Assembly (NCBI GenBank): GCA_001898505.1
Contig: MKTZ01000002.1
Location: 62,001-126,000 of the forward strand
From: Sphingobacteriales bacterium 50-39
GTDB lineage: Bacteria; Bacteroidota; Bacteroidia; Chitinophagales; Chitinophagaceae
Reading direction: 5' to 3'
Length of the DNA stretch: 64,000 nt
The notes below the pieces were generated by a model, which saw nothing but the letters and a program-made list of their open reading frames with translations, was not told the DNA's origin and did no database searches. Positions 1 through 64,000 of this stretch are shown here, piece after piece; position 1 is the stretch's first letter; each line of letters starts with the position of its first letter. The translations under genes were made by a program, and so were the position numbers.

Positions 1-1370
1 CGGGCAGCCGCTTTCAGGGACACTCGCTGGATTATAGCCTCGGTTATAAAAGGACCTTTCCACAAGAAGATAGAGAGCTGAACATATCATATGATGGCAG
101 TTATGGCAACAACCATTCGGCCTATCACCAGTCCCAAAGTCTTCCGGATGGCAGCTCCACTTTCACCGGCTCCAACAGCCAAAGCGACGGACACGATCAT
201 GAGACGAATTTCCGTCTTGACTATGTACAACCCATGGGCGATAAAGTAAAGCTGGAGACGGGCGGCAGGGTGCAGATACGACAGATATCCAGCTCCTCTT
301 CCGTCTACACCCTAAACCCTTCTACGGGTGGCTATGTATACGACAGCGGGCAATCCAATTCCCTTTCCTATACTCGTCATGTATATGCGGGCTATGCTTC
401 CCTCACGTTCCCGCTTTTTAAATGGCTGGACATAAAAGGCGGACTCCGGTACGAGCGTACGGAAACAAATGCGGACTTCAGTAAATCCTCCGGTGCGAAT
501 ATCCCCGGCTACAATACATTTGCGCCTTCGCTCATTCTTTCCCATAGTTTCGAGAACGACCAGACTATCAAGATCGCCTATACCAAAAGGATACAGCGTC
601 CCAACTACAGGGTCCTTAATCCTTATTTCAATGTCAGTGATCCAAAGAACATTGTTACAGGCAATCCATACCTTCAGCCCGAGGTCAGCAACAACATCGA
701 CCTTACCTACTCCAAATCTTTCGAAAAAGGCAGCGCCATCAATATCGTCCTGTTCTATCACAGAAGCGACCACGATATCCAGCCTTTTATCACTTATTAT
801 CCCAGCTACACCATCGGCGATTCCGTATACCTCAATACTTCTGTCAGTATACCCATGAACGTGGGTTCGGAAAATAATTACGGGCTGAATGTCTATGGCT
901 CCGTGCCCATTGGTCCCAAGCTCAATCTCCGCAGCAATCTTTCCTTTTTTGACAGGTATATCACTACCGGCAGCCTGGGGGGCAGCAATGTGACCAGCTT
1001 CAATTACAGAATGAATATGAATGCTACCTACCAGATGAGCAAAACCTTTGTATTGGAGTTCTTTGGCAATTTCAATTCGGCCCGGAATGAGATCCAGGGT
1101 AAATACCCGTCCTTTACCTCCTACAATTTCGCCTTCCGCAAGCAAATTTGGAATAAAAAGGGCAGCATTGCTTTTTCTGCGACCAATCCCTTTGCCTCCA
1201 GCGTCCGGCAGGAAACCACCGTCAGTGGGCAAAACTTTTCGCTGCATACCCTCCAGCTCGTACCCTACCGAAGCTTTGGTATCAATTTTACCTACAAGTT
1301 TGGTAAATTGGAGTTCAAGAAGGATAAAGAAGAGCAAAAGGAACTCCCTCCCCTGCCAGACAATGGATAA
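1..1370 (+). CDS. Outer-membrane beta-barrel protein, TonB-receptor-like (5' end outside window)
   Basis: The reading frame is open from the first complete codon at base 3, upstream of any ATG, so the gene starts before the window. About 455 C-terminal residues are visible. They show alternating aromatic/polar beta-strands, the motif NPYLQPEVSNNIDL typical of PF14905-type barrels, and an ending rich in FTYKFGK-like strands. The family resembles TonB-dependent receptors of Bacteroidetes, but plug and N-terminal domain are not visible, so the ligand cannot be inferred. Only 6 nt separate it from the next gene, suggesting co-transcription. The protein encoded at 47711-50518 belongs to the same broad family. 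Confidence 0.85.
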   Translation, partial: GSRFQGHSLDYSLGYKRTFPQEDRELNISYDGSYGNNHSAYHQSQSLPDGSSTFTGSNSQSDGHDHETNFRLDYVQPMGDKVKLETGGRVQIRQISSSSSVYTLNPSTGGYVYDSGQSNSLSYTRHVYAGYASLTFPLFKWLDIKGGLRYERTETNADFSKSSGANIPGYNTFAPSLILSHSFENDQTIKIAYTKRIQRPNYRVLNPYFNVSDPKNIVTGNPYLQPEVSNNIDLTYSKSFEKGSAINIVLFYHRSDHDIQPFITYYPSYTIGDSVYLNTSVSIPMNVGSENNYGLNVYGSVPIGPKLNLRSNLSFFDRYITTGSLGGSNVTSFNYRMNMNATYQMSKTFVLEFFGNFNSARNEIQGKYPSFTSYNFAFRKQIWNKKGSIAFSATNPFASSVRQETTVSGQNFSLHTLQLVPYRSFGINFTYKFGKLEFKKDKEEQKELPPLPDNG

Positions 1371-1376
1371 TCAACT

Positions 1377-2408
1377 ATGTTTAACAAAACCAAACCCCAT
1401 ATGATTCACCTACGATCTTGCTTATTTGCTATTTGTACCATCATGCTGTCCGCTACCAGCATGGCCCAGTCGACAGATTCTTTCCAGCTGTCCAAAACTT
1501 TTCGCATAGGCAGTCCCGGAGGATGGGACTATATCTCAGTAGGGCCAGACAAAAAAATATATGTCTCTCACGGCACTTATGTGGTGATCCTGGATGAGAA
1601 AAAAGGCGATTCCGTCGGTGTCATTCCCAACACCCCCGGCGTCCATGGCATTGCCTTCGATGAAGCCCTCGGGAAAGGCTATACCAGTAACGGGCGTAAT
1701 AACAGCGTCACTGTCTTTGAAATAAGGACGGGAAAAGTATTGAACCAGATCCCCACCGGGCAGAACCCCGATGCCATCATGTTCGACCCATTCACAAAGT
1801 CCGTCATAACGTGCAACGGCCGCAGCCATGACCTCAGCGTCATCGACCCGGTCACCGAACAGGTGACGGCAACGATCACATTGGATGGCAAGCCCGAGAC
1901 AGCAGTCTCGGATGACGCCGGCAGGATATACGTCAACATAGAAGATAAAAATAAGATCACGGTTGTGGACATGATCCACAAACAGGTGGTCACCAGTTGG
2001 TCGCTGTCTCCCGGCGATGGCCCTACGGGTCTGGCCATCGATAAAAAGACGAGGCGGTTATTCGCCGGCTGCGATAAATGGCTCATGGTAATGGATGCTG
2101 TCAGCGGCAGCATCGTTGGAAAATACCCCATCGGGGATGGATGTGACGGTGTTGCTTTCGACAGTCACCTGAAGGATATATTTGCCTCCTGCGGGGAAGG
2201 ATTGCTCACGGTCATTCATGAGAACTCAGCCAACTCCTTCCAGGTTGTTGCAAATGTTCCGACAAAGAGGAGCGCACGCACGCTGGCCGTTGACGAAAAC
2301 AACCATGAGGTCTTCCTTCCCGCCGCCGAAATGGAAAAAGGCGCCACGGGTGAAAGACCCAAACCGTTGCCCGGTACCTTTGAGGTTCTCGTAGTAGCCC
2401 GACGTTAG
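1377..2408 (+). CDS. Secreted YncE-like beta-propeller protein
   Basis: A 343-residue protein whose N terminus has a signal peptide (hydrophobic stretch LFAICTIMLSATSMAQ). An internal ATG at 1401 would give a more compact signal peptide and is an equally good start. The body consists of repeated ~40-residue blades of the type VDPVTEQVTATITLDGKPE, as in the YncE/surface-antigen 40-residue repeat family. Such proteins are periplasmic or surface propellers with diverse and often unknown ligands. It follows the barrel gene by 6 nt and precedes the pyrimidine genes by 54 nt, a gap that contains a strong palindrome, so it may belong to either unit. No catalytic motif was recognised. Confidence 0.8.
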   Translation: MFNKTKPHMIHLRSCLFAICTIMLSATSMAQSTDSFQLSKTFRIGSPGGWDYISVGPDKKIYVSHGTYVVILDEKKGDSVGVIPNTPGVHGIAFDEALGKGYTSNGRNNSVTVFEIRTGKVLNQIPTGQNPDAIMFDPFTKSVITCNGRSHDLSVIDPVTEQVTATITLDGKPETAVSDDAGRIYVNIEDKNKITVVDMIHKQVVTSWSLSPGDGPTGLAIDKKTRRLFAGCDKWLMVMDAVSGSIVGKYPIGDGCDGVAFDSHLKDIFASCGEGLLTVIHENSANSFQVVANVPTKRSARTLAVDENNHEVFLPAAEMEKGATGERPKPLPGTFEVLVVARR

Positions 2409-2434
2409 GAATAGCCCGGAATATGTCCGTTTTT

Positions 2435-2459
2435 CGTTAAATTGTAAATACAATTAACG
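2435..2459. promoter_or_regulatory. Candidate operator: near-perfect palindrome before mmsA
   Basis: The left arm CGTTAAATTGTA (2435-2446) and right arm TACAATTAACG (2449-2459) are reverse complements apart from one extra A in the left arm, with an AA spacer. It ends 3 nt before the ATG of the first catabolic gene. Size and symmetry suit a dimeric repressor such as GntR or TetR types. The regulator itself is not in the window, so identity is inference. Confidence 0.5.
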
Positions 2460-2462
2460 ATT

Positions 2463-3944
2463 ATGTTACGTACATCCGAAGCCATCGCCTCCAAATATGG
2501 ACGCCTGAAGAACTATGTCAACGGAGAATTTATCGACATCCCCGGCAGGACCATGTCCGTCATATCCCCTCTCGACGGGACTTTACTGGCGGAAATGCCC
2601 TGTTCCACATCTCAGGACCTTGACCAGGCCGTAAGAGCGGCACGGGCAGCCTTCCCATCCTGGAGCAGGACCCCGATAAAAGAAAGAGTACAGGTATTCT
2701 ATCGATACCGGCACTTGTTGGAAAAACATACGCAGGAGCTGGCAGCCCTCGTCAGTGAAGAGAATGGCAAGACGCTGGGCGAAGCGGTTGCAGAGGTGGA
2801 AAAATGTATCGAGCTCACAGAGTTCGCCGCCTCCCTTCCCCAGTTGATGACGGGCGAAGTGCTGGAAGTAAGCAAAGGGGTGGAATGCCGTACCGAACAT
2901 GTTCCCCTGGGTGTCGTGGCCTCCATCGTCCCGTTCAACTTCCCCGCGATGGTCCCCAACTGGACCATTCCCAATGCCATTGCTCTGGGCAACTGCATGA
3001 TTATAAAGCCCTCCGAGAAAGTTCCCCTCAGCGTAGGCCGTGTGGCCCTCCTCTTGCAGGAGGCTGGCTTGCCCGAAGGCGTATTCAACGTCGTCAATGG
3101 CGACAGCGAAATAGTGGAAGCCATCTGTGATCATTCGGGCATTGAAGCGGTCAGTTTCGTGGGCTCCACTCGCGTGGCCAGGCTGGTCTACCGGCGGGCT
3201 ACCTCCAACCTAAAAAGGTGCCTGGCGCTGGGTGGCGCAAAGAATCACCTGCTGGTGCTGCCGGATGCCAAACCCGAAATGACGGCACAAAATGTGGCTG
3301 CCTCCATGAGCGGATGTGCAGGTCAGCGCTGTATGGCAGCTTCCGCCATGGTAGCGGTCGGCGCCGTAGACCACATCGTGGAGAGGATATGTGAAGAGGC
3401 CCGCCGCATTGTCCCGGGCCGCAACCTGGGCGCGGTCATCAGCGCCGAAGCAAAAGAAAGGATCGAACGCTATATAACTGAAGCTGAACAGCAGGGAGCA
3501 AAAGTTCTCGTGGACGGTCGCGGCGCCACGGTCCCCGGCAAAGAAAAGGGCACGTATGTAGGCCCCACCGTCATCGACGGGGTCAAACCCAATATGGCGA
3601 TAGCAAGGGAGGAAATATTCGGCCCTGTCATCAGCATCATGCGCGTGGACAGTCTCGATGAAGCCCTGGCTATCGAGAACGCCAACCCCTACGGCAACGC
3701 TGCCTCCGTATTTACACAAAATGGCGGCTACGCACGTTATGTCATCGACCGGGCCTCGGCAGGTATGGTAGGTGTCAACGTAGGTGTACCCGTGCCGCGC
3801 GAACCTTTCTCATTCGGAGGCTGGAACGAAAGCAAATTCGGAGTGGGTGATATTACAGGAAAGAGTTCCATCGAATTCTGGACCCGGCTAAAGAAAAGCA
3901 CGGTAAAATGGAATCCCGAAGCCGGCATCAACTGGATGAGTTAA
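2463..3944 (+). CDS. mmsA: CoA-acylating (methyl)malonate-semialdehyde dehydrogenase
   Basis: This 493-residue aldehyde dehydrogenase has the features of the MmsA/IolA subfamily: the early PFNFPAMVPNW stretch, the GAKNH motif around residue 258-262, and the nucleophilic Cys290 in AGQRCMA. Family members oxidise malonate or methylmalonate semialdehyde with NAD and CoA, releasing CO2 and giving acetyl-CoA or propionyl-CoA. As first gene of the pyrimidine set it would complete uracil catabolism (beta-alanine to malonate semialdehyde to acetyl-CoA) and thymine catabolism (via methylmalonate semialdehyde). The length is normal for the family. A role in valine or inositol breakdown is the alternative, but the neighbours argue against it. 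Confidence 0.92.
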   Translation: MLRTSEAIASKYGRLKNYVNGEFIDIPGRTMSVISPLDGTLLAEMPCSTSQDLDQAVRAARAAFPSWSRTPIKERVQVFYRYRHLLEKHTQELAALVSEENGKTLGEAVAEVEKCIELTEFAASLPQLMTGEVLEVSKGVECRTEHVPLGVVASIVPFNFPAMVPNWTIPNAIALGNCMIIKPSEKVPLSVGRVALLLQEAGLPEGVFNVVNGDSEIVEAICDHSGIEAVSFVGSTRVARLVYRRATSNLKRCLALGGAKNHLLVLPDAKPEMTAQNVAASMSGCAGQRCMAASAMVAVGAVDHIVERICEEARRIVPGRNLGAVISAEAKERIERYITEAEQQGAKVLVDGRGATVPGKEKGTYVGPTVIDGVKPNMAIAREEIFGPVISIMRVDSLDEALAIENANPYGNAASVFTQNGGYARYVIDRASAGMVGVNVGVPVPREPFSFGGWNESKFGVGDITGKSSIEFWTRLKKSTVKWNPEAGINWMS

Positions 3945-3966
3945 CCTTAACTAAAAAATACTACAT

Positions 3967-5322
3967 ATGCCTTCTCCCGTCACTATGTCTGAAACCCAGG
4001 AGATACAACAGGAAAACTTCGATTACACCCTATTCTCCTGGAGCAAACAAAAAGGCCTCAACCCTATTGCCGTAAAATATGCCGAGGGAGTATATCTCTA
4101 TGACTATGATGGGAAAAAATACCTGGACTTCTCCTCAGGGCTGATGAATGTCAATATCGGCCATGGCAACCAGCGTGTCACCGCCGCCGTCGTCCGCCAG
4201 ATGCAGGAGGTCAGCTATGTAACGCCCAGCTGTGTGACCCGTGCGAGGGGTGAGTTGGGGCGACGCCTGGCAGCCATCACACCGGGCCATCTTAAAAAGA
4301 CCCTTTTCACGGTCTGTGGCGCCAGCGCTATCGACAACGCCATCAAGCTGGCAAGGCTCTATACAGGCCGTCATAAGATCATTACCCGTTACAGAGCTTT
4401 TCACGGAGCCTCCTACGGCTCCATGACCGCGGGGGGCGATCCCCGCAAACTGCCGCATGATGCCCAGCAAATGCCCAATATCGTCCATGTGGAAGACCCT
4501 TATTGCTATCGCTGCCCCTGGGGAAAAGAGATCAGCTCCTGTCACCGGGAATGTGTAAGCCATATTGAAAGGATCATCGAGCTGGAAGGACCGGAAACCG
4601 TTGCAGCCATCCTCATGGAAGGAGAGAGCGGCACTTCCGGCTGTATCAAATACCCACCGGACTATCTGCAAAAGATCAGGGCTCTTTGCGACAAACATGG
4701 CATCCTGCTCATCATCGACGAAGTAATGAGCGGCTTTGGACGCACCGGTAAGTGGTTCGCCTCCGAGCTCCATGGCATCGAGCCCGATATGATCGCCACG
4801 GCCAAAGGCATCACGGCGGGCTATATTCCATTGGGCGCCCTTATCGTAACGGACAGGATCGCGGATCATTTCGATGACCGCACGCTCTGGCTGGGCCTCA
4901 CCTACTCCGCCCATCCGGTGGCCTGCGCTGCAGGTGTGGAAGTGCTGAAGATATACGAGGATGAGAACCTCATCGAAAATGCGGCTGCCATGGGACATTA
5001 CCTTGAAGCCCAGGTGGAAAAGATGAAGGAGCGACATCCTTCCATCGGCGACTTCCGCAATACAGGGCTATTGGGCTGCCTGGAGCTGGTAAAGAACAGG
5101 ACCACCAAAGAACCCATGGCGCCTTTCAATGCGCGGCCAGAGGAGATGGCCATCATGAACCAGGTGGCGGGCCGTCTCCGGCAGTTGGGCATGTATGCCT
5201 TTGTACGCTGGAACTATGTCTTTATCGCCCCTCCGTTGACCATTACCCGTGAACAAATGGACGAAGGATTGGCCATCATCAGTGACGCGCTGACCATTGC
5301 AGATGCACAAACACACTCCTAA
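3967..5322 (+). CDS. Class III omega-aminotransferase (probable beta-alanine/beta-aminoisobutyrate aminotransferase)
   Basis: A 451-residue PLP enzyme of aminotransferase class III. Visible motifs are LIIDEVMSGFGRTGKW (PLP-phosphate and Asp region) and ATAKGITAGYIPLGA with the Schiff-base Lys near residue 280. A Cys-rich insert (YCYRCPWGKE...CHREC) occurs in the taurine/beta-alanine-pyruvate branch. In context it should convert beta-alanine (from uracil) and 3-aminoisobutyrate (from thymine) to the semialdehydes used by the preceding gene. The amino acceptor cannot be read from sequence. A second ATG lies 18 nt into the frame. The next gene starts 1 nt after its stop, suggesting translational coupling. 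Confidence 0.88.
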   Translation: MPSPVTMSETQEIQQENFDYTLFSWSKQKGLNPIAVKYAEGVYLYDYDGKKYLDFSSGLMNVNIGHGNQRVTAAVVRQMQEVSYVTPSCVTRARGELGRRLAAITPGHLKKTLFTVCGASAIDNAIKLARLYTGRHKIITRYRAFHGASYGSMTAGGDPRKLPHDAQQMPNIVHVEDPYCYRCPWGKEISSCHRECVSHIERIIELEGPETVAAILMEGESGTSGCIKYPPDYLQKIRALCDKHGILLIIDEVMSGFGRTGKWFASELHGIEPDMIATAKGITAGYIPLGALIVTDRIADHFDDRTLWLGLTYSAHPVACAAGVEVLKIYEDENLIENAAAMGHYLEAQVEKMKERHPSIGDFRNTGLLGCLELVKNRTTKEPMAPFNARPEEMAIMNQVAGRLRQLGMYAFVRWNYVFIAPPLTITREQMDEGLAIISDALTIADAQTHS

Positions 5323-5323
5323 T

Positions 5324-6502
5324 ATGATAAGGATCGTCTACATTATCCTGCTGCTTTTTACCACACAACTTTTTGCCCAGACCAAAAGAGCGCGTGATTT
5401 CGGCGTCCCTTTCGACGGCAACACCGGCGCTTTTAATGCCATCACCGACGTACCGGGCGTCACGGTTGGCCAGACAACGATCATAAAAGGAGATGGGCCT
5501 CTGATCAAGGGAGAAGGCCCTGTGCGTACCGGCGTAACGGCTATCCTTCCCCGTGGCCAGGAGTTCGATCCCGTCTATGCCTCCTGGTATACCCTCAACG
5601 GCAATGGCGATATGACAGGCACACACTGGATCACAGAATCCGGGTTCCTGGAAACCCCCATCCTCATCACCAACACGGGCAGCGTAGGCGTCGTGCGCGA
5701 CGCGGCATGGCAGTGGATGGATCGTCATCATTATTATACCCCTTTTTTTAAAGATTATTGGTACGCATATCCCGTCGTGGCAGAGACATACGACGGCGTG
5801 TTCAATGACATCAATGGTCAGCACGTCACTAAGGAGGACGTCTTCAAAGCCCTGGACAGTGCTCGCACCGGAAAGGTACAGGAGGGCGGCGTGGGAGGCG
5901 GTACGGGCATGATGTGCTATAACTTCAAGGGGGGCATCGGCACTGCCAGCCGCGTATTGGATAAAGATCGTGGAGGCTATACTGTGGGGGTATTGGTACA
6001 GGCCAATCACGGCGTCCGTAACCAGCTGACTATCGCCGGTGTTCCCGTAGGTAAAGAATTGGCCGACACCCTTCCTTATATCATAGAAGGGCAGCCGATG
6101 GGAATGGCCACCACTCCCCGCCAGGAAGAAACAGGGTCCATCATCGTCGTCCTGGCCACCGACGCGCCATTGCTGCCGGGGCAGCTCAAACGGCTGGCGC
6201 AACGCATTCCACTGGGTCTAACCCGTACAGGAGGCATAGGGGGTAATGGGTCGGGTGATATCTTTATCACCTTTTCAACGGCAAATAAAAAGGCGTTCAG
6301 CAATACGCAGAATACGGAGGTGACTACGCTGAGCAACGATCAGATCAACGGCCTTTTTGTCGCCACTATCCAGGCTACTGAAGAAGCCATCATCAATGCC
6401 CTGTTTGCGGGAAAGACCATGACAGGTATCAATGGCAACACCGTTCATGGCCTGCCCCGGGAGGCGGTCATCCGTATCCTGAAAAAATACCATCGTATGT
6501 AA
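5324..6502 (+). CDS. Exported P1-family (DmpA/BapA-like) aminopeptidase
   Basis: The chosen ATG directly follows the stop of the aminotransferase (TAAtATG); an in-frame TTG 27 nt upstream is less likely because the ATG begins a clean signal peptide ending FAQ. The mature protein matches peptidase family P1 (L-aminopeptidase D-Ala-esterase, beta-peptidyl aminopeptidase). GGIGGNGSGDIF contains the expected autoprocessing Gly-Ser site, with the N-terminal nucleophile at about Ser310; the EGGVGGGTGM block is also typical. Family members cleave N-terminal D-amino acids or beta-amino acids such as beta-alanine from peptides. Within a beta-alanine-producing operon, a beta-alanyl peptidase acting in the periplasm is the favoured reading, but specificity is inferred from context. 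Confidence 0.88.
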   Translation: MIRIVYIILLLFTTQLFAQTKRARDFGVPFDGNTGAFNAITDVPGVTVGQTTIIKGDGPLIKGEGPVRTGVTAILPRGQEFDPVYASWYTLNGNGDMTGTHWITESGFLETPILITNTGSVGVVRDAAWQWMDRHHYYTPFFKDYWYAYPVVAETYDGVFNDINGQHVTKEDVFKALDSARTGKVQEGGVGGGTGMMCYNFKGGIGTASRVLDKDRGGYTVGVLVQANHGVRNQLTIAGVPVGKELADTLPYIIEGQPMGMATTPRQEETGSIIVVLATDAPLLPGQLKRLAQRIPLGLTRTGGIGGNGSGDIFITFSTANKKAFSNTQNTEVTTLSNDQINGLFVATIQATEEAIINALFAGKTMTGINGNTVHGLPREAVIRILKKYHRM

Positions 6503-6519
6503 CAAAAAGCATACCTGCT

Positions 6520-8004
6520 ATGACAACCACTACTTCCTCAGAGCCGTCCACTGCGTTATACAGCGAAGACCTGGCGCCTGTCCCTCTTCCGGCGAGGAAA
6601 TGGAACACATGGAACTATGCTGCTCTCTGGATCAGTATGAGTCTCTGCATACCCACCTATATGTTGGCCAGCTCCCTCATAGGCGGCGGGATGAATTGGT
6701 GGCAGGCCATCCTCACCATTTTTTTGGGGAATACCATCGTACTGATACCCATGATCCTTAATGGCCGGGCCGGCGCGAAGTACGGTATCCCCTTTCCCGT
6801 CTTTGCCCGCGCCAGCTTTGGCGTCAGAGGCGCCAATATCCCTGCCATGCTGCGAGCCATCGTCGCCTGTGGCTGGTTTGGTATCCAGACCTGGATCGGA
6901 GGGTTCGCCATCTACCAGGCAGCACGTCTTTGGATACCATCCCTGGCTACTTTGCCACCAATATTCCCCTCCGGCTGGGGATTACAGACAGGACCCGCTA
7001 TTTGTTTTATCCTGTTCTGGACATTGAACATGTACGTGGTCTGGCTTGGCGTAGACAGTATCCGCAGGCTTCTTGTCTTTAAAGCATTTTTTCTTCCCAT
7101 TGCGGCCCTCGCCCTTCTCTTTTGGGCCATCACGGCCGTACACGGCGGGCTGGGCCCCATCCTTACCCAACCCGCCCGTCTGCAAGGCCCAGCGTTCTGG
7201 ACCTTCTTCGTACCCGCCCTCACAGGTATGGTAGGCTTCTGGGCCACCTTGTCGCTCAACATACCCGACTTCACCCGCTATGCTGTCAGCCAGCGGGCAC
7301 AAATAAAAGGTCAGGCCATTGGTCTTCCGCCCTCTATGACCCTTTTTGCATTTATCGGGGTCGTGGTTACTTCTGCGACTACACTTTTATACGGTGAGCC
7401 TATATGGGATCCCGTTGTACTGGCGGGGAAGTTCGAGAGCAGGCTGCTGGTAACCTTGGCAATGATCGCCGTGGCCATTTCCACCCTGGCCACCAACATC
7501 GCCGCTAACATCGTAAGTCCCGCCAATGACTTTGCCAACCTCTATCCCCAAAAAATAAATTTCCGCACGGGCGGCTTCATCACCGGTGTTCTGGGCATTC
7601 TTATCTTCCCCTGGAAACTGATCGCCGACCCGGGAGGTTATATATTCACCTGGCTGGTAGGTTACTCCAGCCTGCTGGGACCCATCGGCGGTATCCTCAT
7701 CGCGGACTATTATCTCATCAGACGACAGCAATTGAATGTCGCTGATCTTTATTCATTACATGGCGCATATGCTTATACATCCGGCTTTAACAGGAGGGCC
7801 ATCGGCTGTCTCCTGCTGGGCATAGTCCCTAATGTTCCGGGATTCCTGGCAACCATCGGGGTCATCAGCCCGGGCGCCTTGCCGGCATGGATCATATCTC
7901 TATACAGCTATGCCTGGTTTGTAGGCTTCTTTATTTCAGGCCTCGGCTACTGGCTTTCTTTTAACGATAAAAAACAGGTCACCTATGTCAGTGTTGATTA
8001 CTAA
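6520..8004 (+). CDS. NCS1 family nucleobase/hydantoin permease
   Basis: A 494-residue integral membrane protein with about 12 hydrophobic segments. It carries NCS1 signatures: the N-terminal R-x-W-N-x-W-N-Y motif (RKWNTWNYAALW), GAKYGIPFPVFARASFGVRGANIPA, and NIPDFTRYA. This is the family of PucI, Mhp1 and cytosine permeases, sodium- or proton-coupled importers of uracil, allantoin, hydantoins and related rings. Placed directly before dihydropyrimidinase, with which it overlaps by 20 nt, it most likely imports uracil, thymine or dihydropyrimidines. Substrate is inferred from the operon. Confidence 0.92.
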   Translation: MTTTTSSEPSTALYSEDLAPVPLPARKWNTWNYAALWISMSLCIPTYMLASSLIGGGMNWWQAILTIFLGNTIVLIPMILNGRAGAKYGIPFPVFARASFGVRGANIPAMLRAIVACGWFGIQTWIGGFAIYQAARLWIPSLATLPPIFPSGWGLQTGPAICFILFWTLNMYVVWLGVDSIRRLLVFKAFFLPIAALALLFWAITAVHGGLGPILTQPARLQGPAFWTFFVPALTGMVGFWATLSLNIPDFTRYAVSQRAQIKGQAIGLPPSMTLFAFIGVVVTSATTLLYGEPIWDPVVLAGKFESRLLVTLAMIAVAISTLATNIAANIVSPANDFANLYPQKINFRTGGFITGVLGILIFPWKLIADPGGYIFTWLVGYSSLLGPIGGILIADYYLIRRQQLNVADLYSLHGAYAYTSGFNRRAIGCLLLGIVPNVPGFLATIGVISPGALPAWIISLYSYAWFVGFFISGLGYWLSFNDKKQVTYVSVDY

Positions 8005-9367
8005 CGGCAGGATCGTCACTGCCTCGGATGATTTTGTCGGCGACATCTATATAGAAGGAGAAAAGATCACCGCCATCGGCAAACATCTCAACGTTATGGC
8101 CGATGAGACCATCGACGCCACCGGTCAGCTGATTATGCCTGGCGGTATCGACCCCCATGTTCACCTGGACATGCCTTTTATGGGTACCTTCTCCAGTGAC
8201 AGCTACGAGACGGGAACAAGGGCCGCCCTTTTCGGAGGCACCACTACGGTCATCGACTTCATCCTGCAAAAACAGGGACATTCGCTACAGGCGGCGCTGG
8301 ACGAATGGAATGGCCGTGCCACGGGCAACGCCGTAGGCGACTACAGCTTCCACATGGCCGTGACGGATTTTAATGACAAGACAAGGCCGGAAATAAAGAC
8401 AATGGTGGAACAGCATGGTATTACTTCCTTCAAGACCTTCATGGCTTACAAAGGGGCGCTTATGATAGATGACAGGCAGATGACGGCTCTTATGCAGGAA
8501 GTCCGCCGGCATGGAGGGCTGGTCACTGTTCACGCTACCAATGGAGACATGATCGACTATCTGATTGCTCGTCATCGGGAGGAAGGCAAGCTGTCACCGC
8601 GCTATCATTATCTGTCTCAGCCCGAGGTCACGGAAGCCGAAGCCACCGGACGATTTGCGGCTATCTCCCACTATACAGGCTGCCCCGGTTATGTTGTACA
8701 CCTCACCTGTGAGGGCGCACTCAATGCTGTACGCAACGCTACCACCCGCAATCAGCACGTGTGGGTAGAGACCTGCATACAATACCTCCTGCTGGATGCC
8801 TCCCGCTATGGCGAAGACTTCGAAGGGGCCAAATGGGTAATGAGCCCACCCTTGCGGGAAAAGAAAGATCAGGCCACTTTATGGGCGGGCATCAACCAGG
8901 GAGTGGTGAATGTCGTGGCCACCGACCATTGCCCCTTCCGCTGGGAGCAGAAGCTGCTGGGAAAGGATGATTTCTCGAAGATACCCAACGGTCATCCCGC
9001 CATCGAACACAGGATGGAGCTGCTGTACAGCGAAGGCGTACGAAAAGGGAGGATCGGCCTGAACAAATACGTGGAGCTTACCTCTACCAATCCTGCAAAG
9101 ATCTTCGGGCTCTTCCCTCGTAAAGGTACACTGTCGCCGGGCAGCGATGCCGACATCATCCTGCTGGATCCCAATCGCCAGCATACGCTCACGGCAACCA
9201 CACATCATATGAATGTGGACTATTCCGCCTATGAAGGATGGCAGCTCACGGGCAAGATACAGACGGTGCTCCTGAGGGGGAAGGTGGCCATCCGGGATGG
9301 AGAATGCAAGATAGCCAGAGGCTACGGACAATTCATCCGCCGGGGACGGCATACAGGACTTAGCTAA
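7985..9367 (+). CDS. hydA: Dihydropyrimidinase (D-hydantoinase)
   Basis: A 460-residue cyclic amidohydrolase. All metal ligands of the D-hydantoinase/dihydropyrimidinase family are present: H58 and H60 in GIDPHVHLD, the carbamylated Lys150 in SFKTFMAYKG, H183, H239 and D314 in ATDHCPF. The enzyme opens 5,6-dihydrouracil or dihydrothymine to N-carbamoyl-beta-amino acids in the cytoplasm. Length and spacing of ligands are normal. It starts inside the end of the permease gene (20-nt overlap), which implies translational coupling. An allantoinase or true hydantoinase function is possible, but adjacent PreT/PreA and beta-ureidopropionase genes make dihydropyrimidinase much more likely. Confidence 0.95.
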   Translation: MSVLITNGRIVTASDDFVGDIYIEGEKITAIGKHLNVMADETIDATGQLIMPGGIDPHVHLDMPFMGTFSSDSYETGTRAALFGGTTTVIDFILQKQGHSLQAALDEWNGRATGNAVGDYSFHMAVTDFNDKTRPEIKTMVEQHGITSFKTFMAYKGALMIDDRQMTALMQEVRRHGGLVTVHATNGDMIDYLIARHREEGKLSPRYHYLSQPEVTEAEATGRFAAISHYTGCPGYVVHLTCEGALNAVRNATTRNQHVWVETCIQYLLLDASRYGEDFEGAKWVMSPPLREKKDQATLWAGINQGVVNVVATDHCPFRWEQKLLGKDDFSKIPNGHPAIEHRMELLYSEGVRKGRIGLNKYVELTSTNPAKIFGLFPRKGTLSPGSDADIILLDPNRQHTLTATTHHMNVDYSAYEGWQLTGKIQTVLLRGKVAIRDGECKIARGYGQFIRRGRHTGLS

Positions 9368-9388
9368 CATTAACCAATAACGAATCTT

Positions 9389-10255
9389 ATGTCCAGAATG
9401 ATCAGATCAGGCCTCATCCAGATGAGCCTTCCCAAGACGGAAGGAGAAGGAAGCATTGAAGAGATAAAGGAAGCGATGCTGCAGAAACACATTCCCCTCA
9501 TCGAACAGGCAGGGGAAAAAGGCGTACAGATACTCTGTCTGCAAGAGATATTCAATACACCCTATTTCTGTCCGGGCCAGAACCGCGCCTGGTATGATTC
9601 CGCCGAACCCGTACCCGGCCCCACCGTGGAAAGGATGACGGCCTATGCCAAAAAATACAATATGGTCATGATCGTACCTGTCTACGAAAAAGAACAGGCA
9701 GGAGTGCTTTACAATACGGCCGCCGTCATCGATGCGGACGGGACTTTCCTGGGGAAATACCGCAAAAACCATATCCCCCACACGTCGGGCTTTTGGGAAA
9801 AGTTTTTCTTCAAGCCGGGCAATCTGGGCTATCCCGTCTTCCAGACCAGATATGCAAAGATCGGGGTGTACATCTGCTACGACCGGCATTTCCCCGATGG
9901 CGCGCGCGTCCTGGGCCTCAACGGAGCAGAGATAGTATACAACCCTTCCGCCACGGTAGCAGGTCTCTCCCAATACCTCTGGCACCTGGAACAACCTGCC
10001 CATGCAGCCGCCAACGGTTATTTCATGGGATGTATCAACCGCGTGGGGGAAGAGAAACCCTGGAACCTGGGCCGGTTCTACGGCAGCTCCTATTTTGTGG
10101 ATCCCCGTGGACAGATCTTCGCCCAGGCTTCCGAAGACAAGGACGAGCTCCTGGTGGCAGACTTCGACCTGGACATGATAGAAGAGGTACGAGGCGTATG
10201 GCAGTTCTACCGCGACCGCCGACCCGAAACGTATGGTAAACTGACAGAACTATGA
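9389..10255 (+). CDS. Beta-ureidopropionase (N-carbamoyl-beta-alanine amidohydrolase, nitrilase family)
   Basis: A 288-residue carbon-nitrogen hydrolase with the Glu-Lys-Cys triad of the nitrilase superfamily: E53 in LCLQEIF, K126 in GKYRKNHIPH, and C163 in VYICYDRHFPD. The sequence LQEIFNTPYFC is typical of the N-carbamoyl-beta-alanine amidohydrolase branch. It would hydrolyse N-carbamoyl-beta-alanine to beta-alanine, CO2 and ammonia, the step after dihydropyrimidinase. Its last four bases (ATGA) overlap the start of the next gene. N-carbamoylputrescine amidase is the closest alternative, but the operon argues for the pyrimidine role. Confidence 0.92.
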   Translation: MSRMIRSGLIQMSLPKTEGEGSIEEIKEAMLQKHIPLIEQAGEKGVQILCLQEIFNTPYFCPGQNRAWYDSAEPVPGPTVERMTAYAKKYNMVMIVPVYEKEQAGVLYNTAAVIDADGTFLGKYRKNHIPHTSGFWEKFFFKPGNLGYPVFQTRYAKIGVYICYDRHFPDGARVLGLNGAEIVYNPSATVAGLSQYLWHLEQPAHAAANGYFMGCINRVGEEKPWNLGRFYGSSYFVDPRGQIFAQASEDKDELLVADFDLDMIEEVRGVWQFYRDRRPETYGKLTEL

Positions 10256-11595
10256 TCCGTGACAATCGCCTTACAAAAGAACAATATGACCGGAACTTTT
10301 CCGACATACACCCGCCTTTCGAAACACGGGATGCGGCGCTTGTCGATGCCAACCGCTGTCTGTTCTGCTATGACGCCCCCTGCACAAAAAGCTGCCCGAC
10401 GGGCATCGATGTGCCCAAATTTATAAAACAGATAGCCACGGACGATATCAAAGGATCGGCCCGTACCATCTTCCTGTCCAATATCATGGGTGGCGGCTGC
10501 TCCCGCGTATGTCCCGTGGAAAAGCTCTGTGAAGGAGCCTGTGTCTACAACCTGATGGAAGAAGAGCCTATTCCTATCGCCAGGCTTCAACGCTATTCCA
10601 CCGACCGTGCTATGCAAGGGAAATGGCCTCTGTTCGTCCGTAAGCCCTCCGGGGGACATCGTGTCGCCGTCATCGGGGCGGGACCTGCTGGGCTTAGTGC
10701 TGCACATGTGCTATCCCGTGAGGGTGTCGATGTAACGATCTTTGAAAAAGAGGAAAAAGGTGGCGGCCTGATGACATATGGCGTCGCAGCATATAAGGTA
10801 ACACCTGAATACTGCGCCGAAGAGCTGGATTACATCTTGTCGCTTGGCGGTATAACTGTCCAATATGGCGCCGAATTGGGAAAGGACTTACCATTGGAAC
10901 AGCTGCGGGAGGAATATGACGCCGTGTTCCTTGCATTTGGTGTAGGCCTGGCCAGGCGGCTGGACATACCCGGTGAAGAACTTAATGGAGTGGTAGATGC
11001 TCTTCGATTTATATATTCCATCCGCGCCGATGGTTTTCCTTCCGTGCCCGTAGGCGATAAAGTAGCTGTCATCGGCATGGGTATGACTGCCATCGACGCG
11101 GCTACACAGGCCAGACGGCTGGGTGCGGGAGAGGTCACCCTGCTATACCGAAGGACGGAGGAGGAAATGCCCTGTACAAAAGCAGAGTTGGAGATCGCAC
11201 GTCTCGATGGATGCCGTATCTATTGGCTGGCAGCCCCCTGTGAGGTGATAGGCTCGGACGGCAGGGTCACGCAGCTGCGTTGCGAGAAGATGGAGCTGGG
11301 ACCACCCGATGCCAGTGGACGACGGGCGCCATGTCCCACAGGCGAGACATTTGCCATGGATGTGGATATGGTCATCAAGGCCACAGGTCAGATGCCTTTT
11401 GAACAGATGGTGGATGCAGGGGGCCTTTCTCATCACGGCGGCAAGATCGAGACCACGGGCCTCCACGGCATTACCTCCCTTCCCGGCGTCTTTGCAGGCG
11501 GCGATTGTGTCAACGGCGGCAAGGAAGTAGTAGATGCAGTACAGGCGGGCAAATTGAGCGCCGCAGCTATCCTTTCCTACTTACAAACTGTATAA
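10252..11595 (+). CDS. preT: NAD-dependent dihydropyrimidine dehydrogenase, PreT subunit
   Basis: A 447-residue flavoprotein resembling the small subunit of glutamate synthase and the N-terminal part of mammalian dihydropyrimidine dehydrogenase. The N-terminal Cys-rich domain (CLFCYDAPCTKSCPTGIDVP, then GGCSRVCPVEKLCEGAC) should bind two [4Fe-4S] clusters. Two Rossmann motifs follow: VIGAGPAGLSAAHVL for FAD near residue 137 and VIGMGMTAIDAA for NAD(P) near residue 273. The subunit passes electrons from NAD(P)H to PreA. It shares a 4-nt ATGA overlap with the upstream gene and is followed after 9 nt by preA. Confidence 0.93.
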   Translation: MIRDNRLTKEQYDRNFSDIHPPFETRDAALVDANRCLFCYDAPCTKSCPTGIDVPKFIKQIATDDIKGSARTIFLSNIMGGGCSRVCPVEKLCEGACVYNLMEEEPIPIARLQRYSTDRAMQGKWPLFVRKPSGGHRVAVIGAGPAGLSAAHVLSREGVDVTIFEKEEKGGGLMTYGVAAYKVTPEYCAEELDYILSLGGITVQYGAELGKDLPLEQLREEYDAVFLAFGVGLARRLDIPGEELNGVVDALRFIYSIRADGFPSVPVGDKVAVIGMGMTAIDAATQARRLGAGEVTLLYRRTEEEMPCTKAELEIARLDGCRIYWLAAPCEVIGSDGRVTQLRCEKMELGPPDASGRRAPCPTGETFAMDVDMVIKATGQMPFEQMVDAGGLSHHGGKIETTGLHGITSLPGVFAGGDCVNGGKEVVDAVQAGKLSAAAILSYLQTV

Positions 11596-11604
11596 ACCTA
11601 TTTT

Positions 11605-12873
11605 ATGGCTTCCCTTCATACCAACTATCTTGGCATCACGTCCCCCAATCCATTCTGGCTGGCCAGCGCTCCGCCGACGGACAAAAAGATCAACGTGCTG
11701 CGCGCCTTCGAGGCGGGATGGGGCGGTGTCGTATGGAAGACACTCGGCAGCCAGATAAAGAATGTATCCTCCCGCTATTCCGCGGTGGATTATCATGGCA
11801 GCCGTGTCATGGGGCTGAACAATATCGAACTTATTAGCGATCGTCCGTTGGAGCTGAATTTGCGGGAGATCAGGGAGTGTATCCGCCTCTTCCCCGACAG
11901 GGCCATGATCGTCAGCCTCATGGCTGACAACGACCGTGACAGCTGGCACGAGCTCATCCGTAAGGTGGAGGACACGGGAGCGCATGGACTGGAGCTGAAT
12001 TTTGGCTGTCCCCATGGCATGACGGAACGTGGCATGGGCGCCGCAGTAGGACAGGATCCCGTGATCGCCCGCCTGGTCACCGAATGGGTCATGGAGGTAG
12101 CCACCATACCCGTTATCACCAAGCTCACACCCAACGTTCATTCCGTAGTGCCTACAGGCCGTGCGGCTGTGGAAGCCGGCAGCCAGGGTCTCTCCCTCAT
12201 CAATACGATCCAATCGGTGACGGGTGTGGACCTGGACACCTTTATTCCCAATCCAAATGTGGGCGGCAAGTCCACCTTTGGCGGCTACTGTGGTCCCGCC
12301 GTGAAACCCATTGCGTTGAAAATGCTCACCACCATCGCGCAGGACAGCATTACGTCCAAAGTCCCCATCTCCGGCATCGGCGGCATCAGCACCTGGAAGG
12401 ACGCCGCAGAGTTCATGCTCCTGGGTTCCACTACAGTGCAGGTATGCACTGCCGTGATGAAGCACGGCTTTCGTATCATCGACGGACTTTGTGAGGGGCT
12501 CAGCAACTGGATGGATGAAAAAGGATTTAACAGGACCACTGACTTCATCGGTCGCAGCGTCCCTACCCTCACGCATTGGGAAGATCTCGACCTCAACTAC
12601 CACATCGTAGCGCGAATCGATCCGGACAAGTGTATTCATTGCGGACTTTGCTACATAGCCTGTGAGGACGCCTCGCATCAATCTATCAGCCTGACACCCG
12701 GGCATCCTTACAATACTTACGCTATCAAGGAAGATGAATGCGTAGGCTGCAATTTGTGCAAGCTGGTCTGCCCTGTCGATGGATGTATTACCATGGTAGA
12801 GCAGCGCGTAGGCCCCGAATATCTTAATTGGAAGGAGTTCCAGCAACGGGGGCTTCCGCTGAACGATCATTGA
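11605..12873 (+). CDS. preA: NAD-dependent dihydropyrimidine dehydrogenase, PreA subunit
   Basis: A 422-residue protein with an FMN-binding dihydroorotate-dehydrogenase-like barrel (ELNFGCPHGMTERGMG, KLTPNVHS, GGYCGPAVKPIAL) and a C-terminal ferredoxin domain with eight Cys ligands (C343, C346, C349, C353; C379, C382, C385, C389). PreA reduces uracil and thymine to the dihydro forms, the committed step of the reductive route. Val148 sits where, from memory of the alignment, mammalian DPD has its general-acid Cys (before GQDP). It is the last gene of the operon. Its 3' end overlaps by 50 nt the 3' end of the convergent gene. Confidence 0.93.
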   Translation: MASLHTNYLGITSPNPFWLASAPPTDKKINVLRAFEAGWGGVVWKTLGSQIKNVSSRYSAVDYHGSRVMGLNNIELISDRPLELNLREIRECIRLFPDRAMIVSLMADNDRDSWHELIRKVEDTGAHGLELNFGCPHGMTERGMGAAVGQDPVIARLVTEWVMEVATIPVITKLTPNVHSVVPTGRAAVEAGSQGLSLINTIQSVTGVDLDTFIPNPNVGGKSTFGGYCGPAVKPIALKMLTTIAQDSITSKVPISGIGGISTWKDAAEFMLLGSTTVQVCTAVMKHGFRIIDGLCEGLSNWMDEKGFNRTTDFIGRSVPTLTHWEDLDLNYHIVARIDPDKCIHCGLCYIACEDASHQSISLTPGHPYNTYAIKEDECVGCNLCKLVCPVDGCITMVEQRVGPEYLNWKEFQQRGLPLNDH

Positions 12874-13474
12874 TCTGCACTATATACCCGGCCCGGAAAG
12901 CATTTACCACCGACCTCGGCGTGAGCACCTTCACCCGCTGTCCCGAAGGCAGCGCCCTTCCCTTCTCATATCCAAAAGGTGTCCAGCCATGAACATGTCC
13001 ATTGGCCACCAGCCAGGCCCTACCTTCCAATTCTATAAAAGTCCCATCCGGCAGCTCCTGCAGCAAGGCTTCATAGGTCACTTTCTGTCCACAGGCATCG
13101 ATCCTTTCACCATGCAATATCTTATCTATCTCGCCAATGGGTGTCTTGACGGAGAACCCATACTCCGGATTGCCTTTTGTCCAGCATGATTTGAATCGTA
13201 CCGCATCTTCCCGCCGGCATTCAAAACATGGGCGGTGACCGGCAGCAAAGGCCGTAGCCTCATCCAGGAAGAACAGTTCCGTCCATCGGTTCGGTGTCAT
13301 TACCTCTCTATGTCTGCCCTTGAACTGAAGCACACAGGTGATCCAGGCTTTTATTTTGAATGCTCTGCGAATGGTCTTATGCTCGTCGTGGATCACGCCA
13401 CGGTTGCCCATCCAGGCGCCGCGTGCCGGAGTCCGAATGATATTTCCGAAGGGATCGACCCTGTTTTGTAACAT
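12824..13474 (-). CDS. Conserved protein of unknown function with an Ada-like CxxC motif
   Basis: The reading frame can extend to 13543, but the ATG at 13474 is preferred because the extension (FKQKQFLILFLRN...) looks like translated AT-rich spacer and the body starts MLQNRVDPFGNII. The 216-residue protein has an invariant-looking FAAGHRPCFECRRED motif (Cys83, Cys86) that recalls the zinc region of Ada-type alkyltransferases, and conserved-looking GRHREVMTPNRWTELFFLDEA and GHVHGWTPFGY segments. I do not recognise a named function. The stop lies inside preA, so the two genes converge with a 50-nt antisense overlap. Confidence 0.7.
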   Translation of the reverse strand: MLQNRVDPFGNIIRTPARGAWMGNRGVIHDEHKTIRRAFKIKAWITCVLQFKGRHREVMTPNRWTELFFLDEATAFAAGHRPCFECRREDAVRFKSCWTKGNPEYGFSVKTPIGEIDKILHGERIDACGQKVTYEALLQELPDGTFIELEGRAWLVANGHVHGWTPFGYEKGRALPSGQRVKVLTPRSVVNAFRAGYIVQINDRSAEAPVAGTPSN

Positions 13475-13576
13475 GATCTTATAACAAATATTTCTGAGAA
13501 ATAAAATTAAAAATTGTTTCTGCTTAAAGTGCGTCAACCTCAATAAAGTTCTCCAAATATTGGTTATGGCAACGAT

Positions 13577-13584
13577 TAAATTTG
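13577..13584 (+). promoter_or_regulatory. Possible -7 element upstream of the Rpn-like gene
   Basis: TAAATTTG matches the Bacteroidetes -7 consensus TAnnTTTG and lies 20 nt before the ATG of the Rpn-like gene. No properly spaced TTG element is present upstream, so this is a weak call. Confidence 0.3.
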
Positions 13585-13604
13585 TGCCGCCTTAAGTCTT
13601 ACCT

Positions 13605-14596
13605 ATGCGCAAAAAGAATGACATCCTCTGGAAAGGGATGATGGAGGAGATATTCGATGATCTGTTACGGTTTCTTTTTCCGGAGATTGACCAGGTCGTC
13701 GATATAGATAAAGGTTTCGATTTTCTCGATAAAGAGCTGGGAGAAATATATCCGGAGCCAGATAAGGAGGCTGACACACGATTTGTCGACAAATTAATTA
13801 AGGTCCATTGCCGGGATGGCAAAGCTGAATGGTTTCTTGTACACCTGGAAGTCCAAGGCTACCCGGATAAACAATTTGCTGAAAGGATGTTTCAGTATTA
13901 CTATAGGATTTTCGATCGCTATAAGAAACCAGTAACCGCACTGGCAATTTTCACCGGGCGGCAGGGGAATAAAATGCCACAATGCTACACTTATACATTT
14001 TTGGGCACGAGCCTCGTATATAAATACAATATTTGTTGTATCACCGACTACTCCGATGAGATGTTGATGAATAGTGATAACCCTTTTGCGTTGATAGTGC
14101 TGGCGGCCAAAATGGCCTTGACTTCACGTACAGTTTCGGATGAAGCATTGATGGATAAGAAGCTGTTGATTGCCAGATTGTTGTATAAAAAAGGAATTTT
14201 TAGTGAAAAGAAAATCGCGGCAGTCCTGACCTTTTTGAGTAATTATGTTCAGTTTGGGAACCCGCAAACAAATTGTATTTTGAAGAGCAACTCGATCAAA
14301 TCACCGGTAAAAATAATCCTATGGGTATTATTGAGCAAGTGGCGGAAATGAGGGCGGAAGAAAAAGCAGTAAAGATAGCCGAAAAGATAGCTGGGGAAAT
14401 GGCTGAAAAGATCGCCGGGAAAATGGCTGAAAAAATGGCTGAAAAAATAGCTGAAGAAATGGCTAAAAAAATGGCTGAAGAACGTGAGGCTATTGTTAAA
14501 AGGCTATTGACCAACACTGAATTCTCTCCTGAAAAAATAGCTTCCCTGACCGGAGTTCCTTTGGCCTCCGTCGAAAAAATAAGAACGGGCTGCTAA
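13605..14596 (+). pseudogene. Rpn family (PD-(D/E)XK) recombination-promoting nuclease / transposase-like gene, frameshifted
   Basis: The first frame gives Rpn-like sequence (MRKKNDILWKGMMEEIFDDL, DKLIKV, EWFLVHLEVQGY with the Glu-x-Gln pair of the nuclease core, then RMFQYYYRIFDRY) until NPQTN at about base 14273. There the family-like continuation YFEEQLDQITGKNNPMGIIEQV appears in the -1 frame and runs to the stop at 14596; the original frame ends at 14351. One missing base in the AAATTG tract at 14270-14275 explains this. The C-terminal part has an Ala/Glu/Lys repeat tail and the usual SPEKIASLTGVP end. It is a probable pseudogene, unless the indel is a sequencing error or the protein is made by frameshifting. 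Confidence 0.75.
14371..14480 (+). repeat. Degenerate 12-nt tandem repeat encoding (A/G)E(K/E)(I/M) units
   Basis: About nine degenerate copies of a GCTGAAAAAATG-like unit are visible in the C-terminal coding part of the Rpn-like gene. They translate to a regular charged helix (AEKIAGEMAEKIAGKMAEKM). Such repeats are prone to slippage. Confidence 0.7.
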
Positions 14597-14610
14597 CAAA
14601 CAGCCCGTTC
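14583..14610 (-). terminator. Hairpin terminator for galM, shared with the Rpn-like gene
   Basis: A perfect 10-bp stem GAACGGGCTG/CAGCCCGTTC with an 8-nt loop contains the stop codon of the + strand Rpn-like frame. On the - strand it is followed by a U-rich stretch (TTATTTTTT), so it is best oriented for the gal operon. Confidence 0.75.
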
Positions 14611-14629
14611 CATCAATATCTTCTCAAAT

Positions 14630-15817
14630 TTATTTCTTCACTGAGAATCTATATACCGTCGTAGTCTTATACTGCTGTCCCGGCTTCAGCTCCGTAGACG
14701 GGAAGGACGGCTCATTCGGGGAGTCGGGGAAATGCTGTGTCTCCAGACAGAATGCCGTACGGTGATCGTCCTTCTTACCACCTTTCAGCGGGTTGCTCCC
14801 ATTCATGAAATTACCTCCATAGAACTGGATGCCCGGCTGATCCGTCAACACTTCCATAAATATGTCGCTTTGATCTCCCAATACCGTAGCTGCAAGATTC
14901 AGCCCGGAGCCCTTGCCGGGGTTCAGGACAAAATTATGGTCATATCCTTTGCCAAATTTCAATTGCTGGTTGGGAGAGTCTATACGGGCGCCGATGGCCG
15001 TTGGCTTGGTAAAATCAAAAGGCGTACCCGCTACAGGCTCCAGCTTACCCGTAGGGATCAGCGTAGAGTCGACGGGTGTATACCGGGCTGCGTTCAGCTG
15101 TAGTACATGATTATTGATCGTACCGTTGCCCTGACCATTCAGGTTGAAATAAGTATGGTTCGTCAGATTGACCACCGTGGGTTTGTCGGTAGTGGCTTCG
15201 TAGTCTATCTTCAGACAATTGGTGCTATCGCCGATTAACGTATAGGTCACCTTTGCCAATAGTTTGCCAGGATAGCCCTCTTCCTGGTCCTGGGAAAGAT
15301 AGGTCAGCTCCAGCGTGCTGTCATTGAGTTTTTGAGGATCCCACTCGTGCGCGCCGAAACCTTTGAGCCCGCCATGAAGATGATTGGGACCATTATTGGT
15401 GGCCAGTTTGTATTCTTTGCCTTCCAGCTTGAACTTCCCTTTGCCAATACGGTTGCCATAACGGCCCACGATGGCTCCAAAGTAACTCTCGGGCTGATGA
15501 ATATATTTACCGACACTATCATATCCCAACGCAACATCAGTCATTACCCCATTCTTATCGGGTACCAGCAGGCTGACGACCCTGGCGCCATAGCTGGTAA
15601 TAGCAGCCGTTGCGTTGTTCTTGTTCTTGAGGATATACAAAGACGTGGCCTTTCCATCCACGCTGTCTGTAAAGTTTTTCGCATCCGGCAATGCAGGTGC
15701 GGTAGCAACAGTAGAATCTGCAGGCTTTTCAGTAGCGGTCCCGTTATTGGAGTTGCCACAGCTGGCCAGCATACAGGCCCCGACAACACAGGCGAAAGAA
15801 GCAAAAGATCTGGTCAT
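14630..15817 (-). CDS. galM: Aldose 1-epimerase (galactose mutarotase), lipoprotein
   Basis: A 395-residue protein with a lipoprotein signal peptide (CMLASC lipobox, Cys20) followed by a Ser/Thr/Ala-rich linker. The catalytic domain has aldose epimerase motifs GRYGNRIGKGKF, NNGPNHLHGG (catalytic His region) and NLTNHTYFNLNG (second His), with the catalytic Glu expected near AFCLETQHFPDSPNE. It interconverts alpha and beta anomers of galactose or other aldoses, here at the periplasmic face of a membrane. It lies 16 nt downstream of galK in the same direction, so the pair is an operon. Confidence 0.92.
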   Translation of the reverse strand: MTRSFASFACVVGACMLASCGNSNNGTATEKPADSTVATAPALPDAKNFTDSVDGKATSLYILKNKNNATAAITSYGARVVSLLVPDKNGVMTDVALGYDSVGKYIHQPESYFGAIVGRYGNRIGKGKFKLEGKEYKLATNNGPNHLHGGLKGFGAHEWDPQKLNDSTLELTYLSQDQEEGYPGKLLAKVTYTLIGDSTNCLKIDYEATTDKPTVVNLTNHTYFNLNGQGNGTINNHVLQLNAARYTPVDSTLIPTGKLEPVAGTPFDFTKPTAIGARIDSPNQQLKFGKGYDHNFVLNPGKGSGLNLAATVLGDQSDIFMEVLTDQPGIQFYGGNFMNGSNPLKGGKKDDHRTAFCLETQHFPDSPNEPSFPSTELKPGQQYKTTTVYRFSVKK

Positions 15818-15833
15818 ATAGCAATGATTGTTT

Positions 15834-17006
15834 TTATATCAGCGAAGTGCCGTTCTCTATCTGGCCAATGTATACCTTCAGCTCCTTATTCATCGCCTTG
15901 GCATAAACAGGCGTCAGGTCTGCAATAAGCTCATCGATCACATCCTCCCGTACCAGGTTGATCGTACAGCCGCCAAAACCGCCCCCCATCATCCTTGCAC
16001 CGATGACACCGGGTCTCCCCTTTACCTGCTCTACCAGGAAATCCGCCTCGGGGCAGCTGACCTCATACTTCCGGCTGAGTCCTTCATGGGTTGCAAACAT
16101 CTTCTGTCCGAAGGCTTCGATGTTGCCATTGTTGAGGTCCTCGCTGGCTGCCAGCAGGCGAAGATTTTCTTCTACTACATATTGACAGCGACGGTATACC
16201 AGCTCATCCACGGGAGCCACATACTTGTCCAGCATTTCCAGCGTGGCATCCCGCAGGCTGCGTACCTGTGGATGATGTGCCTGGATCAGCGCCACCCCCG
16301 CCTCGCATTGCCGACGACGGGTATTGTATTCCGAGCTGGCAAGAGAATGTTTTACATTTGTATCCAACAGCACGATACGGATGCCATCCGTATTGAATGG
16401 AGCGTATTTATATTCCAGGGACTGGCAGTCCAGCTGTATGACATGGTTTTTTCGGCCAAACATGCTGGCAAATTGATCCATGATCCCGCATTGTACTCCT
16501 ACAAACTCGTTCTCGGCCTTTTGGGCCAGCTTGACCATCGTCAGCGGGTCCATCTTCAAACCAAACAGCTCATTTAGGGAAAATGCCGTAGCGCATTCCA
16601 GCGCAGCAGAAGAGGACATACCGGCCCCCAGGGGAATATCCCCGCCAAAGACACAGTTAAAGCCCCCGACATGATAACCCTTGGCCTGTATTTGCTGGAT
16701 AACCCCCAATATATAATCAGGCCAATGAAGAGAAGATGGAACTACTTTGTCCATATCTCCCAGGTAGCTGAGTTCCAAGTCCAGGGATACAATATGAATA
16801 AGATTGTCGTCCCTGCGGGAGACAGCCATGTAGATCGCCTTATTGATGGCGGCCGGCATGACAAACCCATTGTTATAGTCCGTATGCTCCCCGATCAGGT
16901 TTACCCTGCCAGGAGACCGAATCACCACGGGATCAGTATTAAAAGTTTCCTTGAATTTTTCTATAATGCGGGAGGACAGTGTCTTATCTTGTTGAGTTGC
17001 TATCAT
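15834..17006 (-). CDS. galK: Galactokinase
   Basis: A 390-residue GHMP kinase. The ATG at 17006 is preferred to an in-frame TTG at 17015. Motifs are the galactokinase signature GRVNLIGEHTDYNNGFVMP, the ATP-binding GGDIPLGAGMSSSAALE, and the C-terminal GARMMGGGFGGCTINLV. The enzyme phosphorylates alpha-D-galactose at C1 with ATP, using the anomer supplied by the downstream mutarotase. Other Leloir genes (galT, galE) are not in the window. A perfect inverted repeat 19-41 nt upstream of the start suggests transcriptional control. Confidence 0.95.
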   Translation of the reverse strand: MIATQQDKTLSSRIIEKFKETFNTDPVVIRSPGRVNLIGEHTDYNNGFVMPAAINKAIYMAVSRRDDNLIHIVSLDLELSYLGDMDKVVPSSLHWPDYILGVIQQIQAKGYHVGGFNCVFGGDIPLGAGMSSSAALECATAFSLNELFGLKMDPLTMVKLAQKAENEFVGVQCGIMDQFASMFGRKNHVIQLDCQSLEYKYAPFNTDGIRIVLLDTNVKHSLASSEYNTRRRQCEAGVALIQAHHPQVRSLRDATLEMLDKYVAPVDELVYRRCQYVVEENLRLLAASEDLNNGNIEAFGQKMFATHEGLSRKYEVSCPEADFLVEQVKGRPGVIGARMMGGGFGGCTINLVREDVIDELIADLTPVYAKAMNKELKVYIGQIENGTSLI

Positions 17007-17024
17007 ATGCGTCAATCTGCAAGT

Positions 17025-17047
17025 GTCAAAATAACATCTATTTTGAC
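17025..17047. promoter_or_regulatory. Candidate operator of the galK-galM operon
   Basis: A perfect 8-bp inverted repeat GTCAAAAT-N7-ATTTTGAC is centred about 30 nt upstream of the galK ATG, in the AT-rich promoter region. It has no U-tract and is therefore unlikely to be a terminator. The regulator is unknown. Confidence 0.55.
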
Positions 17048-17064
17048 GTAAAATAAAATAAAAT

Positions 17065-20000
17065 TTATTGACTATGTCTTACCCTATAGGCCTTTAAAGG
17101 CTCCTGGTTGATCCCAAATAACAGCGTCCGGCCTATCTGCGCCACGCTCCGGACATCCCCGCCAAGATGAAAACCCGACTCCCGCTGCCCTATATAGCTG
17201 AAATTCCCCTTCCCATCCCCATGCAGCAGACACCCGTAATTGGCGTCATATTTCCCAAACCGGATTCGGGCATGGTTGATATTACCGCATAAGAGCAGGT
17301 CCTTTTTGCCATCCCCGTCATAATCCAGAACGGTAATGGTCCAGACAGGAGCATATTGCACCTGTATAGGCAGGCTTTTTTCATGCAGCCGCCCGTCTGC
17401 CCCCGAAGAAAAATAGCAGGTCCGCAAACAGTTGGCCTGCAGTCGCTCCGCCCCCTCCATCCCACCGGGACCCATAATATCATTGATCCGGGCATTGGCA
17501 TAGGTCTTATAGTCCGGGAACCGCTTGCTCATATTTGCCACTTGCTGCAACAACTCATCACGAGTAAGAAAAGGATAGCTGGTATCCTTGATATAAAAAC
17601 AGAGAAAAGGATCTATCGTACCATTGCCATCGACATCCTTATAATACAGTTCGGCAGGATGCCCATCATCCGCCCTGCATTGGGAATTGAGACCCAGGTT
17701 GCCGGCGACGAGATCAGGCTTCCCATCCCCATCGAGATCGCCCACCCATAGCCTGTTCCACCATCCGCTGTATTCCTTGTCGAAATAATCCCTGGTCCTG
17801 TTCTCCAGCTTCCCCTTATGGTTGATGTATACGGTGATTGGCATCCACTCCCCGGCCAAGATAAGGTCCTGTGTTCCGTCCCCGTTCATGTCCACCCAGA
17901 CTGCATCGGTGACCATCCCCGCCCGGCCCAGACCGGGAGCCAGAACAGCCACCTGGTCGGTGAAATGTCCCTTCCCATCATTGATCAGCAAATAGCTGGG
18001 CGGTTTTGCGGGATACTGCCCGGGTATCACCCTCCCCCCGACAAAAAGGTCCGGATGACCATCCCCGTTGACATCCCCTACCCGTACACATCCCTTTGAC
18101 ACGCGCATACGAGGTAATGCATCTCTGCTGCGCGTAAAATGTCCTTTCCCATCTCCCAGGTACAACCTGTCGTCCAGCAAAGAGTCGCCTTCCCGGTAGT
18201 TGTGATAACCGCCGCTGGCCACATAAAGGTCCGTATGACCATCCCCGTTGGCGTCAAAAAAGACGGCATCGGCATCCACCGAAGCCTTGTCTGCCTCGAG
18301 AGCAGGCTCCGCCAGGGGTTGAAAGCTGCCGCCTCGTTGTTGTAGATATAATACCCCCGGCCGGCCATTATCTCCTCCCACATAAACATCTTCCAATCCG
18401 TCCCCGTTGACATCCCCTGTAGCGATACAGGGCCCCGAGAATGACATGGGGTTCACCAGCAGGGGCTGTCTTTTATAGTCGTTGATAGCAGCCTGGACAG
18501 GATGATATGCCAAGGGGGAGCCCACCTCTTCGAATATTGGCGCTGGGGCTGCCGGCTCGTGAAAGCTCCTGGACGCATCCTTTTCCGCTATCACCAGCAT
18601 CTTGTCTACGCCAACATCCCTGATCAGCTGCTGCCTGCCGGAAGGCCATACTACCCGCAAGGAGTCCGTCACAGAGTCCTTGCCCAGCCCAAAATGCAAT
18701 ATGGAGCTTACAGTAGACTGATATCCTTGCTGAGGCATCTGCTCCAGGCATTGCATTCTTCTCTTGCTGTATAAGGTCAGCTTCGCGCCAATGCCTTCGG
18801 TGTTCATACCCTCTCCTTTCAATTGCACCTGCAAATAATGATTTTCCGCCATCTGACGCGCTCTGTTCTCATATACGAAAGCCGGCAGGTTCAGGTTATT
18901 GACCACCAGGTCCAGGTCCCCGTCATTATCCAGATCCACCCACGCGGCACCATTGCTATTGCTGGGCTGTCGTATGCCCCATTGAGCGCTGGTATTGGAA
19001 AAGCTCAGATCGCCATTGTTGTGAAAGAAATAGCTGTGCACATTGGAAGAAGGCATATGATCCACGATATCCAGCACATCCTCCCTGCTCAGCCTGCCCT
19101 TGTTTTGGGTGTATCCCTCCATATACTTGATAAAATCCATATTGGTATAGTCACGCACATAGCCATTGGTGACAAAGAGGTCCTTCCATCCGTCATTATC
19201 CAGGTCGGCCCACAATGGCGCCCAGCTCCAATCCGTATTGGAAAGACCCGCCAGTTGCCCTATCTCGCTGAAATGACCGTTGCCGTCATTCAGCTGCAGC
19301 ATGTTCCGCATATATTGATAATAAAAGCCGGAACGCAGGTAGAGATCGAACTTCTCATAATTGTCGGGAGCAAACAGCAGCTTCTGACGACGATTGTCTT
19401 CCGGTAGCATATCCAGGGTGAAGATATCCGGCAATCCATCGTTATTAATGTCGGCTACATTATTCCCCATGGAGAACTGGGATATATGACCGAAGCTTTC
19501 CTGCAGCCGGTTCACAAACCCTCCTTTATGATCGTTGACATAGTAACAATCGGGCACGGCGTAATCGTTGGATATATAAATATCGGGCCAGCCATCCCCG
19601 TTGATATCCGCAATGCCTGCACCCAGCCCATAGCTCAGGGAGCTGCTGCTGAGCCCGGAGGACTGCGTGACATCCTTGAAGTGCCCTTTATCGTTCCGGT
19701 AAAGACGGACACCGCAAAGAGGGTCCTGCTGTTTCATGATGGCGGCCGTGCTGCCCTCATTCAGCACGGGCATGTTCTTGGGATTGTGGTTCAATAACAG
19801 GAGGTCCAGGTCCCCATCCCGGTCATAGTCGAAAAAATAAGCTTGAGTAGTATAGGAGGAATCCACAATGCCATATTGTGCGGCCTGCTCGCTGAAATGA
19901 GGGATGCCGCGTGTATCATTTCCCTCGTTGATGAACAGCTGCTTCAGCCGTTTGGTACCCGGCAGCCTGCCGGAATAACACACGAATATATCCGGCCGGC

Positions 20001-20430
20001 CATCCCCATTGACATCCGCGATGGCGACACCTGTCTTCCAGGGACCAGGTCTGCCGGCCACACCGGCCGCCGCAGTAATATCTTCAAACTGCAAATGCCC
20101 TTTGTTGAGGTACAGCCTGTTCTCCGTCATATTGCCGGTGAAATAGACATCCTGTAATCCATCTCCATTCATATCACCTACGGCCACTCCACCCCCATTG
20201 TAGAAATACTCGTACATGAGGACATTGGTGTTGAGACCTTCCGTTAGCTGGTTGTTGAATGTGATATGTGTGCTGTCAGAAGGCAACAATGCGAAGAGGG
20301 CATGGGCATCTGTTTCCGGGATCGGGTGACTTTGATCTTCGGGCACGACGTCCGGACCTGAATGACAGCCTGCCAGTAAAATGAATAAAATGCCTGCTCC
20401 GAAGAGCAGGCACTTGAATGGTTGGATCAT
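17065..20430 (-). CDS. FG-GAP/VCBS repeat lipoprotein with ASPIC/UnbV (CRTAC1-like) domain
   Basis: An 1121-residue predicted lipoprotein (FILLAGC lipobox). It contains many FG-GAP calcium-binding loops of the form DxNGDGxxD (DMNGDGLQD, DVNGDGRPD, DYDRDGDLD, DINGDGWPD) arranged as two beta-propeller sections. Between them, around residues 540-610, lies an ASPIC/UnbV segment (GIGAKLTLYSKRR, STVSSILHFGLGK, LRVVWPSGRQQ). Proteins of this architecture commonly follow susD genes in Bacteroidetes; their exact role is unknown, with glycan or surface binding a guess. It starts 5 nt after the susD stop, so it is the third gene of the susCD operon. Confidence 0.85.
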   Translation of the reverse strand: MIQPFKCLLFGAGILFILLAGCHSGPDVVPEDQSHPIPETDAHALFALLPSDSTHITFNNQLTEGLNTNVLMYEYFYNGGGVAVGDMNGDGLQDVYFTGNMTENRLYLNKGHLQFEDITAAAGVAGRPGPWKTGVAIADVNGDGRPDIFVCYSGRLPGTKRLKQLFINEGNDTRGIPHFSEQAAQYGIVDSSYTTQAYFFDYDRDGDLDLLLLNHNPKNMPVLNEGSTAAIMKQQDPLCGVRLYRNDKGHFKDVTQSSGLSSSSLSYGLGAGIADINGDGWPDIYISNDYAVPDCYYVNDHKGGFVNRLQESFGHISQFSMGNNVADINNDGLPDIFTLDMLPEDNRRQKLLFAPDNYEKFDLYLRSGFYYQYMRNMLQLNDGNGHFSEIGQLAGLSNTDWSWAPLWADLDNDGWKDLFVTNGYVRDYTNMDFIKYMEGYTQNKGRLSREDVLDIVDHMPSSNVHSYFFHNNGDLSFSNTSAQWGIRQPSNSNGAAWVDLDNDGDLDLVVNNLNLPAFVYENRARQMAENHYLQVQLKGEGMNTEGIGAKLTLYSKRRMQCLEQMPQQGYQSTVSSILHFGLGKDSVTDSLRVVWPSGRQQLIRDVGVDKMLVIAEKDASRSFHEPAAPAPIFEEVGSPLAYHPVQAAINDYKRQPLLVNPMSFSGPCIATGDVNGDGLEDVYVGGDNGRPGVLYLQQRGGSFQPLAEPALEADKASVDADAVFFDANGDGHTDLYVASGGYHNYREGDSLLDDRLYLGDGKGHFTRSRDALPRMRVSKGCVRVGDVNGDGHPDLFVGGRVIPGQYPAKPPSYLLINDGKGHFTDQVAVLAPGLGRAGMVTDAVWVDMNGDGTQDLILAGEWMPITVYINHKGKLENRTRDYFDKEYSGWWNRLWVGDLDGDGKPDLVAGNLGLNSQCRADDGHPAELYYKDVDGNGTIDPFLCFYIKDTSYPFLTRDELLQQVANMSKRFPDYKTYANARINDIMGPGGMEGAERLQANCLRTCYFSSGADGRLHEKSLPIQVQYAPVWTITVLDYDGDGKKDLLLCGNINHARIRFGKYDANYGCLLHGDGKGNFSYIGQRESGFHLGGDVRSVAQIGRTLLFGINQEPLKAYRVRHSQ

Positions 20431-20435
20431 AGTTA

Positions 20436-22325
20436 TTAATTAGTATAGCCTGGGTTCTGTACCAGCTTGCTATTCTTGTTCACTTCATCCCGGCTGATAG
20501 GCCGGAAATACATCTTATCTATCCAGGTACGATTCTCCAGCGAGTTGTCTATATATGTCGTATAGGTATATGTATAGAGTGTCTCGTCATGGCGGTAGGG
20601 AGAAGGGGCTAGCGCCGAGGGCTTCAGTTTGCCGGTGACGGAGACGAATTCCAGCTGCCTGCCCAGGGTCGTGGGAGCAACCATCCACCGCCGGGCGTCA
20701 TGATAACGATGTTCTTCAAAGGCCAGCTCGACCCTTCGTTCGTTGCGATATTCCTGCCGCAACGCATCGCCTGTTACCGTGATAGCAGGCATGCCTGCCC
20801 GGAAGCGTATCTTGTTAAGCCAGTTCTGTGCCTCTGTATACTGAGTTAATTCAATACAGGCTTCCACATAGTTCAGCACGGCTTCGGTATATCGGAAAAA
20901 AGGCCAGGGGATGAACTGACGGGTGTTGTTATCGACAACATTGGGATCCGGATCGATGAACTTTCTCATATAGTAACCACTCCAGGTAGCATTCCAGTTC
21001 TCTACCGGACTTTCTCGTGTATCAAGTCCGGCTAACACTGCCCCGCCCGGGGCCAGTTCATACTGTCCTACCTGGATCTGGTTGGCGGGGTCGGGGTTGG
21101 AAGTGATCTTATTTCTGGGTTTCCAGCCGGCGCCGTCATACAGAACCGTGGCATAAAACCGGGGGTCACGATTGGTATAAGGAGACGCTGCTTCCACTGG
21201 GTTGGTCCAGTCGAATTTGCTTCCATCCATCATTTCATAGTCATCTACCAGTTGCTGGATGGGTACATTACCCGCCCAATTGTGATAGCCATTGGGACCA
21301 TTGTCCAGTCCCACTGAAGTACCGTCCCCACCGGGACCTCCGCTGACTGTCTGCGGAGAAAAATCCCTTTCGAACAGCAGCTCGACAGCGGCGGCCTTAT
21401 CAATCCCGGGTGCATTGCTTCCCCCGCCCATGGCAATCGAGGTATAGTTGGTCTGCGCATTTGCAGGGGTTTCCGGCGCCGATAGTCCCAGCTTATATCC
21501 TCCTCCCCCGCTCTGGATCACAGCCCACGCGGCATCTTTGGCTGCCTGCCAGCGGGCAGTTCGGTCTCCACTGGTATATCCCAGCAGCTCAGGATTGGAA
21601 AATCCGGATATCGTTGCAGAATTCGCCTTTGCCGTGGGGATGTCATGCAGATCGCTGGCTGCATAAAGGAGTATCCTTGATTTAAGCGCCATTGCTGATA
21701 CGGCCGTTGCACGCCCTTTGGCCAGGGCCTTGCCGGTGAGCAGGCTCACCGCCGTATCACAATCCGCTGTGATGAATTTTACGCAATCATCCCAACTGTT
21801 CCTGGCAATGGAATAATCCTGGTTCAATCCATACGTATGATTGACTATTGGCACTCCACCATAATAACGGACCAACTGCTGGTAATAATAGGCACGCAGA
21901 AAATGTGCCTCGCCCTGCAGCCGGTGGTTCAATACGGTGTCGGAAAAAGTAGCCGTCTTGAGATTCTCCAGGGCTACGTTCGTACCACGTATACGGCTAT
22001 ACATGGAGCCCCACTCGTATGTGCCGTCTACCCAACCCAGGTTGGATGGGCTGAGCGTCCCTTCATTGATGGTATTGATACCTCGTCCGGGGTGCACAAA
22101 TACTGCCTCATCGGACAAAGAAGCCAGTTCTTGTTCAGGGATGCCTCCTTGTTGCAGGCCATTATAGATATCCGTCACAAAAGCTTCCGCCAGAGAACCA
22201 TCTGTCCAGGCGGTAGCAGAGGATATCTGACCCAGCGGCTTTGTATTCAGAAAGTCACGGTTACAGGATGAAACAAGTGCCGCGCCTGTCAAAGCAATTA
22301 TACTATATGTTATTTTGTTTCTCAT
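20436..22325 (-). CDS. SusD/RagB family nutrient-binding outer-membrane lipoprotein
   Basis: A 629-residue lipoprotein (signal ending LVSSC, followed by NRDFLNTKPLGQIS). The C-terminal RagB/SusD signature is clear: RNERRVELAFEEHRYHDARRW and then PISRDEVNKNSKLVQNPGY. SusD proteins cap the SusC channel and bind the substrate on the cell surface. The gene begins 12 nt after susC and is followed after 5 nt by the FG-GAP lipoprotein. The ligand cannot be read from the sequence; no degradative enzyme is encoded in the same unit. Confidence 0.92.
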   Translation of the reverse strand: MRNKITYSIIALTGAALVSSCNRDFLNTKPLGQISSATAWTDGSLAEAFVTDIYNGLQQGGIPEQELASLSDEAVFVHPGRGINTINEGTLSPSNLGWVDGTYEWGSMYSRIRGTNVALENLKTATFSDTVLNHRLQGEAHFLRAYYYQQLVRYYGGVPIVNHTYGLNQDYSIARNSWDDCVKFITADCDTAVSLLTGKALAKGRATAVSAMALKSRILLYAASDLHDIPTAKANSATISGFSNPELLGYTSGDRTARWQAAKDAAWAVIQSGGGGYKLGLSAPETPANAQTNYTSIAMGGGSNAPGIDKAAAVELLFERDFSPQTVSGGPGGDGTSVGLDNGPNGYHNWAGNVPIQQLVDDYEMMDGSKFDWTNPVEAASPYTNRDPRFYATVLYDGAGWKPRNKITSNPDPANQIQVGQYELAPGGAVLAGLDTRESPVENWNATWSGYYMRKFIDPDPNVVDNNTRQFIPWPFFRYTEAVLNYVEACIELTQYTEAQNWLNKIRFRAGMPAITVTGDALRQEYRNERRVELAFEEHRYHDARRWMVAPTTLGRQLEFVSVTGKLKPSALAPSPYRHDETLYTYTYTTYIDNSLENRTWIDKMYFRPISRDEVNKNSKLVQNPGYTN

Positions 22326-22337
22326 AAAGTCTTTCTT

Positions 22338-25300
22338 TTAGAAGGTTACTCTTGCACCAAAGTTGATGAGCCTGGCTTGCGGATAGTACTGGCCGCTGCT
22401 ATTGGTGGATTCCGGATCCCATATCTTCATCTTGTCCCAAGTCAGCAGGTTCAGCCCGCTGGCATAGACACGGAAGACGCTGATACCTGCCCTTTTCAAC
22501 AAGGAAGGAGAAAGATTATAGCCCAGCTCCACATTCTTCAGCCGCAGATAATCGCTGTTGCGAAGGAAATAGGTATTGTTCGATGCTCCGCCGCCTGTGA
22601 AATAGGTATTACCCCTGTTGGCCAGGCGTGGGTCCGTGCTGCTGGGGTGATCTATCGTCCATTGGTGGTTGTAGGAATATTGCAGGTAGTTGCCGATGTC
22701 GCCGGACTCCGTACCGATGTACAGCAATCCGCCCGTCGCGCCCTGAAAGAGAATGGAAAGGTCGAAATTCTTATAGCCGAACTTCATGGTCACTCCACCT
22801 GTGAATGTGGGGTCCTGTGTCTTGTTCAGCCGCACCTGCGCATCACCATTGATCTTTCCTTCATGGGCGACATCCTTGAACTTCATATCACCTGGCTTAA
22901 GAGCAGGCGTTACCCCTGTATAATCGATGGTGTTGCTGGCAATATCCTTATCATCCTTGAATACCCCATCATACTGATAGGCCAGAAAAGCGAAATTGCC
23001 ACCTGCGCTGTAGGGATGACCTGTGGCTTTCTGCCAGTCCGGCGCTCCGGGAGGTTCATCCATGAAAAGTACCTTATTTTTGGCATAGCCCGCATTGACA
23101 CTGATGGAGTAGGTGAAATCACCCTCGTGGTCGGTGTAACCCACCGTGAACTCGTACCCTTTATTTTCTGCTTTGGCAATGTTCTGGGGAGGTAGCAGGT
23201 TGGCAATACCGGAAGAGGCTGGCGTGGACCCTTGCTTACGCCACAAAATGTGATTTCTCAGGTTATAAAAATAGTCGAATTCGAAATTGACCTTTCCGTT
23301 GAGTAATTGTCCCTCCATGCCAACATTTGAATTATTGGCGACTTCCCAGGTGAAATTCTGGTTAGGCACCACCGTCTCATACAAGGTAGTGGCTGCCGCA
23401 TTATTGATCACATAATTGCCGAAATTATAGGTGCTGAGGTACTGATATTCCTTTAAGCTTCCACCGTAATATACCTGGTCATTACCCAATTGTCCCCAGG
23501 AACCACGCAGCTTCAGGTAATTGACAAAGGGAACGCTCTTTTTGAAGAACTCTTCTTCGGAGATACGCCATCCGGCCAGCACTCCGGGGAAAAAGCCAAA
23601 ACGATGTTGCGGAGGGAAAAGATAGCTGCCGTCATATCTCCAGAGGAATTCAGCGAGGTATTTTTCCTTATAGTTGTAGGCAGCACGTCCAAAGTAGCTC
23701 AAACGGGCACGTTCATAAGCGCCGCCGCCCGTCGTCTGGTTCAACGCGCCTCCTGCAAACAACTGGTCCACCGAAGGAGAAATAAAGTTGGTACGATATC
23801 CAGTGAAGTCATCCTCCCTATCTGTCTCTCTCGTCACGGCAGCCAACAGGTTGATCGTATGATCGCCAATGGTGCGGTCATAATTGACAAAGCCGGATAG
23901 CAGGATATTCAGGTAATTATAATTCCATTCATTCAGCTGCGGAGAAGTGAAGGTGGAACGCACGCTTTTGGTCAACAATGGAGTCTTGCCGTCCGCCTCG
24001 TAGGTAGCATGATCCCAGAAATACAGGCTCCAGGGAGTTTGCCATAATTTACGGAACTGGTTTTCTTTATCCAGTGTGGCAGTTCCCGTGAGTTTCAGTC
24101 CAGGCACGCCCGGCACGCTCAATTCCACTTTTCCATTGACCTGGAAATAGTCCCGTTTGTCCTTGTCATATCCCGTCTGGTTGGTAGTGATGACAATGGG
24201 GTTTTGCCCATTCTCGATATCGGGACCGGGCAGACCGTTGGGCCATACTTCCGGATCCGTAGGTCTCCCGCGCATAAGCATGCGGAAAATAGAGCCTGCA
24301 GACTGGGTGGGATAAAACCGGAACTCTTCACGGGCGGTCATGTTGATACCCGTATTGATCCATTTATTTACTTTGGCATCCAGGTTCAGACGCATGTCAT
24401 ATTGTTTGTAGCCCGTTGCAGAATTTTTATAGTATCCGTCCTGGTTCTGATAGCCTGCGGAAGCCAGATACCGGATATTTTCAGATCCGCCGTTGATCTG
24501 CAGCGTCTGTTGCATTTGGGGTGACCATGTCTTTAAGGTCGTCTTGAACCAGTCCGTATTGGGATGTCCCCAGGGATCAGAGCCGTCCTTATATTTCTGC
24601 ACATCGGCAGGCTGAAAAGGAGCCAGCAATTGTTGATTCGCAAGGGTCGTGTATTTGCCCGTGGAGTTAAAGCCAGCAAGTGCCTGGGACCATTCCGCGG
24701 AAGGAACGTGGTCATAAATATAGGTCTCGTTGTTGATAGAGGCATATTCAGTGGCGGTGGCCATCTTCGGGATACGATCCGGCTGCGACCATCCCTGGTT
24801 GATGGTATAGGATAATTGAGGTTTGCCCGATTTACCATGTTTGGTGGTGATCAGGATGACCCCGTTGGCGGCTCTGGCTCCGTAAATGGCAGCGCTGGCG
24901 TCCTTCAGCACGGACATACTTTCTATATCCGCCGGGTTCAACCGGTCCAGCCCGCCTGCAATATCTGGTACCCCGTCCACTACGATAAGAGCAGAAGTGT
25001 TGCCCAAGGTGTTGGTGCCCCGGATACGAATGGTTGACCCATCATAACCCGGCTCGCCGCTGGATTGTACCGCATATACACCCGGCAGGCGGCCTACCAG
25101 GGAGCCGGAAAGGTTCACATTGGGCGATTTTTCCAACTCGGCGCCTTTTACCGATGCTACAGCGCCGGTGACCGTGACCTTCTTCTGAGTGCCATATCCT
25201 ACTACGACTACGTCTTTCAGAGAGTTATCTGCGGTCATCAATTGCATTTCCACGGTGGTCTTACCCTTGAGGGACAGTTCCTTGACCCCGAATCCTATAT

Positions 25301-25838
25301 AACTAAAGACCAGAACGGCATTTGGGTTGGTCACCTGCAGTGTGAAACTCCCGTCATCCCCCGTGGTCGTCCCATTGTTCGTCCCCTTTTCCAGGACGGA
25401 CACCCCCTTTAGAGGCTCTCCCTTGTCACTGGTAACCCTGCCAGTTATTTTCACCGCCTGTAGACCCCTGACGGATTCGACAGCGTTGGCACGAGTAATA
25501 ACAACGAGATTTTCGCTGAGCTTACGATAAGTTAACCCTGTATTTTCCAATACTTTATCCATTACCTCTGCCAGCCCGGCATGCTGTACCCGGATGCTGA
25601 TCCCCTCCTTGGGTAAAATGTCGTCTTTGTAGACAAATCGGTAAAAACCACCTTCTTCTATCGCCTTGAAAACCTTTTTCAATTGCACTTTTTCCAGTCT
25701 GAGACTAATATTTCCCTGCCCGTAACCATTGGCAAAAGCGTGAACAAAAATGAGTAAAATGGCAAGTTTCGTCATCAGCAGGTATTTGATGATTAAACGG
25801 CGGGTATCGACCGATACGCCGCATCCGGTTTTTTTCAT
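22338..25838 (-). CDS. SusC/RagA TonB-dependent transporter with N-terminal STN signalling domain
   Basis: An 1166-residue outer-membrane transporter. After the signal peptide comes an STN domain (about residues 43-115, ISLRLEKVQLKKVFKAIEEG ... ENLVVIT), then a carboxypeptidase-D-like domain (ITGRVTSDKGEPLKGVSVLEKGT), the TonB-box/plug region (VVVGYGTQKKVTVTGAVA) and a 22-strand-type barrel ending INFGARVTF. The STN domain marks transporters that signal through a FecR anti-sigma factor to an ECF sigma factor; both are encoded just upstream. Its leader contains two tandem hairpins. Confidence 0.95.
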   Translation of the reverse strand: MKKTGCGVSVDTRRLIIKYLLMTKLAILLIFVHAFANGYGQGNISLRLEKVQLKKVFKAIEEGGFYRFVYKDDILPKEGISIRVQHAGLAEVMDKVLENTGLTYRKLSENLVVITRANAVESVRGLQAVKITGRVTSDKGEPLKGVSVLEKGTNNGTTTGDDGSFTLQVTNPNAVLVFSYIGFGVKELSLKGKTTVEMQLMTADNSLKDVVVVGYGTQKKVTVTGAVASVKGAELEKSPNVNLSGSLVGRLPGVYAVQSSGEPGYDGSTIRIRGTNTLGNTSALIVVDGVPDIAGGLDRLNPADIESMSVLKDASAAIYGARAANGVILITTKHGKSGKPQLSYTINQGWSQPDRIPKMATATEYASINNETYIYDHVPSAEWSQALAGFNSTGKYTTLANQQLLAPFQPADVQKYKDGSDPWGHPNTDWFKTTLKTWSPQMQQTLQINGGSENIRYLASAGYQNQDGYYKNSATGYKQYDMRLNLDAKVNKWINTGINMTAREEFRFYPTQSAGSIFRMLMRGRPTDPEVWPNGLPGPDIENGQNPIVITTNQTGYDKDKRDYFQVNGKVELSVPGVPGLKLTGTATLDKENQFRKLWQTPWSLYFWDHATYEADGKTPLLTKSVRSTFTSPQLNEWNYNYLNILLSGFVNYDRTIGDHTINLLAAVTRETDREDDFTGYRTNFISPSVDQLFAGGALNQTTGGGAYERARLSYFGRAAYNYKEKYLAEFLWRYDGSYLFPPQHRFGFFPGVLAGWRISEEEFFKKSVPFVNYLKLRGSWGQLGNDQVYYGGSLKEYQYLSTYNFGNYVINNAAATTLYETVVPNQNFTWEVANNSNVGMEGQLLNGKVNFEFDYFYNLRNHILWRKQGSTPASSGIANLLPPQNIAKAENKGYEFTVGYTDHEGDFTYSISVNAGYAKNKVLFMDEPPGAPDWQKATGHPYSAGGNFAFLAYQYDGVFKDDKDIASNTIDYTGVTPALKPGDMKFKDVAHEGKINGDAQVRLNKTQDPTFTGGVTMKFGYKNFDLSILFQGATGGLLYIGTESGDIGNYLQYSYNHQWTIDHPSSTDPRLANRGNTYFTGGGASNNTYFLRNSDYLRLKNVELGYNLSPSLLKRAGISVFRVYASGLNLLTWDKMKIWDPESTNSSGQYYPQARLINFGARVTF

Positions 25839-25865
25839 AACTTAGTTTTGATAAAATGATAAGAA

Positions 25866-25885
25866 CCCGCTCCTCCGGGAGTGGG
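25866..25885 (-). terminator. Terminator-like hairpin in the susC leader
   Basis: On the - strand CCCACTCC-CGGA-GGAGCGGG (one G-U pair) is followed by a U-rich run (TTCTTATCATTTT), 28 nt before the susC ATG. It may be an attenuator or a leader structure rather than a true end of transcription, since susC follows at once. Confidence 0.45.
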
Positions 25886-25900
25886 AATTGTCTTTACACG

Positions 25901-25934
25901 GCGGGGAATGCTGCAATCATTCTCCGCTTTTTTT
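25901..25934. other. Second hairpin in the fecR-susC spacer
   Basis: GCGGGGAATG and CATTCTCCGC pair over 10 bp with one G-U and a 7-nt loop, followed on the + strand by seven T. On the - strand it is the first of two tandem structures in the susC leader. On the + strand it would look like a terminator, but no + strand gene precedes it. Confidence 0.45.
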
Positions 25935-26040
25935 GTTATGACAGTAAATGTTTTAAGTGATTCTTTTCATATTAGCAGTTTTGGTTAAATAATTCAGCAG
26001 CCCGTCGCGGGCAGCCGGCAAAAGTCGGAATGAGGATTCG

Positions 26041-26067
26041 TACGCAGGATGCGAGACATCCTGCGTA
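26041..26067 (-). terminator. Hairpin just after fecR
   Basis: A perfect 11-bp stem TACGCAGGATG/CATCCTGCGTA with a 5-nt loop starts 5 nt after the fecR stop. There is no long U-tract, so termination may be partial. It separates the sigma/anti-sigma unit from susC. Confidence 0.55.
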
Positions 26068-26071
26068 TATA

Positions 26072-27211
26072 TTAGGGTGTTATGGTCACTTCTCTTTTAT
26101 TGATCGAATACCTGAAATTGCCTGTCCATCTCAGCGCCTCCATCACCTGCCGCAGGCTCTCGTCTTCGAATACGCCGCTGTATTCCACATGTTTCAACCT
26201 TTCATCCGGGATATTTACTTTGACGGCATACCATCTTTCTATCTTCCTGGCTACTTCTTCCAACGTCTCATGATCGAAGGCCAGCTTGTTCTTTACCCAC
26301 AGTATATCCATCGCTACCGTATCCTTTGGCTGGATATGAGCTTTCCCGAGGGTCATCACCGGTGCATCTTCATACTTCTGCACCGATGGCATGCCTTTTA
26401 CCACTACCGCCCTGCCGTTCTGCACCACCAGCTTTTCATTAGGCTGAAGGATGATCTTTTTATCCGGGCTGCTGCGTATGGTCACTTCGATGGACCCGCG
26501 TATGAGCACGGCTTCCGTATTCTTTTCATTGGTATAGCTCCGTATGTTCAAGCTGGTGCCAAGCACCCGCACATCGATGGAGTTGGCGTGTATGATAAAG
26601 GGATGGTCCTTGTCCTTTGCAATGTCGAAATAAGCTTCTCCAGTTATCTGCACTTCCCGGAACGGGCCACGGAAGCTTTCATTATAGGTGATCCGGCTGT
26701 CGGCATTGAGCCATACCTGACTCCCATCGGGCAACTGTATCTTGGATTTCGAACCCGGCTTTGTGCTGATAGTATTCTCAGCAATCCGTTCGACAGCGTG
26801 CTCGTTCTTTATATTCTCGGGACGACGGGAAATAAAGAATATCAATGCCACGGCTGCCGCTATGCCTACCATCGGCCATAACAACCGGTGGATCCTTCTC
26901 CGGGGTGCTTCCAATGGCAGGAGCACTGGCGCATCTTCCATTGCTACCGCCGTTTCATATTTCAGCGTGGGGGTCGACAAATGATTGCTCAGCCGCTGAA
27001 GATGCCTGTTCAACGCATCATTCCTCCGGCCCTGGTCTTCCGGCTCCCCCATCCAAAGACCATTTAGCACCTCCATCCTCATGCCCATTTCAGGACGTTG
27101 CTGCAGCAATGTTTCCAGTTCAGCCAGTTCTTCTGACGTGGCTTCGCCGGCAAGCTTGAGACTTACCAGCAGCCAAAACCGGTCTTCCTGCATAAATTGT
27201 TCTTCCTGCAT
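26072..27211 (-). CDS. FecR family anti-sigma factor
   Basis: A 379-residue protein with the Bacteroidetes FecR layout. An N-terminal cytoplasmic helical region has the typical LLVSLKLAGEATSEELAELETLL start. One membrane segment (MVGIAAAVALIFFISRR) follows near residue 120. The periplasmic FecR domain contains TKPGSKSKIQLPDGSQVWLNADS and ends with the DUF4974-like GVFEDESLRQVMEAL region. It should hold the ECF sigma factor encoded upstream inactive until the STN domain of the loaded SusC protein signals. The gene lies 64 nt downstream of the sigma gene in the same direction. Confidence 0.95.
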   Translation of the reverse strand: MQEEQFMQEDRFWLLVSLKLAGEATSEELAELETLLQQRPEMGMRMEVLNGLWMGEPEDQGRRNDALNRHLQRLSNHLSTPTLKYETAVAMEDAPVLLPLEAPRRRIHRLLWPMVGIAAAVALIFFISRRPENIKNEHAVERIAENTISTKPGSKSKIQLPDGSQVWLNADSRITYNESFRGPFREVQITGEAYFDIAKDKDHPFIIHANSIDVRVLGTSLNIRSYTNEKNTEAVLIRGSIEVTIRSSPDKKIILQPNEKLVVQNGRAVVVKGMPSVQKYEDAPVMTLGKAHIQPKDTVAMDILWVKNKLAFDHETLEEVARKIERWYAVKVNIPDERLKHVEYSGVFEDESLRQVMEALRWTGNFRYSINKREVTITP

Positions 27212-27275
27212 AGTGATGTGCTTATCCTACAGACAGGGCGTTCGGAAGAAATGTACCAAAAAAGTTAAAAAAATC

Positions 27276-27842
27276 TTAAGAGTGTGAGAACCGACTGACC
27301 ATGGTAAAGCCCGACTGCAGGTAAACGGGTAGGGTCTCCCCGATCTTCTTGATGGCGATGGCCAGCTGATTTCGGACTGTGAGAGGGGAGATATCCAGGA
27401 TGGCGGCCACTTCCTTATACCGCAACCCGTCCTCCTTTACCATCTGAAAGATCAGACGGCACTGTGGAGGCAGCTGCCGGATCACCCGTCGGATCTGCTG
27501 TACCAGGTCGGCAGAAATACACATCTCGGCAGGGCCATCGAGCTCGATCATGGTCTCTACATCCAACTCATCCAGACTGACGATAGTGTTCTTATAGTGC
27601 TTGTTGATGTAATTGAGAGAGAAATTCTTGGCGATAGTATACAGATAGACCTTCAGATTCTCTATTTCGGGTAGTCTGTCCTTGATCTGCCAGAGCTTGA
27701 TAAATACATCGGAAACGATCTCTTCAGCGACCTCATTCGACTTTACCAGGGAATAGGTAAATCTGAACAGTCCTCCCGACAAGAGCTGAAACAATTGATT
27801 GTATGCTTTCATGTCCTCGTAGAAAGCAATACGCTCTTGCAT
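27276..27842 (-). CDS. ECF-type RNA polymerase sigma factor
   Basis: A 188-residue sigma-70 family protein if started at the ATG at 27842. An in-frame TTG at 27869 lies inside a predicted -7 promoter box, which makes the ATG the better start. Region 2 (LFRFTYSLVKSNEVAEEIVSDVFIKLW, read in two parts) and region 4 (LPPQCRLIFQMVKEDGLRYKE, then the helix-turn-helix VAAILDISPLTVRNQLAIA) are clear. It pairs with the FecR protein next to it and probably drives the susC operon. Confidence 0.93.
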   Translation of the reverse strand: MQERIAFYEDMKAYNQLFQLLSGGLFRFTYSLVKSNEVAEEIVSDVFIKLWQIKDRLPEIENLKVYLYTIAKNFSLNYINKHYKNTIVSLDELDVETMIELDGPAEMCISADLVQQIRRVIRQLPPQCRLIFQMVKEDGLRYKEVAAILDISPLTVRNQLAIAIKKIGETLPVYLQSGFTMVSRFSHS

Positions 27843-27866
27843 CTCACGTATGGCAGCAGTTTGGTC

Positions 27867-27899
27867 CAAATGTAGTAGAAATAATAAATGTCATGCAAA
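27867..27899 (-). promoter_or_regulatory. Bacteroidetes-type promoter of the ECF sigma gene
   Basis: On the - strand TTTG (27899-27896) is followed after 21 nt by TACATTTG (27874-27867), matching the Bacteroidetes consensus TTTG-N19/21-TAnnTTTG. Transcription would start near 27860, about 18 nt before the preferred ATG. Confidence 0.65.
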
Positions 27900-27962
27900 C
27901 GTTTACATGCACGTTAAAGGAAAGTTAAAGACCTTTATTGAATTTACAATGGCTTTTTGGAA

Positions 27963-29012
27963 TTATATTTTTTCACCACCTGTCCATTGCTTCGTGTACA
28001 ACCCGGTAAATGTAACGCCGAGGCCCGCCCCGCGCGGTATACAAATCTTCCCATTGTCAAACCCGATGCCGGTGGCGAGATCTTCTTTCAATAACAGCGG
28101 GCCATCCATATCCACATAATCCAGGTAAGGCAGCAGATGAGCAATGGCAGCGCTACCGATGGAGCTTTCATTCATGCTGCCTACCATCACTTTCATCCCA
28201 TACTGCCTGGCCGCATCGATCATCCGGCGGGCGGGTGTGATCCCGCTGCATTTTGTCAGCTTTATATTGATGCCGTGAAAATGCCCCCTGCATTTTTCAA
28301 CATCCCCCTCCTTAACACATGATTCATCTGCAATGAGGGGAATGGGGCTCCGTTCATAAAGTACCTTCATACCCGCCCAATCGTCTTTTGCGAGAGGTTG
28401 CTCCACGAACTCTACGTCCAGGTCTTTCAACACAGGTATGATCTGCAACGCAGCGTCTAAAGTCCAGCCCGCATTGGCATCCACCCTGAATACGGCATCC
28501 GTGTGAGCGCGCAATGCCTTCATTATAGATATGTCATCCGGGCTTCCGAGCTTGATCTTGTAAATAGGCCAGGGAAATTCATGCATCTTGGCCACCATCT
28601 TATCGATGGTATCGATCCCAATGGTATAATCCGTCATCGGCCCCCTGGCAGGGTCCAGTTTCCATATATCATATAATGGCAACTGCCGGATCTTCCCTGT
28701 CAGGTCCCAGGCAGCCATATCCAGTGCACATACTAAAAAGGAGTTCTCCGGGAAGAGATGATGGAGATAGTGCCAGTACCTTTCCGGGTCCGTAAAGGCA
28801 AAACGCTCGATAAATGCCTTTTTGGACTCCAGGTCCGCGATCATCTTTTCTACAGGTATATGATAGTAGCTGATAGCGGGCGCCTCCCCATATCCTTTTA
28901 TCCCCCTATGCTCCAACTCGACAATGAGGGTCGGCTGATGGGTCTTTGTGCCGCGTGATATAGTAAATGGATGACGAAAAGCGAGGTTGTAAGAATGATA
29001 ATTGATCTGCAT
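27963..29012 (-). CDS. Dipeptide epimerase (L-Ala-D/L-Glu epimerase-like, enolase superfamily)
   Basis: A 349-residue protein of the mandelate-racemase/enolase superfamily. Catalytic elements are the KxK pair in IYKIKLGSPDD (about residue 160), metal ligands in VDANAGWT, VEQPLAKDDW and IADESC, and the second-side Lys in NIKLTKCSGI. The ending (GAGLGVTFTG) is also family-typical. These enzymes epimerise L-Ala-D-Glu from murein peptides or other L,L-dipeptides, helping to recycle cell-wall peptides. It is transcribed alone, ending 63 nt before the sigma gene promoter. The exact dipeptide specificity is not readable. Confidence 0.9.
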   Translation of the reverse strand: MQINYHSYNLAFRHPFTISRGTKTHQPTLIVELEHRGIKGYGEAPAISYYHIPVEKMIADLESKKAFIERFAFTDPERYWHYLHHLFPENSFLVCALDMAAWDLTGKIRQLPLYDIWKLDPARGPMTDYTIGIDTIDKMVAKMHEFPWPIYKIKLGSPDDISIMKALRAHTDAVFRVDANAGWTLDAALQIIPVLKDLDVEFVEQPLAKDDWAGMKVLYERSPIPLIADESCVKEGDVEKCRGHFHGINIKLTKCSGITPARRMIDAARQYGMKVMVGSMNESSIGSAAIAHLLPYLDYVDMDGPLLLKEDLATGIGFDNGKICIPRGAGLGVTFTGLYTKQWTGGEKI

Positions 29013-29337
29013 GGAGTTGTAAAGATATGCTTAAATACTTCCAAGCGCTCCTTCCTGCGGAAGGAAGTGGTTGACACTACACGGACTCTGTTTGATGGCC
29101 CTTCGGGCAGGCGCACTGTGCGCGCCTTGGGGTGCGCGCCTTGGGGGGGCGCGCCTTAATGCAGAAATTACGGTCCCGATGGTGTTTTCCCTATATTTTT
29201 TTGCAGATTTGAGAAGATTTTTCCCATCCAGGGAACGTTTTGGAGTTTGGCACGGGCCCAAATATTTGACCCTCAATACATTATTTTTTGGTACACATTT
29301 TACCCACTATAGTCCGTAACACACGAAAACGTACCCA
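29013..29337. other. 325-nt non-coding region between divergent genes
   Basis: This stretch separates the dipeptide epimerase from the T9SS cargo gene. It holds a small hairpin (CCTTCC-TGC-GGAAGG near 29050), a GCCCTTCGGGC hairpin near 29100, and a GC-rich tandem repeat. The right half is AT-rich and probably carries the + strand promoter, but no clean TAnnTTTG box was found. Confidence 0.5.
29120..29157. repeat. GC-rich tandem repeat, unit GCGCGCCTTGGGG
   Basis: Two exact copies (29120-29132 and 29134-29146) and a truncated third (GCGCGCCTT, 29149-29157) follow one another with 1-2 nt between. The base composition is very different from the flanking AT-rich spacer. Confidence 0.75.
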
Positions 29338-30003
29338 ATGAAAACTTTGAACACCGCAACGCTTACAAGATCTTTTCTTACTGCCCTGATCTTTCTGTCT
29401 GGCATTGCCAAAACATCCGCACAGGAGCAAGCCAGGATCAATGTCCTGCCTGCCCTGCTGATGAGCTTCAGCGCTGCCAATAACAACAGCGCTGGTGAAC
29501 TGGACTGGACCATGGAGAATCAGACAAGCTGCAAATGGTTCGTCATCGAAAGGTCTGCTAATGCCAATGGCTTCGACTCCATCGGTGTTGTGCTGGGTAC
29601 CAATAATACACACTCTACAGATTATTCTTTTACAGATAACCATTTGCTCAGCGGTAATAACTACTATCGTCTGCGCCAGGTAGACATGGACGGTGTTTCC
29701 AAGTACTCCAAGATCGTTTGTGTCTACAATGCCAACATCGCCGTTGCAGAGAAAAAGATGCAGCTGTATCCCAACCCTGCTATCGCTACGCTGAACTACA
29801 CGCTGAACAGCCCTGCTGCATCGCATGCAACAGTAATGGTATATACAATGTCAGGTGTGCTGGTCATTGCCCAGCAACAACAGCTGGCTACCGGTGTCAA
29901 CCAGCAGTCTCTTGCCATCTCTAATCTGAAAAGTGGAAATTATTTTCTGAAGGTTGTTAGTCAGAACGGTACACAGTACGATCAGTCCTTTGTAAAGTTA
30001 TAA
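29338..30003 (+). CDS. Small secreted protein with type A T9SS sorting domain
   Basis: A 221-residue protein with an N-terminal signal peptide (LTALIFLSGIAKTSAQ). The C-terminal domain begins YPNPAIATLNYTLNSP and ends SGNYFLKVVSQNGTQYDQSFVKL, the pattern of the por/type IX secretion type A sorting domain. The protein is therefore likely exported across the outer membrane and anchored or released. Between signal and sorting domain is only about 100 residues (WFVIERSANANGFDSIG ... YYRLRQVDMDG), a beta-sandwich-like segment often seen next to this domain. No catalytic domain is present. Confidence 0.85.
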   Translation: MKTLNTATLTRSFLTALIFLSGIAKTSAQEQARINVLPALLMSFSAANNNSAGELDWTMENQTSCKWFVIERSANANGFDSIGVVLGTNNTHSTDYSFTDNHLLSGNNYYRLRQVDMDGVSKYSKIVCVYNANIAVAEKKMQLYPNPAIATLNYTLNSPAASHATVMVYTMSGVLVIAQQQQLATGVNQQSLAISNLKSGNYFLKVVSQNGTQYDQSFVKL

Positions 30004-30036
30004 CGAGCGTTTTCGTCCCTGAACCCCTACCCCCTA

Positions 30037-30055
30037 AACCGAGCACAGCGAGGTT
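30037..30055. repeat. Short REP-like palindrome, copy 1
   Basis: AACC-GAGCACAGCGA-GGTT forms a small imperfect palindrome downstream of the T9SS cargo gene. A close relative occurs at 42997-43016. The pattern CCGAGCnnAGCGA(A)GG is shared by both. Confidence 0.45.
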
Positions 30056-30089
30056 GCCCCAAGGGCCATCATAAACGTCTGTGTAATGG

Positions 30090-30118
30090 CCGGGCCATCA
30101 GGCCCGGTTTCTTTTTTT
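30090..30118 (+). terminator. Intrinsic terminator of the T9SS cargo gene
   Basis: A 7-bp GC stem CCGGGCC/GGCCCGG with an ATCA loop is followed by TTTCTTTTTTT. Confidence 0.85.
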
Positions 30119-30130
30119 AGCATGGATGGC

Positions 30131-32836
30131 CTAAAGCCTACCGGCATGTGCGACATACTCCTTCATCTCCTCATTAAACTCCTTCTCCTTGATCAGCTCC
30201 TCCATGGTAAGATGCACCCTATATCTCCAATAATGACGGGGATTGGCCGGCACATTGATCCGTTCGTCATGCGGGTTCTCCCTGCGGAACTGGTCACTCA
30301 TACCCAGGATGTCCTGTAGTTGGAAAATGCTCCACTGAGCGGGAGAATGCAGATGCTGCAGCACGACAGCCCTGCTGATCCATGGTTCGCAGAAATAAGG
30401 CGCTTCCCCCCATTGTCCCAACTCCTGGTTAAAAAATCGCTGGATCAGCGCCCTATCCTCTTCCCACCATCCCCTGATCGTGCTCATATCATGCGTCGAG
30501 GGAGTCACCACGGACAAATAAGGCGCTTCGGACGGATGGAAGAACTCCCGTGCAGGGTTCTTGGGCATACGCTGTATCTCCAGGCTAAGTATCCCCAGCT
30601 GCCGCATTACATTTGGCACACAACGGGGCACCATTCCCAGGTCCTCACCAAAGACCAGCATATTCGTAGCCCGCTTCAATGCCGGCAGCTTGTGCATGGC
30701 CTCTTTTTCCCAGAAGCTATCCTGCCTGCTAAAGAAATAATTGATATAAAGGTCTCTAAGCTGCTGTTGTGTATGCCATTCGAGATAGCGGAAGGAAGAC
30801 GTATTCTCCATAGATATGCGAAAATGGAACTGCTGCCCTTCACTGCCCTCCACGTCCAAAAGGATCACATTCGAGATAAGATCATATAGACCATCCCTGA
30901 TCCTATCGGACTGATCCGACTTCTCTTTTTGATTGAAATAACACTCTACTTTTCGCTGCGTATCAAACCCTTCTCTCATGGCATAAAAGCCGTTCTCCTC
31001 CACCTGCAGGAACTGGGTCTTCACGTATTCCGAATCATTCCCGAACACTTCCCATAAAACAGCGTCATTTATAAAAGGCCGGGTATAACGGTCATGGTCA
31101 AACCAGATATTGCGTTCGCTGAACTCAACACGGTGTACAGGTATGGCTGGTACAAAATGCCCCAGTATCCCCTGCACGGCATGCATGGGTATGCTCCAGA
31201 TCCTGAAAAAACCCAGAATATGGTCGATACGAAATCCATCGAAATAATTGCTCATCTGTTCAAAACGACGCTTCCACCAGGCAAATCCGTCCTTCTCCAT
31301 CTCTACCCAATTATAAGTAGGGAAGCCCCAGTTCTGCCCTTTTATGGCGAAATTGTCCGGCGGTGCGCCCGCCTGCTGATCCATATGATACAGACGCGGC
31401 TCCATCCAGGCGTCGCAGCTGTAGCGGTAGATGCCGATAGGAATATCTCCCTTCATGATCAGCCCGTTGTCGTGCGCATAATCCGCGGCCTCCCGCAGCT
31501 GCAGATGCAGGTGGTACTGGATAAAATATTGCAGGGCTATGGCGCCATAATGCCGGCCGCCCTTCGACACATATTGCTCTATAGTTGTCTTGTCATACCG
31601 GCTGTGCGTCTTCCACTTTGAAAAATCCGGGGTGCCGTTCTTATCCCGTAAATAGCAAAAGGCGGCATAAGGGACCAGCCAATGCTTGTTCTGCTCAAAG
31701 AAGGCGATAAAATCAGGATCTTTCTCAAATTCTGCTTTTTGTATCTCGTACAATTCTTTGGCAGCCAGTAACTTGATTTTCATCACGGCCTCGTAATCCA
31801 CCTGGGACAGTTCGTTGAGCTCTTTCTGCCTTTTCTTCAAAGGCTTGATCAGGTCGGCATATTTACGACCTGCGCATTTCTCCAGGTTCAGATACAAAGG
31901 GTGCAGAGCAAAGGCCGAGATCGCAGCATAAGGATAGGAATCCTGCCAGTCGTGGTTAGCAGTCGTATCATTGACAGGTAGTATCTGCACCAGCTTCATC
32001 CCGCACCTGACAGCCCAGTCGATCAGCAGCTTCAGGTCCGTAAACTCCCCTACCCCCATCGACTTCTTCGTCCGCAGGCTGAAAACGGGTATCGCGACAC
32101 CGGCCCCTTTCCAGGTATTGTTGGGCAGGTGTACAAACCCATCGTGCACGACATTTAATTTATGTTGATGAGCATCCCCATAGAGATGCCTGTTTTCCCC
32201 GTTCTCAAGATAGAGGAACCTCTTCTCCTTTGCATGATAAACCCCATACTTATATTCGATGGGCAGGCCTTCCTTTGGGATATTTATCCGGCAGGTCCAC
32301 CAGTTGCCCTCCTGTACCATGGATACAGGCTCCTCACTATCCCAATCCTTTAAGGCCGTCCCGCTTCCCAAAAGACACAATGTCTCATTCTCCTGCAGCA
32401 AAGGGGCTTTTACCCGGAAGATATGTGTAACAGCCCCCTTTGACCGGATCTTTTTGGACTTGCCTGTCCGGCGCAGCAACACCTCCCGGAAAGGCGCCGT
32501 ATAAAACACATTCTCATACTCACCGGTCCAGTTCCAGGTATCCACCACCTGCAATTCCTCTACATCAGGCGCCGGCTCTTCCAACACCCGGTCATTCCCC
32601 CACTCCTCCGACCTTTTTCCATCCTCCGTCTGAAGTATATAGCCATAGCGGACAGGTTCTCCAGGCCAATGCTCCAGCTCTATATGCGCATGCCAGAACT
32701 CGCCGTTCAAATATTGCATGGGCAGCGCTTTTGAAGGGTCACCCCCTCCTAATGCCGCTATATTTCCAGATATATACAATGATTGACCGGGACGGGTGTA
32801 AAAACGCAGATAAAATTCAATTTTTAAAGCAGCCAT
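30131..32836 (-). CDS. malQ: 4-alpha-glucanotransferase (amylomaltase) with two N-terminal starch-binding domains
   Basis: A 901-residue GH77 enzyme. The N terminus holds two CBM20-like modules (about residues 1-105, FYLRFYTRPGQSLYISGN, and 125-230, FRVKAPLLQENETLCLLGSG). The GH77 catalytic domain follows, with GVGEFTDLKLLIDWA, FRIDHILGFFRIW (nucleophile Asp), VFGEDLGMVP (acid/base Glu) and TPSTHDMSTIRGWW. It transfers maltodextrin chains and releases glucose, linking maltose uptake and glycogen turnover encoded elsewhere in the window. No signal peptide is seen, so it is cytoplasmic. The two-CBM20 form is the long, plant-DPE2-like architecture also found in Bacteroidetes. Confidence 0.95.
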   Translation of the reverse strand: MAALKIEFYLRFYTRPGQSLYISGNIAALGGGDPSKALPMQYLNGEFWHAHIELEHWPGEPVRYGYILQTEDGKRSEEWGNDRVLEEPAPDVEELQVVDTWNWTGEYENVFYTAPFREVLLRRTGKSKKIRSKGAVTHIFRVKAPLLQENETLCLLGSGTALKDWDSEEPVSMVQEGNWWTCRINIPKEGLPIEYKYGVYHAKEKRFLYLENGENRHLYGDAHQHKLNVVHDGFVHLPNNTWKGAGVAIPVFSLRTKKSMGVGEFTDLKLLIDWAVRCGMKLVQILPVNDTTANHDWQDSYPYAAISAFALHPLYLNLEKCAGRKYADLIKPLKKRQKELNELSQVDYEAVMKIKLLAAKELYEIQKAEFEKDPDFIAFFEQNKHWLVPYAAFCYLRDKNGTPDFSKWKTHSRYDKTTIEQYVSKGGRHYGAIALQYFIQYHLHLQLREAADYAHDNGLIMKGDIPIGIYRYSCDAWMEPRLYHMDQQAGAPPDNFAIKGQNWGFPTYNWVEMEKDGFAWWKRRFEQMSNYFDGFRIDHILGFFRIWSIPMHAVQGILGHFVPAIPVHRVEFSERNIWFDHDRYTRPFINDAVLWEVFGNDSEYVKTQFLQVEENGFYAMREGFDTQRKVECYFNQKEKSDQSDRIRDGLYDLISNVILLDVEGSEGQQFHFRISMENTSSFRYLEWHTQQQLRDLYINYFFSRQDSFWEKEAMHKLPALKRATNMLVFGEDLGMVPRCVPNVMRQLGILSLEIQRMPKNPAREFFHPSEAPYLSVVTPSTHDMSTIRGWWEEDRALIQRFFNQELGQWGEAPYFCEPWISRAVVLQHLHSPAQWSIFQLQDILGMSDQFRRENPHDERINVPANPRHYWRYRVHLTMEELIKEKEFNEEMKEYVAHAGRL

Positions 32837-32858
32837 GTCACATCAATTTATTCCCACC

Positions 32859-32879
32859 TAATGTGTATTTTTTACATTA
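32859..32879. promoter_or_regulatory. Inverted repeat in the malQ leader
   Basis: TAATGT (32859-32864) and ACATTA (32874-32879) form a symmetric pair 23-43 nt upstream of the malQ ATG. It may be an operator or a leader hairpin; AT-richness limits confidence. Confidence 0.3.
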
Positions 32880-32996
32880 TGTGACGAATTTATACTAAAT
32901 ATCTGAAATGTGTTATCCTGAACACTTTTGTTTTCCCAGGATTTTTCATTTGTCCGGCAAGAAGTAGAATGGCCGAACCCGTGGTTCGTCCGGGCG

Positions 32997-33004
32997 CAAA
33001 GGTA
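32997..33004 (-). promoter_or_regulatory. Candidate -7 element for malQ
   Basis: On the - strand TACCTTTG matches TAnnTTTG and is followed by GC. It would give a leader of about 150 nt before malQ. A clear -33 TTG is missing. Confidence 0.35.
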
Positions 33005-33117
33005 GCCCCGATGGGGGGATATTCCTGCGATAATCTTTTCTTTTTGAGTCATTTCTCGTAATATTGTGAAAATTTTCAAAGGCGGACTTCCCGTCTGCCC
33101 TATCAAAAATCCTCAGA

Positions 33118-33273
33118 ATGGAAAAGCAAAAGAAAAATACAGGTCTTTATTGGGTACTCTTCCTCATTTCGAGCGCTGCCTTTATATACGCCATCGAAGC
33201 CCGGTTCGAATACCTGACGCTCATTTTACCTTTTGTCTGCACATCTTTTGTTAAAGCCTTGGATATCATGTAA
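33118..33273 (+). CDS. 51-residue membrane protein coupled to the MutS-like gene
   Basis: A short frame (MEKQKKNTGLYWVLFLISS ... SFVKALDIM) begins with a basic cytoplasmic-type head and has two closely spaced hydrophobic segments (WVLFLISSAAFIYAI and YLTLILPFVCTSFV). Its stop and the start of the MutS-like gene share one base in TAATG, a classic translational-coupling arrangement. That coupling and the basic start support a real gene. I recognise no family. It could help place or stabilise the membrane-anchored ATPase. Confidence 0.6.
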   Translation: MEKQKKNTGLYWVLFLISSAAFIYAIEARFEYLTLILPFVCTSFVKALDIM

Positions 33274-35054
33274 TGCCAGCCCCAGGCCCGTATTATGAAG
33301 AACAGATAGCTTCATACACTACTCGACTCGTTATCGTGCGGGAGCGGCTTTTCCTCCTGGCAATACTTCGCCTTATTTGTTTTGTAGGACTTTGTGTTGC
33401 CGCCTATTACAGCATTCCATCTTTTCCCTTTCTTATTACAGCCCTGGCAATAGTCCTGCTGACCGGGTTCATCGTATTGATAAAGCTCAACTTCCGCCTG
33501 AGCGATCAAAAAGCTCTGCTGGAAAAGCTGTTATTCGTAAATACCAACGAACAGGCAGTGCTGAACAATCAGCCCAATGGCTTTCCCGACGGCAAGGATC
33601 AACTGGACTCGGACTCCTACCTGGACGACCTGGATATATTTGGCCCCCGCAGCCTCTTTCATCTGCTCAATCGTACAACCACCACCCATGGGAAGGCCCG
33701 GCTTTCCTCCCTGTTGCGCAAACCTATCCTCACCATCCCTGATATTATAAGACAACAGCAGGCCATCCGGGTCATGACCGCACAACCCGACAAACGTCAG
33801 CTGCTGACGGCAAAGGGCTTGCTCGTAGACGAAAAAGAAGGCAATCTCTACAGCCTGCTGGACTGGCTTGCTACTCCCTCCCGTATTCACAGCCGGATGG
33901 GAATGACCATCCTTCGCTGGCTGCTCATAGCTTACAATCTCTTTTGCATTGGCCTGTACCTGGCGACGGATATGTATCTCCCTCTGTTGCTGGGAGTGAT
34001 CCTGTCATGGATCATCACGGCCTCTTATAAGACCTATATCTTCCACCAGCATCTTCTCATCAGCAAGAAGCAGGCGATCCTGGATCAATATTCCTCCATC
34101 CTGGCCGTATTCAATACGATGGATACCCGGGGCTCATCTCTTCTGCAGGAGGAACAGACCCGTACAGGCAGAGCTTATCACGCCATTCGCCGTTTGTCCC
34201 AACTGTCCGCCTTTTTCGATCAGCGGCTCAATATGCTGGTAAATATTCTCCTGAACAGCTTCCTCCTTTACGACCTGCAATGCATGGCCGCCCTGGAAAA
34301 ATGGAAGGAGTCCTACAAAAAGGAATTCCCCGAATGGATCGAGGCCGTAGGCAATATCGAATGCCTCAACTCGCTGGCGACCCTGGCCTTCTCCAGTCCT
34401 TCTTTCACATACCCTACACCGTTGGACGGCGGGCAATTGCAGATAGCCGCCACCGGAATGGCCCATCCGCTGATACCTGCTGGGGAAAGAGTGACCAATG
34501 ATTGTACCATCGGCAGAGACCAGCGGCTCATCCTGGTCACTGGCTCCAATATGTCCGGGAAGACCACATTCCTAAGAACGACAGGCGTCAATCTTCTGCT
34601 GGCCCAGTGCGGCGCGCCCGTTTGCGCCACATCCTTCTCCTTCACACCGATGCAGCTCCTCACATCCCTGCGGGTCAGCGACTCCCTGCAGGAACATACT
34701 TCTTATTTTATGGCGGAGCTGAAAAAGCTGCAACGCATCATTCATCGCATACAGGAAAACACCCCTTCCCTGGTATTGATCGATGAGATATTGAGAGGCA
34801 CCAATTCGGACGATAAGACATACGGATCCGAACAGTTCATTCGCAAGCTGCTGCAATATCCCTGTCTTTCTTTTTTTGCTACACATGATCTTTCCCTGGG
34901 CAGCCTGGAGAATGAATTGCCCGGCCTCGTGAGCAATTATTGCTTTGAAAGCATCATCGACGGCAACGAGCTGCACTTCGACTATCGCCTCCGGCAAGGC
35001 ATCGCCCGCAACCGCAATGCGTCCTTCCTCATGAAGAAGATGGATATCATATAA
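33273..35054 (+). CDS. Membrane-anchored MutS-family ATPase
   Basis: A 593-residue protein. Residues about 20-75 hold two transmembrane helices (FLLAILRLICFVGLCVAAYY and FLITALAIVLLTGFIVLI), and another hydrophobic pair lies near residues 213-255. A MutS-type core/lever region follows (FGPRSLFHLLNRTTTTHGKARLSSLLRKP, read in parts). The C-terminal ATPase has Walker A TGSNMSGKTTFLRT (about residue 424), Walker B LVLIDEILRGTNSDDK (about 500) and FATHDLSLG. The mismatch-recognition domain I of MutS is absent, so classical mismatch repair is unlikely. Function of these membrane MutS homologues is unknown. Confidence 0.85.
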   Translation: MPAPGPYYEEQIASYTTRLVIVRERLFLLAILRLICFVGLCVAAYYSIPSFPFLITALAIVLLTGFIVLIKLNFRLSDQKALLEKLLFVNTNEQAVLNNQPNGFPDGKDQLDSDSYLDDLDIFGPRSLFHLLNRTTTTHGKARLSSLLRKPILTIPDIIRQQQAIRVMTAQPDKRQLLTAKGLLVDEKEGNLYSLLDWLATPSRIHSRMGMTILRWLLIAYNLFCIGLYLATDMYLPLLLGVILSWIITASYKTYIFHQHLLISKKQAILDQYSSILAVFNTMDTRGSSLLQEEQTRTGRAYHAIRRLSQLSAFFDQRLNMLVNILLNSFLLYDLQCMAALEKWKESYKKEFPEWIEAVGNIECLNSLATLAFSSPSFTYPTPLDGGQLQIAATGMAHPLIPAGERVTNDCTIGRDQRLILVTGSNMSGKTTFLRTTGVNLLLAQCGAPVCATSFSFTPMQLLTSLRVSDSLQEHTSYFMAELKKLQRIIHRIQENTPSLVLIDEILRGTNSDDKTYGSEQFIRKLLQYPCLSFFATHDLSLGSLENELPGLVSNYCFESIIDGNELHFDYRLRQGIARNRNASFLMKKMDII

Positions 35055-35078
35055 AAAACCCCGCGTTAGCGGGGTTTT
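35055..35078. terminator. Intrinsic terminator between the MutS-like gene and the small convergent gene
   Basis: A perfect 10-bp stem AAAACCCCGC/GCGGGGTTTT with a 4-nt loop starts immediately after the MutS-like stop codon. A-rich and T-rich arms make it usable in both directions. Confidence 0.9.
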
Positions 35079-35102
35079 GAGCCTGTACTATTGTCAATAG
35101 TC

Positions 35103-35315
35103 TTAATAGCTGATTCCTGTAACAATGGTGCCCTTTTGACGAGGCTTGCCGGCATAACGGCCATGCTTGCGGATATTCCACATATCTATCAGTCCGAAGG
35201 AAGATCTGTTCTCTTCCGATGCTGCAACATCCCTTGTTTCTTTTACTTCGGTCACCAGTTGTTTAAGGATAGCAGGTTCCAGTTGGACACGAGAGTCCAT
35301 TACATCACTTTTCAT
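35103..35315 (-). CDS. Small protein of unknown function (70 residues)
   Basis: The frame gives a hydrophilic 70-residue protein: a helical, acidic N-terminal half (VQLEPAILKQLVTEVKET) followed by FGLIDMWNIRKHGR and a basic tail. The D-(L/M)-W-N-I-x-(R/K) motif recalls small proteins commonly seen in Bacteroidetes genomes, but no function is known to me. There is no signal peptide. Support for expression is a well-spaced promoter upstream and a bidirectional terminator 25 nt after the stop. Confidence 0.6.
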   Translation of the reverse strand: MKSDVMDSRVQLEPAILKQLVTEVKETRDVAASEENRSSFGLIDMWNIRKHGRYAGKPRQKGTIVTGISY

Positions 35316-35452
35316 AACGTATACTATTTAATTATTCAAATTGTTGATCCGGGCAAGGAGGGAAGTAGTACACTGAAGAATCGTATCTAAGAAAGTGTCA
35401 AATCAAACCCTGAGATGGCAAGTATATTAGACCGTTGCCCGGTTTTGCGATG

Positions 35453-35483
35453 CAAATGTACGAACTTTCACGTTCACATACAA
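35453..35483 (-). promoter_or_regulatory. Bacteroidetes-type promoter upstream of the 70-residue gene
   Basis: On the - strand TTG (35483-35481), a 20-nt spacer and TACATTTG (35460-35453) match the consensus. The predicted transcript has a leader of roughly 130 nt before the ATG at 35315. Confidence 0.6.
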
Positions 35484-35538
35484 GTGAGGAGTGCAAAGAT
35501 TTTGTTAAGGTGATTTTAAAAGAATGGTATACAGTTAA

Positions 35539-36270
35539 TTATAAAAGCCCCAATTTTACACGTACTTTCTCCTTGTATGTATCCCCTATCGGCAGGTATT
35601 CTTTTCCTATCACTACTCTTCCTCTTTCCAGAAAATCTATTTTGTTACGATGGATGATATAGCTCTTATGGATACGTATGAACTGGTCCTCAGGCAGCAG
35701 CTCTTCCATATGCTTCATGCTCTCCAGGGAAAGTATCTTACCGGTGCCTGTATGAATAGCCACATAGTCCCTCAAAGCCTCGATATAATAAATGGATGCC
35801 AGGTCCACACGCTGGATCCGGTATTCCGTCCGTACAAAGAGATGATCGGGATGGTCGGGAACATGCACCGGGGATGCTTCGGATAATTTTTCCGGTACTC
35901 GTCTCAGTCTTTGCTTTGCCTTCTCCACTGCGATCATGAACCTATCCAGCGTGATAGGCTTTAACAGATAGTCAACGACATCGTACTCATATCCTTCCAA
36001 TGCATACTGGGTATATGCCGTGGTCAGGATCACTGCACAATGACGCCGGATGATCTTCATAAATTGTATACCTGTCAGCTCGGGCATCTGAATATCCAGG
36101 AACAACAGGTCGGCTCTGTCCTCCTGCACAGCCTGCAATGCATCCAGCACATGCGTGGTTCGAAGGATCACTTCCAGCCCGGGCGTCTTCTGTACATAAT
36201 CCGCCAGCAAAGCCACAGCCAACGGCTCATCGTCTACAATAATACATCGTATGGGTGTGGTGTTAGTCAT
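35539..36270 (-). CDS. LytTR family response regulator
   Basis: A 243-residue two-component regulator. The receiver domain (residues 6-120) has the acidic pair DDE, the phospho-acceptor Asp59 in LLFLDIQMPELTG and the conserved Lys in DYLLKPITLDRF. The C-terminal LytTR DNA-binding domain contains FVRTEYRIQRVDLASIYYIEALRDYVAIHT, read in parts, and the FIRIHKSYIIHRNKI motif. The gene overlaps the 3' end of the histidine kinase gene by 8 nt, so both are made from one message. Target genes are unknown. Confidence 0.95.
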   Translation of the reverse strand: MTNTTPIRCIIVDDEPLAVALLADYVQKTPGLEVILRTTHVLDALQAVQEDRADLLFLDIQMPELTGIQFMKIIRRHCAVILTTAYTQYALEGYEYDVVDYLLKPITLDRFMIAVEKAKQRLRRVPEKLSEASPVHVPDHPDHLFVRTEYRIQRVDLASIYYIEALRDYVAIHTGTGKILSLESMKHMEELLPEDQFIRIHKSYIIHRNKIDFLERGRVVIGKEYLPIGDTYKEKVRVKLGLL

Positions 36271-37267
36271 GGATCAATTCCAGGTTGATGGAGAAGTTTA
36301 CAGGACCATCTTCTACTGAAAATACATGTTTGCCGGGATACAGGAGCGATAGTCTTCTTTTTACATTCTCGAGTCCAATCCCACCGCCGGGGTCTTTTCG
36401 ATGCGTTCCCTTACGGTTGGTACAATGAAAATACGTCTTTTGCTTCTCGTTGGATAAATATACGGCAAGTCCTCCCTTATCCAGATCACCATGTTTAAAG
36501 GCATTTTCAACAAATGGTATCAATAGCAAAGGAGGAATAAGGATCCTCTTCATATCTCCTTCTATCCGCATGCTCACCTCTATCGGATGGTCGAACCGTA
36601 GCTGCTGCAGTCCGATATATTTTTCTATATAGTCCATCTCCGTCCGTAACGGCACTTTCTCTGCCGCATCGTACAGCATATAGCGGAGAAGGTCGGAAAG
36701 TCCCGCAATAGCCGTCAATGCCTGGTCCGACCCATGATACACCAGCGAATAAATATTGTTCAGACTGTTGAAGAGGAAATGTGGATTGATCTGGCTCCGC
36801 AGAAAGGACAACTCAGACTGTCTGTTCTGTATTTCCAGGTCCTTTTGCTGAAGCTCCTTGTAACGCGACCATCGGATAAAATAAAAGATGACCCCGAACA
36901 CCATCGAAATAAGGGCGGTGAAGAGGTAATTTAAAAAAAAGGTCCGCAGCCGCAGCACTCTTCCCATCCCCATCCGCTCCATCCAGTAACGAAACAAAAA
37001 AATAAGAGGTAATCCCACTAATATCGAAAGGATCAATGGCAATAGCTTTTTTTCAGGATACCATCGCCACAACGCGAGGTAGGGAATAAAGGCAAAGAGA
37101 AAAAACAGCCCGATGTCCCCTATGCGTAGCAGCCAGGTCTTCGCCTGTCCCGGCAACAGGTCGAACTGTGGATTGCCGTGCACGAGGTTCGGCATATCAT
37201 AGGCAATATGGATCAGATAATAAAAGGCCACAAAGCTTCCCAACAATAACAGTTGCCTTTTTTCCAT
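36263..37267 (-). CDS. LytS-type sensor histidine kinase
   Basis: A 334-residue kinase starting at MEKRQLLLLGSFVAFYYLI. The longer frame to 37477 adds a non-conserved Ala/Arg/Ser-rich stretch and is rejected. Four hydrophobic segments in the first 150 residues form a membrane sensor without a large periplasmic domain. A His_kinase (PF06580) motif LRSQINPHFLFNSLNNIYSL carries the phospho-acceptor His, and the ATPase part has IPPLLLIPFVENAFKHG and GGGIGLENVKRRL. It phosphorylates the LytTR regulator it overlaps. The promoter lies only 3 nt before the ATG. Confidence 0.93.
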   Translation of the reverse strand: MEKRQLLLLGSFVAFYYLIHIAYDMPNLVHGNPQFDLLPGQAKTWLLRIGDIGLFFLFAFIPYLALWRWYPEKKLLPLILSILVGLPLIFLFRYWMERMGMGRVLRLRTFFLNYLFTALISMVFGVIFYFIRWSRYKELQQKDLEIQNRQSELSFLRSQINPHFLFNSLNNIYSLVYHGSDQALTAIAGLSDLLRYMLYDAAEKVPLRTEMDYIEKYIGLQQLRFDHPIEVSMRIEGDMKRILIPPLLLIPFVENAFKHGDLDKGGLAVYLSNEKQKTYFHCTNRKGTHRKDPGGGIGLENVKRRLSLLYPGKHVFSVEDGPVNFSINLELIHD

Positions 37268-37270
37268 GTT

Positions 37271-37301
37271 CAAATGTACCGTTTGCCGGCCGGACGGCCA
37301 A
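37271..37301 (-). promoter_or_regulatory. Bacteroidetes-type promoter abutting the histidine kinase start
   Basis: On the - strand TTG (37301-37299), a 20-nt spacer and TACATTTG (37278-37271) match the consensus well. The box ends 3 nt before the ATG, which predicts a leaderless or nearly leaderless message. Confidence 0.55.
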
Positions 37302-37463
37302 TCAGCCGCGCTGCTTTTGCCGACGAACCCGCCTTTTCTCTCTGCAAACAGGCGTTCCCTGTTGGCTGCCCCTCTCGCGGGGTTGGCAGAGGGACTTTCG
37401 GAGTTGGCAGATCGCAGTTCCGCCCCACCTGTCCTGGCTTTTATTTTGACAAAAAGGTTTGTT

Positions 37464-39203
37464 ATGACCCGCTTCATTGCCCTGCTGATACTCGCCGTTC
37501 TGGGAATAGTATATTGGTGCTACCGTCCTTCATTTGGTTATTTTCGCCCCCCGCTGGACAGGTCCCTGGAACTGGCAGCCAATTTTGGCGAGCTGCGGGA
37601 AGGTCATTTTCATATGGGACTGGACATACGCACGGGTGGAAAGGAGGGGTTGCCAGTGTTCGCATCCGCCGATGGCTATATCAGCCACCTGTCCATAGCG
37701 CCGAATGGCCTGGGCAATGCGATCTTTATCACTCATTCCAATGGCCTCGTCACGGTCTATGGCCATTTGCAGCGCTTTGACGACTCACTGGAACGGATGG
37801 TCCGTCTGAGACAATATGCCATGCAATCCTGGCAGCAGGAAATAGACCTGCCCGCCGGAGCTTACCTGGTAAAGAGAGGAGACCTTATCGCGTTCAGCGG
37901 CAATACAGGTTCTTCCCAGGCGCCACATCTTCATTTCGAGATCCGTGATACGGCCGGGGTCAACTTGAACCCACAGCTGGAAGGGCTTAGCGTCGAGGAT
38001 GATCAGCCACCGGTGATCAACGCGCTCTATTGGTACGACAGGCGATACAGCACCTATATGACCAGGGCTCAAAAGATAGGCATCACAAAACGCAATGGGG
38101 GTTACCATACGGAAAAAAATATCATTCCCGTCAACAGTCCATTGATAAGCCTGGGCATTGCTGCCACGGATAAGAGCTCCGCCTCCTCACATGTCTCCGG
38201 CATCTTCGAGGCTACCCTCTGGCTGGATGATAGCCTGATACACGCTTTTAGCCTTCGCAGCCTTTCTTCTTCCGACACCCGTTATATAAATGCCTGTATC
38301 GACTACAGTAAATGGATACGCTCGGGTATTTATGTACAGCACCTGTCTACGTTGCCGGGCAATCCTATCTTTACCTATCCCCGCAGGGATGGGCTTATCC
38401 ATTTGAAGGATACGCTCATTCATACCCTGCGTATCCGTGTAAAGGATGTACGGGACAACCAGGCGGAATTGATGGTCCGCGTCCGCTATGTCCCCGCATG
38501 TGCCGCTCCTGTACATGACCCTGTTCTTTATCACACCACTGCTTTCAGCTCCGGACATTTTTTCTCATCCGGTACGATCGCCTGCGCGCCGGGAAGAGAG
38601 ACAAGTATCAATGGCGCATCCTTTGTAGCTCATTTCACGGCTTCTTCTTTTTACGATCGTCTGCCCTTTCACTGGCAGGAATTGCCGGATACGGATTCCC
38701 GCAGGGCTTCGGCGCTTATCTTTCTGCACGATCCCAGCGTACCCGTGCATGACAGGTTCCTCGTGCAGGTAAGGACCACGCTCTCTTTTCACGATCCCCT
38801 GCGTGACAGGACGGTCATGCAGCTCACCAGCGGCGATAGCCAGTACATTGTAAAAGGCATTTGGCAAGGCGACTGGCTTGCCGGCTTTTTCAGCCGGCTG
38901 GGTATCCTCCACCTGATCGTCGACACTATCGTCCCGGACATCCATCCTTATCAATGGGAGGAAGGTCAGCATTTCACCCGGGATGCATCCGGGATCAGCA
39001 TACAATGCAGGGATGACCTGGGGCCCATCGCCCGGCTTCGTGGAGAGGTAGACGGTCGTTGGGTCCCCTTTGCACAAAAAGGAAATATCTATACCTATAC
39101 ATTTGATGATACCTGTCCATCGGGAATACACAGGCTGTCAATTACAGCCATGGATATAGCGGGGAATAAAACAGAGCAGACATTCCATTTTTCACGGGAA
39201 TAA
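37464..39203 (+). CDS. M23 family metallopeptidase (LytM-like)
   Basis: A 579-residue protein with an N-terminal membrane anchor or signal (FIALLILAVLGIVYWCY). The M23 domain follows directly: HFHMGLDIRTG supplies the first His and Asp ligands, GSSQAPHLHFEIRD the HxH motif, and NGLVTVYGHLQRFD the remaining conserved block. This family cuts peptidoglycan cross-bridges or acts in cell-envelope remodelling. The ~420 C-terminal residues are beta-rich with Ig-like features and have no recognised enzyme motif. The start at 37464 is chosen because the upstream extension (to 37266) is the mirror of the kinase promoter region. Confidence 0.9.
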   Translation: MTRFIALLILAVLGIVYWCYRPSFGYFRPPLDRSLELAANFGELREGHFHMGLDIRTGGKEGLPVFASADGYISHLSIAPNGLGNAIFITHSNGLVTVYGHLQRFDDSLERMVRLRQYAMQSWQQEIDLPAGAYLVKRGDLIAFSGNTGSSQAPHLHFEIRDTAGVNLNPQLEGLSVEDDQPPVINALYWYDRRYSTYMTRAQKIGITKRNGGYHTEKNIIPVNSPLISLGIAATDKSSASSHVSGIFEATLWLDDSLIHAFSLRSLSSSDTRYINACIDYSKWIRSGIYVQHLSTLPGNPIFTYPRRDGLIHLKDTLIHTLRIRVKDVRDNQAELMVRVRYVPACAAPVHDPVLYHTTAFSSGHFFSSGTIACAPGRETSINGASFVAHFTASSFYDRLPFHWQELPDTDSRRASALIFLHDPSVPVHDRFLVQVRTTLSFHDPLRDRTVMQLTSGDSQYIVKGIWQGDWLAGFFSRLGILHLIVDTIVPDIHPYQWEEGQHFTRDASGISIQCRDDLGPIARLRGEVDGRWVPFAQKGNIYTYTFDDTCPSGIHRLSITAMDIAGNKTEQTFHFSRE

Positions 39204-39205
39204 AA

Positions 39206-39262
39206 AACCGACCACAGGTCGGTTGCCAAAAAAAGGGGCGCATATTGAAGTGCGCCCCTTTT
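39206..39262. terminator. Double hairpin between convergent M23 and dnaK genes
   Basis: Two adjacent perfect stems: AACCGACC/GGTCGGTT (39206-39224) and AAAAGGGGCGCA/TGCGCCCCTTTT (39231-39262). The second is a symmetric A/T-flanked terminator usable by both genes; the first may back up the dnaK transcript. Confidence 0.9.
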
Positions 39263-39281
39263 CAAAACCATATCATATAAC

Positions 39282-41186
39282 TTATTTCACTTCTTCAAAC
39301 TCAGCATCCGTCACATTCTCACCACCAGCGCCGGCTGTATGCCCCGCACCGCCCTGGTCTGCACCAGGCTGTCCGCCAGCCTGCTGAGTTGCCTTGTACA
39401 GCTCTTCGGAAGCCGCCGTCCATGCTGTATTCATCTCAGCTACTGCCGTGTCGATGGCTGCCACATCCTGTGATTTATGAGCATCCTTCAGCTTGTTCAA
39501 AGCTGCTTCGATAGGAGCCTTCTTATCACTTGGGATCTTCTCACCATACTCCTTCAGCTGCTTCTCCGTCTGGAATATGAGGCTATCGGCCTGATTCACC
39601 TTGTCTATCTTTTCACGGGCCGCCTTGTCAGTGGACTCGTTGGCCTTTGCTTCCGCCTTCATCTTTTCCACTTCTTCTTTGCTCAGACCACTACCGGCTT
39701 CGATACGGATCTTCTGTTCCTTGCCGGTGCCTTTGTCCTTGGCAGTCACATGGAGGATGCCATTGGCATCGATGTCAAAGATCACCTCTATCTGCGGAAC
39801 GCCGCGGGGGGCAGGAGGAATACCATCCAGGTTGAAAGTACCCAGGCTCTTGTTCTGGTTGGCCATGGGACGCTCGCCCTGTAATACATGGATCTGTACA
39901 CCCGGCTGGCTATCGCTGGCCGTTGAGAAGGTTTCGGACTTTTTAGTGGGTATGGTCGTGTTGCTGTCGATCAGACGGGTCATAACGCCACCCATGGTCT
40001 CGATACCCAGGCTCAGAGGAGTTACGTCCAGCAGAAGCACATCCTTCACTTCTCCCGTCAGCACGGCTCCCTGTATAGCAGCGCCAACAGCAACCACTTC
40101 ATCGGGATTCACGCCCTTGTTGGGTTTCTTACCAAAGAATTTCTCCACGATCTCCTGTACTTTGGGGATACGGGTAGAACCACCTACCAGGATCACCTCA
40201 TCCACCTGAGAAGCGCTAAGGCCGGCGTCCTTCAGGGCCTGCTCACAGGGCTTCAGACACCTTTCAAACAGGCTGTCGGCCAATTGCTCGAATTTCGAAC
40301 GGGTCAGCTTCTTCACCAAGTGTTTGGGAACACCATCCACCGCCGTGATATAGGGCAGGTTGATCTCCGTCTCGCTGGAAGACGACAATTCGATCTTGGC
40401 CTTTTCTGCAGCCTCCTTAAGGCGTTGAAGGGCCATGGGGTCCTTACGCAGGTCCACATTCTCATCCTTCTTGAATTCATCAGCCAGCCAGTCCATGACC
40501 ACTTTATCGAAGTCATCACCACCGAGGTGCGTATCACCATTGGTAGACTTTACTTCAAATACCCCGTCACCCAGTTCGAGGATCGAGATATCGAAAGTAC
40601 CGCCGCCAAGGTCAAAAACTGCAATTTTTTCATCTTTGCCAGCCTTGTCCAACCCATAGGCCAACGCGGCAGCCGTCGGCTCGTTCACGATGCGACGGAC
40701 GGTCAATCCGGCAATTTCACCGGCTTCTTTCGTAGCCTGGCGCTGAGCATCATTGAAGTACGCAGGCACCGTTATAACGGCTTCCGTTACTTCCTGTCCC
40801 AGGTAATCCTCAGCCGTCTTCTTCATCTTCTGAAGGATCATGGCGGAGATCTCCTGCGGCGTATACAGACGGCCGTCGATGTCGATACGTACGGTATTGT
40901 TGTCCCCACGGACTACTTTGTAGCTCCAGTGGGTAATTTCATTGGTCACCTCGTCATAGCGTCTGCCCATGAAACGCTTTACAGACATAATAGTATTCAC
41001 CGGATTGGTGATAGCCTGCCGTTTGGCAGGATCGCCCACTTTCCTTTCCCCATTCTTGAGGAAGGCCACCACTGACGGGGTCGTACGCCGGCCTTCGTCA
41101 TTGGCGATCACAACGGGCTCATTACCTTCCAATACGGCTACACAGCTATTCGTCGTACCAAGGTCAATTCCTATAATCTTTCCCAT
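39282..41186 (-). CDS. dnaK: Molecular chaperone DnaK (Hsp70)
   Basis: A full-length 634-residue Hsp70. The ATPase domain begins [20 protein letters not shown] (read in parts) and contains [21 protein letters not shown]-type and [13 protein letters not shown] motifs. The substrate-binding domain has [14 protein letters not shown], and the protein ends in a Gly-rich tail and DAEFEEVK, close to the canonical EEVK-like terminus. It refolds proteins with DnaJ and GrpE, whose genes are not adjacent here. No CIRCE element is seen upstream. Confidence 0.98.
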
Positions 41187-41270
41187 ATAATTGTTTGCTT
41201 TTAAGGTTATTATTATCCTATCCGGTGCATGGTGTCAATCATTGTGCCATGCCGTAAGGAAGTGAAAAAA

Positions 41271-41287
41271 TGACAGTTGGGATGTCA
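41271..41287. promoter_or_regulatory. Inverted repeat upstream of dnaK
   Basis: TGACA-N7-TGTCA lies 85-101 nt upstream of the dnaK ATG and 4 nt from the end of the next upstream gene. It could be an operator, but the arms are only 5 bp. Confidence 0.25.
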
Positions 41288-41291
41288 GGAT

Positions 41292-42665
41292 CTACCTAAC
41301 TACTTCGAGGACAGGTTTTAAGGATTGATCCTTAAATACATAGTCAGCCACCTCATCCACGGCCGGGGTAGTAGAATTGAAGGAAATACCCGTTCCCGCC
41401 ATTTTGACCATACAGACGTCGTTTTCCCCGTCCCCTACCGCCACAGAGTCAGCCAGGCTGATGCCAAACCGGTGGAGGATATACTGGAACATATTGCTCT
41501 TGCAATGGTCATGGTCGCATTGGCTGAACTTGTCTTTTAAGAGCTGGGACGGTATTTTTACCTCCCCGGTGGCGACGCTTTTTTGGAATTCCAGCTCGTT
41601 CCCCAGGGTAAAATCAAGTCCTAAAAGGTTCTTGACATGATTGGCAATGGCATGATAGCTGTCGCTGATGATCCCGCATACATACCCTCTCACCTGTAAT
41701 TCCCGGATCACCTGTACCGCATCCCCGATCAGGGGAATGGATTCTACAACATTGATCAGCTCGGCAAAGGTCCTCCCCTCCAGCAAACGGGCTATCTTTT
41801 GGGTCTTTATATAATTGCTCTTGTCCTGGGACATTATGTCGTTCAGCTCCCTCCGGAATCCGAATTTGTCGGCTGCCGCCCGTATAAAGCTGCCCTGGAG
41901 CAGTATATTGTCCATGTCAAAGACGATCATTTTCTTGGGCTGTCTTACCATCTCCTTTAAGGCAAACTCGACTTGTTCCCGCATCAGCTGGGTAGGATCG
42001 TCATCCTGCCTTCTCCCTCCATCGAATATATTTACCCGCTTGAAGATGGCATTGGCCACCTGCTTGGCCATCCTGCCCAATACATGCAAGGGCTGCATAT
42101 CATTCTCCACCTCCCCTATACAGACCTCCATGATCCTGGCCCGCACATTGTGCATGTCTATCAGCAACCCGATGTCTACGCCATAGTCATTGTCGAACTC
42201 CACTTTTTGAAAAAAGGATTTCTTTCCGGCGATCATTCCGCTGGAAGGTTGTCTGAACTGTAGCAAGTGTGGGAAAAAGAATTCCAACAGCGGCTTGGCC
42301 AGTATCTCCGTCACGCGCCCGGTCTGTCGTTCGTAATAGCTTTTTACAAAGTCGGCTTCATCCCTGATCAATGGCTCTGTCAGTTTTTTAATAATGTCAT
42401 CCCCATGATAGGGTGTATCCCCTTCAAGGAATACCAATATTTCGTTCTTGGCCATCAGCATCCCTTCCCGCATAGAATCCCCCTTACCGATATGCGTGCT
42501 GGTAATGACCCGCACGTTCTCCTTCTTTGCTTCGGCGATAGTATTATCCAGGGAAAGATCGTCCACTACTATGATCTCGTCTACCAAATCATTCCGCTTG
42601 GCTTGTTGAATAACATTCCTTATGGTCTTTTCTTCATTAAGTGCGGGAATGACGACTGTAATCAT
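41292..42665 (-). CDS. Fusion of GT81-like glycosyltransferase (glucosyl-3-phosphoglycerate synthase type) and HAD phosphatase
   Basis: A 457-residue protein of two parts. Residues 1-235 are a GT-A glycosyltransferase: VVIPALNEEKTI, VVDDLSLDNT, GKGDSMREGM and the metal-binding EGDT. FVKSYYERQTGRVTEILAKP, QPSSGMIAGK, DYGVDIGLLID and QPLHVLGRMA resemble glucosyl-3-phosphoglycerate synthases (GT81). Residues 245-457 are a SerB-like HAD phosphatase with D250/D252 (FDMDN), GIISDSYH and VGDGENDVCM. One chain could thus make a glycosyl-3-phosphoglycerate and dephosphorylate it. Substrates are inferred; a perfect inverted repeat lies in its leader. Confidence 0.8.
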   Translation of the reverse strand: MITVVIPALNEEKTIRNVIQQAKRNDLVDEIIVVDDLSLDNTIAEAKKENVRVITSTHIGKGDSMREGMLMAKNEILVFLEGDTPYHGDDIIKKLTEPLIRDEADFVKSYYERQTGRVTEILAKPLLEFFFPHLLQFRQPSSGMIAGKKSFFQKVEFDNDYGVDIGLLIDMHNVRARIMEVCIGEVENDMQPLHVLGRMAKQVANAIFKRVNIFDGGRRQDDDPTQLMREQVEFALKEMVRQPKKMIVFDMDNILLQGSFIRAAADKFGFRRELNDIMSQDKSNYIKTQKIARLLEGRTFAELINVVESIPLIGDAVQVIRELQVRGYVCGIISDSYHAIANHVKNLLGLDFTLGNELEFQKSVATGEVKIPSQLLKDKFSQCDHDHCKSNMFQYILHRFGISLADSVAVGDGENDVCMVKMAGTGISFNSTTPAVDEVADYVFKDQSLKPVLEVVR

Positions 42666-42687
42666 GCAGTTACCTTTTTAATCAAAT

Positions 42688-42710
42688 AACAACCTACAGA
42701 GCAGGTTGTT
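42688..42710. promoter_or_regulatory. Inverted repeat in the leader of the GT81-HAD gene
   Basis: A perfect 8-bp inverted repeat AACAACCT-N7-AGGTTGTT lies 23-45 nt upstream of the ATG. It may be an operator or an mRNA hairpin. Confidence 0.45.
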
Positions 42711-42802
42711 GGGTGAATACCTAAAACTATGCCAGGAAAATTATTATAAAAGTCTGATAGACAATCATTAAATTTGAATTAAAGCTAAATCATTCACACT
42801 AA

Positions 42803-43178
42803 ATGCCTATCGCGCCGGACGTATATAAGAAGATCGTTATGGCCAAGCTATATATGGACGAGAACTTTCACGAGTCCATCGACTTGGATCGCATATCCCG
42901 GGAAGCCTGTTTGTCGCGGTACCATTTTCACCGGCTGTTTACCCGTATCTATCAACGCACTCCTCACCAAGGAGCCACCGGAAGCGGCTCGTCCATAACC
43001 GAGCGTAGCGAAGGTTATCCCAGACTGCCGTGCCACTTATGAAGAGCTGAAAGCAAAAGGCGTGCAATTCAAGGGCGAGCCAAAAGAACAGTTCTACGGC
43101 ATCGAGGCTATTATCTCCGATGGGGTGGGCAATTGGTTCAGCATGACACAGCCTACCGTCAAAGACGGTCAGTCTTGA
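42803..43178 (+). pseudogene. Remnant: AraC-type HTH start joined to the end of a VOC/glyoxalase protein
   Basis: The first ~53 residues (MPIAPDVYKKIVMAKLYMDE ... YHFHRLFTRIYQRTPHQ) are the beginning of an AraC-family helix-turn-helix protein. The family sequence stops after RTPHQ and the frame runs through unrelated bases to 43042. From 43023 in another frame the C terminus of a VOC/glyoxalase-like protein appears (CRATYEELKAKGVQFKGEP ... GNWFSMTQP), ending at 43178. A stop at 42996 separates the frames. This looks like two neighbouring genes fused by a deletion, with a REP-like palindrome at the joint. The remnant overlaps the end of the convergent GtrA gene by 20 nt. Confidence 0.75.
42997..43016. 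repeat. Short REP-like palindrome, copy 2
   Basis: AACC-GAGCGTAGCGAA-GGTT resembles the element at 30037-30055 and sits at the junction of the AraC and VOC fragments. Confidence 0.45.
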
Positions 43179-43662
43179 CCTGCTCAGCCTTGAACGTGTA
43201 ATTCTTTTGCGTGAGATAGCTGAACGTAACGACGATAATGGTAGTCAATATCTTGGCGAAAGTAGGATAAATATGCACCTGCTCCACGAACAGCTTGATA
43301 AAAACATAGTTGAGGAAAAGGCAGATCACCACCAGGACAAAATATCGAAACAGCTGGACCCTTCCCTGCAGGGTGGACTGTGTAAAGACAATATTCCGCA
43401 TCAAAAAGAACCCTAAGGGGAAGCTTACCAAAAAGGCAATGATGATAGAGGCAATATGGGGTTTCATTACAAAAAACCCCAGGTCGAGATCATGTTTATG
43501 CAGGATAAAATTATAGGCAATGGCATACATGACGATGTCCACCACCGTATTGGCGCCCCCGCACGCGGCATACCGGAAGGTCTGCAAAGGCATAAGCCTG
43601 CTGAAAGGGGGATAGAAATAATCAATAAATGATATGATCAGCTTTTTCGGCATTTGGTCCAT
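43159..43662 (-). CDS. GtrA family membrane protein
   Basis: A 167-residue protein with four transmembrane segments and the GtrA-like pattern: FRYAACGGANTVVDIVMYAI in helix 1, SFPLGFFLMRNIVF between helices 2 and 3, and FVLVVICLFLNYVFIKLF. GtrA proteins are thought to flip or handle polyprenyl-phosphate-linked sugars for envelope glycan modification. A glycosyltransferase-phosphatase gene lies about 0.5 kb away on the same strand, but the two are separated by a gene remnant, so a functional link is uncertain. Confidence 0.88.
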   Translation of the reverse strand: MDQMPKKLIISFIDYFYPPFSRLMPLQTFRYAACGGANTVVDIVMYAIAYNFILHKHDLDLGFFVMKPHIASIIIAFLVSFPLGFFLMRNIVFTQSTLQGRVQLFRYFVLVVICLFLNYVFIKLFVEQVHIYPTFAKILTTIIVVTFSYLTQKNYTFKAEQVKTDRL

Positions 43663-43778
43663 TGCGTTGTAAGCACGAAGATACCGATAAATGCCCGTTT
43701 TTCCCGTATTTATTACACTGTCGGTGGATGCTTCTCCGTTTGCCCGCCATGCAGTACCTTCGCAGCCAATCAGTGAAA

Positions 43779-45560
43779 ATGGATATTATCAGTCAGATCA
43801 GAACGGCCACCGGGAAGACCCTCCTTGACAGCTATCAATATGGCATTGCGCCCCAGGATATTCAGATCAATGAGACCAAGCCCGAATTCGAAGGCGACTA
43901 CACGGTGGTGTTATTCTCTTTTGTTAAAAGCTTGAAAAAATCCCCAGAAACCCTTGGGAATGAGCTGGGGCAGACCCTTCTCAAAAACTATCCGCAGCTG
44001 TTCTCTTCTTACAACGTGATCAAGGGGTTCCTCAATCTGACGATATCCGATGCTTATTGGACCACCTTTATATCCACTCATCATGCCAACCCCCGGTTTG
44101 GGCTTAAGGAAAGCAATGGCCGAAAGGTCATGGTGGAATATTCGTCACCTAATACCAACAAGCCTCTGCACCTGGGCCATCTCCGGAACAACTTCTTAGG
44201 ATGGAGCGTAGCGGCCCTTTATAAGGCCAATGGCTATGACATCGTCAAGACCTGTATAGCCAATGACAGAGGCATCCATATCTGTAAGAGCATGATCGCC
44301 TGGAAGCAGTTTGCGGGTGGCGCCACGCCGGCCAGCACCGGTACAAAAGGGGATCATTTCGTAGGCGATTACTATGTAATGTTCGGGGAAGAGCACAAGC
44401 GCCAGATGGCTGAGCTGGAAGCAACCGGCATGAGCAAAGAACAGGCAGAGAAAGAAGCGCCCATTATGAAAGCTGCCCAACAAATGCTTGTGGATTGGGA
44501 GGCAGGCAAGCCGGATGTCATGGAATTGTGGAAGACCATGAACAGCTGGGTATACGCAGGCTTTGACGAGACATATAAACGTATAGGCAGCGATTTCGAT
44601 AAGATATATTATGAGAGCGATACCTATCTGCTTGGCAAGGACCTGGTAGAATACGGGCTGAAAAAAGGCGTATTCTTCCGCAAGGACGATGGCAGCGTAT
44701 GGATCGACCTGGAAGCCGACGGTCTGGATCAGAAGATCGTACAGCGGAGAGATGGCACAGCCGTATACATGACCCAGGACATCGGCCTGGCCGTTAAAAA
44801 ATACGAAGAGTATCATGCTGACCAAAGCATTTATGTGGTGGGGGATGAGCAAAATTATCATTTCAAGGTCTTAAAGCTCATTTGTCAGAAGCTGGAGCTG
44901 CCGTCCGCTAATGGTATCTTTCACCTTAGCTATGGAATGGTGGAGCTGCCCACGGGCCGGATGAAGACACGCGAGGGCACGGTTGTCGATGCGGACGATC
45001 TGCTGGATGAAATGACAAAAGAGGCGGAGGCCAAGACAAAAGAGCAAGGCAAGACGGAGGGATTCACCTCCGAAGAGCTGAAAGATCTTTACGACATCAT
45101 CGGCCTTGGGGGACTCAAGTTCTTCCTGCTGCGGGTTGACCCGAAGAAAAGGATGGTTTTCAATCCCTCGGAATCCATCGACCTGCATGGCTACACAGCC
45201 ACTTTTATACAGTATGCTTATACGAGGATACGCAGCATATTCCGAAAAGAAGGGGCTTCTATCGAGACAGCGGCGGATGCTGACACTCCCCTCCTGCCCC
45301 TGGAGAAAAAACTTCTTGTCCAATTGGAAAAATACCCGGCCATACTTAGTCAGGCGGTGGAAGAAATGAGCCCGTCTGTAGTTGCTGCCTATACATTTGA
45401 AGTAGCTCAAACATTCAACTCTTTTTACGCCGCCCACAAGGTAGCCAATGCCGAAACACCTGAGAAAAAAGCCTTGCGTTTGCAATTGTGCCGGCTGACA
45501 GGTACGGTATTGCAGTCTGCCATGGGGCTGTTGGGGATCCGTATGCCGGAGAGGATGTAG
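43779..45560 (+). CDS. argS: Arginyl-tRNA synthetase
   Basis: A 593-residue class I synthetase. The longer frame from 43662 is rejected since the family N terminus begins at MDIISQIRTATGKTLLDSYQ. Motifs: VEYSSPNTNKPLHLGHLRNN with the HIGH-equivalent HLGH, ANDRGIHICKSM, the KMSKS-equivalent GRMKTREGTVVD, and the C-terminal anticodon-binding DALR-like region (YTRIRSIFRKEG ... AHKVANAETPEKKALRLQL, read in parts). It charges tRNA-Arg in the cytoplasm. A TACCTTCG sequence about 25 nt upstream is a weak -7 candidate. Confidence 0.97.
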   Translation: MDIISQIRTATGKTLLDSYQYGIAPQDIQINETKPEFEGDYTVVLFSFVKSLKKSPETLGNELGQTLLKNYPQLFSSYNVIKGFLNLTISDAYWTTFISTHHANPRFGLKESNGRKVMVEYSSPNTNKPLHLGHLRNNFLGWSVAALYKANGYDIVKTCIANDRGIHICKSMIAWKQFAGGATPASTGTKGDHFVGDYYVMFGEEHKRQMAELEATGMSKEQAEKEAPIMKAAQQMLVDWEAGKPDVMELWKTMNSWVYAGFDETYKRIGSDFDKIYYESDTYLLGKDLVEYGLKKGVFFRKDDGSVWIDLEADGLDQKIVQRRDGTAVYMTQDIGLAVKKYEEYHADQSIYVVGDEQNYHFKVLKLICQKLELPSANGIFHLSYGMVELPTGRMKTREGTVVDADDLLDEMTKEAEAKTKEQGKTEGFTSEELKDLYDIIGLGGLKFFLLRVDPKKRMVFNPSESIDLHGYTATFIQYAYTRIRSIFRKEGASIETAADADTPLLPLEKKLLVQLEKYPAILSQAVEEMSPSVVAAYTFEVAQTFNSFYAAHKVANAETPEKKALRLQLCRLTGTVLQSAMGLLGIRMPERM

Positions 45561-45561
45561 A

Positions 45562-47631
45562 TTACTTCAGCACGACACCTCCCAGCGGCGGAAGATGCAC
45601 CTTTATCTCGTATCTGTCCTCGGCTTCGTCTACCAGGCGGACGGACACTTCGGGGTTATATACATCTCCTGTCCCCCAATACTTTTTATCATCGCTGTTG
45701 AATATTTCTTTCCAGACAGATTTGCCCGAAGCATATATCGTCCAGTCCCTGCGCACCACCGGGGTCAGATTCAGTACCACCAGCAGATCTCCTGCCGGAT
45801 CCTTGCCCTTCCGGCGGTATACGATGACACATTCATCCCGGTGTGAAAGATCTATCCATTCGAACCCGTAGATGGAGAATTGATTTTCGTACATCGCAGG
45901 TTCGCTCGTCAGAAGTCTGTTCAGGTCACGGACGCAATCCTTCAGCCCGCTGTGGCTCGGCCACTGCAGCAGATTCCAGGGCAGCTCGCTCTTATAGTTC
46001 CATTCCGATGTAGACCCGAATTCGTTGCCCATAAAGAGCAGCTTTCCTCCGGGATGCGTCAGCATATACGTATAAAGCAGCCGCAGGTTGGCGAACTTCT
46101 GCCAGTCGTCACCCGGCATCTTATAGATCATGGGAGATTTACCATGCACCACCTCATCGTGACTCAAAGGCAGCATAAAGTTCTCATCATAAAAGTACAT
46201 CATACTAAAAGAGAACTTGTTCTGATGATGCTTCCGGTAGACAGGGTCGATCTTGAAGTAGTTCAATGTATCGTGCATCCATCCCATCATCCACTTCATA
46301 CCAAAGCCCAGCCCTCCGGCAAATGTAGGGCGGCTCACACCAGGCCAGTCTGTGGCTTCTTCTGCAATGGTCTGTACGTCCGGGAAATCCCGGAAAAGGG
46401 TTTCATTGAGATCTTTGATAAAGGCAATGGCCTCCAGATTGCCGTCCCCTCCATGCTCATTGGGCTCCCAGGCGCCCGCCTGACGGGAATAATTTAGTTT
46501 TAGCATGGAGCTTACCGCATCCACCCGCATACCGTCGGCATGGAAGCAATCCAGCCAAAACCGGGCATTGCTGATAAGAAAGCTCTTTACCTCTCCCCGC
46601 TTGTAATTAAAGATATAGCTGTTCCAGTCCGGGTGAAACCCCTTGCGCATATCTGCATATTCATAGGTATTGGCCCCGTCAAATAGATATAACCCATGTG
46701 CATCGTATGGGAAATGAGAAGGCACCCAATCCAGGATCACCCCGATGTCGGCCTGGTGAAAAGCCTCTACCAGCGCCATAAAACCCTGCGGATCGCCGAA
46801 CCGGGAGGTCGGGGCATAATAACCCGTACCCTGATAGCCCCAGCTCCCGTCAAACGGATGCTCCATCACGGGCATCAGCTCCACATGGGTAAACCCCATC
46901 TCTTTCACATAAGGCACCAGTCGCTCCCTTATCTGGTCATAGCTGTTGTATCGCTCTTCATCATTCTTGTCGGGACGCATCCAGCTGGCAAGATGTACCT
47001 CGTAAACACTCCACGGCGCCTGTAGGGAATTATGCTTCTTCCTCTTCCGCAGCCACTCTTCGTCCTTCCACTGATACTGCAGGTCCCAGGTGATGCTGGC
47101 GGTATAGGGACGTTTCTCCCAAAAATGTGCATAAGGATCCCCCTTGTCCAGGCGCTGGCCGTCTGCGCTGCGTATGTGGTACTTATATGCCTCGCCCCTG
47201 GGGAGATTGGGTATGAACCCTTCCCAGATGCCGGACCGTTCCAGCCTCACGAACAAAGGATGGGCGTCGGGATCCCAGCCGTTGAAGTGACCGATGACAG
47301 ATATATACGTGGCATTCGGCGCCCATACGGAAAAATAATATCCTTCCTTCCCCAGCACCGTCACCCGGTGCGATCCAAATAATTTGTATACCTGATAATG
47401 GGTGCCCTGCTGAAAATTTCGGATATCCTCCTCCGTGAATAAAGAGTAATTCCACACGGGTTTCGTAGCATCTACGAAATGGACATCTTCATATCGGGGT
47501 GTGTAGGTAGTAGCCAATTTGTTTCTATTATTTTTATGAAATAATACAATTCCTGCATCAAGGGGTGCGACGTGCAACCACCGGATGAACGCCTTGTCCT
47601 TTAACGTAAATTTAAGGGTTCGTCCTTGCAT
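45562..47631 (-). CDS. glgB: 1,4-alpha-glucan branching enzyme
   Basis: A GH13 enzyme of up to 689 residues from the ATG at 47631. An in-frame TTG at 47517 would start MATTYTPRYEDVHFVDATK, closer to where family similarity begins, and would leave a 190-nt divergent promoter region; the true start is unsettled. After an N-terminal CBM48 domain (YFSVWAPNATYISVIGHFNGW) come the catalytic motifs: GMRVDAVSSM with nucleophile Asp371, AEEATDWPG with the acid/base Glu, and LPLSHDEVVHGK. It makes alpha-1,6 branches in glycogen, working with GlgA and GlgC encoded about 8 kb further on. Confidence 0.95.
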   Translation of the reverse strand: MQGRTLKFTLKDKAFIRWLHVAPLDAGIVLFHKNNRNKLATTYTPRYEDVHFVDATKPVWNYSLFTEEDIRNFQQGTHYQVYKLFGSHRVTVLGKEGYYFSVWAPNATYISVIGHFNGWDPDAHPLFVRLERSGIWEGFIPNLPRGEAYKYHIRSADGQRLDKGDPYAHFWEKRPYTASITWDLQYQWKDEEWLRKRKKHNSLQAPWSVYEVHLASWMRPDKNDEERYNSYDQIRERLVPYVKEMGFTHVELMPVMEHPFDGSWGYQGTGYYAPTSRFGDPQGFMALVEAFHQADIGVILDWVPSHFPYDAHGLYLFDGANTYEYADMRKGFHPDWNSYIFNYKRGEVKSFLISNARFWLDCFHADGMRVDAVSSMLKLNYSRQAGAWEPNEHGGDGNLEAIAFIKDLNETLFRDFPDVQTIAEEATDWPGVSRPTFAGGLGFGMKWMMGWMHDTLNYFKIDPVYRKHHQNKFSFSMMYFYDENFMLPLSHDEVVHGKSPMIYKMPGDDWQKFANLRLLYTYMLTHPGGKLLFMGNEFGSTSEWNYKSELPWNLLQWPSHSGLKDCVRDLNRLLTSEPAMYENQFSIYGFEWIDLSHRDECVIVYRRKGKDPAGDLLVVLNLTPVVRRDWTIYASGKSVWKEIFNSDDKKYWGTGDVYNPEVSVRLVDEAEDRYEIKVHLPPLGGVVLK

Positions 47632-47710
47632 ATCCTTTTTTTTACGAATAATTTGTACCGGGAACCTGTCAACTGAAAAAACATTACTAAATCCATTACT
47701 GCACCTATCC

Positions 47711-50518
47711 ATGCGCCTTCTAATTGCTATGATCGTGGCCGTCTTTCTCCCTTTTCACTATGCTATTTCCCAATCCGCCCCTCCTCCTAAGCCACCGGGG
47801 GCCCTTGTAAAGGGGATGGTCACAGACAGCACCGAAAAGAAGAACCTTTCCGGTGGCTCCGTATTGATACTGCAAAAAACAGACTCCATCATCATCAAAC
47901 ATACCCGCACCGACAAGACCGGGAATTTTCAGCTAAAGGACATCCCGCCCGGTCATTATCTTTTGCTGGTGACCTATCCTTCCTATGCCGACTATGTAGA
48001 TGACCTGGAAATAAAAGACTCCCTCCCCCATACCCTTCCTCCTATCGGACTCGTACTAAAAAGCAAGCTGCTGGAAGCAGTGGTGGTCAGCGGCAACAAG
48101 GCCATCCGTATGAAGGGCGATACCCTCGAGTTCAAGGCCGACAGTTTCCACACTCAGGCTGGCGCCACGGTGGAAGAGCTTCTGAAAAAACTGCCCGGCA
48201 TACAGGTGGACAGCAAAGGCCAGATCACGGCCCAGGGACAGACGGTAAAGAAAGTGCTCGTGGACGGGGAAGAGTTCTTTGGGGATGACCCCACTCTCGT
48301 CACCCAGAACCTCCGCGCCGACATGGTGGACAAGGTACAGGTATATGATAAAAAGAGCGAACAGGCAAACTTCACGGGCATCGACGATGGTCAAAGGGAC
48401 AAGACCATCAACCTCAAGCTAAAGGACAATAAGAAGAATGGTTACTTTGGCAAGCTCAGCGCCGGTCAGGGTTCCGACGGGTTTTACGACTATGAGGCTA
48501 TGATCAATTATTTCCGCAAAAAGGAAAAGATCGCTGTCTATGGCATTACCTCCAACACGGGAAAGACAGGTCTCAACTGGCAGGAAAGGGATAATTACGG
48601 ACAGAGCATGGCGGGCAACTTCGATTATGACGAGCTAAATGGGTATACCTTCAATGGCCTGAATAATGATTTCGAATCCTGGGACGGCAGATACAACGGT
48701 CAGGGCTTGCCTTCCGTAAAGACGGGTGGCCTGCACTATAATAACAAATGGGACGATGACCGGCAGTCTGTTAATGGCAACTACAAGGTCATGCAGCTGG
48801 ATGTACACAATTTCAGCACCACCAACTCCAAGAACATCCTGCCCGATTCATTTTATTTCAACAACCAGAACCAGCGCTCCTTCGATCATATTCTTCGCCA
48901 TACCACGGACGGCAGCTACGAGATAAAGTTCGACTCCACCTCTACGCTCAAGCTTATGGCCAATGGCGGCATGGACCATAAAGATACTTACAACAATTTT
49001 ACTTCCGAAGCTTTGGCCAGCGACAGCAGCCTGGTCAACCGCAACACGCGCACCATCTCCACCATCGGGGACAACAGAGCCGTCAACAGTGACCTTCTCT
49101 GGAAGAAGAGAATGGCAAAAAAAGGCAGGACCCTTTCGGTCAACATCCGGGAGAATTATTCAAACAATACTTCTACCGGTGTCCTGGGATCTACCACCAC
49201 CTTCTATGATCAGGGGACGTTCACCCGCGACTCCATCGTCGACCAGCATAAGGACTTCCATACCGAGAACGTGCTGTTCGACACCAAGATCACCTATACC
49301 GAGCCGCTTTCGAAAGTCTCCTTTCTGACAGCCACCTACAGTCTGTCCGTCAACAACAGCCATTCCAACCGCAATTCGTACAATAGGGATGCAGGAGGTA
49401 AGTATACCAGCCTGGACTCGCTATACAGCAATGACTATCAGTTCAACGTCCTCACCAACACGGGTGGCCTCAACTATACATTCCTGAAAAAGAAGTGGCG
49501 GGTAGCAGCCGGCTCCGGCATCGGCTTTACCAGGTTTGACCAGCGGGATATCCATGCCGATACCAACACCCAACGACGATTTGTGAACTGGTATCCCAAC
49601 GCCTCGCTCAGCTATGCTTTCAGCGCTCAGAAAAATATAGAGGTCCGCTACAACGGCAGTATGAACCAACCTAGTCTCAACCAGATACAGCCCATCCGGA
49701 CCAATGACGACCCGCTCAATATCATCGTCGGCAACCCGGGTCTCAAGCCCGAGTTCCGCCACCGGATCAACTTCTTTTATAGGGATTACAAGCTATTGTC
49801 GGAACGGGGCATCTGGATGAACGCTTCCTACAACTTCACACAGAACGCTCTTAGCAACAGCTCGAATATTGACACTTCGGGCAAAAGAACTTCCCAGACT
49901 GTCAATGTCGACGGCAATCATTCCCTCAATGGCTATCTGAGCTATGACCGTAAATTGAAAAAACTGGGAATGTACACCGGCCTGTTTGCCAATTTCAACC
50001 TGAACGCCAATTCCAGCATCATCAATAACCTGAAGAATACAACTAACAGCAATAGCTATACGTTTGGGTTCAGCCTTTACAAATCCAAGGATAAGAAATA
50101 TGACGCCAGCATCCGGCCCTCCGCCACCTATACGGACAGCCGTTCGTCTATAAACACACAGACATCTACCAAATACTGGACATATACGATCCATCCCGAT
50201 CTCAATATCTATCTGCCGTTGAAATTCTACGTCCATGCCGACGCTGACGTCAACCTGCGGCCAAAGACAGCCGTATTTACCAATAATCTCAATAACACCC
50301 TGCTGAACGCTTCGCTGGGCAAGAAATTCCTTAAGAACGACGCCCTGGTGATAAGTCTGTCCGGCAACGACCTGTTGAATCAAAATATCGGATTCAATCG
50401 AAATACGTATAGTAACTTTATAAGCCAAAACACCTTCAGCACTATCAAAAGATATTTTATGCTGACAGCCGTCTGGAATTTTACAAAAGCCGGTACCCCC
50501 GCACCCAACAATCGTTAA
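47711..50518 (+). CDS. Outer-membrane beta-barrel receptor-like protein (PF14905 type)
   Basis: A 935-residue protein starting at the ATG that opens a signal peptide (LIAMIVAVFLPFHYAISQS). A carboxypeptidase-D-like domain (VKGMVTDSTEKKNLSGGSVL) and a plug region (AGATVEELLKKLPGIQVDSKGQ, GQTVKKVLVDGEEFFGDDP) precede a large barrel with NPGLKPEFRHRINFFYRDY. It resembles TonB-dependent receptors without a typical SusD partner. A GLPGLI protein follows after 19 nt, a pairing that is frequent in Bacteroidetes. The longer frame from 47585 is rejected because it lacks a signal at its start. Confidence 0.9.
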   Translation: MRLLIAMIVAVFLPFHYAISQSAPPPKPPGALVKGMVTDSTEKKNLSGGSVLILQKTDSIIIKHTRTDKTGNFQLKDIPPGHYLLLVTYPSYADYVDDLEIKDSLPHTLPPIGLVLKSKLLEAVVVSGNKAIRMKGDTLEFKADSFHTQAGATVEELLKKLPGIQVDSKGQITAQGQTVKKVLVDGEEFFGDDPTLVTQNLRADMVDKVQVYDKKSEQANFTGIDDGQRDKTINLKLKDNKKNGYFGKLSAGQGSDGFYDYEAMINYFRKKEKIAVYGITSNTGKTGLNWQERDNYGQSMAGNFDYDELNGYTFNGLNNDFESWDGRYNGQGLPSVKTGGLHYNNKWDDDRQSVNGNYKVMQLDVHNFSTTNSKNILPDSFYFNNQNQRSFDHILRHTTDGSYEIKFDSTSTLKLMANGGMDHKDTYNNFTSEALASDSSLVNRNTRTISTIGDNRAVNSDLLWKKRMAKKGRTLSVNIRENYSNNTSTGVLGSTTTFYDQGTFTRDSIVDQHKDFHTENVLFDTKITYTEPLSKVSFLTATYSLSVNNSHSNRNSYNRDAGGKYTSLDSLYSNDYQFNVLTNTGGLNYTFLKKKWRVAAGSGIGFTRFDQRDIHADTNTQRRFVNWYPNASLSYAFSAQKNIEVRYNGSMNQPSLNQIQPIRTNDDPLNIIVGNPGLKPEFRHRINFFYRDYKLLSERGIWMNASYNFTQNALSNSSNIDTSGKRTSQTVNVDGNHSLNGYLSYDRKLKKLGMYTGLFANFNLNANSSIINNLKNTTNSNSYTFGFSLYKSKDKKYDASIRPSATYTDSRSSINTQTSTKYWTYTIHPDLNIYLPLKFYVHADADVNLRPKTAVFTNNLNNTLLNASLGKKFLKNDALVISLSGNDLLNQNIGFNRNTYSNFISQNTFSTIKRYFMLTAVWNFTKAGTPAPNNR

Positions 50519-50537
50519 AACATTACAAGACCTCATC

Positions 50538-51287
50538 ATGAAAATAGCGCATACATCTCTCCTGCTTATCCTTACTGCGATCATGCTGCAGGCACGGGCG
50601 CAGAATACTATTTTTCTTTCCCAGGGAAAGATCGAATACGAAAGAAGGTTCAACCAGTATTCCCTGCTCGAGGAGGACAACACATGGTCGGAAGTGGAAA
50701 AGAAATCGATGTCCCAATTCAGGACCTCTTATTTCGATATGCTGTTCACCCGCAACAAGACGCTGTACAAGCCCGGTGCCCGGGAAGGCGCGGGCACCAG
50801 TCCCATGTGGTTCTCGGAACAGCCAGGGCAGAATAACATCATCTACTCCGACCTGGAAAATGAGAAAAGCACCAGCCAGAAAAAAGTATTTGAAGAAACT
50901 TTCCTTGTAACGGACAGCCTCCGGAAGATCAGGTGGAAACTGACGGACGAGACCCGGGTCATTGCAGGCTTCAATTGCCGCAGGGCCAATGCCATCATCA
51001 TGGACTCCATCTACGTGGTAGCTTTTTATACGGATGAGATCCTTACCACCGGGGGGCCAGAGTCTTTTACCGGATTGCCAGGCATGATCCTGGGAATAGC
51101 CCTACCTCACCAGCATGTCACCTGGTTTGCTACCAAGGTGGAGTCGGTATCTGTAGCCGATACCCAGGTTGCCCCGCCGCAAAAAGGTAAGAAGACGGAT
51201 ATTGCCGGGTTGAAAGAAACATTGAACACGGCATTGAAGGACTGGGGAAAATATGGGCAGCGGTTCATACAGGCGGCCATGCTGTGA
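50538..51287 (+). CDS. GLPGLI family protein
   Basis: A 249-residue secreted protein with signal peptide (HTSLLLILTAIMLQARAQ). It shows the family's N-terminal pattern GKIEYERRFN, the mid-domain VIAGFNCRRANA, and the naming motif as FTGLPGMILGI. The family is restricted largely to Bacteroidetes and its molecular role is not known; proximity to barrel genes suggests an envelope function with the preceding receptor. Confidence 0.92.
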   Translation: MKIAHTSLLLILTAIMLQARAQNTIFLSQGKIEYERRFNQYSLLEEDNTWSEVEKKSMSQFRTSYFDMLFTRNKTLYKPGAREGAGTSPMWFSEQPGQNNIIYSDLENEKSTSQKKVFEETFLVTDSLRKIRWKLTDETRVIAGFNCRRANAIIMDSIYVVAFYTDEILTTGGPESFTGLPGMILGIALPHQHVTWFATKVESVSVADTQVAPPQKGKKTDIAGLKETLNTALKDWGKYGQRFIQAAML

Positions 51288-51301
51288 CGGCCGGCCAAGG
51301 C

Positions 51302-53158
51302 TCAATTCGCCGACCGCTTCAGCTCCAGTATCCACATCTCGCCCGCTGGAATGGCCGGGATATTCTGCAGGGGATAGCGCTTGCCCGTGATCACATCCAC
51401 CGCTTCCCCAAATCCGGCCGTCCGTTCACTGTATCGTTCGACGTCCAGCCTGGCCGGCAAAGAGTCCGTATTCATGGCACACAGCACCGTCTGTTTCGCA
51501 TCCCATCGAAAATAGACATACAACCCGTGGCTCGGCACATACTGCATCAATTTTCCTGTTTTCAATGCCGACGATCCTTTTCTGAAATTGGCCAGTGTCC
51601 GCACCAGATCCTGTACCGACTTTTCATCGGCGGATAACCCTTCTCCTGTGAACGCGCTCTTCCTGTCTCCCCGCCAGCCGCCCGGAAAATCCAGCCGCAC
51701 CCATCCATCCGGGTTGGAAAAACCCTTCATCAATATTTCCGTACCATAGTACAGCTGCGGTATGCCCCGGCAGGTAAGCAGCCACTCGATCCCCACCTTT
51801 TGCTTGCCTACATTTTCACCTACCTGGGAGAACCACCGGCTCATATCGTGGTTGTCGAGGAAAATGACATTGCGGCTGGGGTCTTTGTATAAAAAATCAT
51901 TGCTTAAGGTATTGTACAACTTCATCACTCCCTCCGTCCAGCCCTGCTTTTCCGTCAACGCAGGAAGAATACCGTAAAAATTGCATTGAAAATCCACAGC
52001 GCCCTGTAAATTGCTCTTGTAGGCGTTTACGATATTATTCTCCACAAAAAAGGCCTGGTTGGACACCCCATGGACCCATGTCTCGCCAAAGAGCGTGATC
52101 CTGGGGTACTCATCCGTGAGCGCCTTGTTACAGCGGTTCATAAAAGCAAGATCATTGTAGATATAGGTGTCGATCCGCCAGCCATCCACTCCAAAGGTCT
52201 CCACACACCAGATGGCATGCTGAATAAGAAAATTGGCTGCATATGGATCGCCCTGGTTGATATCCGGCATGTCCGTGGTAAACCAGCCATCGCTGGTGAT
52301 CTTTTTATCGGCCATCGACGCATGCGGGTCCATCAGCGGCTGATCCCTGTAGCTGGTCTGTGTAAATTTCGGCCACTGGTGCAGCCAGTTCCCGGAGGGG
52401 GCATCCTGTACTAAGAAATGATAAAGCCCTACATGATTGTATACGGCATCCTGTATCAGCTTCATGCCGCGGCGATGCAGCTCATCGCTCAATTTTTTAT
52501 ATACTCCCGCGCCGCCCAGTCTCGGGTCGATGGTATAGTGATCGGTGAACGCATACCCGTGCTCTGTCCTGTTGGGCATATCGTTCAACAGCACAGGCGT
52601 CATCCACAAGGTCGTTACCCCTAGTCCCTGCAGATAGTCCAGGTGATCGATGACTCCCTGCATATCCCCGCCGTGACGCAGGTAAATGGAGTCCCTGTTC
52701 AGGGATTGATCGCGCAGGCCCGGCACACGGTCGTTGCCCGGATCACCATTGCTCCACCTGTCCGGCATAAGAAAATAGATAAAGTCGGCGCTCGTGACCC
52801 CTTGCGCGAACTGGCTGCCATTCCCGGCCCGGCGGGGCAGCAATGCATAGTCGATCACCGACATTCCGCCCGCAGTCTTTATCCGGATCTTCATCGTTCC
52901 CGGACGAGCTTCCTTCCCGATGTGCAGATCGAGGAATATATAGTGAGGATTCGCAGCAGGCTGTACTTTCAATACCTGTACACCCGGATAGCTGATGGAG
53001 ATGGAAGGAGCAGCCGTCCAGCTGGTGTCCCGTAGCATCAATTGCAGGTTTGCGTTTTTCATGCCTACCCACCAGTTGGTGGGGTAGATCCGGACGCCTT
53101 CTTCGCCTCGCAATGCCCCGGCCAATATCAGGAAAAAAATGATAATGCTCTTTTTCAT
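51302..53158 (-). CDS. GH13 alpha-amylase family enzyme (neopullulanase/cyclomaltodextrinase-like)
   Basis: A 618-residue enzyme with signal peptide (IIIFFLILAGALRGEEG). An N-terminal beta-sandwich module (YPTNWWVGMKNANLQLMLRD) characteristic of cyclomaltodextrinase-type enzymes precedes the GH13 barrel. Catalytic residues are in DGWRIDTYIYND (nucleophile), LFGETWVHG (acid/base) and FLDNHDMSRWF. It should hydrolyse maltodextrins or related alpha-glucans in the periplasm, similar to SusA. Its start overlaps the upstream maltose-type permease gene by 4 nt, so degradation and import are made together. Confidence 0.93.
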   Translation of the reverse strand: MKKSIIIFFLILAGALRGEEGVRIYPTNWWVGMKNANLQLMLRDTSWTAAPSISISYPGVQVLKVQPAANPHYIFLDLHIGKEARPGTMKIRIKTAGGMSVIDYALLPRRAGNGSQFAQGVTSADFIYFLMPDRWSNGDPGNDRVPGLRDQSLNRDSIYLRHGGDMQGVIDHLDYLQGLGVTTLWMTPVLLNDMPNRTEHGYAFTDHYTIDPRLGGAGVYKKLSDELHRRGMKLIQDAVYNHVGLYHFLVQDAPSGNWLHQWPKFTQTSYRDQPLMDPHASMADKKITSDGWFTTDMPDINQGDPYAANFLIQHAIWCVETFGVDGWRIDTYIYNDLAFMNRCNKALTDEYPRITLFGETWVHGVSNQAFFVENNIVNAYKSNLQGAVDFQCNFYGILPALTEKQGWTEGVMKLYNTLSNDFLYKDPSRNVIFLDNHDMSRWFSQVGENVGKQKVGIEWLLTCRGIPQLYYGTEILMKGFSNPDGWVRLDFPGGWRGDRKSAFTGEGLSADEKSVQDLVRTLANFRKGSSALKTGKLMQYVPSHGLYVYFRWDAKQTVLCAMNTDSLPARLDVERYSERTAGFGEAVDVITGKRYPLQNIPAIPAGEMWILELKRSAN

Positions 53159-54552
53159 GCAAGCGCTGCTTTTTCTTGTTGTATCCGGATGGCGCCCCCA
53201 TCATATACAAAGAGAACGCTGATGGCCGCGCAGATAAGACAGAAGCCAGCCAGCACAATGGCATAAATAGGTTGATTGCCGTAAATATGCTTGATGATCC
53301 ACCCGCCAAACAATCCATTTATGATCTGCGGAAGTGTAATAAAGAAATTGAATATACCCATATAAATGCCCATTTTTCCCGCGGGGATGCAGCTGCTCAA
53401 AATAACATAAGGCATGGCGAGTATGCTGGCCCAGGCAAGCCCCACACCGATCATGGAATATTTCAGCATGGCAGGGTCCTTGATAAAAAAGACAGAAAGA
53501 AGCCCTACACCTCCTGCTGTCAGTGACAATGCATGGGTCAGTTTCCGTCCGATGCGTTTGGCGATCCCAGGTAGAAAAAGTGCAAAGACCATTGCCACCC
53601 CATTGTACCAGGCAAAGGCGCTCCCTACCTTATTGCCTGCTTCATTATAGGCAACAGTCTTGGCATAATCACCTGACAGCCCGTACACATGCGTGGCGAC
53701 GGCATCCGTAGTGAATACCCACATGCTGAATAGAGCAAACCAGCTGAAGAATTGCACCAGCCCCAGCTGCTTCATGGTCTTTGGCATCCGGGCAAAATCC
53801 TTTAGGATCTGCCCCAGTCCCGCATGCTCTGACCCCTCTTCCGGCTTGCCATGATATTTTTCATATTCTTTCGGAGGGTACTCGCGGGAGAAGAGGACGG
53901 TCACCAGTATGGCTGCAATAAAGACAGCAGCACCGATATAAAATGAATACTTGATATTGTCGGCAATCCCGCTCGGACCCGTTACCTTGCTGACACCAAG
54001 AGAAGCCAGGATATCCGTGAGGCTCGACCCGACAACAGCGCCCAGTCCGATAAGAAAGGTCTGAACGGAAAAGCCGAGGGTCCTTTGCCTGTCGGGAAGA
54101 TTGTCGGCTACCAGCGCCCGAAAAGGCTCCATGGCGATATTGAAGGAAGCATCCATGATCATCACAAAACCAGCGCCTACCCATAAGGCAGGTATCCAGC
54201 CCGCCATGCCGGCCGAATTGGGCAGCAGTATCAATGCCAGGGATGACAGCAATGCCCCCGTTAGAAAATATGGTTTGCGGCGTCCCAGCCGGTTCCAGGT
54301 ATGATCGCTGTAATGCCCGATCAATGGCTGCACGATCATCCCCACCAGCGGCGCTACCAGCCAGAACATAGGCAGCTGGTCCACATCCGCGCCAAAGGTC
54401 CGCAGGATACGGCTGGTATTTGCATTCTGCAGGGCAAAGCCGAATTGAATACCCATAAACCCAAAGCTCATCGTAAATATCTGGGCAATGGTCAGGTTGG
54501 GCTTGGGCGTGAGCCCTTGACGCAAAGGACCAGGAGAAGTTGAAGATGCCAT
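53155..54552 (-). CDS. MFS permease of the maltose/sucrose (SLC45/GPH-like) type
   Basis: A 465-residue protein with 12 hydrophobic segments. FGFMGIQFGFALQNANTSRILRTFGAD (read in parts), LVAPLVGMIVQPLIGHYSDHTWNRLGRRKPYFL and MEPFRALVADNLPDRQRTLGF are typical of bacterial SLC45-like maltose or sucrose transporters. It would import maltose or maltodextrins across the inner membrane, coupled to the periplasmic amylase that overlaps its 3' end. A strong terminator separates it from glgC upstream, so it has its own promoter. Confidence 0.9.
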   Translation of the reverse strand: MASSTSPGPLRQGLTPKPNLTIAQIFTMSFGFMGIQFGFALQNANTSRILRTFGADVDQLPMFWLVAPLVGMIVQPLIGHYSDHTWNRLGRRKPYFLTGALLSSLALILLPNSAGMAGWIPALWVGAGFVMIMDASFNIAMEPFRALVADNLPDRQRTLGFSVQTFLIGLGAVVGSSLTDILASLGVSKVTGPSGIADNIKYSFYIGAAVFIAAILVTVLFSREYPPKEYEKYHGKPEEGSEHAGLGQILKDFARMPKTMKQLGLVQFFSWFALFSMWVFTTDAVATHVYGLSGDYAKTVAYNEAGNKVGSAFAWYNGVAMVFALFLPGIAKRIGRKLTHALSLTAGGVGLLSVFFIKDPAMLKYSMIGVGLAWASILAMPYVILSSCIPAGKMGIYMGIFNFFITLPQIINGLFGGWIIKHIYGNQPIYAIVLAGFCLICAAISVLFVYDGGAIRIQQEKAALA

Positions 54553-54593
54553 AGCAATCGTTGGTTATGTAAAAAATACACTGTGCCCAGCTT

Positions 54594-54622
54594 AAAACTG
54601 CCCGGTTCTCCCGGGCAGTTTT
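54594..54622 (-). terminator. Intrinsic terminator after glgC
   Basis: A 12-bp stem AAAACTGCCCGG/CCGGGCAGTTTT with a 5-nt loop, 11 nt downstream of the glgC stop on the - strand, ending in a T-run. Confidence 0.88.
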
Positions 54623-54632
54623 ATATAATTAA

Positions 54633-55907
54633 TTATATGACAAATCCATTCGGCAGCACGGCTCCCTTCTTGATCACTACTACCCCTTCCTTCACCGTGT
54701 ACAGCGAATGATCCGTATTCTCCAGATGATGTCCTCCATTGATCCGCACATCGTCCCCGATGCGACAGTTCTTATCGACGATGGCATTCCGTATATAACA
54801 GCGATGCCCAATACCCACCGTGGGAAGACCGTGCGTTCTCGCCTGCTCGATCTCCTCGATGGTCTCATAATAATCCACCCCCATCAGATAGCTGCTCACG
54901 ATGGTCGTGCCCGTTCCGATACGGGTACGTATGCCGATAACACTGTTCTCTATACGGGAAGCATTGATGATACACCCCTCGGCGATGATGGTCTTCTCCA
55001 GGGTCGTACCGCTGATCTTCGCCGGCGGCAGCATACGCGCACGGGTATAGATCGCCTTTTCATTATCAAATAAATTGAAATCAGGGATATCTTTTGTCAG
55101 CCCCAGATTGGCCTCGAAGAAGGACGGGATGTTACCGATGTCTGTCCAGTATCCATCATATTGATAGCTGACCACCTTATACTTTTCCAGGGATTGAGGG
55201 ATTATTTCTTTACCAAAATCCGTGGATTCCACATACTCATTCTCCAGCAGCTCGGACAGCAGCTGGCGGTTGAAGATATAGATACCCATGGACGCGAGAT
55301 AGTTCCGTCCCTGCGCCTGCATAGCGGGGCCTGTATCGCTGATCCAGGGTGGCAACATATCTTTTTTGGGCTTTTCAGTAAAGGAGGTGATATACCCGCT
55401 CTCATCCATTTTCATGATGCCAAAGTCGGAAGCCTCCCTGTCATTGACGGGTATCGTGGCAATAGAGATATCCGCCCCCTTTTCCTTATGATGCGCCAGC
55501 ATATCCATAAAATCCATCTGGTACAGCTGGTCGCCGGAAAGGATCAGCACGTAGTCGCTGTCGAAAGGCCCCAGATGCCGCAGACACTGCCGGACGGCAT
55601 CCGCTGTACCCTGGTACCACGTAGGGTTATCAGGGGTTTGCTCCGCCGCCAGGATATCCACGAATGCCGAGCTGAAGGCGCTGAAATGATACGTGTTCTT
55701 GATGTGGCGGTTGAGAGAAGCCGAGTTGAATTGCGTAAGAACGAACATCCTTGTTATGCCGGAGTTCAAACAGTTCGATATGGGAATATCTACCAGACGG
55801 TATTTCCCGGCAATAGGCACGGCCGGCTTGGACCGGCTTGCCGTTAGAGGATATAACCTTGTACCGGCGCCCCCTCCTAAAATCACGGACAGAATCTCTT
55901 TAGACAT
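54633..55907 (-). CDS. glgC: Glucose-1-phosphate adenylyltransferase (ADP-glucose pyrophosphorylase)
   Basis: A 424-residue nucleotidyltransferase. The N-terminal signature is VILGGGAGTRLYPLTASRSKPAVP (read in parts), with GKYRLVDIPISNCLNSG, WYQGTADAVRQ and VLILSGDQLY following. The C-terminal half forms a left-handed beta-helix of hexapeptide type (TIIAEGCIINASRIENSVIG). It makes ADP-glucose from glucose-1-phosphate and ATP, the committed step of bacterial glycogen synthesis. The gene is 40 nt downstream of glgA on the same strand. Confidence 0.97.
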   Translation of the reverse strand: MSKEILSVILGGGAGTRLYPLTASRSKPAVPIAGKYRLVDIPISNCLNSGITRMFVLTQFNSASLNRHIKNTYHFSAFSSAFVDILAAEQTPDNPTWYQGTADAVRQCLRHLGPFDSDYVLILSGDQLYQMDFMDMLAHHKEKGADISIATIPVNDREASDFGIMKMDESGYITSFTEKPKKDMLPPWISDTGPAMQAQGRNYLASMGIYIFNRQLLSELLENEYVESTDFGKEIIPQSLEKYKVVSYQYDGYWTDIGNIPSFFEANLGLTKDIPDFNLFDNEKAIYTRARMLPPAKISGTTLEKTIIAEGCIINASRIENSVIGIRTRIGTGTTIVSSYLMGVDYYETIEEIEQARTHGLPTVGIGHRCYIRNAIVDKNCRIGDDVRINGGHHLENTDHSLYTVKEGVVVIKKGAVLPNGFVI

Positions 55908-55947
55908 ACTTCGCGGTTTATGATTTGAAACGATAGTTGATTACTGC

Positions 55948-57363
55948 TTACTTTATGGATTCATAGAGCTGCATATAAGACTTTACACTGGACTCCCAGC
56001 TAAAATCGAGCTGCATAATGTGCTGACGTATCTCCTTCACTTTTTCGGACTGCTGATACATCTCCACCGCCCGCCAGATCCCATGTGTCATATCACCTAC
56101 GCTGGCATGGTTGAACCGTATACCATATCCATTCTTGTCGCCATAGTCGAGAACAGTGTCATGCAGCCCCCCTGTATTGCGTACCACAGGAATGGTGCCA
56201 TAACGAAGGGCATACAGCTGATTCAGCCCGCAGGGCTCCACACGCGAAGGCATGAGGATATAATCCGCGCCGGCGTACATGAGGTGACTCAGCGCCTCGT
56301 CATACCCGATATAGACATTATAATCCCCCCGGGAAAGCCCTTTCATCGCATTGAGACGGCCTTCAACATCCGGGAACCCACTGCCTAATATAAGAAAGTT
56401 CATCCTGCGTCCTACATAATAAAAAGAGTCTTCGATGGCTTGGGGCAGCAGATCGGCGCCCTTCTCTCCCACCAGCCTGCCGATAAAAGTGATCAACGGC
56501 TTTTTAGGGTCCAGCTGAAAACGCTGGCAGAGCAGTTCCTTATTCTTCCGTTTGCCTTCCTCTACGGTCTCGATGGTAAAATGATCTTCAAAATAGCCGT
56601 CCGTGGATGGGTCCCAGACCAGGTTGTCGATCCCGTTGAGAATACCCGAACATTTTCCCTTTTCGTATTCCAGCAGAGCTTCCAGGCCGTTGGCATTACT
56701 CCTCATCTCTTCCAGATAGGTAGGGCTTACGGTGGTAACCTTCCAGGCGCACTTGATCCCGCTACCCAGGGAGTTGATGGCATTTCCCCATCCCAGCATG
56801 CCCGTTTTCCAGGTGTCGTAGGCAGGTATATAGGTGCTTTTGTCCCAGCCCATCCAGCCCTGGTATTGTGCGTTATGGATAGTCAGCACCGTAGGTATAT
56901 CCGCTAAGGACTGATAAGCATGGCAATACTTGAAAAAGAAAGGAATAAGCGCCGCCTGATGGTCGTGTACATGCACAATGTCCGGGCGGTGCTTCCAGGC
57001 CACCAGCCAGTCCGCCACCGACACCTGGAAGGCAACGAACCGCTCGATGTCATCGTCATAGCCATATACTTTCTCCCTGTCCAGCACCCCATTGATATCT
57101 ACCAGGTAGAGGTCGAAGCCTAATTTATTGGTCTTTTCCTTGATCACGGTATAATTGAACCACCAGTTGCCGAGATGGGTATATCCCTTATGAACAACAT
57201 CCCATTCATTGGCCAAAAGGAATTTGGTCCGATACATCGGCATCACCACCTTGGCAACATGCCCCAGCTGGCGCTGGTATTTGGGCAGCGCCCCCACAAC
57301 ATCGCCTAACCCACCGGCTTTAGCCACCGGATAACACTCTGCCGATACGTGTATTATTTCCAT
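55948..57363 (-). CDS. glgA: Glycogen synthase (ADP-glucose type, GT5)
   Basis: A 471-residue GT5 enzyme. The ADP-glucose binding motif KAGGLGDVVGALPK lies at residues 15-28, and TFIGRLVGEKGADLL, ADYILMPSRVEPCGLNQLYALRYG (read in parts) and VRNTGGLHDTV mark the C-terminal GT-B domain. It extends alpha-1,4-glucan chains. It is the first gene of a glgA-glgC unit; glgB lies on the same strand 8 kb downstream. A TTTTCGCG palindrome lies in the divergent promoter region shared with the sugar permease. Confidence 0.95.
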   Translation of the reverse strand: MEIIHVSAECYPVAKAGGLGDVVGALPKYQRQLGHVAKVVMPMYRTKFLLANEWDVVHKGYTHLGNWWFNYTVIKEKTNKLGFDLYLVDINGVLDREKVYGYDDDIERFVAFQVSVADWLVAWKHRPDIVHVHDHQAALIPFFFKYCHAYQSLADIPTVLTIHNAQYQGWMGWDKSTYIPAYDTWKTGMLGWGNAINSLGSGIKCAWKVTTVSPTYLEEMRSNANGLEALLEYEKGKCSGILNGIDNLVWDPSTDGYFEDHFTIETVEEGKRKNKELLCQRFQLDPKKPLITFIGRLVGEKGADLLPQAIEDSFYYVGRRMNFLILGSGFPDVEGRLNAMKGLSRGDYNVYIGYDEALSHLMYAGADYILMPSRVEPCGLNQLYALRYGTIPVVRNTGGLHDTVLDYGDKNGYGIRFNHASVGDMTHGIWRAVEMYQQSEKVKEIRQHIMQLDFSWESSVKSYMQLYESIK

Positions 57364-57458
57364 TAAAATATGTTAATGCTTAGGGTGCAGCTTTTGAGCA
57401 ACCGCCATTCAATTTAGGGAAGGTTTTCCATTTAATGCTCCGTCTGTGATGAAAAAAT

Positions 57459-57475
57459 TTTTCGCGTCGCGAAAA
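57459..57475. promoter_or_regulatory. Candidate operator: perfect 17-nt palindrome TTTTCGCG-T-CGCGAAAA
   Basis: The arms are exact reverse complements around one central base. The site lies 36 nt before the permease ATG and about 95 nt before the divergent glgA start, so one regulator could control both. The half-site layout suits LacI- or GntR-type sugar regulators, an inference. Confidence 0.6.
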
Positions 57476-57511
57476 CATGCTATTTTCAGCCCTTAATTCC
57501 AAAACACTACC

Positions 57512-58972
57512 ATGCATCAAAAAACCAATTGGGCTCAATTTGGTACGCTCATCAGCGTCTTCTTCTTCTGGGGCTTTGTAGCAGCGAGTAACGATATTCT
57601 CATCCCTGTATTCGAAGACAAATTCCATTTGGAGCATTGGCAAAGCCAGCTGGTGTCCATTGCATTCTATGTAGCCTATACTGTTGGTTCTCTTATCTAC
57701 GTCGCTATTTCAAAATCCATAGGTTCCGACCTGCTGAATAAAGTTGGCTATAAAAATGGTATTGCCATCGGCCTGATCATCTCCGCCATCGGCACCTTAT
57801 TATTTTATCCCGCAGCCAATAGCGCTTCCTTTACTCTGATGCTTTCCGGCCTGTTTATCGTAGGGTTGGGATTTTCGCTGCAGCAGATCGCAGCCAATCC
57901 GTTAGCCATCGTCATCGGCGACCCGGCGACAGGCTCGCAACGCCTGACCATGGCCGGTGGCGTCAATAATTTCGGTACTACCATCGGCCCGCTGCTGGTG
58001 AGCTTTGCCATCTTCGGCAGCGTCAGCCACGCCAACACCAATGCCAGTATCGAGAGCGTAAAAACTCCTTATCTTATCCTGGGTCTTGCCTTTGTACTGG
58101 TGGCCGTCTTCTTTAAATTCTCCTCCATCCCCAATAAGATCGATCTCGACCATGTAGCAGAGACGTCTGCCGGAGAGGAAGACGCACATTCCGCCAAATT
58201 ATTACATCGCAAATCCGCCATTTCATACCCCCAGCTATGGATGGGAATGATCGGCATTTTTGTATACGTGGGCGTAGAAGTTTCCACTGCCAGCAATCTG
58301 CCCAAATATCTGAAACAGGATCTTCTCATCTCTACTGACAAGGTAGCCCCGTTCATTTCCCTTTATTGGGCCAGCCTTATGATTGGCCGGTGGACGGGCG
58401 CCATAGGCGCATTCGGCCTGAGCAAGTCCGCCCAGCAGGTATTGCGCTTCGTGATGCCCTATGTAGCATTTGGCATATTCCTTCTCGTCAACATCATTGG
58501 CGGCCACGATATCAAAGCATTTGCCATATATCCCCTGCTGATCGTCGTCATGATCATAGGTGATCTTTTTAGCAAAGGCAATCCGGCGAGAATGCTCCTT
58601 ATCTTCTCTTCCTGCGGCATCGCCGCCCTTCTCATCGGGATGGCGACTACCGGCATGGTCAGCGTCTATGCCTTCACCAGCGTGGGGCTCTTCTGCAGCA
58701 CTCTCTGGCCCTGCATTTTCACCCTGGCTGTTGCCGGATTGGGCAAGCACACCAATCAGGGTAGCAGTCTGCTGATCATGATGATCATGGGTGGCGGCTT
58801 TATCAGCCTCTTCCAGGGCATCCTGTCAGAAACTCCGCTCGGTATCCATTACAGCTATATCATGGGTGCAGCCTGTTTTGCCTATCTGGCATTTTACGCC
58901 ATCCGGGCTAAATCCGTGCTAAAGTCTCAGGGAATCGATTTCGATGCTTTACAAGCCGGTGGTGGACATTAA
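57512..58972 (+). CDS. FucP/GluP-type sugar permease (FHS family MFS)
   Basis: A 486-residue, 12-helix transporter. The N terminus QFGTLISVFFFWGFVAASNDILIPVF and QLVSIAFYVAYTVGSLIYV are typical of the fucose-galactose-glucose/H+ symporter group, as are GLGFSLQQIAANPLAIVIGDP and the NNFGTTIGPLL motif. It probably imports glucose, galactose or a related hexose. The downstream ROK kinase gene on the same strand suggests uptake followed by phosphorylation, though the kinase has a promoter-like box of its own. Confidence 0.9.
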   Translation: MHQKTNWAQFGTLISVFFFWGFVAASNDILIPVFEDKFHLEHWQSQLVSIAFYVAYTVGSLIYVAISKSIGSDLLNKVGYKNGIAIGLIISAIGTLLFYPAANSASFTLMLSGLFIVGLGFSLQQIAANPLAIVIGDPATGSQRLTMAGGVNNFGTTIGPLLVSFAIFGSVSHANTNASIESVKTPYLILGLAFVLVAVFFKFSSIPNKIDLDHVAETSAGEEDAHSAKLLHRKSAISYPQLWMGMIGIFVYVGVEVSTASNLPKYLKQDLLISTDKVAPFISLYWASLMIGRWTGAIGAFGLSKSAQQVLRFVMPYVAFGIFLLVNIIGGHDIKAFAIYPLLIVVMIIGDLFSKGNPARMLLIFSSCGIAALLIGMATTGMVSVYAFTSVGLFCSTLWPCIFTLAVAGLGKHTNQGSSLLIMMIMGGGFISLFQGILSETPLGIHYSYIMGAACFAYLAFYAIRAKSVLKSQGIDFDALQAGGGH

Positions 58973-58986
58973 TGTAATTCTTGTCC

Positions 58987-58994
58987 TATATTTG
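58987..58994 (+). promoter_or_regulatory. -7 element upstream of the ROK kinase gene
   Basis: TATATTTG matches TAnnTTTG and is followed by GCAGCC; predicted start about 35 nt before the ATG. No clear TTG is seen at the right spacing. Confidence 0.4.
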
Positions 58995-59034
58995 CAGCCG
59001 CTCGTTCAGGCATCAAATCTAAAACTCAGCGTTC

Positions 59035-60021
59035 ATGGCAAAAGCCGCTTCTTCGTCTTCTTACGAGTCATTGGCCATCGGCATTGACATCGGGGGCACA
59101 GGCACAAAATTTGGGATAGTCGACCGTATAGGCAATGTGTTATTTTCCAGTGAAATATCCACCAGGGGGCACAGCCAGGTAGAAAGCTTTATCGACGAGC
59201 TGCACAGCCATCTATCCGTACTCATCGAAAAGGCGGGCGGCACTGGCCGTATGCGCGGCATAGGCGTAGGCGCTCCCAACGGCAATTATTACAGCGGCAC
59301 GGTAGAATACGCCCCGAACCTGCCCTGGCGCGGGATCATCCCCCTGGCCAAGCTTATCCAGAATAAATTCCAGCTGCCCACTATTCTTACCAACGACGCC
59401 AATGCCGCCGCCATCGGCGAGATGATGTACGGCGCAGCCAAAGGCATGAAGGACTTTATCATGATCACCCTGGGTACAGGGGTAGGCAGCGGCATCGTCG
59501 CCAATGGTAAACTCATATATGGCCACGACGGCTTTGCCGGCGAATTGGGACATACCATCATCATCCCCCACGGTCGCCTGCACGAAGGCACGGGCAAAAA
59601 AGGTTCGCTGGAAAGCTACGCCTCCGCCACAGGAGTAAAGCTCACGGCCATCGAAATGCTGGAGAAAAGTCAGGAAGCAAGTTTGTTAAGGGGCATTCCT
59701 AAGAACCAGCTGGACTCTAAAAAAGTATATGACGCCGCCATACAGGGGGACAAGCTGGCTAAAGCCATCTTCGACTTCACAGGAGAGATACTGGGTCTGG
59801 CGCTCGCCAACTTTGTCATGTTCTCCAGCCCTGAAGCCATTATCCTCTTCGGGGGGCTTACCAAGTCCGGCGACCTCATCCTTAAACCTACCCGGGAGAA
59901 CATGGAGAGTAATCTCATCCAGGTGTTCCAGAATAAGGTGAAGATCCTGGTGAGCCATTTAAAGGAATCCGACGCCGCGATCCTTGGCGCCAGCGCACTG
60001 GTCTGGGATATGAAAATATAA
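59035..60021 (+). CDS. ROK family sugar kinase (probable glucokinase) lacking the zinc cysteines
   Basis: A 328-residue ROK protein: phosphate-binding GIDIGGTGTKFGIVD, catalytic Asp in LTNDANAAAIGE, GTGVGSGIVANG and FAGELGHTII. There is no N-terminal winged helix, so it is a kinase and not a repressor. The ROK zinc motif CxCGxxGCxE is replaced: residues 184-193 read EGTGKKGSLE, so all three Cys are missing (E184, T186, S191) while the preceding His is kept. Loss of structural zinc is known in polyphosphate-glucokinase relatives, so phosphate donor and sugar remain open. Following a hexose permease, glucose or another hexose is the likely substrate. Confidence 0.85.
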   Translation: MAKAASSSSYESLAIGIDIGGTGTKFGIVDRIGNVLFSSEISTRGHSQVESFIDELHSHLSVLIEKAGGTGRMRGIGVGAPNGNYYSGTVEYAPNLPWRGIIPLAKLIQNKFQLPTILTNDANAAAIGEMMYGAAKGMKDFIMITLGTGVGSGIVANGKLIYGHDGFAGELGHTIIIPHGRLHEGTGKKGSLESYASATGVKLTAIEMLEKSQEASLLRGIPKNQLDSKKVYDAAIQGDKLAKAIFDFTGEILGLALANFVMFSSPEAIILFGGLTKSGDLILKPTRENMESNLIQVFQNKVKILVSHLKESDAAILGASALVWDMKI

Positions 60022-60049
60022 ATGCAATGACCTTCGATAAAAACAAAGA

Positions 60050-60078
60050 GGCCGTCTCAAATATAAGAGGCGGCCTTT
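60050..60078. terminator. Bidirectional terminator between the ROK kinase and susD-like genes
   Basis: A 9-bp stem GGCCGTCTC/GAGGCGGCC (one G-U pair) with an 8-nt loop, followed by TTT on the + strand and preceded by an A-rich run. Confidence 0.75.
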
Positions 60079-60125
60079 CTATTTTATAGCCCTATGGGGG
60101 GCGGAACTTCAACCCTACCAGTTCC

Positions 60126-61808
60126 CTACCACGGCTTGTTCGTGCCCTGCAGCAGCCACATTCTCGAATAGGAATGATCGGCCGATTGCCCGACGGGCAC
60201 ATAGATCGTGGACTCCAGCCGGCTGACAGCAGCCTGGTAATTGACCAGGTAAGCCTTGTCGAGATTGGGAGAAGGATAAATAGACCGGATCGGCAATTTC
60301 GGCCCGAACTGCGCTACCGGCCCCGTCTGCAGATCGGGATACCCTGTCCTCCTCCAGTCGAACCAGGGCTCGATGCTCAGCCAGCCCGCGATCCATTTTT
60401 GCTCCATGATACGCGCCAGCTTATCGGAAGCGCCTGCATAGTCGACATCAGGATTGTTATAGTAGGTGTTGAAATCGAACCCGGCCGCATTGCCGGTGAC
60501 TCCGTAGCGGTCCATGGAAGCCTGTATGCCGTTCCTATAATATTGGTCCGCGCTCCCGCTCACCGTAAAACCACCCTTTAAAGCCGCCTCCGCCATCAGG
60601 AACGAGACCTCTGCAAAGGTCATCAGCTTCACCTTGACATAGGGGTCGCTATTGAGCCTGTACCGGCTGTGCAGGTAAGAGATATAGGGGTTCCGCTCCG
60701 GGTTGTAGGAAGCCCCATCACCACCCTTATTGAATACCAGGGCATCTACTGTGGCCAGCCCCACCGGTAATCCTACATATAAAGAAGTATCCACTCCTGT
60801 CGTCGTAGCCTTCCTGTATTTCACCGTATAGGATTCGCCATAGATATTCGTCATCGTCGCATTCGAGTCGGCAGTGACATTTGCATCCCATTTGTATAGC
60901 ACCGGATTCACCCAGCGCTGCAGGCGAGGGTCGCCCAGGGCCCGCAGCTTATTCACCAGGGTAGCGGCAGGCTTTATCAGGTACAGCGGATTCGAGCTGT
61001 TCAAAGGCCCTCCCGGCGCTGAATTATCCGCCGTCGCGCCCAGATAGCTCATCGTAGCCTCGTCTCCGACGGATGTAAAAGCAGCTCCGGCCGCATTATT
61101 GAACTCGCTGACAATATCCACGCCCGCCGCGCTCATCTCCGACCGCTTGTTATAAAGCCGCATCGCATAGCGCATACGCAGGGAATTGGCGAAAAGCCTC
61201 CACTTCGCTCCGCTGCCCGCATAGATCACATCCGCCCCCGCGTCGATGGCATCCTTGGTGGCATCCAGGTTTGACAACAGATCGTTGGCAGCGCTCAGAT
61301 CCTTCAGGATCCCCGTATATACGTCCACCTGCTTGTCGTATTTTGGAAAATAGGTCCCGCCGCTGGCCTTTAGGGCCTCGGAATAAGGGATGTCGCCATA
61401 GAGGTCCGTCAACATCCCGAAGACAAAAGATCTCATGACCAGCGAGATCCCTTCGAACAGCTTGTTGTTGTCCCGGATCGCATTGGTATGGATGATATTT
61501 ATATTCCGGAGGATGGCATAATAGGTATCCCAGGAGTCATGGCTCCATCCGTAATTATTTACCGTGGCCGCGTTCTCATTGGTGCCGATCTGAGTGTATT
61601 GCAGCAGCCCGGAGATCTTGGACCCCTCGGCCCCTAAATTATAGTAGAGCTTGGAGGTCTCCGTAAGGACATAAGTAAGAATATAATTGGAAGATACGTT
61701 TTCAGCACTATTCGGGTTGATATTGGCCTCATCGAATTTTTTGCAGGAAGGCGCCGCTATCGTCAGGATCGCGGTTAATGTCACCAACTTTATCAGAAGC
61801 GTTTTCAT
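60126..61808 (-). CDS. SusD-like lipoprotein of the second SusCD pair
   Basis: A 560-residue lipoprotein (TLTAILTIAAPSC lipobox, then KKFDEANINPNSAENVSS). The sequence fits the SusD-like_2 branch: NPNS near the start, MRSFVFGMLTDLYGDIPYSEAL, AKWRLFANSLRMRYAMRL, FLMAEAALKGG and QKWIAGWLSIEPWFDWRRTGYP. It should bind a nutrient at the cell surface together with the SusC protein encoded 12 nt upstream. The ligand is unknown. Confidence 0.93.
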   Translation of the reverse strand: MKTLLIKLVTLTAILTIAAPSCKKFDEANINPNSAENVSSNYILTYVLTETSKLYYNLGAEGSKISGLLQYTQIGTNENAATVNNYGWSHDSWDTYYAILRNINIIHTNAIRDNNKLFEGISLVMRSFVFGMLTDLYGDIPYSEALKASGGTYFPKYDKQVDVYTGILKDLSAANDLLSNLDATKDAIDAGADVIYAGSGAKWRLFANSLRMRYAMRLYNKRSEMSAAGVDIVSEFNNAAGAAFTSVGDEATMSYLGATADNSAPGGPLNSSNPLYLIKPAATLVNKLRALGDPRLQRWVNPVLYKWDANVTADSNATMTNIYGESYTVKYRKATTTGVDTSLYVGLPVGLATVDALVFNKGGDGASYNPERNPYISYLHSRYRLNSDPYVKVKLMTFAEVSFLMAEAALKGGFTVSGSADQYYRNGIQASMDRYGVTGNAAGFDFNTYYNNPDVDYAGASDKLARIMEQKWIAGWLSIEPWFDWRRTGYPDLQTGPVAQFGPKLPIRSIYPSPNLDKAYLVNYQAAVSRLESTIYVPVGQSADHSYSRMWLLQGTNKPW

Positions 61809-61820
61809 CTTTGTCTCTTT

Positions 61821-64000
61821 TTAAAAATCCACATTTAGTTTACAGCCCACCGATGTCGTCCAGGGCATTACGTTATAATATTCCACGCCCTGCGTCCACA
61901 CGGCCCCATCCTGTCGGAAGGCCCTTTCCGGATCGATCGCGATATGGGCTGCCGTCCATTCGAACAGATTGCTCGCCACCAATGAGACGGAAGCCCCCTG
62001 CAGCTTCAGCCGGTGAGTAAAGTTGCGCGGCAGGCGATAGGCCAGCGAAATTTCCCTGAGCTTCACATACGTGGCGCTGTACAGATTCCGGTCGGGAAAG
62101 GGGCGGTTTGCATACCGATAAGCATTAAATGGGTCCAGCCATTTCGTATCCGCCCCGCCCAGGTTCTCTACATAGGAAATATTGCCGTTGGTCACCACCT
62201 GCCGGACACCGGGGTTGAAGCTGGCATCCTGCTTCCGGATAGACGCCTGGGAGCCTGTCCAGGCGAAACCGCCATATTCCTCATTCCTTCCCCCGATCCA
62301 ATTTCCGAGGTAGGCCTTTGGATTTGCTTTGATCTGATCGGATATGCCCTTGCTCTTATCGTAGGGAACACCGGAAAAGGTTTCGTCCAGCTGCCCGTTA
62401 TTCCCGAGGAACATCATCGTATTGGAATAGTAGGAGCCGCCCTGCCTCCAGTCTATATTGACATACAGCGAGAAAGACTTGTAGGAGAAGGTAGGCTGGA
62501 TACCTAACATGAAATCGTGGTTGAAGTTGCCGATCTTCATCATATGGTTCACGTCGTTGTCGGTCTGCAGTTTCCCGTCGTTGGTCAGGATCGGATACCC
62601 GTTATAAGGAGAAGACTTGTCGTTCACCGTGAGCATCGGCAACATATAGATATCCCCGATCTGACCGCCGGTATAGGTACGCACTTCCGCCCCGTTATAA
62701 GAGACGAAGGGGAAATAGGTGATACCATTGGCCAGCTCCTTGATGGAAGTCCGGTTCCTGCTGAAATTGAAGTTCATCTCCCACCGGAAGTCCCCCGATG
62801 ACACCGGCACGGTGGTCAGCCGGATATCCCAGCCTTTGCTCTCGATCAGCCCCGCATTGATCAGCTGGCTCGTCGCCCCCGACTCGCTGGGCAGACCGAT
62901 GGAAAGCACCTGGTTCTTGCTCCGCGCGATATAATAGGTAGCATCCAGGCCGATCCTGTCATTGAAGAGCCTGATATCCACCCCCGCCTCATGAGACGTG
63001 GAGATTTCCGGCTTCAACCGTGAGTTCTTCAGCTGACCGTCCATATACATGCGTTTGGCAGCACCCCAGTCCGCTGCCGTGGAATAGGTCTGGTTCAAGC
63101 TATACGGCGCGACGTCGTTCCCGACTTGCGCCGACCCCACCCTGAACTTGGCAAATTTGACCCAGCCGGGCATCTTCACCATATCGGAGAGGACCATGCT
63201 CAGCGAAGCCGATGGATAAAAATAGGAACGGTTGGCCTTCGGCAGCGTGCTCGACCAGTCATTGCGCGCCGTGATATCCAGATAAACCCTGCTCTTATAT
63301 CCCAGCGATCCCATCCCGTAGACGCCGTAGATCTGCTTCTTGTATTTGGCGCTGGTGTAAGACACCGTCCCCGGAACGCCATTGGAAATGGTATACAGAC
63401 CGGGCACGACCATCTGGGTCGCGTTGATATAGATCTCGCGGCTGTTCTGCTCCATGCGGCTGGCCCCGGCAAACGCATTCAGGTTCCAGTCTTTCGACAG
63501 GTTCTTCTTGTAAGAGAACATAAGGTCCATATTGGTCTCCTTCCGGAAGAGATTGTCGACGTCATACGCGCCCTTCGGGCTCTCATAATTGTTGTATCCC
63601 TTCCTGGCTTCCCGCGCCTCCGTATAGGCATCGCTGGTATATCTCGCCATCAAGCTCCAATCCCTGGCCAGGTCATAATCCAATTGGAGTTTGCCTACTG
63701 TACGGTCCCGGCTGAAACCGGTGGTGTTCTCATACGCGACAAACCAGGGATTGTTTTGCTTGTCCTTGTATTTTCGCTGCTTGATGCCTTCCTGCCCCGG
63801 CAGCCAGTATTGCCGCAGGTCCATGATATTGATATTGGCGCCCATCTCGTACACGCTGCGGACAGGCGAAGTGCGATTGCCGTCGATGATCGGCCGATTG
63901 TTCGAACCGGATTCAGTGACCGTGAAGTTGGCCGTGATCCGCAGCTTGTCGGTCATCTTGTACATCGTGTTCAATGCAAAGGTCGTCCTCCGCAGATCCG
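61821..64000 (-). CDS. SusC-like TonB-linked outer-membrane transporter (5' end outside window)
   Basis: About 725 C-terminal residues are visible; the frame stays open to the right edge (DLRRTTFALNTMYKMTDKLR), so the gene starts beyond it. An apparent start at 63974 is an internal TTG. Barrel features include DITARNDWSSTLPKANRSYFYPSASLS, RVGSAQVGNDVAPY and the susD-compatible C terminus TSVGCKLNVDF. With no N-terminal part visible it cannot be told whether an STN domain is present. It forms a typical susC-susD pair with the following gene. Confidence 0.93.
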   Translation of the reverse strand, partial: DLRRTTFALNTMYKMTDKLRITANFTVTESGSNNRPIIDGNRTSPVRSVYEMGANINIMDLRQYWLPGQEGIKQRKYKDKQNNPWFVAYENTTGFSRDRTVGKLQLDYDLARDWSLMARYTSDAYTEAREARKGYNNYESPKGAYDVDNLFRKETNMDLMFSYKKNLSKDWNLNAFAGASRMEQNSREIYINATQMVVPGLYTISNGVPGTVSYTSAKYKKQIYGVYGMGSLGYKSRVYLDITARNDWSSTLPKANRSYFYPSASLSMVLSDMVKMPGWVKFAKFRVGSAQVGNDVAPYSLNQTYSTAADWGAAKRMYMDGQLKNSRLKPEISTSHEAGVDIRLFNDRIGLDATYYIARSKNQVLSIGLPSESGATSQLINAGLIESKGWDIRLTTVPVSSGDFRWEMNFNFSRNRTSIKELANGITYFPFVSYNGAEVRTYTGGQIGDIYMLPMLTVNDKSSPYNGYPILTNDGKLQTDNDVNHMMKIGNFNHDFMLGIQPTFSYKSFSLYVNIDWRQGGSYYSNTMMFLGNNGQLDETFSGVPYDKSKGISDQIKANPKAYLGNWIGGRNEEYGGFAWTGSQASIRKQDASFNPGVRQVVTNGNISYVENLGGADTKWLDPFNAYRYANRPFPDRNLYSATYVKLREISLAYRLPRNFTHRLKLQGASVSLVASNLFEWTAAHIAIDPERAFRQDGAVWTQGVEYYNVMPWTTSVGCKLNVDF

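Follow-up and report, generated by a model that had tools for sequence, protein, structure and literature searches.

A reductive pyrimidine operon from a Chitinophagaceae bacterium with a predicted exported S58 peptidase gene among its catabolic genes

S58 beta-aminopeptidases have been studied for the making of carnosine and for the cleavage of synthetic beta-peptides, and they are known mainly as biocatalysts; to our knowledge, their role in the host is not clear. An excerpt of one paper reports DmpA and the Pseudomonas enzymes BapA and BapF to be specific for carnosine breakdown (PMC9235088). Bacterial Pyd gene clusters are another of the closest described systems, and a figure legend on them names PydA to PydE and MSDH (PMC7332683). 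In the excerpts of open-access literature searched, we found no report of an S58 peptidase within a pyrimidine operon.

Here, we analyzed a 64,000-nucleotide (nt) stretch of DNA from Sphingobacteriales bacterium 50-39 (termed the window herein). Its first part holds ten genes, all present on the plus strand, eight of which form one closely packed unit (positions 2463 to 12873). Seven of these eight are an ordinary reductive pyrimidine operon, and the S58 peptidase (P1) is the addition. The features are as follows.

1 to 1370, plus strand: 3' portion of a gene for an outer-membrane barrel (OMP_b-brl_3), judged to lie outside the operon
1398 to 2408, plus strand: YncE-like exported beta-propeller, judged to lie outside the operon; lineage-specific neighbor
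2409 to 2462, no strand: AT-rich gap of 54 nt ahead of MmsA, with a palindrome
2463 to 3944, plus strand: MmsA, CoA-acylating (methyl)malonate-semialdehyde dehydrogenase (TIGR01722 over cut-off)
3967 to 5322, plus strand: class-III aminotransferase, AT (PRK06062, solved relative, place behind MmsA)
5324 to 6502, plus strand: P1, exported-looking S58 Ntn peptidase of the DmpA/BapA family (Pfam Peptidase_S58)
6520 to 8004, plus strand: NCS1 nucleobase/hydantoin permease (TIGR00800 over cut-off, Mhp1 similarity)
7985 to 9367, plus strand: dihydropyrimidinase/D-hydantoinase, HYD (TIGR02033 over cut-off)
9389 to 10255, plus strand: nitrilase-type beta-ureidopropionase, BUP (CN_hydrolase, best solved relatives)
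10252 to 11595, plus strand: PreT, NAD(P)H/FAD/Fe-S subunit of dihydropyrimidine dehydrogenase (Fer4_20, Pyr_redox_2, neighborhood)
11605 to 12873, plus strand: PreA, FMN/Fe-S subunit of dihydropyrimidine dehydrogenase (NF006183 over cut-off)

The open reading frame (ORF) coordinates confirmed the packing claimed in the original prediction (gaps of 1 to 22 nt or overlaps): neighbors in the unit lie at most 22 nt apart or overlap, with gaps of 22 nt (MmsA-AT), 1 nt (AT-P1, assuming that P1 starts at ATG 5324 and not at the mechanical TTG 5297), and 17 nt (P1-NCS1), an overlap of 20 nt (NCS1-HYD), a gap of 21 nt (HYD-BUP), an overlap of 4 nt (BUP-PreT), and a gap of 9 nt (PreT-PreA). The genes from MmsA to PreA are predicted to be cotranscribed. 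The transcription unit likely starts in the gap before MmsA (2409 to 2462), which is wider than the gaps inside the unit. A 16-nt palindrome (AATTGT-AAAT-ACAATT) is located in it at about 2440 to 2455. As a candidate operator, the pattern TTGTA-N0-4-TACAA before MmsA was rejected, being found in the window and in none of 43 other upstream regions, three of which are shorter than 100 nt; this result is rough, since at most six palindromes per region were among the matches listed and a simple open-frame test decided which strand of a region was read. Many of the scanned upstream regions contain AT-rich palindromes. Scans for promoters (15 versus 12.6 in shuffled sequence) and terminators (17 versus 13.5) stayed close to the shuffled values and were little informative.

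Family membership supported the claim of a full reductive route from uracil and thymine to acetyl-CoA and propionyl-CoA. MmsA reached 523.7 bits with TIGR01722 (cut-off, 448.5), and its top solved relatives are methylmalonate-semialdehyde dehydrogenases. The scores were 596.3 bits for HYD with TIGR02033 (cut-off, 393.25), 400.2 bits for NCS1 with TIGR00800 (cut-off, 353.1; among solved proteins, it is closest to the Mhp1 hydantoin permease), and 647.1 bits for PreA with NF006183 (cut-off, 335). AT passed PRK06062 (500.4 bits; cut-off, 472), a model named "hypothetical protein" for a subfamily without a named substrate; its best solved relative is a taurine:2-oxoglutarate aminotransferase (6jix), and among 30 class-level loci, with that of the window included, 25 have it behind MmsA. 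We infer that AT is a beta-alanine/beta-aminoisobutyrate aminotransferase. No listed NCBIfam model passed its cut-off for BUP or PreT. PreT, adjacent to PreA, was assigned by its Fer4_20 and Pyr_redox_2 domains and by that neighborhood, and BUP, present together with HYD, was placed by its best solved relatives only (2vhh [CG3027-PA], 8pt4, and 6ftq, the last two being entries named beta-ureidopropionase), besides its CN_hydrolase domain.

When gene order was compared across Chitinophagaceae, as the original prediction had proposed, the seven core genes were found to be kept in order. The sample comprised 294 genomes out of the larger family and yielded 55 relatives (54 above the PreA cut-off, plus G199 with a partial PreA below it); core and P1 matches of less than 40% identity were dropped. 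The neighbor pairs were counted 39 (MmsA-AT), 42 (AT-NCS1), 45 (NCS1-HYD), 49 (HYD-BUP), 51 (BUP-PreT), and 54 (PreT-PreA) times. None of the 57 contigs of these relatives showed a deviating core order, and all seven genes were found on 38. Because the same order recurs in relatives, the gene set is beyond chance. The tight packing is the window's own trait, since median gaps in relatives, the window operon left out, are larger (354 nt for MmsA-AT, 164.5 nt for PreT-PreA, and 130 nt for HYD-BUP); these gaps often exceed 100 nt, and a single transcript is therefore not assured in them.

The original prediction also suggested that the unit may take substrate from the outer membrane inward, with the barrel and propeller carrying it through that membrane. 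We consider this very improbable. The two genes share the strand of the operon and are separated from each other by 27 nt and from MmsA by 54 nt, and the propeller adjoins MmsA also in G035, of the same genus, and in Puia dinghuensis; however, a barrel was found upstream of MmsA in none of 36 relatives (with only 1.2 kb visible in G035) and is absent at the P. dinghuensis locus (L178), and other genomes, such as G173 and G004, carry propeller homologues far away from PreA. G035 is the one relative of the 36 with the propeller beside MmsA. Propeller matches occur in 110 of 195 family genomes (E value of 0.001, weak ones included), and among the best 15 propeller loci, MmsA or the barrel adjoins it in those of the window and G035 only. 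The whole barrel gene (829 amino acids; L002, 13881 to 16370) starts about 1,120 nt before the window and lies behind two overlapping ABC exporter-like genes. Both genes were rejected as operon parts, the propeller as a widespread separate gene; they belong to other units and look unrelated to the pathway.

P1 matches Pfam Peptidase_S58 over its full length with 389.3 bits (cut-off, 23.9), and an NCBIfam search gave no S58 match. Its N terminus is signal-like, and its Gly-Ser autocleavage site (G271-S272, with Ser as the N-terminal nucleophile) is invariant in all eight aligned sequences. An excerpt of another paper (PMC9570944) describes an ancestral DmpA, obtained by reconstruction, that was cleaved at Gly-Ser to yield SIIVVIATDA; the counterpart in P1, SIIVVLATDA, is nearly identical to the stretch given there. 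These features suggest that P1 may be exported and cleave itself. DmpA (1b65) is the closest solved P1 relative at 338 bits, ahead of BapA (3n2w) at 314 bits, so the specificity for beta-amino acids is putative. The same similarity to DmpA would fit a D-aminopeptidase or amidase that, with HYD and the Mhp1-like permease, serves hydantoin or D-amino acid use, and HYD and NCS1 do resemble a D-hydantoinase and a hydantoin permease, respectively. We regard this as improbable: PreTA, MmsA, and AT suit pyrimidines and beta-amino acids, and three assemblies keep MmsA-AT-P1 with no close hydantoinase found.

Conservation of P1 next to the operon held in part. A P1 gene occupies the same slot between AT and NCS1 in P. 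dinghuensis (L178), G195, G264, and one Flavisolibacter MAG; among relatives in which this junction could be assessed, 2 of 44 carry it and the other 42 do not. A search at an E value of 1e-8 without the 40% identity filter found no further P1 there, and the P1-less AT-NCS1 gaps (≤625 nt) are too short for one. In G035, the operon is present and P1 has no match. Of the 80 P1 loci retained from the genome collection, 7 have P1 directly behind MmsA-AT; for some of the remaining 73, the upstream sequence is too short to judge. In four of the seven, NCS1 follows (L178, L180, L181, and L184); in the three others (L183, L185, and L240), no pyrimidine gene lies within about 10 kb. The assemblies of these three (MAGs, completeness not given) gave no PreA over the cut-off and a best dihydropyrimidinase match of 24 to 27% identity (pieces of <100 residues aside), while the same searches in P. 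dinghuensis recovered a PreA above the cut-off and a HYD of 79% identity.

Could P1 then be a passenger in a tolerated slot of an ordinary reductive pyrimidine operon, with no metabolic tie to it? We think this unlikely, even with the P1-less junctions of most relatives on its side. Most P1 genes seen do sit elsewhere: of 20 P1 loci fetched (window and G195 excluded), L159 alone has core genes adjoining; among 30 class-level P1 loci, AT adjoins P1 in that of the window only; and 12 PreA-bearing genomes hold P1 on a contig other than that of PreA (G027, G029, G038, G040, G047, G158, G172, G193, G214, G215, G249, and G289). On the AT tree, a quick tree, the P1-bearing operons require 5 changes, a scatter equal to that of shuffled labels (all 500 shuffles were as low). 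Against a passenger, MmsA-AT-P1 recurs without pyrimidine genes, once with a P1 from a distant clade, and the P1s of the five operons group in a single clade (support, 99/92) whose branching, ((window,Puia),(G264,(G195,L184))), matches their order on the AT tree, as if P1 had been retained since an ancestor; by our own reckoning, chance agreement of such a five-row branching is about 1 in 15. The larger P1 tree held 57 of the 80 collection loci, the window, and one paralog of its own with a very long branch, and the smaller one held 25 of the 80 and the window. The Mucilaginibacter P1 (L240) falls in a far clade, and a single clade for all eight was rejected (p-AU, 1e-10); a seven-row AU test was run on the set less L240, a choice made after the tree had been inspected. 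Since this P1 comes from a distant clade, P1 probably joined MmsA-AT at least two times.

We therefore favor, with reasonable confidence, a pyrimidine operon whose exported P1 feeds beta-alanine from peptides into the AT-MmsA end. NCS1 would import uracil, thymine, or a related ring, PreTA would reduce it, HYD would open the reduced ring, and BUP would free beta-alanine or beta-aminoisobutyrate; AT would then convert the beta-amino acid to a semialdehyde, from which MmsA would yield acetyl-CoA or propionyl-CoA. P1, exported and self-cut at Gly-Ser, would act outside the inner membrane on short peptides (carnosine-type dipeptides, for example) and take off an N-terminal beta-alanine or a comparable beta-amino acid. 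In this reading, P1 probably supplies the last steps of the pathway with beta-alanine. No beta-alanine importer was found in the unit (2463 to 12873), and the freed beta-amino acid would enter by an importer encoded outside the operon. P1 would be an optional addition to the beta-alanine half of the pathway and not to the pyrimidine half. The merging of pyrimidine and beta-alanyl-peptide catabolism was part of the original prediction and, unlike its outer-membrane uptake, is retained, with beta-alanine as the predicted meeting point, because P1 recurs behind MmsA-AT, including in three MAGs in which no pyrimidine route was found. The broader proposal that exported S58 peptidases were joined at least twice to AT-MmsA in Bacteroidota, with or without pyrimidine genes, as a beta-peptide catabolic module strikes us as evenly balanced. 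If true, uracil and beta-alanyl-peptide breakdown share one end, and the S58 family gains a physiological role; the genome contexts suggest that this role is to pass beta-alanine from peptides into the end route of pyrimidines.

Compared with known systems, the core operon is itself ordinary, and P1 is the addition to it. Like bacterial Pyd/Pre clusters, the locus combines PreTA, dihydropyrimidinase, ureidopropionase, a predicted beta-alanine aminotransferase (AT), and a malonic-semialdehyde enzyme; unlike them, it has an exported-looking S58 peptidase between AT and the permease, and its ureidopropionase is of the nitrilase type. PreA resembles animal dihydropyrimidine dehydrogenase, aligning in two stretches with 1gt8, and BUP resembles animal beta-ureidopropionase through the two entries so named, all of which we take to be of animal origin; in contrast to the animal dehydrogenase, PreT and PreA are separate subunits here, encoded within an operon of a bacterium. 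P1 shares a whole-length match, the Gly-Ser site, and an exported-looking N terminus with DmpA, BapA, and the Pseudomonas beta-alanyl dipeptidases, and it differs from them in being linked to genes that would burn its presumed product, a setting described in none of the literature excerpts searched.

Nucleotides 1-12873 of the window carry ten genes, all on the plus strand:

Window start, first of the ten, plus strand: end of an OMP_b-brl_3 barrel gene
Second of the ten, plus strand: YncE-like propeller gene
Following in this order to 12873, plus strand: MmsA (CoA-acylating [methyl]malonate-semialdehyde dehydrogenase), AT (class III aminotransferase), P1 (S58 peptidase), NCS1 (permease), HYD (dihydropyrimidinase), BUP (nitrilase-type beta-ureidopropionase), PreT, and PreA (dihydropyrimidine dehydrogenase subunits)

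From MmsA to PreA, every gap is ≤22 nt and two gene pairs overlap, which bears out the tight packing described in the original prediction; the gap 5' of MmsA is 54 nt. A 16-nt palindrome (AATTGT-AAAT-ACAATT, window 2440-2455) lies immediately 5' of MmsA, and a search for its pattern upstream of MmsA in the other scanned regions gave no match. Behind the operon lie two overlapping open reading frames (ORFs) in different frames (13605-14351 and 14273-14596), which resemble one frame-broken Rpn/PD-(D/E)XK transposase-type gene, and, on the minus strand (14630-17015), genes presumably encoding an aldose-1-epimerase and a galactokinase. Similar-looking ORFs likewise follow the operon in Puia dinghuensis (locus L178, 17514-19868), so the downstream border looks conserved between the two.

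MmsA, HYD, NCS1, and PreA passed curated model cutoffs; PreA aligned in two stretches with the solved dihydropyrimidine dehydrogenase 1gt8, and the closest solved relative of NCS1 is the Mhp1 hydantoin permease. None of the curated models searched scored above its cutoff for BUP; the solved structures closest to it are 2vhh (CG3027-PA) and two that carry the name beta-ureidopropionase. The nearest solved match of AT is a taurine:2-oxoglutarate aminotransferase, so beta-alanine is its presumed substrate from the pathway only. P1 matched DmpA (338 bits) and BapA (314 bits) over almost its full length, and an alignment of eight relatives showed no variation at the Gly271-Ser272 site. The N terminus looks signal-like in the P1s of the window, P. 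dinghuensis, a Flavisolibacter metagenome-assembled genome (MAG; L184), a Mucilaginibacter MAG (L240), and loci L181, L183, and L185; for L180, the start position is uncertain.

PreA scored above the cutoff in 55 of 294 Chitinophagaceae genomes (own genome counted), and the neighborhoods in the other 54, plus one genome with a partial PreA, were compared (57 contigs). The order MmsA-AT-NCS1-HYD-BUP-PreT-PreA was unbroken on all 57, with all seven core genes on 38; most of the others are contigs that end before the set is complete. Genomes G027 (L038/L145) and G077 (L037/L143) had no MmsA in the ∼10 kb upstream of AT, and intergenic gaps in relatives were often larger than those of the window. 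Among 30 class-level AT loci (from 47 matching genomes among 395, window included), MmsA lay upstream of AT at 25, and at 22 the downstream side held NCS1 or HYD. The pyrimidine operon is thus a common arrangement in Bacteroidia and nothing unusual. Possible frame breaks were seen at G215:C38 (L043; a second BUP match overlapping the first) and G167:C40 (L083; PreT match split in two pieces). In G070, which has MmsA-AT and no PreA above the cutoff, the gene after AT (L308, 2972-4021) presumably encodes a secreted nucleoside hydrolase.

The original prediction had tentatively joined barrel, propeller, P1, and pyrimidine genes into one outer-membrane-to-cytoplasm pathway, to be checked by conservation in relatives. 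In 36 relatives with at least 1 kb visible 5' of MmsA, a barrel homologue was found upstream of MmsA in none and a propeller in one, G035, which is of the same genus and offers only 1.2 kb. Of 195 family genomes, 110 had propeller matches (weak ones counted), and in some of these the match is distant from PreA within the same genome (G173 contig 2, 175,770 versus 688,561); among the best 15 propeller loci, the tested genes adjoined only in the window's and G035's, and the neighbors at six other propeller loci appear unrelated. The outer-membrane uptake part of the idea therefore fails the conservation check that was set for it. The whole barrel gene (829 amino acids) starts ∼1,120 nt upstream of the window edge, immediately 3' of an overlapping pair of ABC exporter-like genes (own-genome locus L002, 10294-13840). 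In P. dinghuensis, this pair (L178, 2392-5962) is kept beside propeller and MmsA, and the barrel is absent. Farther upstream in the own genome, a SusC/SusD-like pair with anti-sigma/sigma-like genes (L002, 3285-10136) has the appearance of a polysaccharide-type uptake locus.

At the AT-NCS1 junction, P1 was absent in 42 of 44 relatives and present in G195 and G264 (which L181 and L180, respectively, match in length and position). A genome-collection scan (two peptide patterns, 160 relatives, best 80 kept) added P1 in the operons of P. dinghuensis (full operon) and the Flavisolibacter MAG. IS200-type transposase-like small ORFs lie behind AT in the latter (L184, 3004-3468, between AT and P1) and at L306 (3690-4151). 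P1 matches occurred in 70 of 294 family genomes; core genes adjoined only one (L159, from G264) of 20 fetched family P1 loci, P1 lay on a different contig from PreA in 12 PreA-bearing genomes, and AT adjoined only the window's P1 among 30 class-level P1 loci. Away from the operon, the own genome encodes another S58 peptidase, which is only distantly related (46 to 50% identity; G000:C27:447554-448654, L177).

At L183, L185, and L240, MmsA-AT-P1 lie on one strand, flanked by unrelated-looking genes. Searches of these assemblies gave no PreA above the cutoff and a best dihydropyrimidinase match of 24 to 27% identity (pieces of <100 residues set aside); the same searches found both in P. dinghuensis. 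The occurrence of MmsA-AT-P1 without PreA or a close dihydropyrimidinase links P1 with the beta-alanine end of the route rather than with pyrimidines; since all three assemblies are MAGs by title, the absence is not final.

P1s from the five operons group together in a single clade (support 99/92; 94/93 in a second tree), the L183 and L185 P1s fall in a neighboring set among P1s of other or unseen settings, and that of L240 falls in a distant clade. A single clade was rejected for all eight P1s (p-AU 1e-10) and for the seven without L240 (3e-16), a set picked after tree inspection. On the AT tree, P1-bearing operons are dispersed (5 changes, no better than shuffled labels), and their branching order is that of the P1 tree. 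As this agreement rests on five rows, it is modest evidence that an old P1 insertion was followed by many losses, rather than P1 having been repeatedly transferred into one slot.

Judging from the gene content, uracil or thymine would be imported by NCS1, and its breakdown by PreTA, HYD, and BUP would yield beta-alanine or beta-aminoisobutyrate, from which AT and MmsA would form acetyl- or propionyl-CoA. P1 may act on peptides outside the inner membrane and free the same beta-amino acids from them; no beta-alanine importer was found within the operon unit. These substrates, the export of P1, and cotranscription of the unit are predicted from sequence. Pyd clusters that include aminotransferase and semialdehyde enzymes have been described before (PMC7332683). 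In the open-access literature searched, no description of a Pyd-type cluster with an S58 peptidase came to light. P1-family members are reported to be active on carnosine (PMC9235088), and a reconstructed ancestral DmpA was cleaved at Gly-Ser, before SIIVVIATDA (PMC9570944), where the P1 of the window reads SIIVVLATDA.
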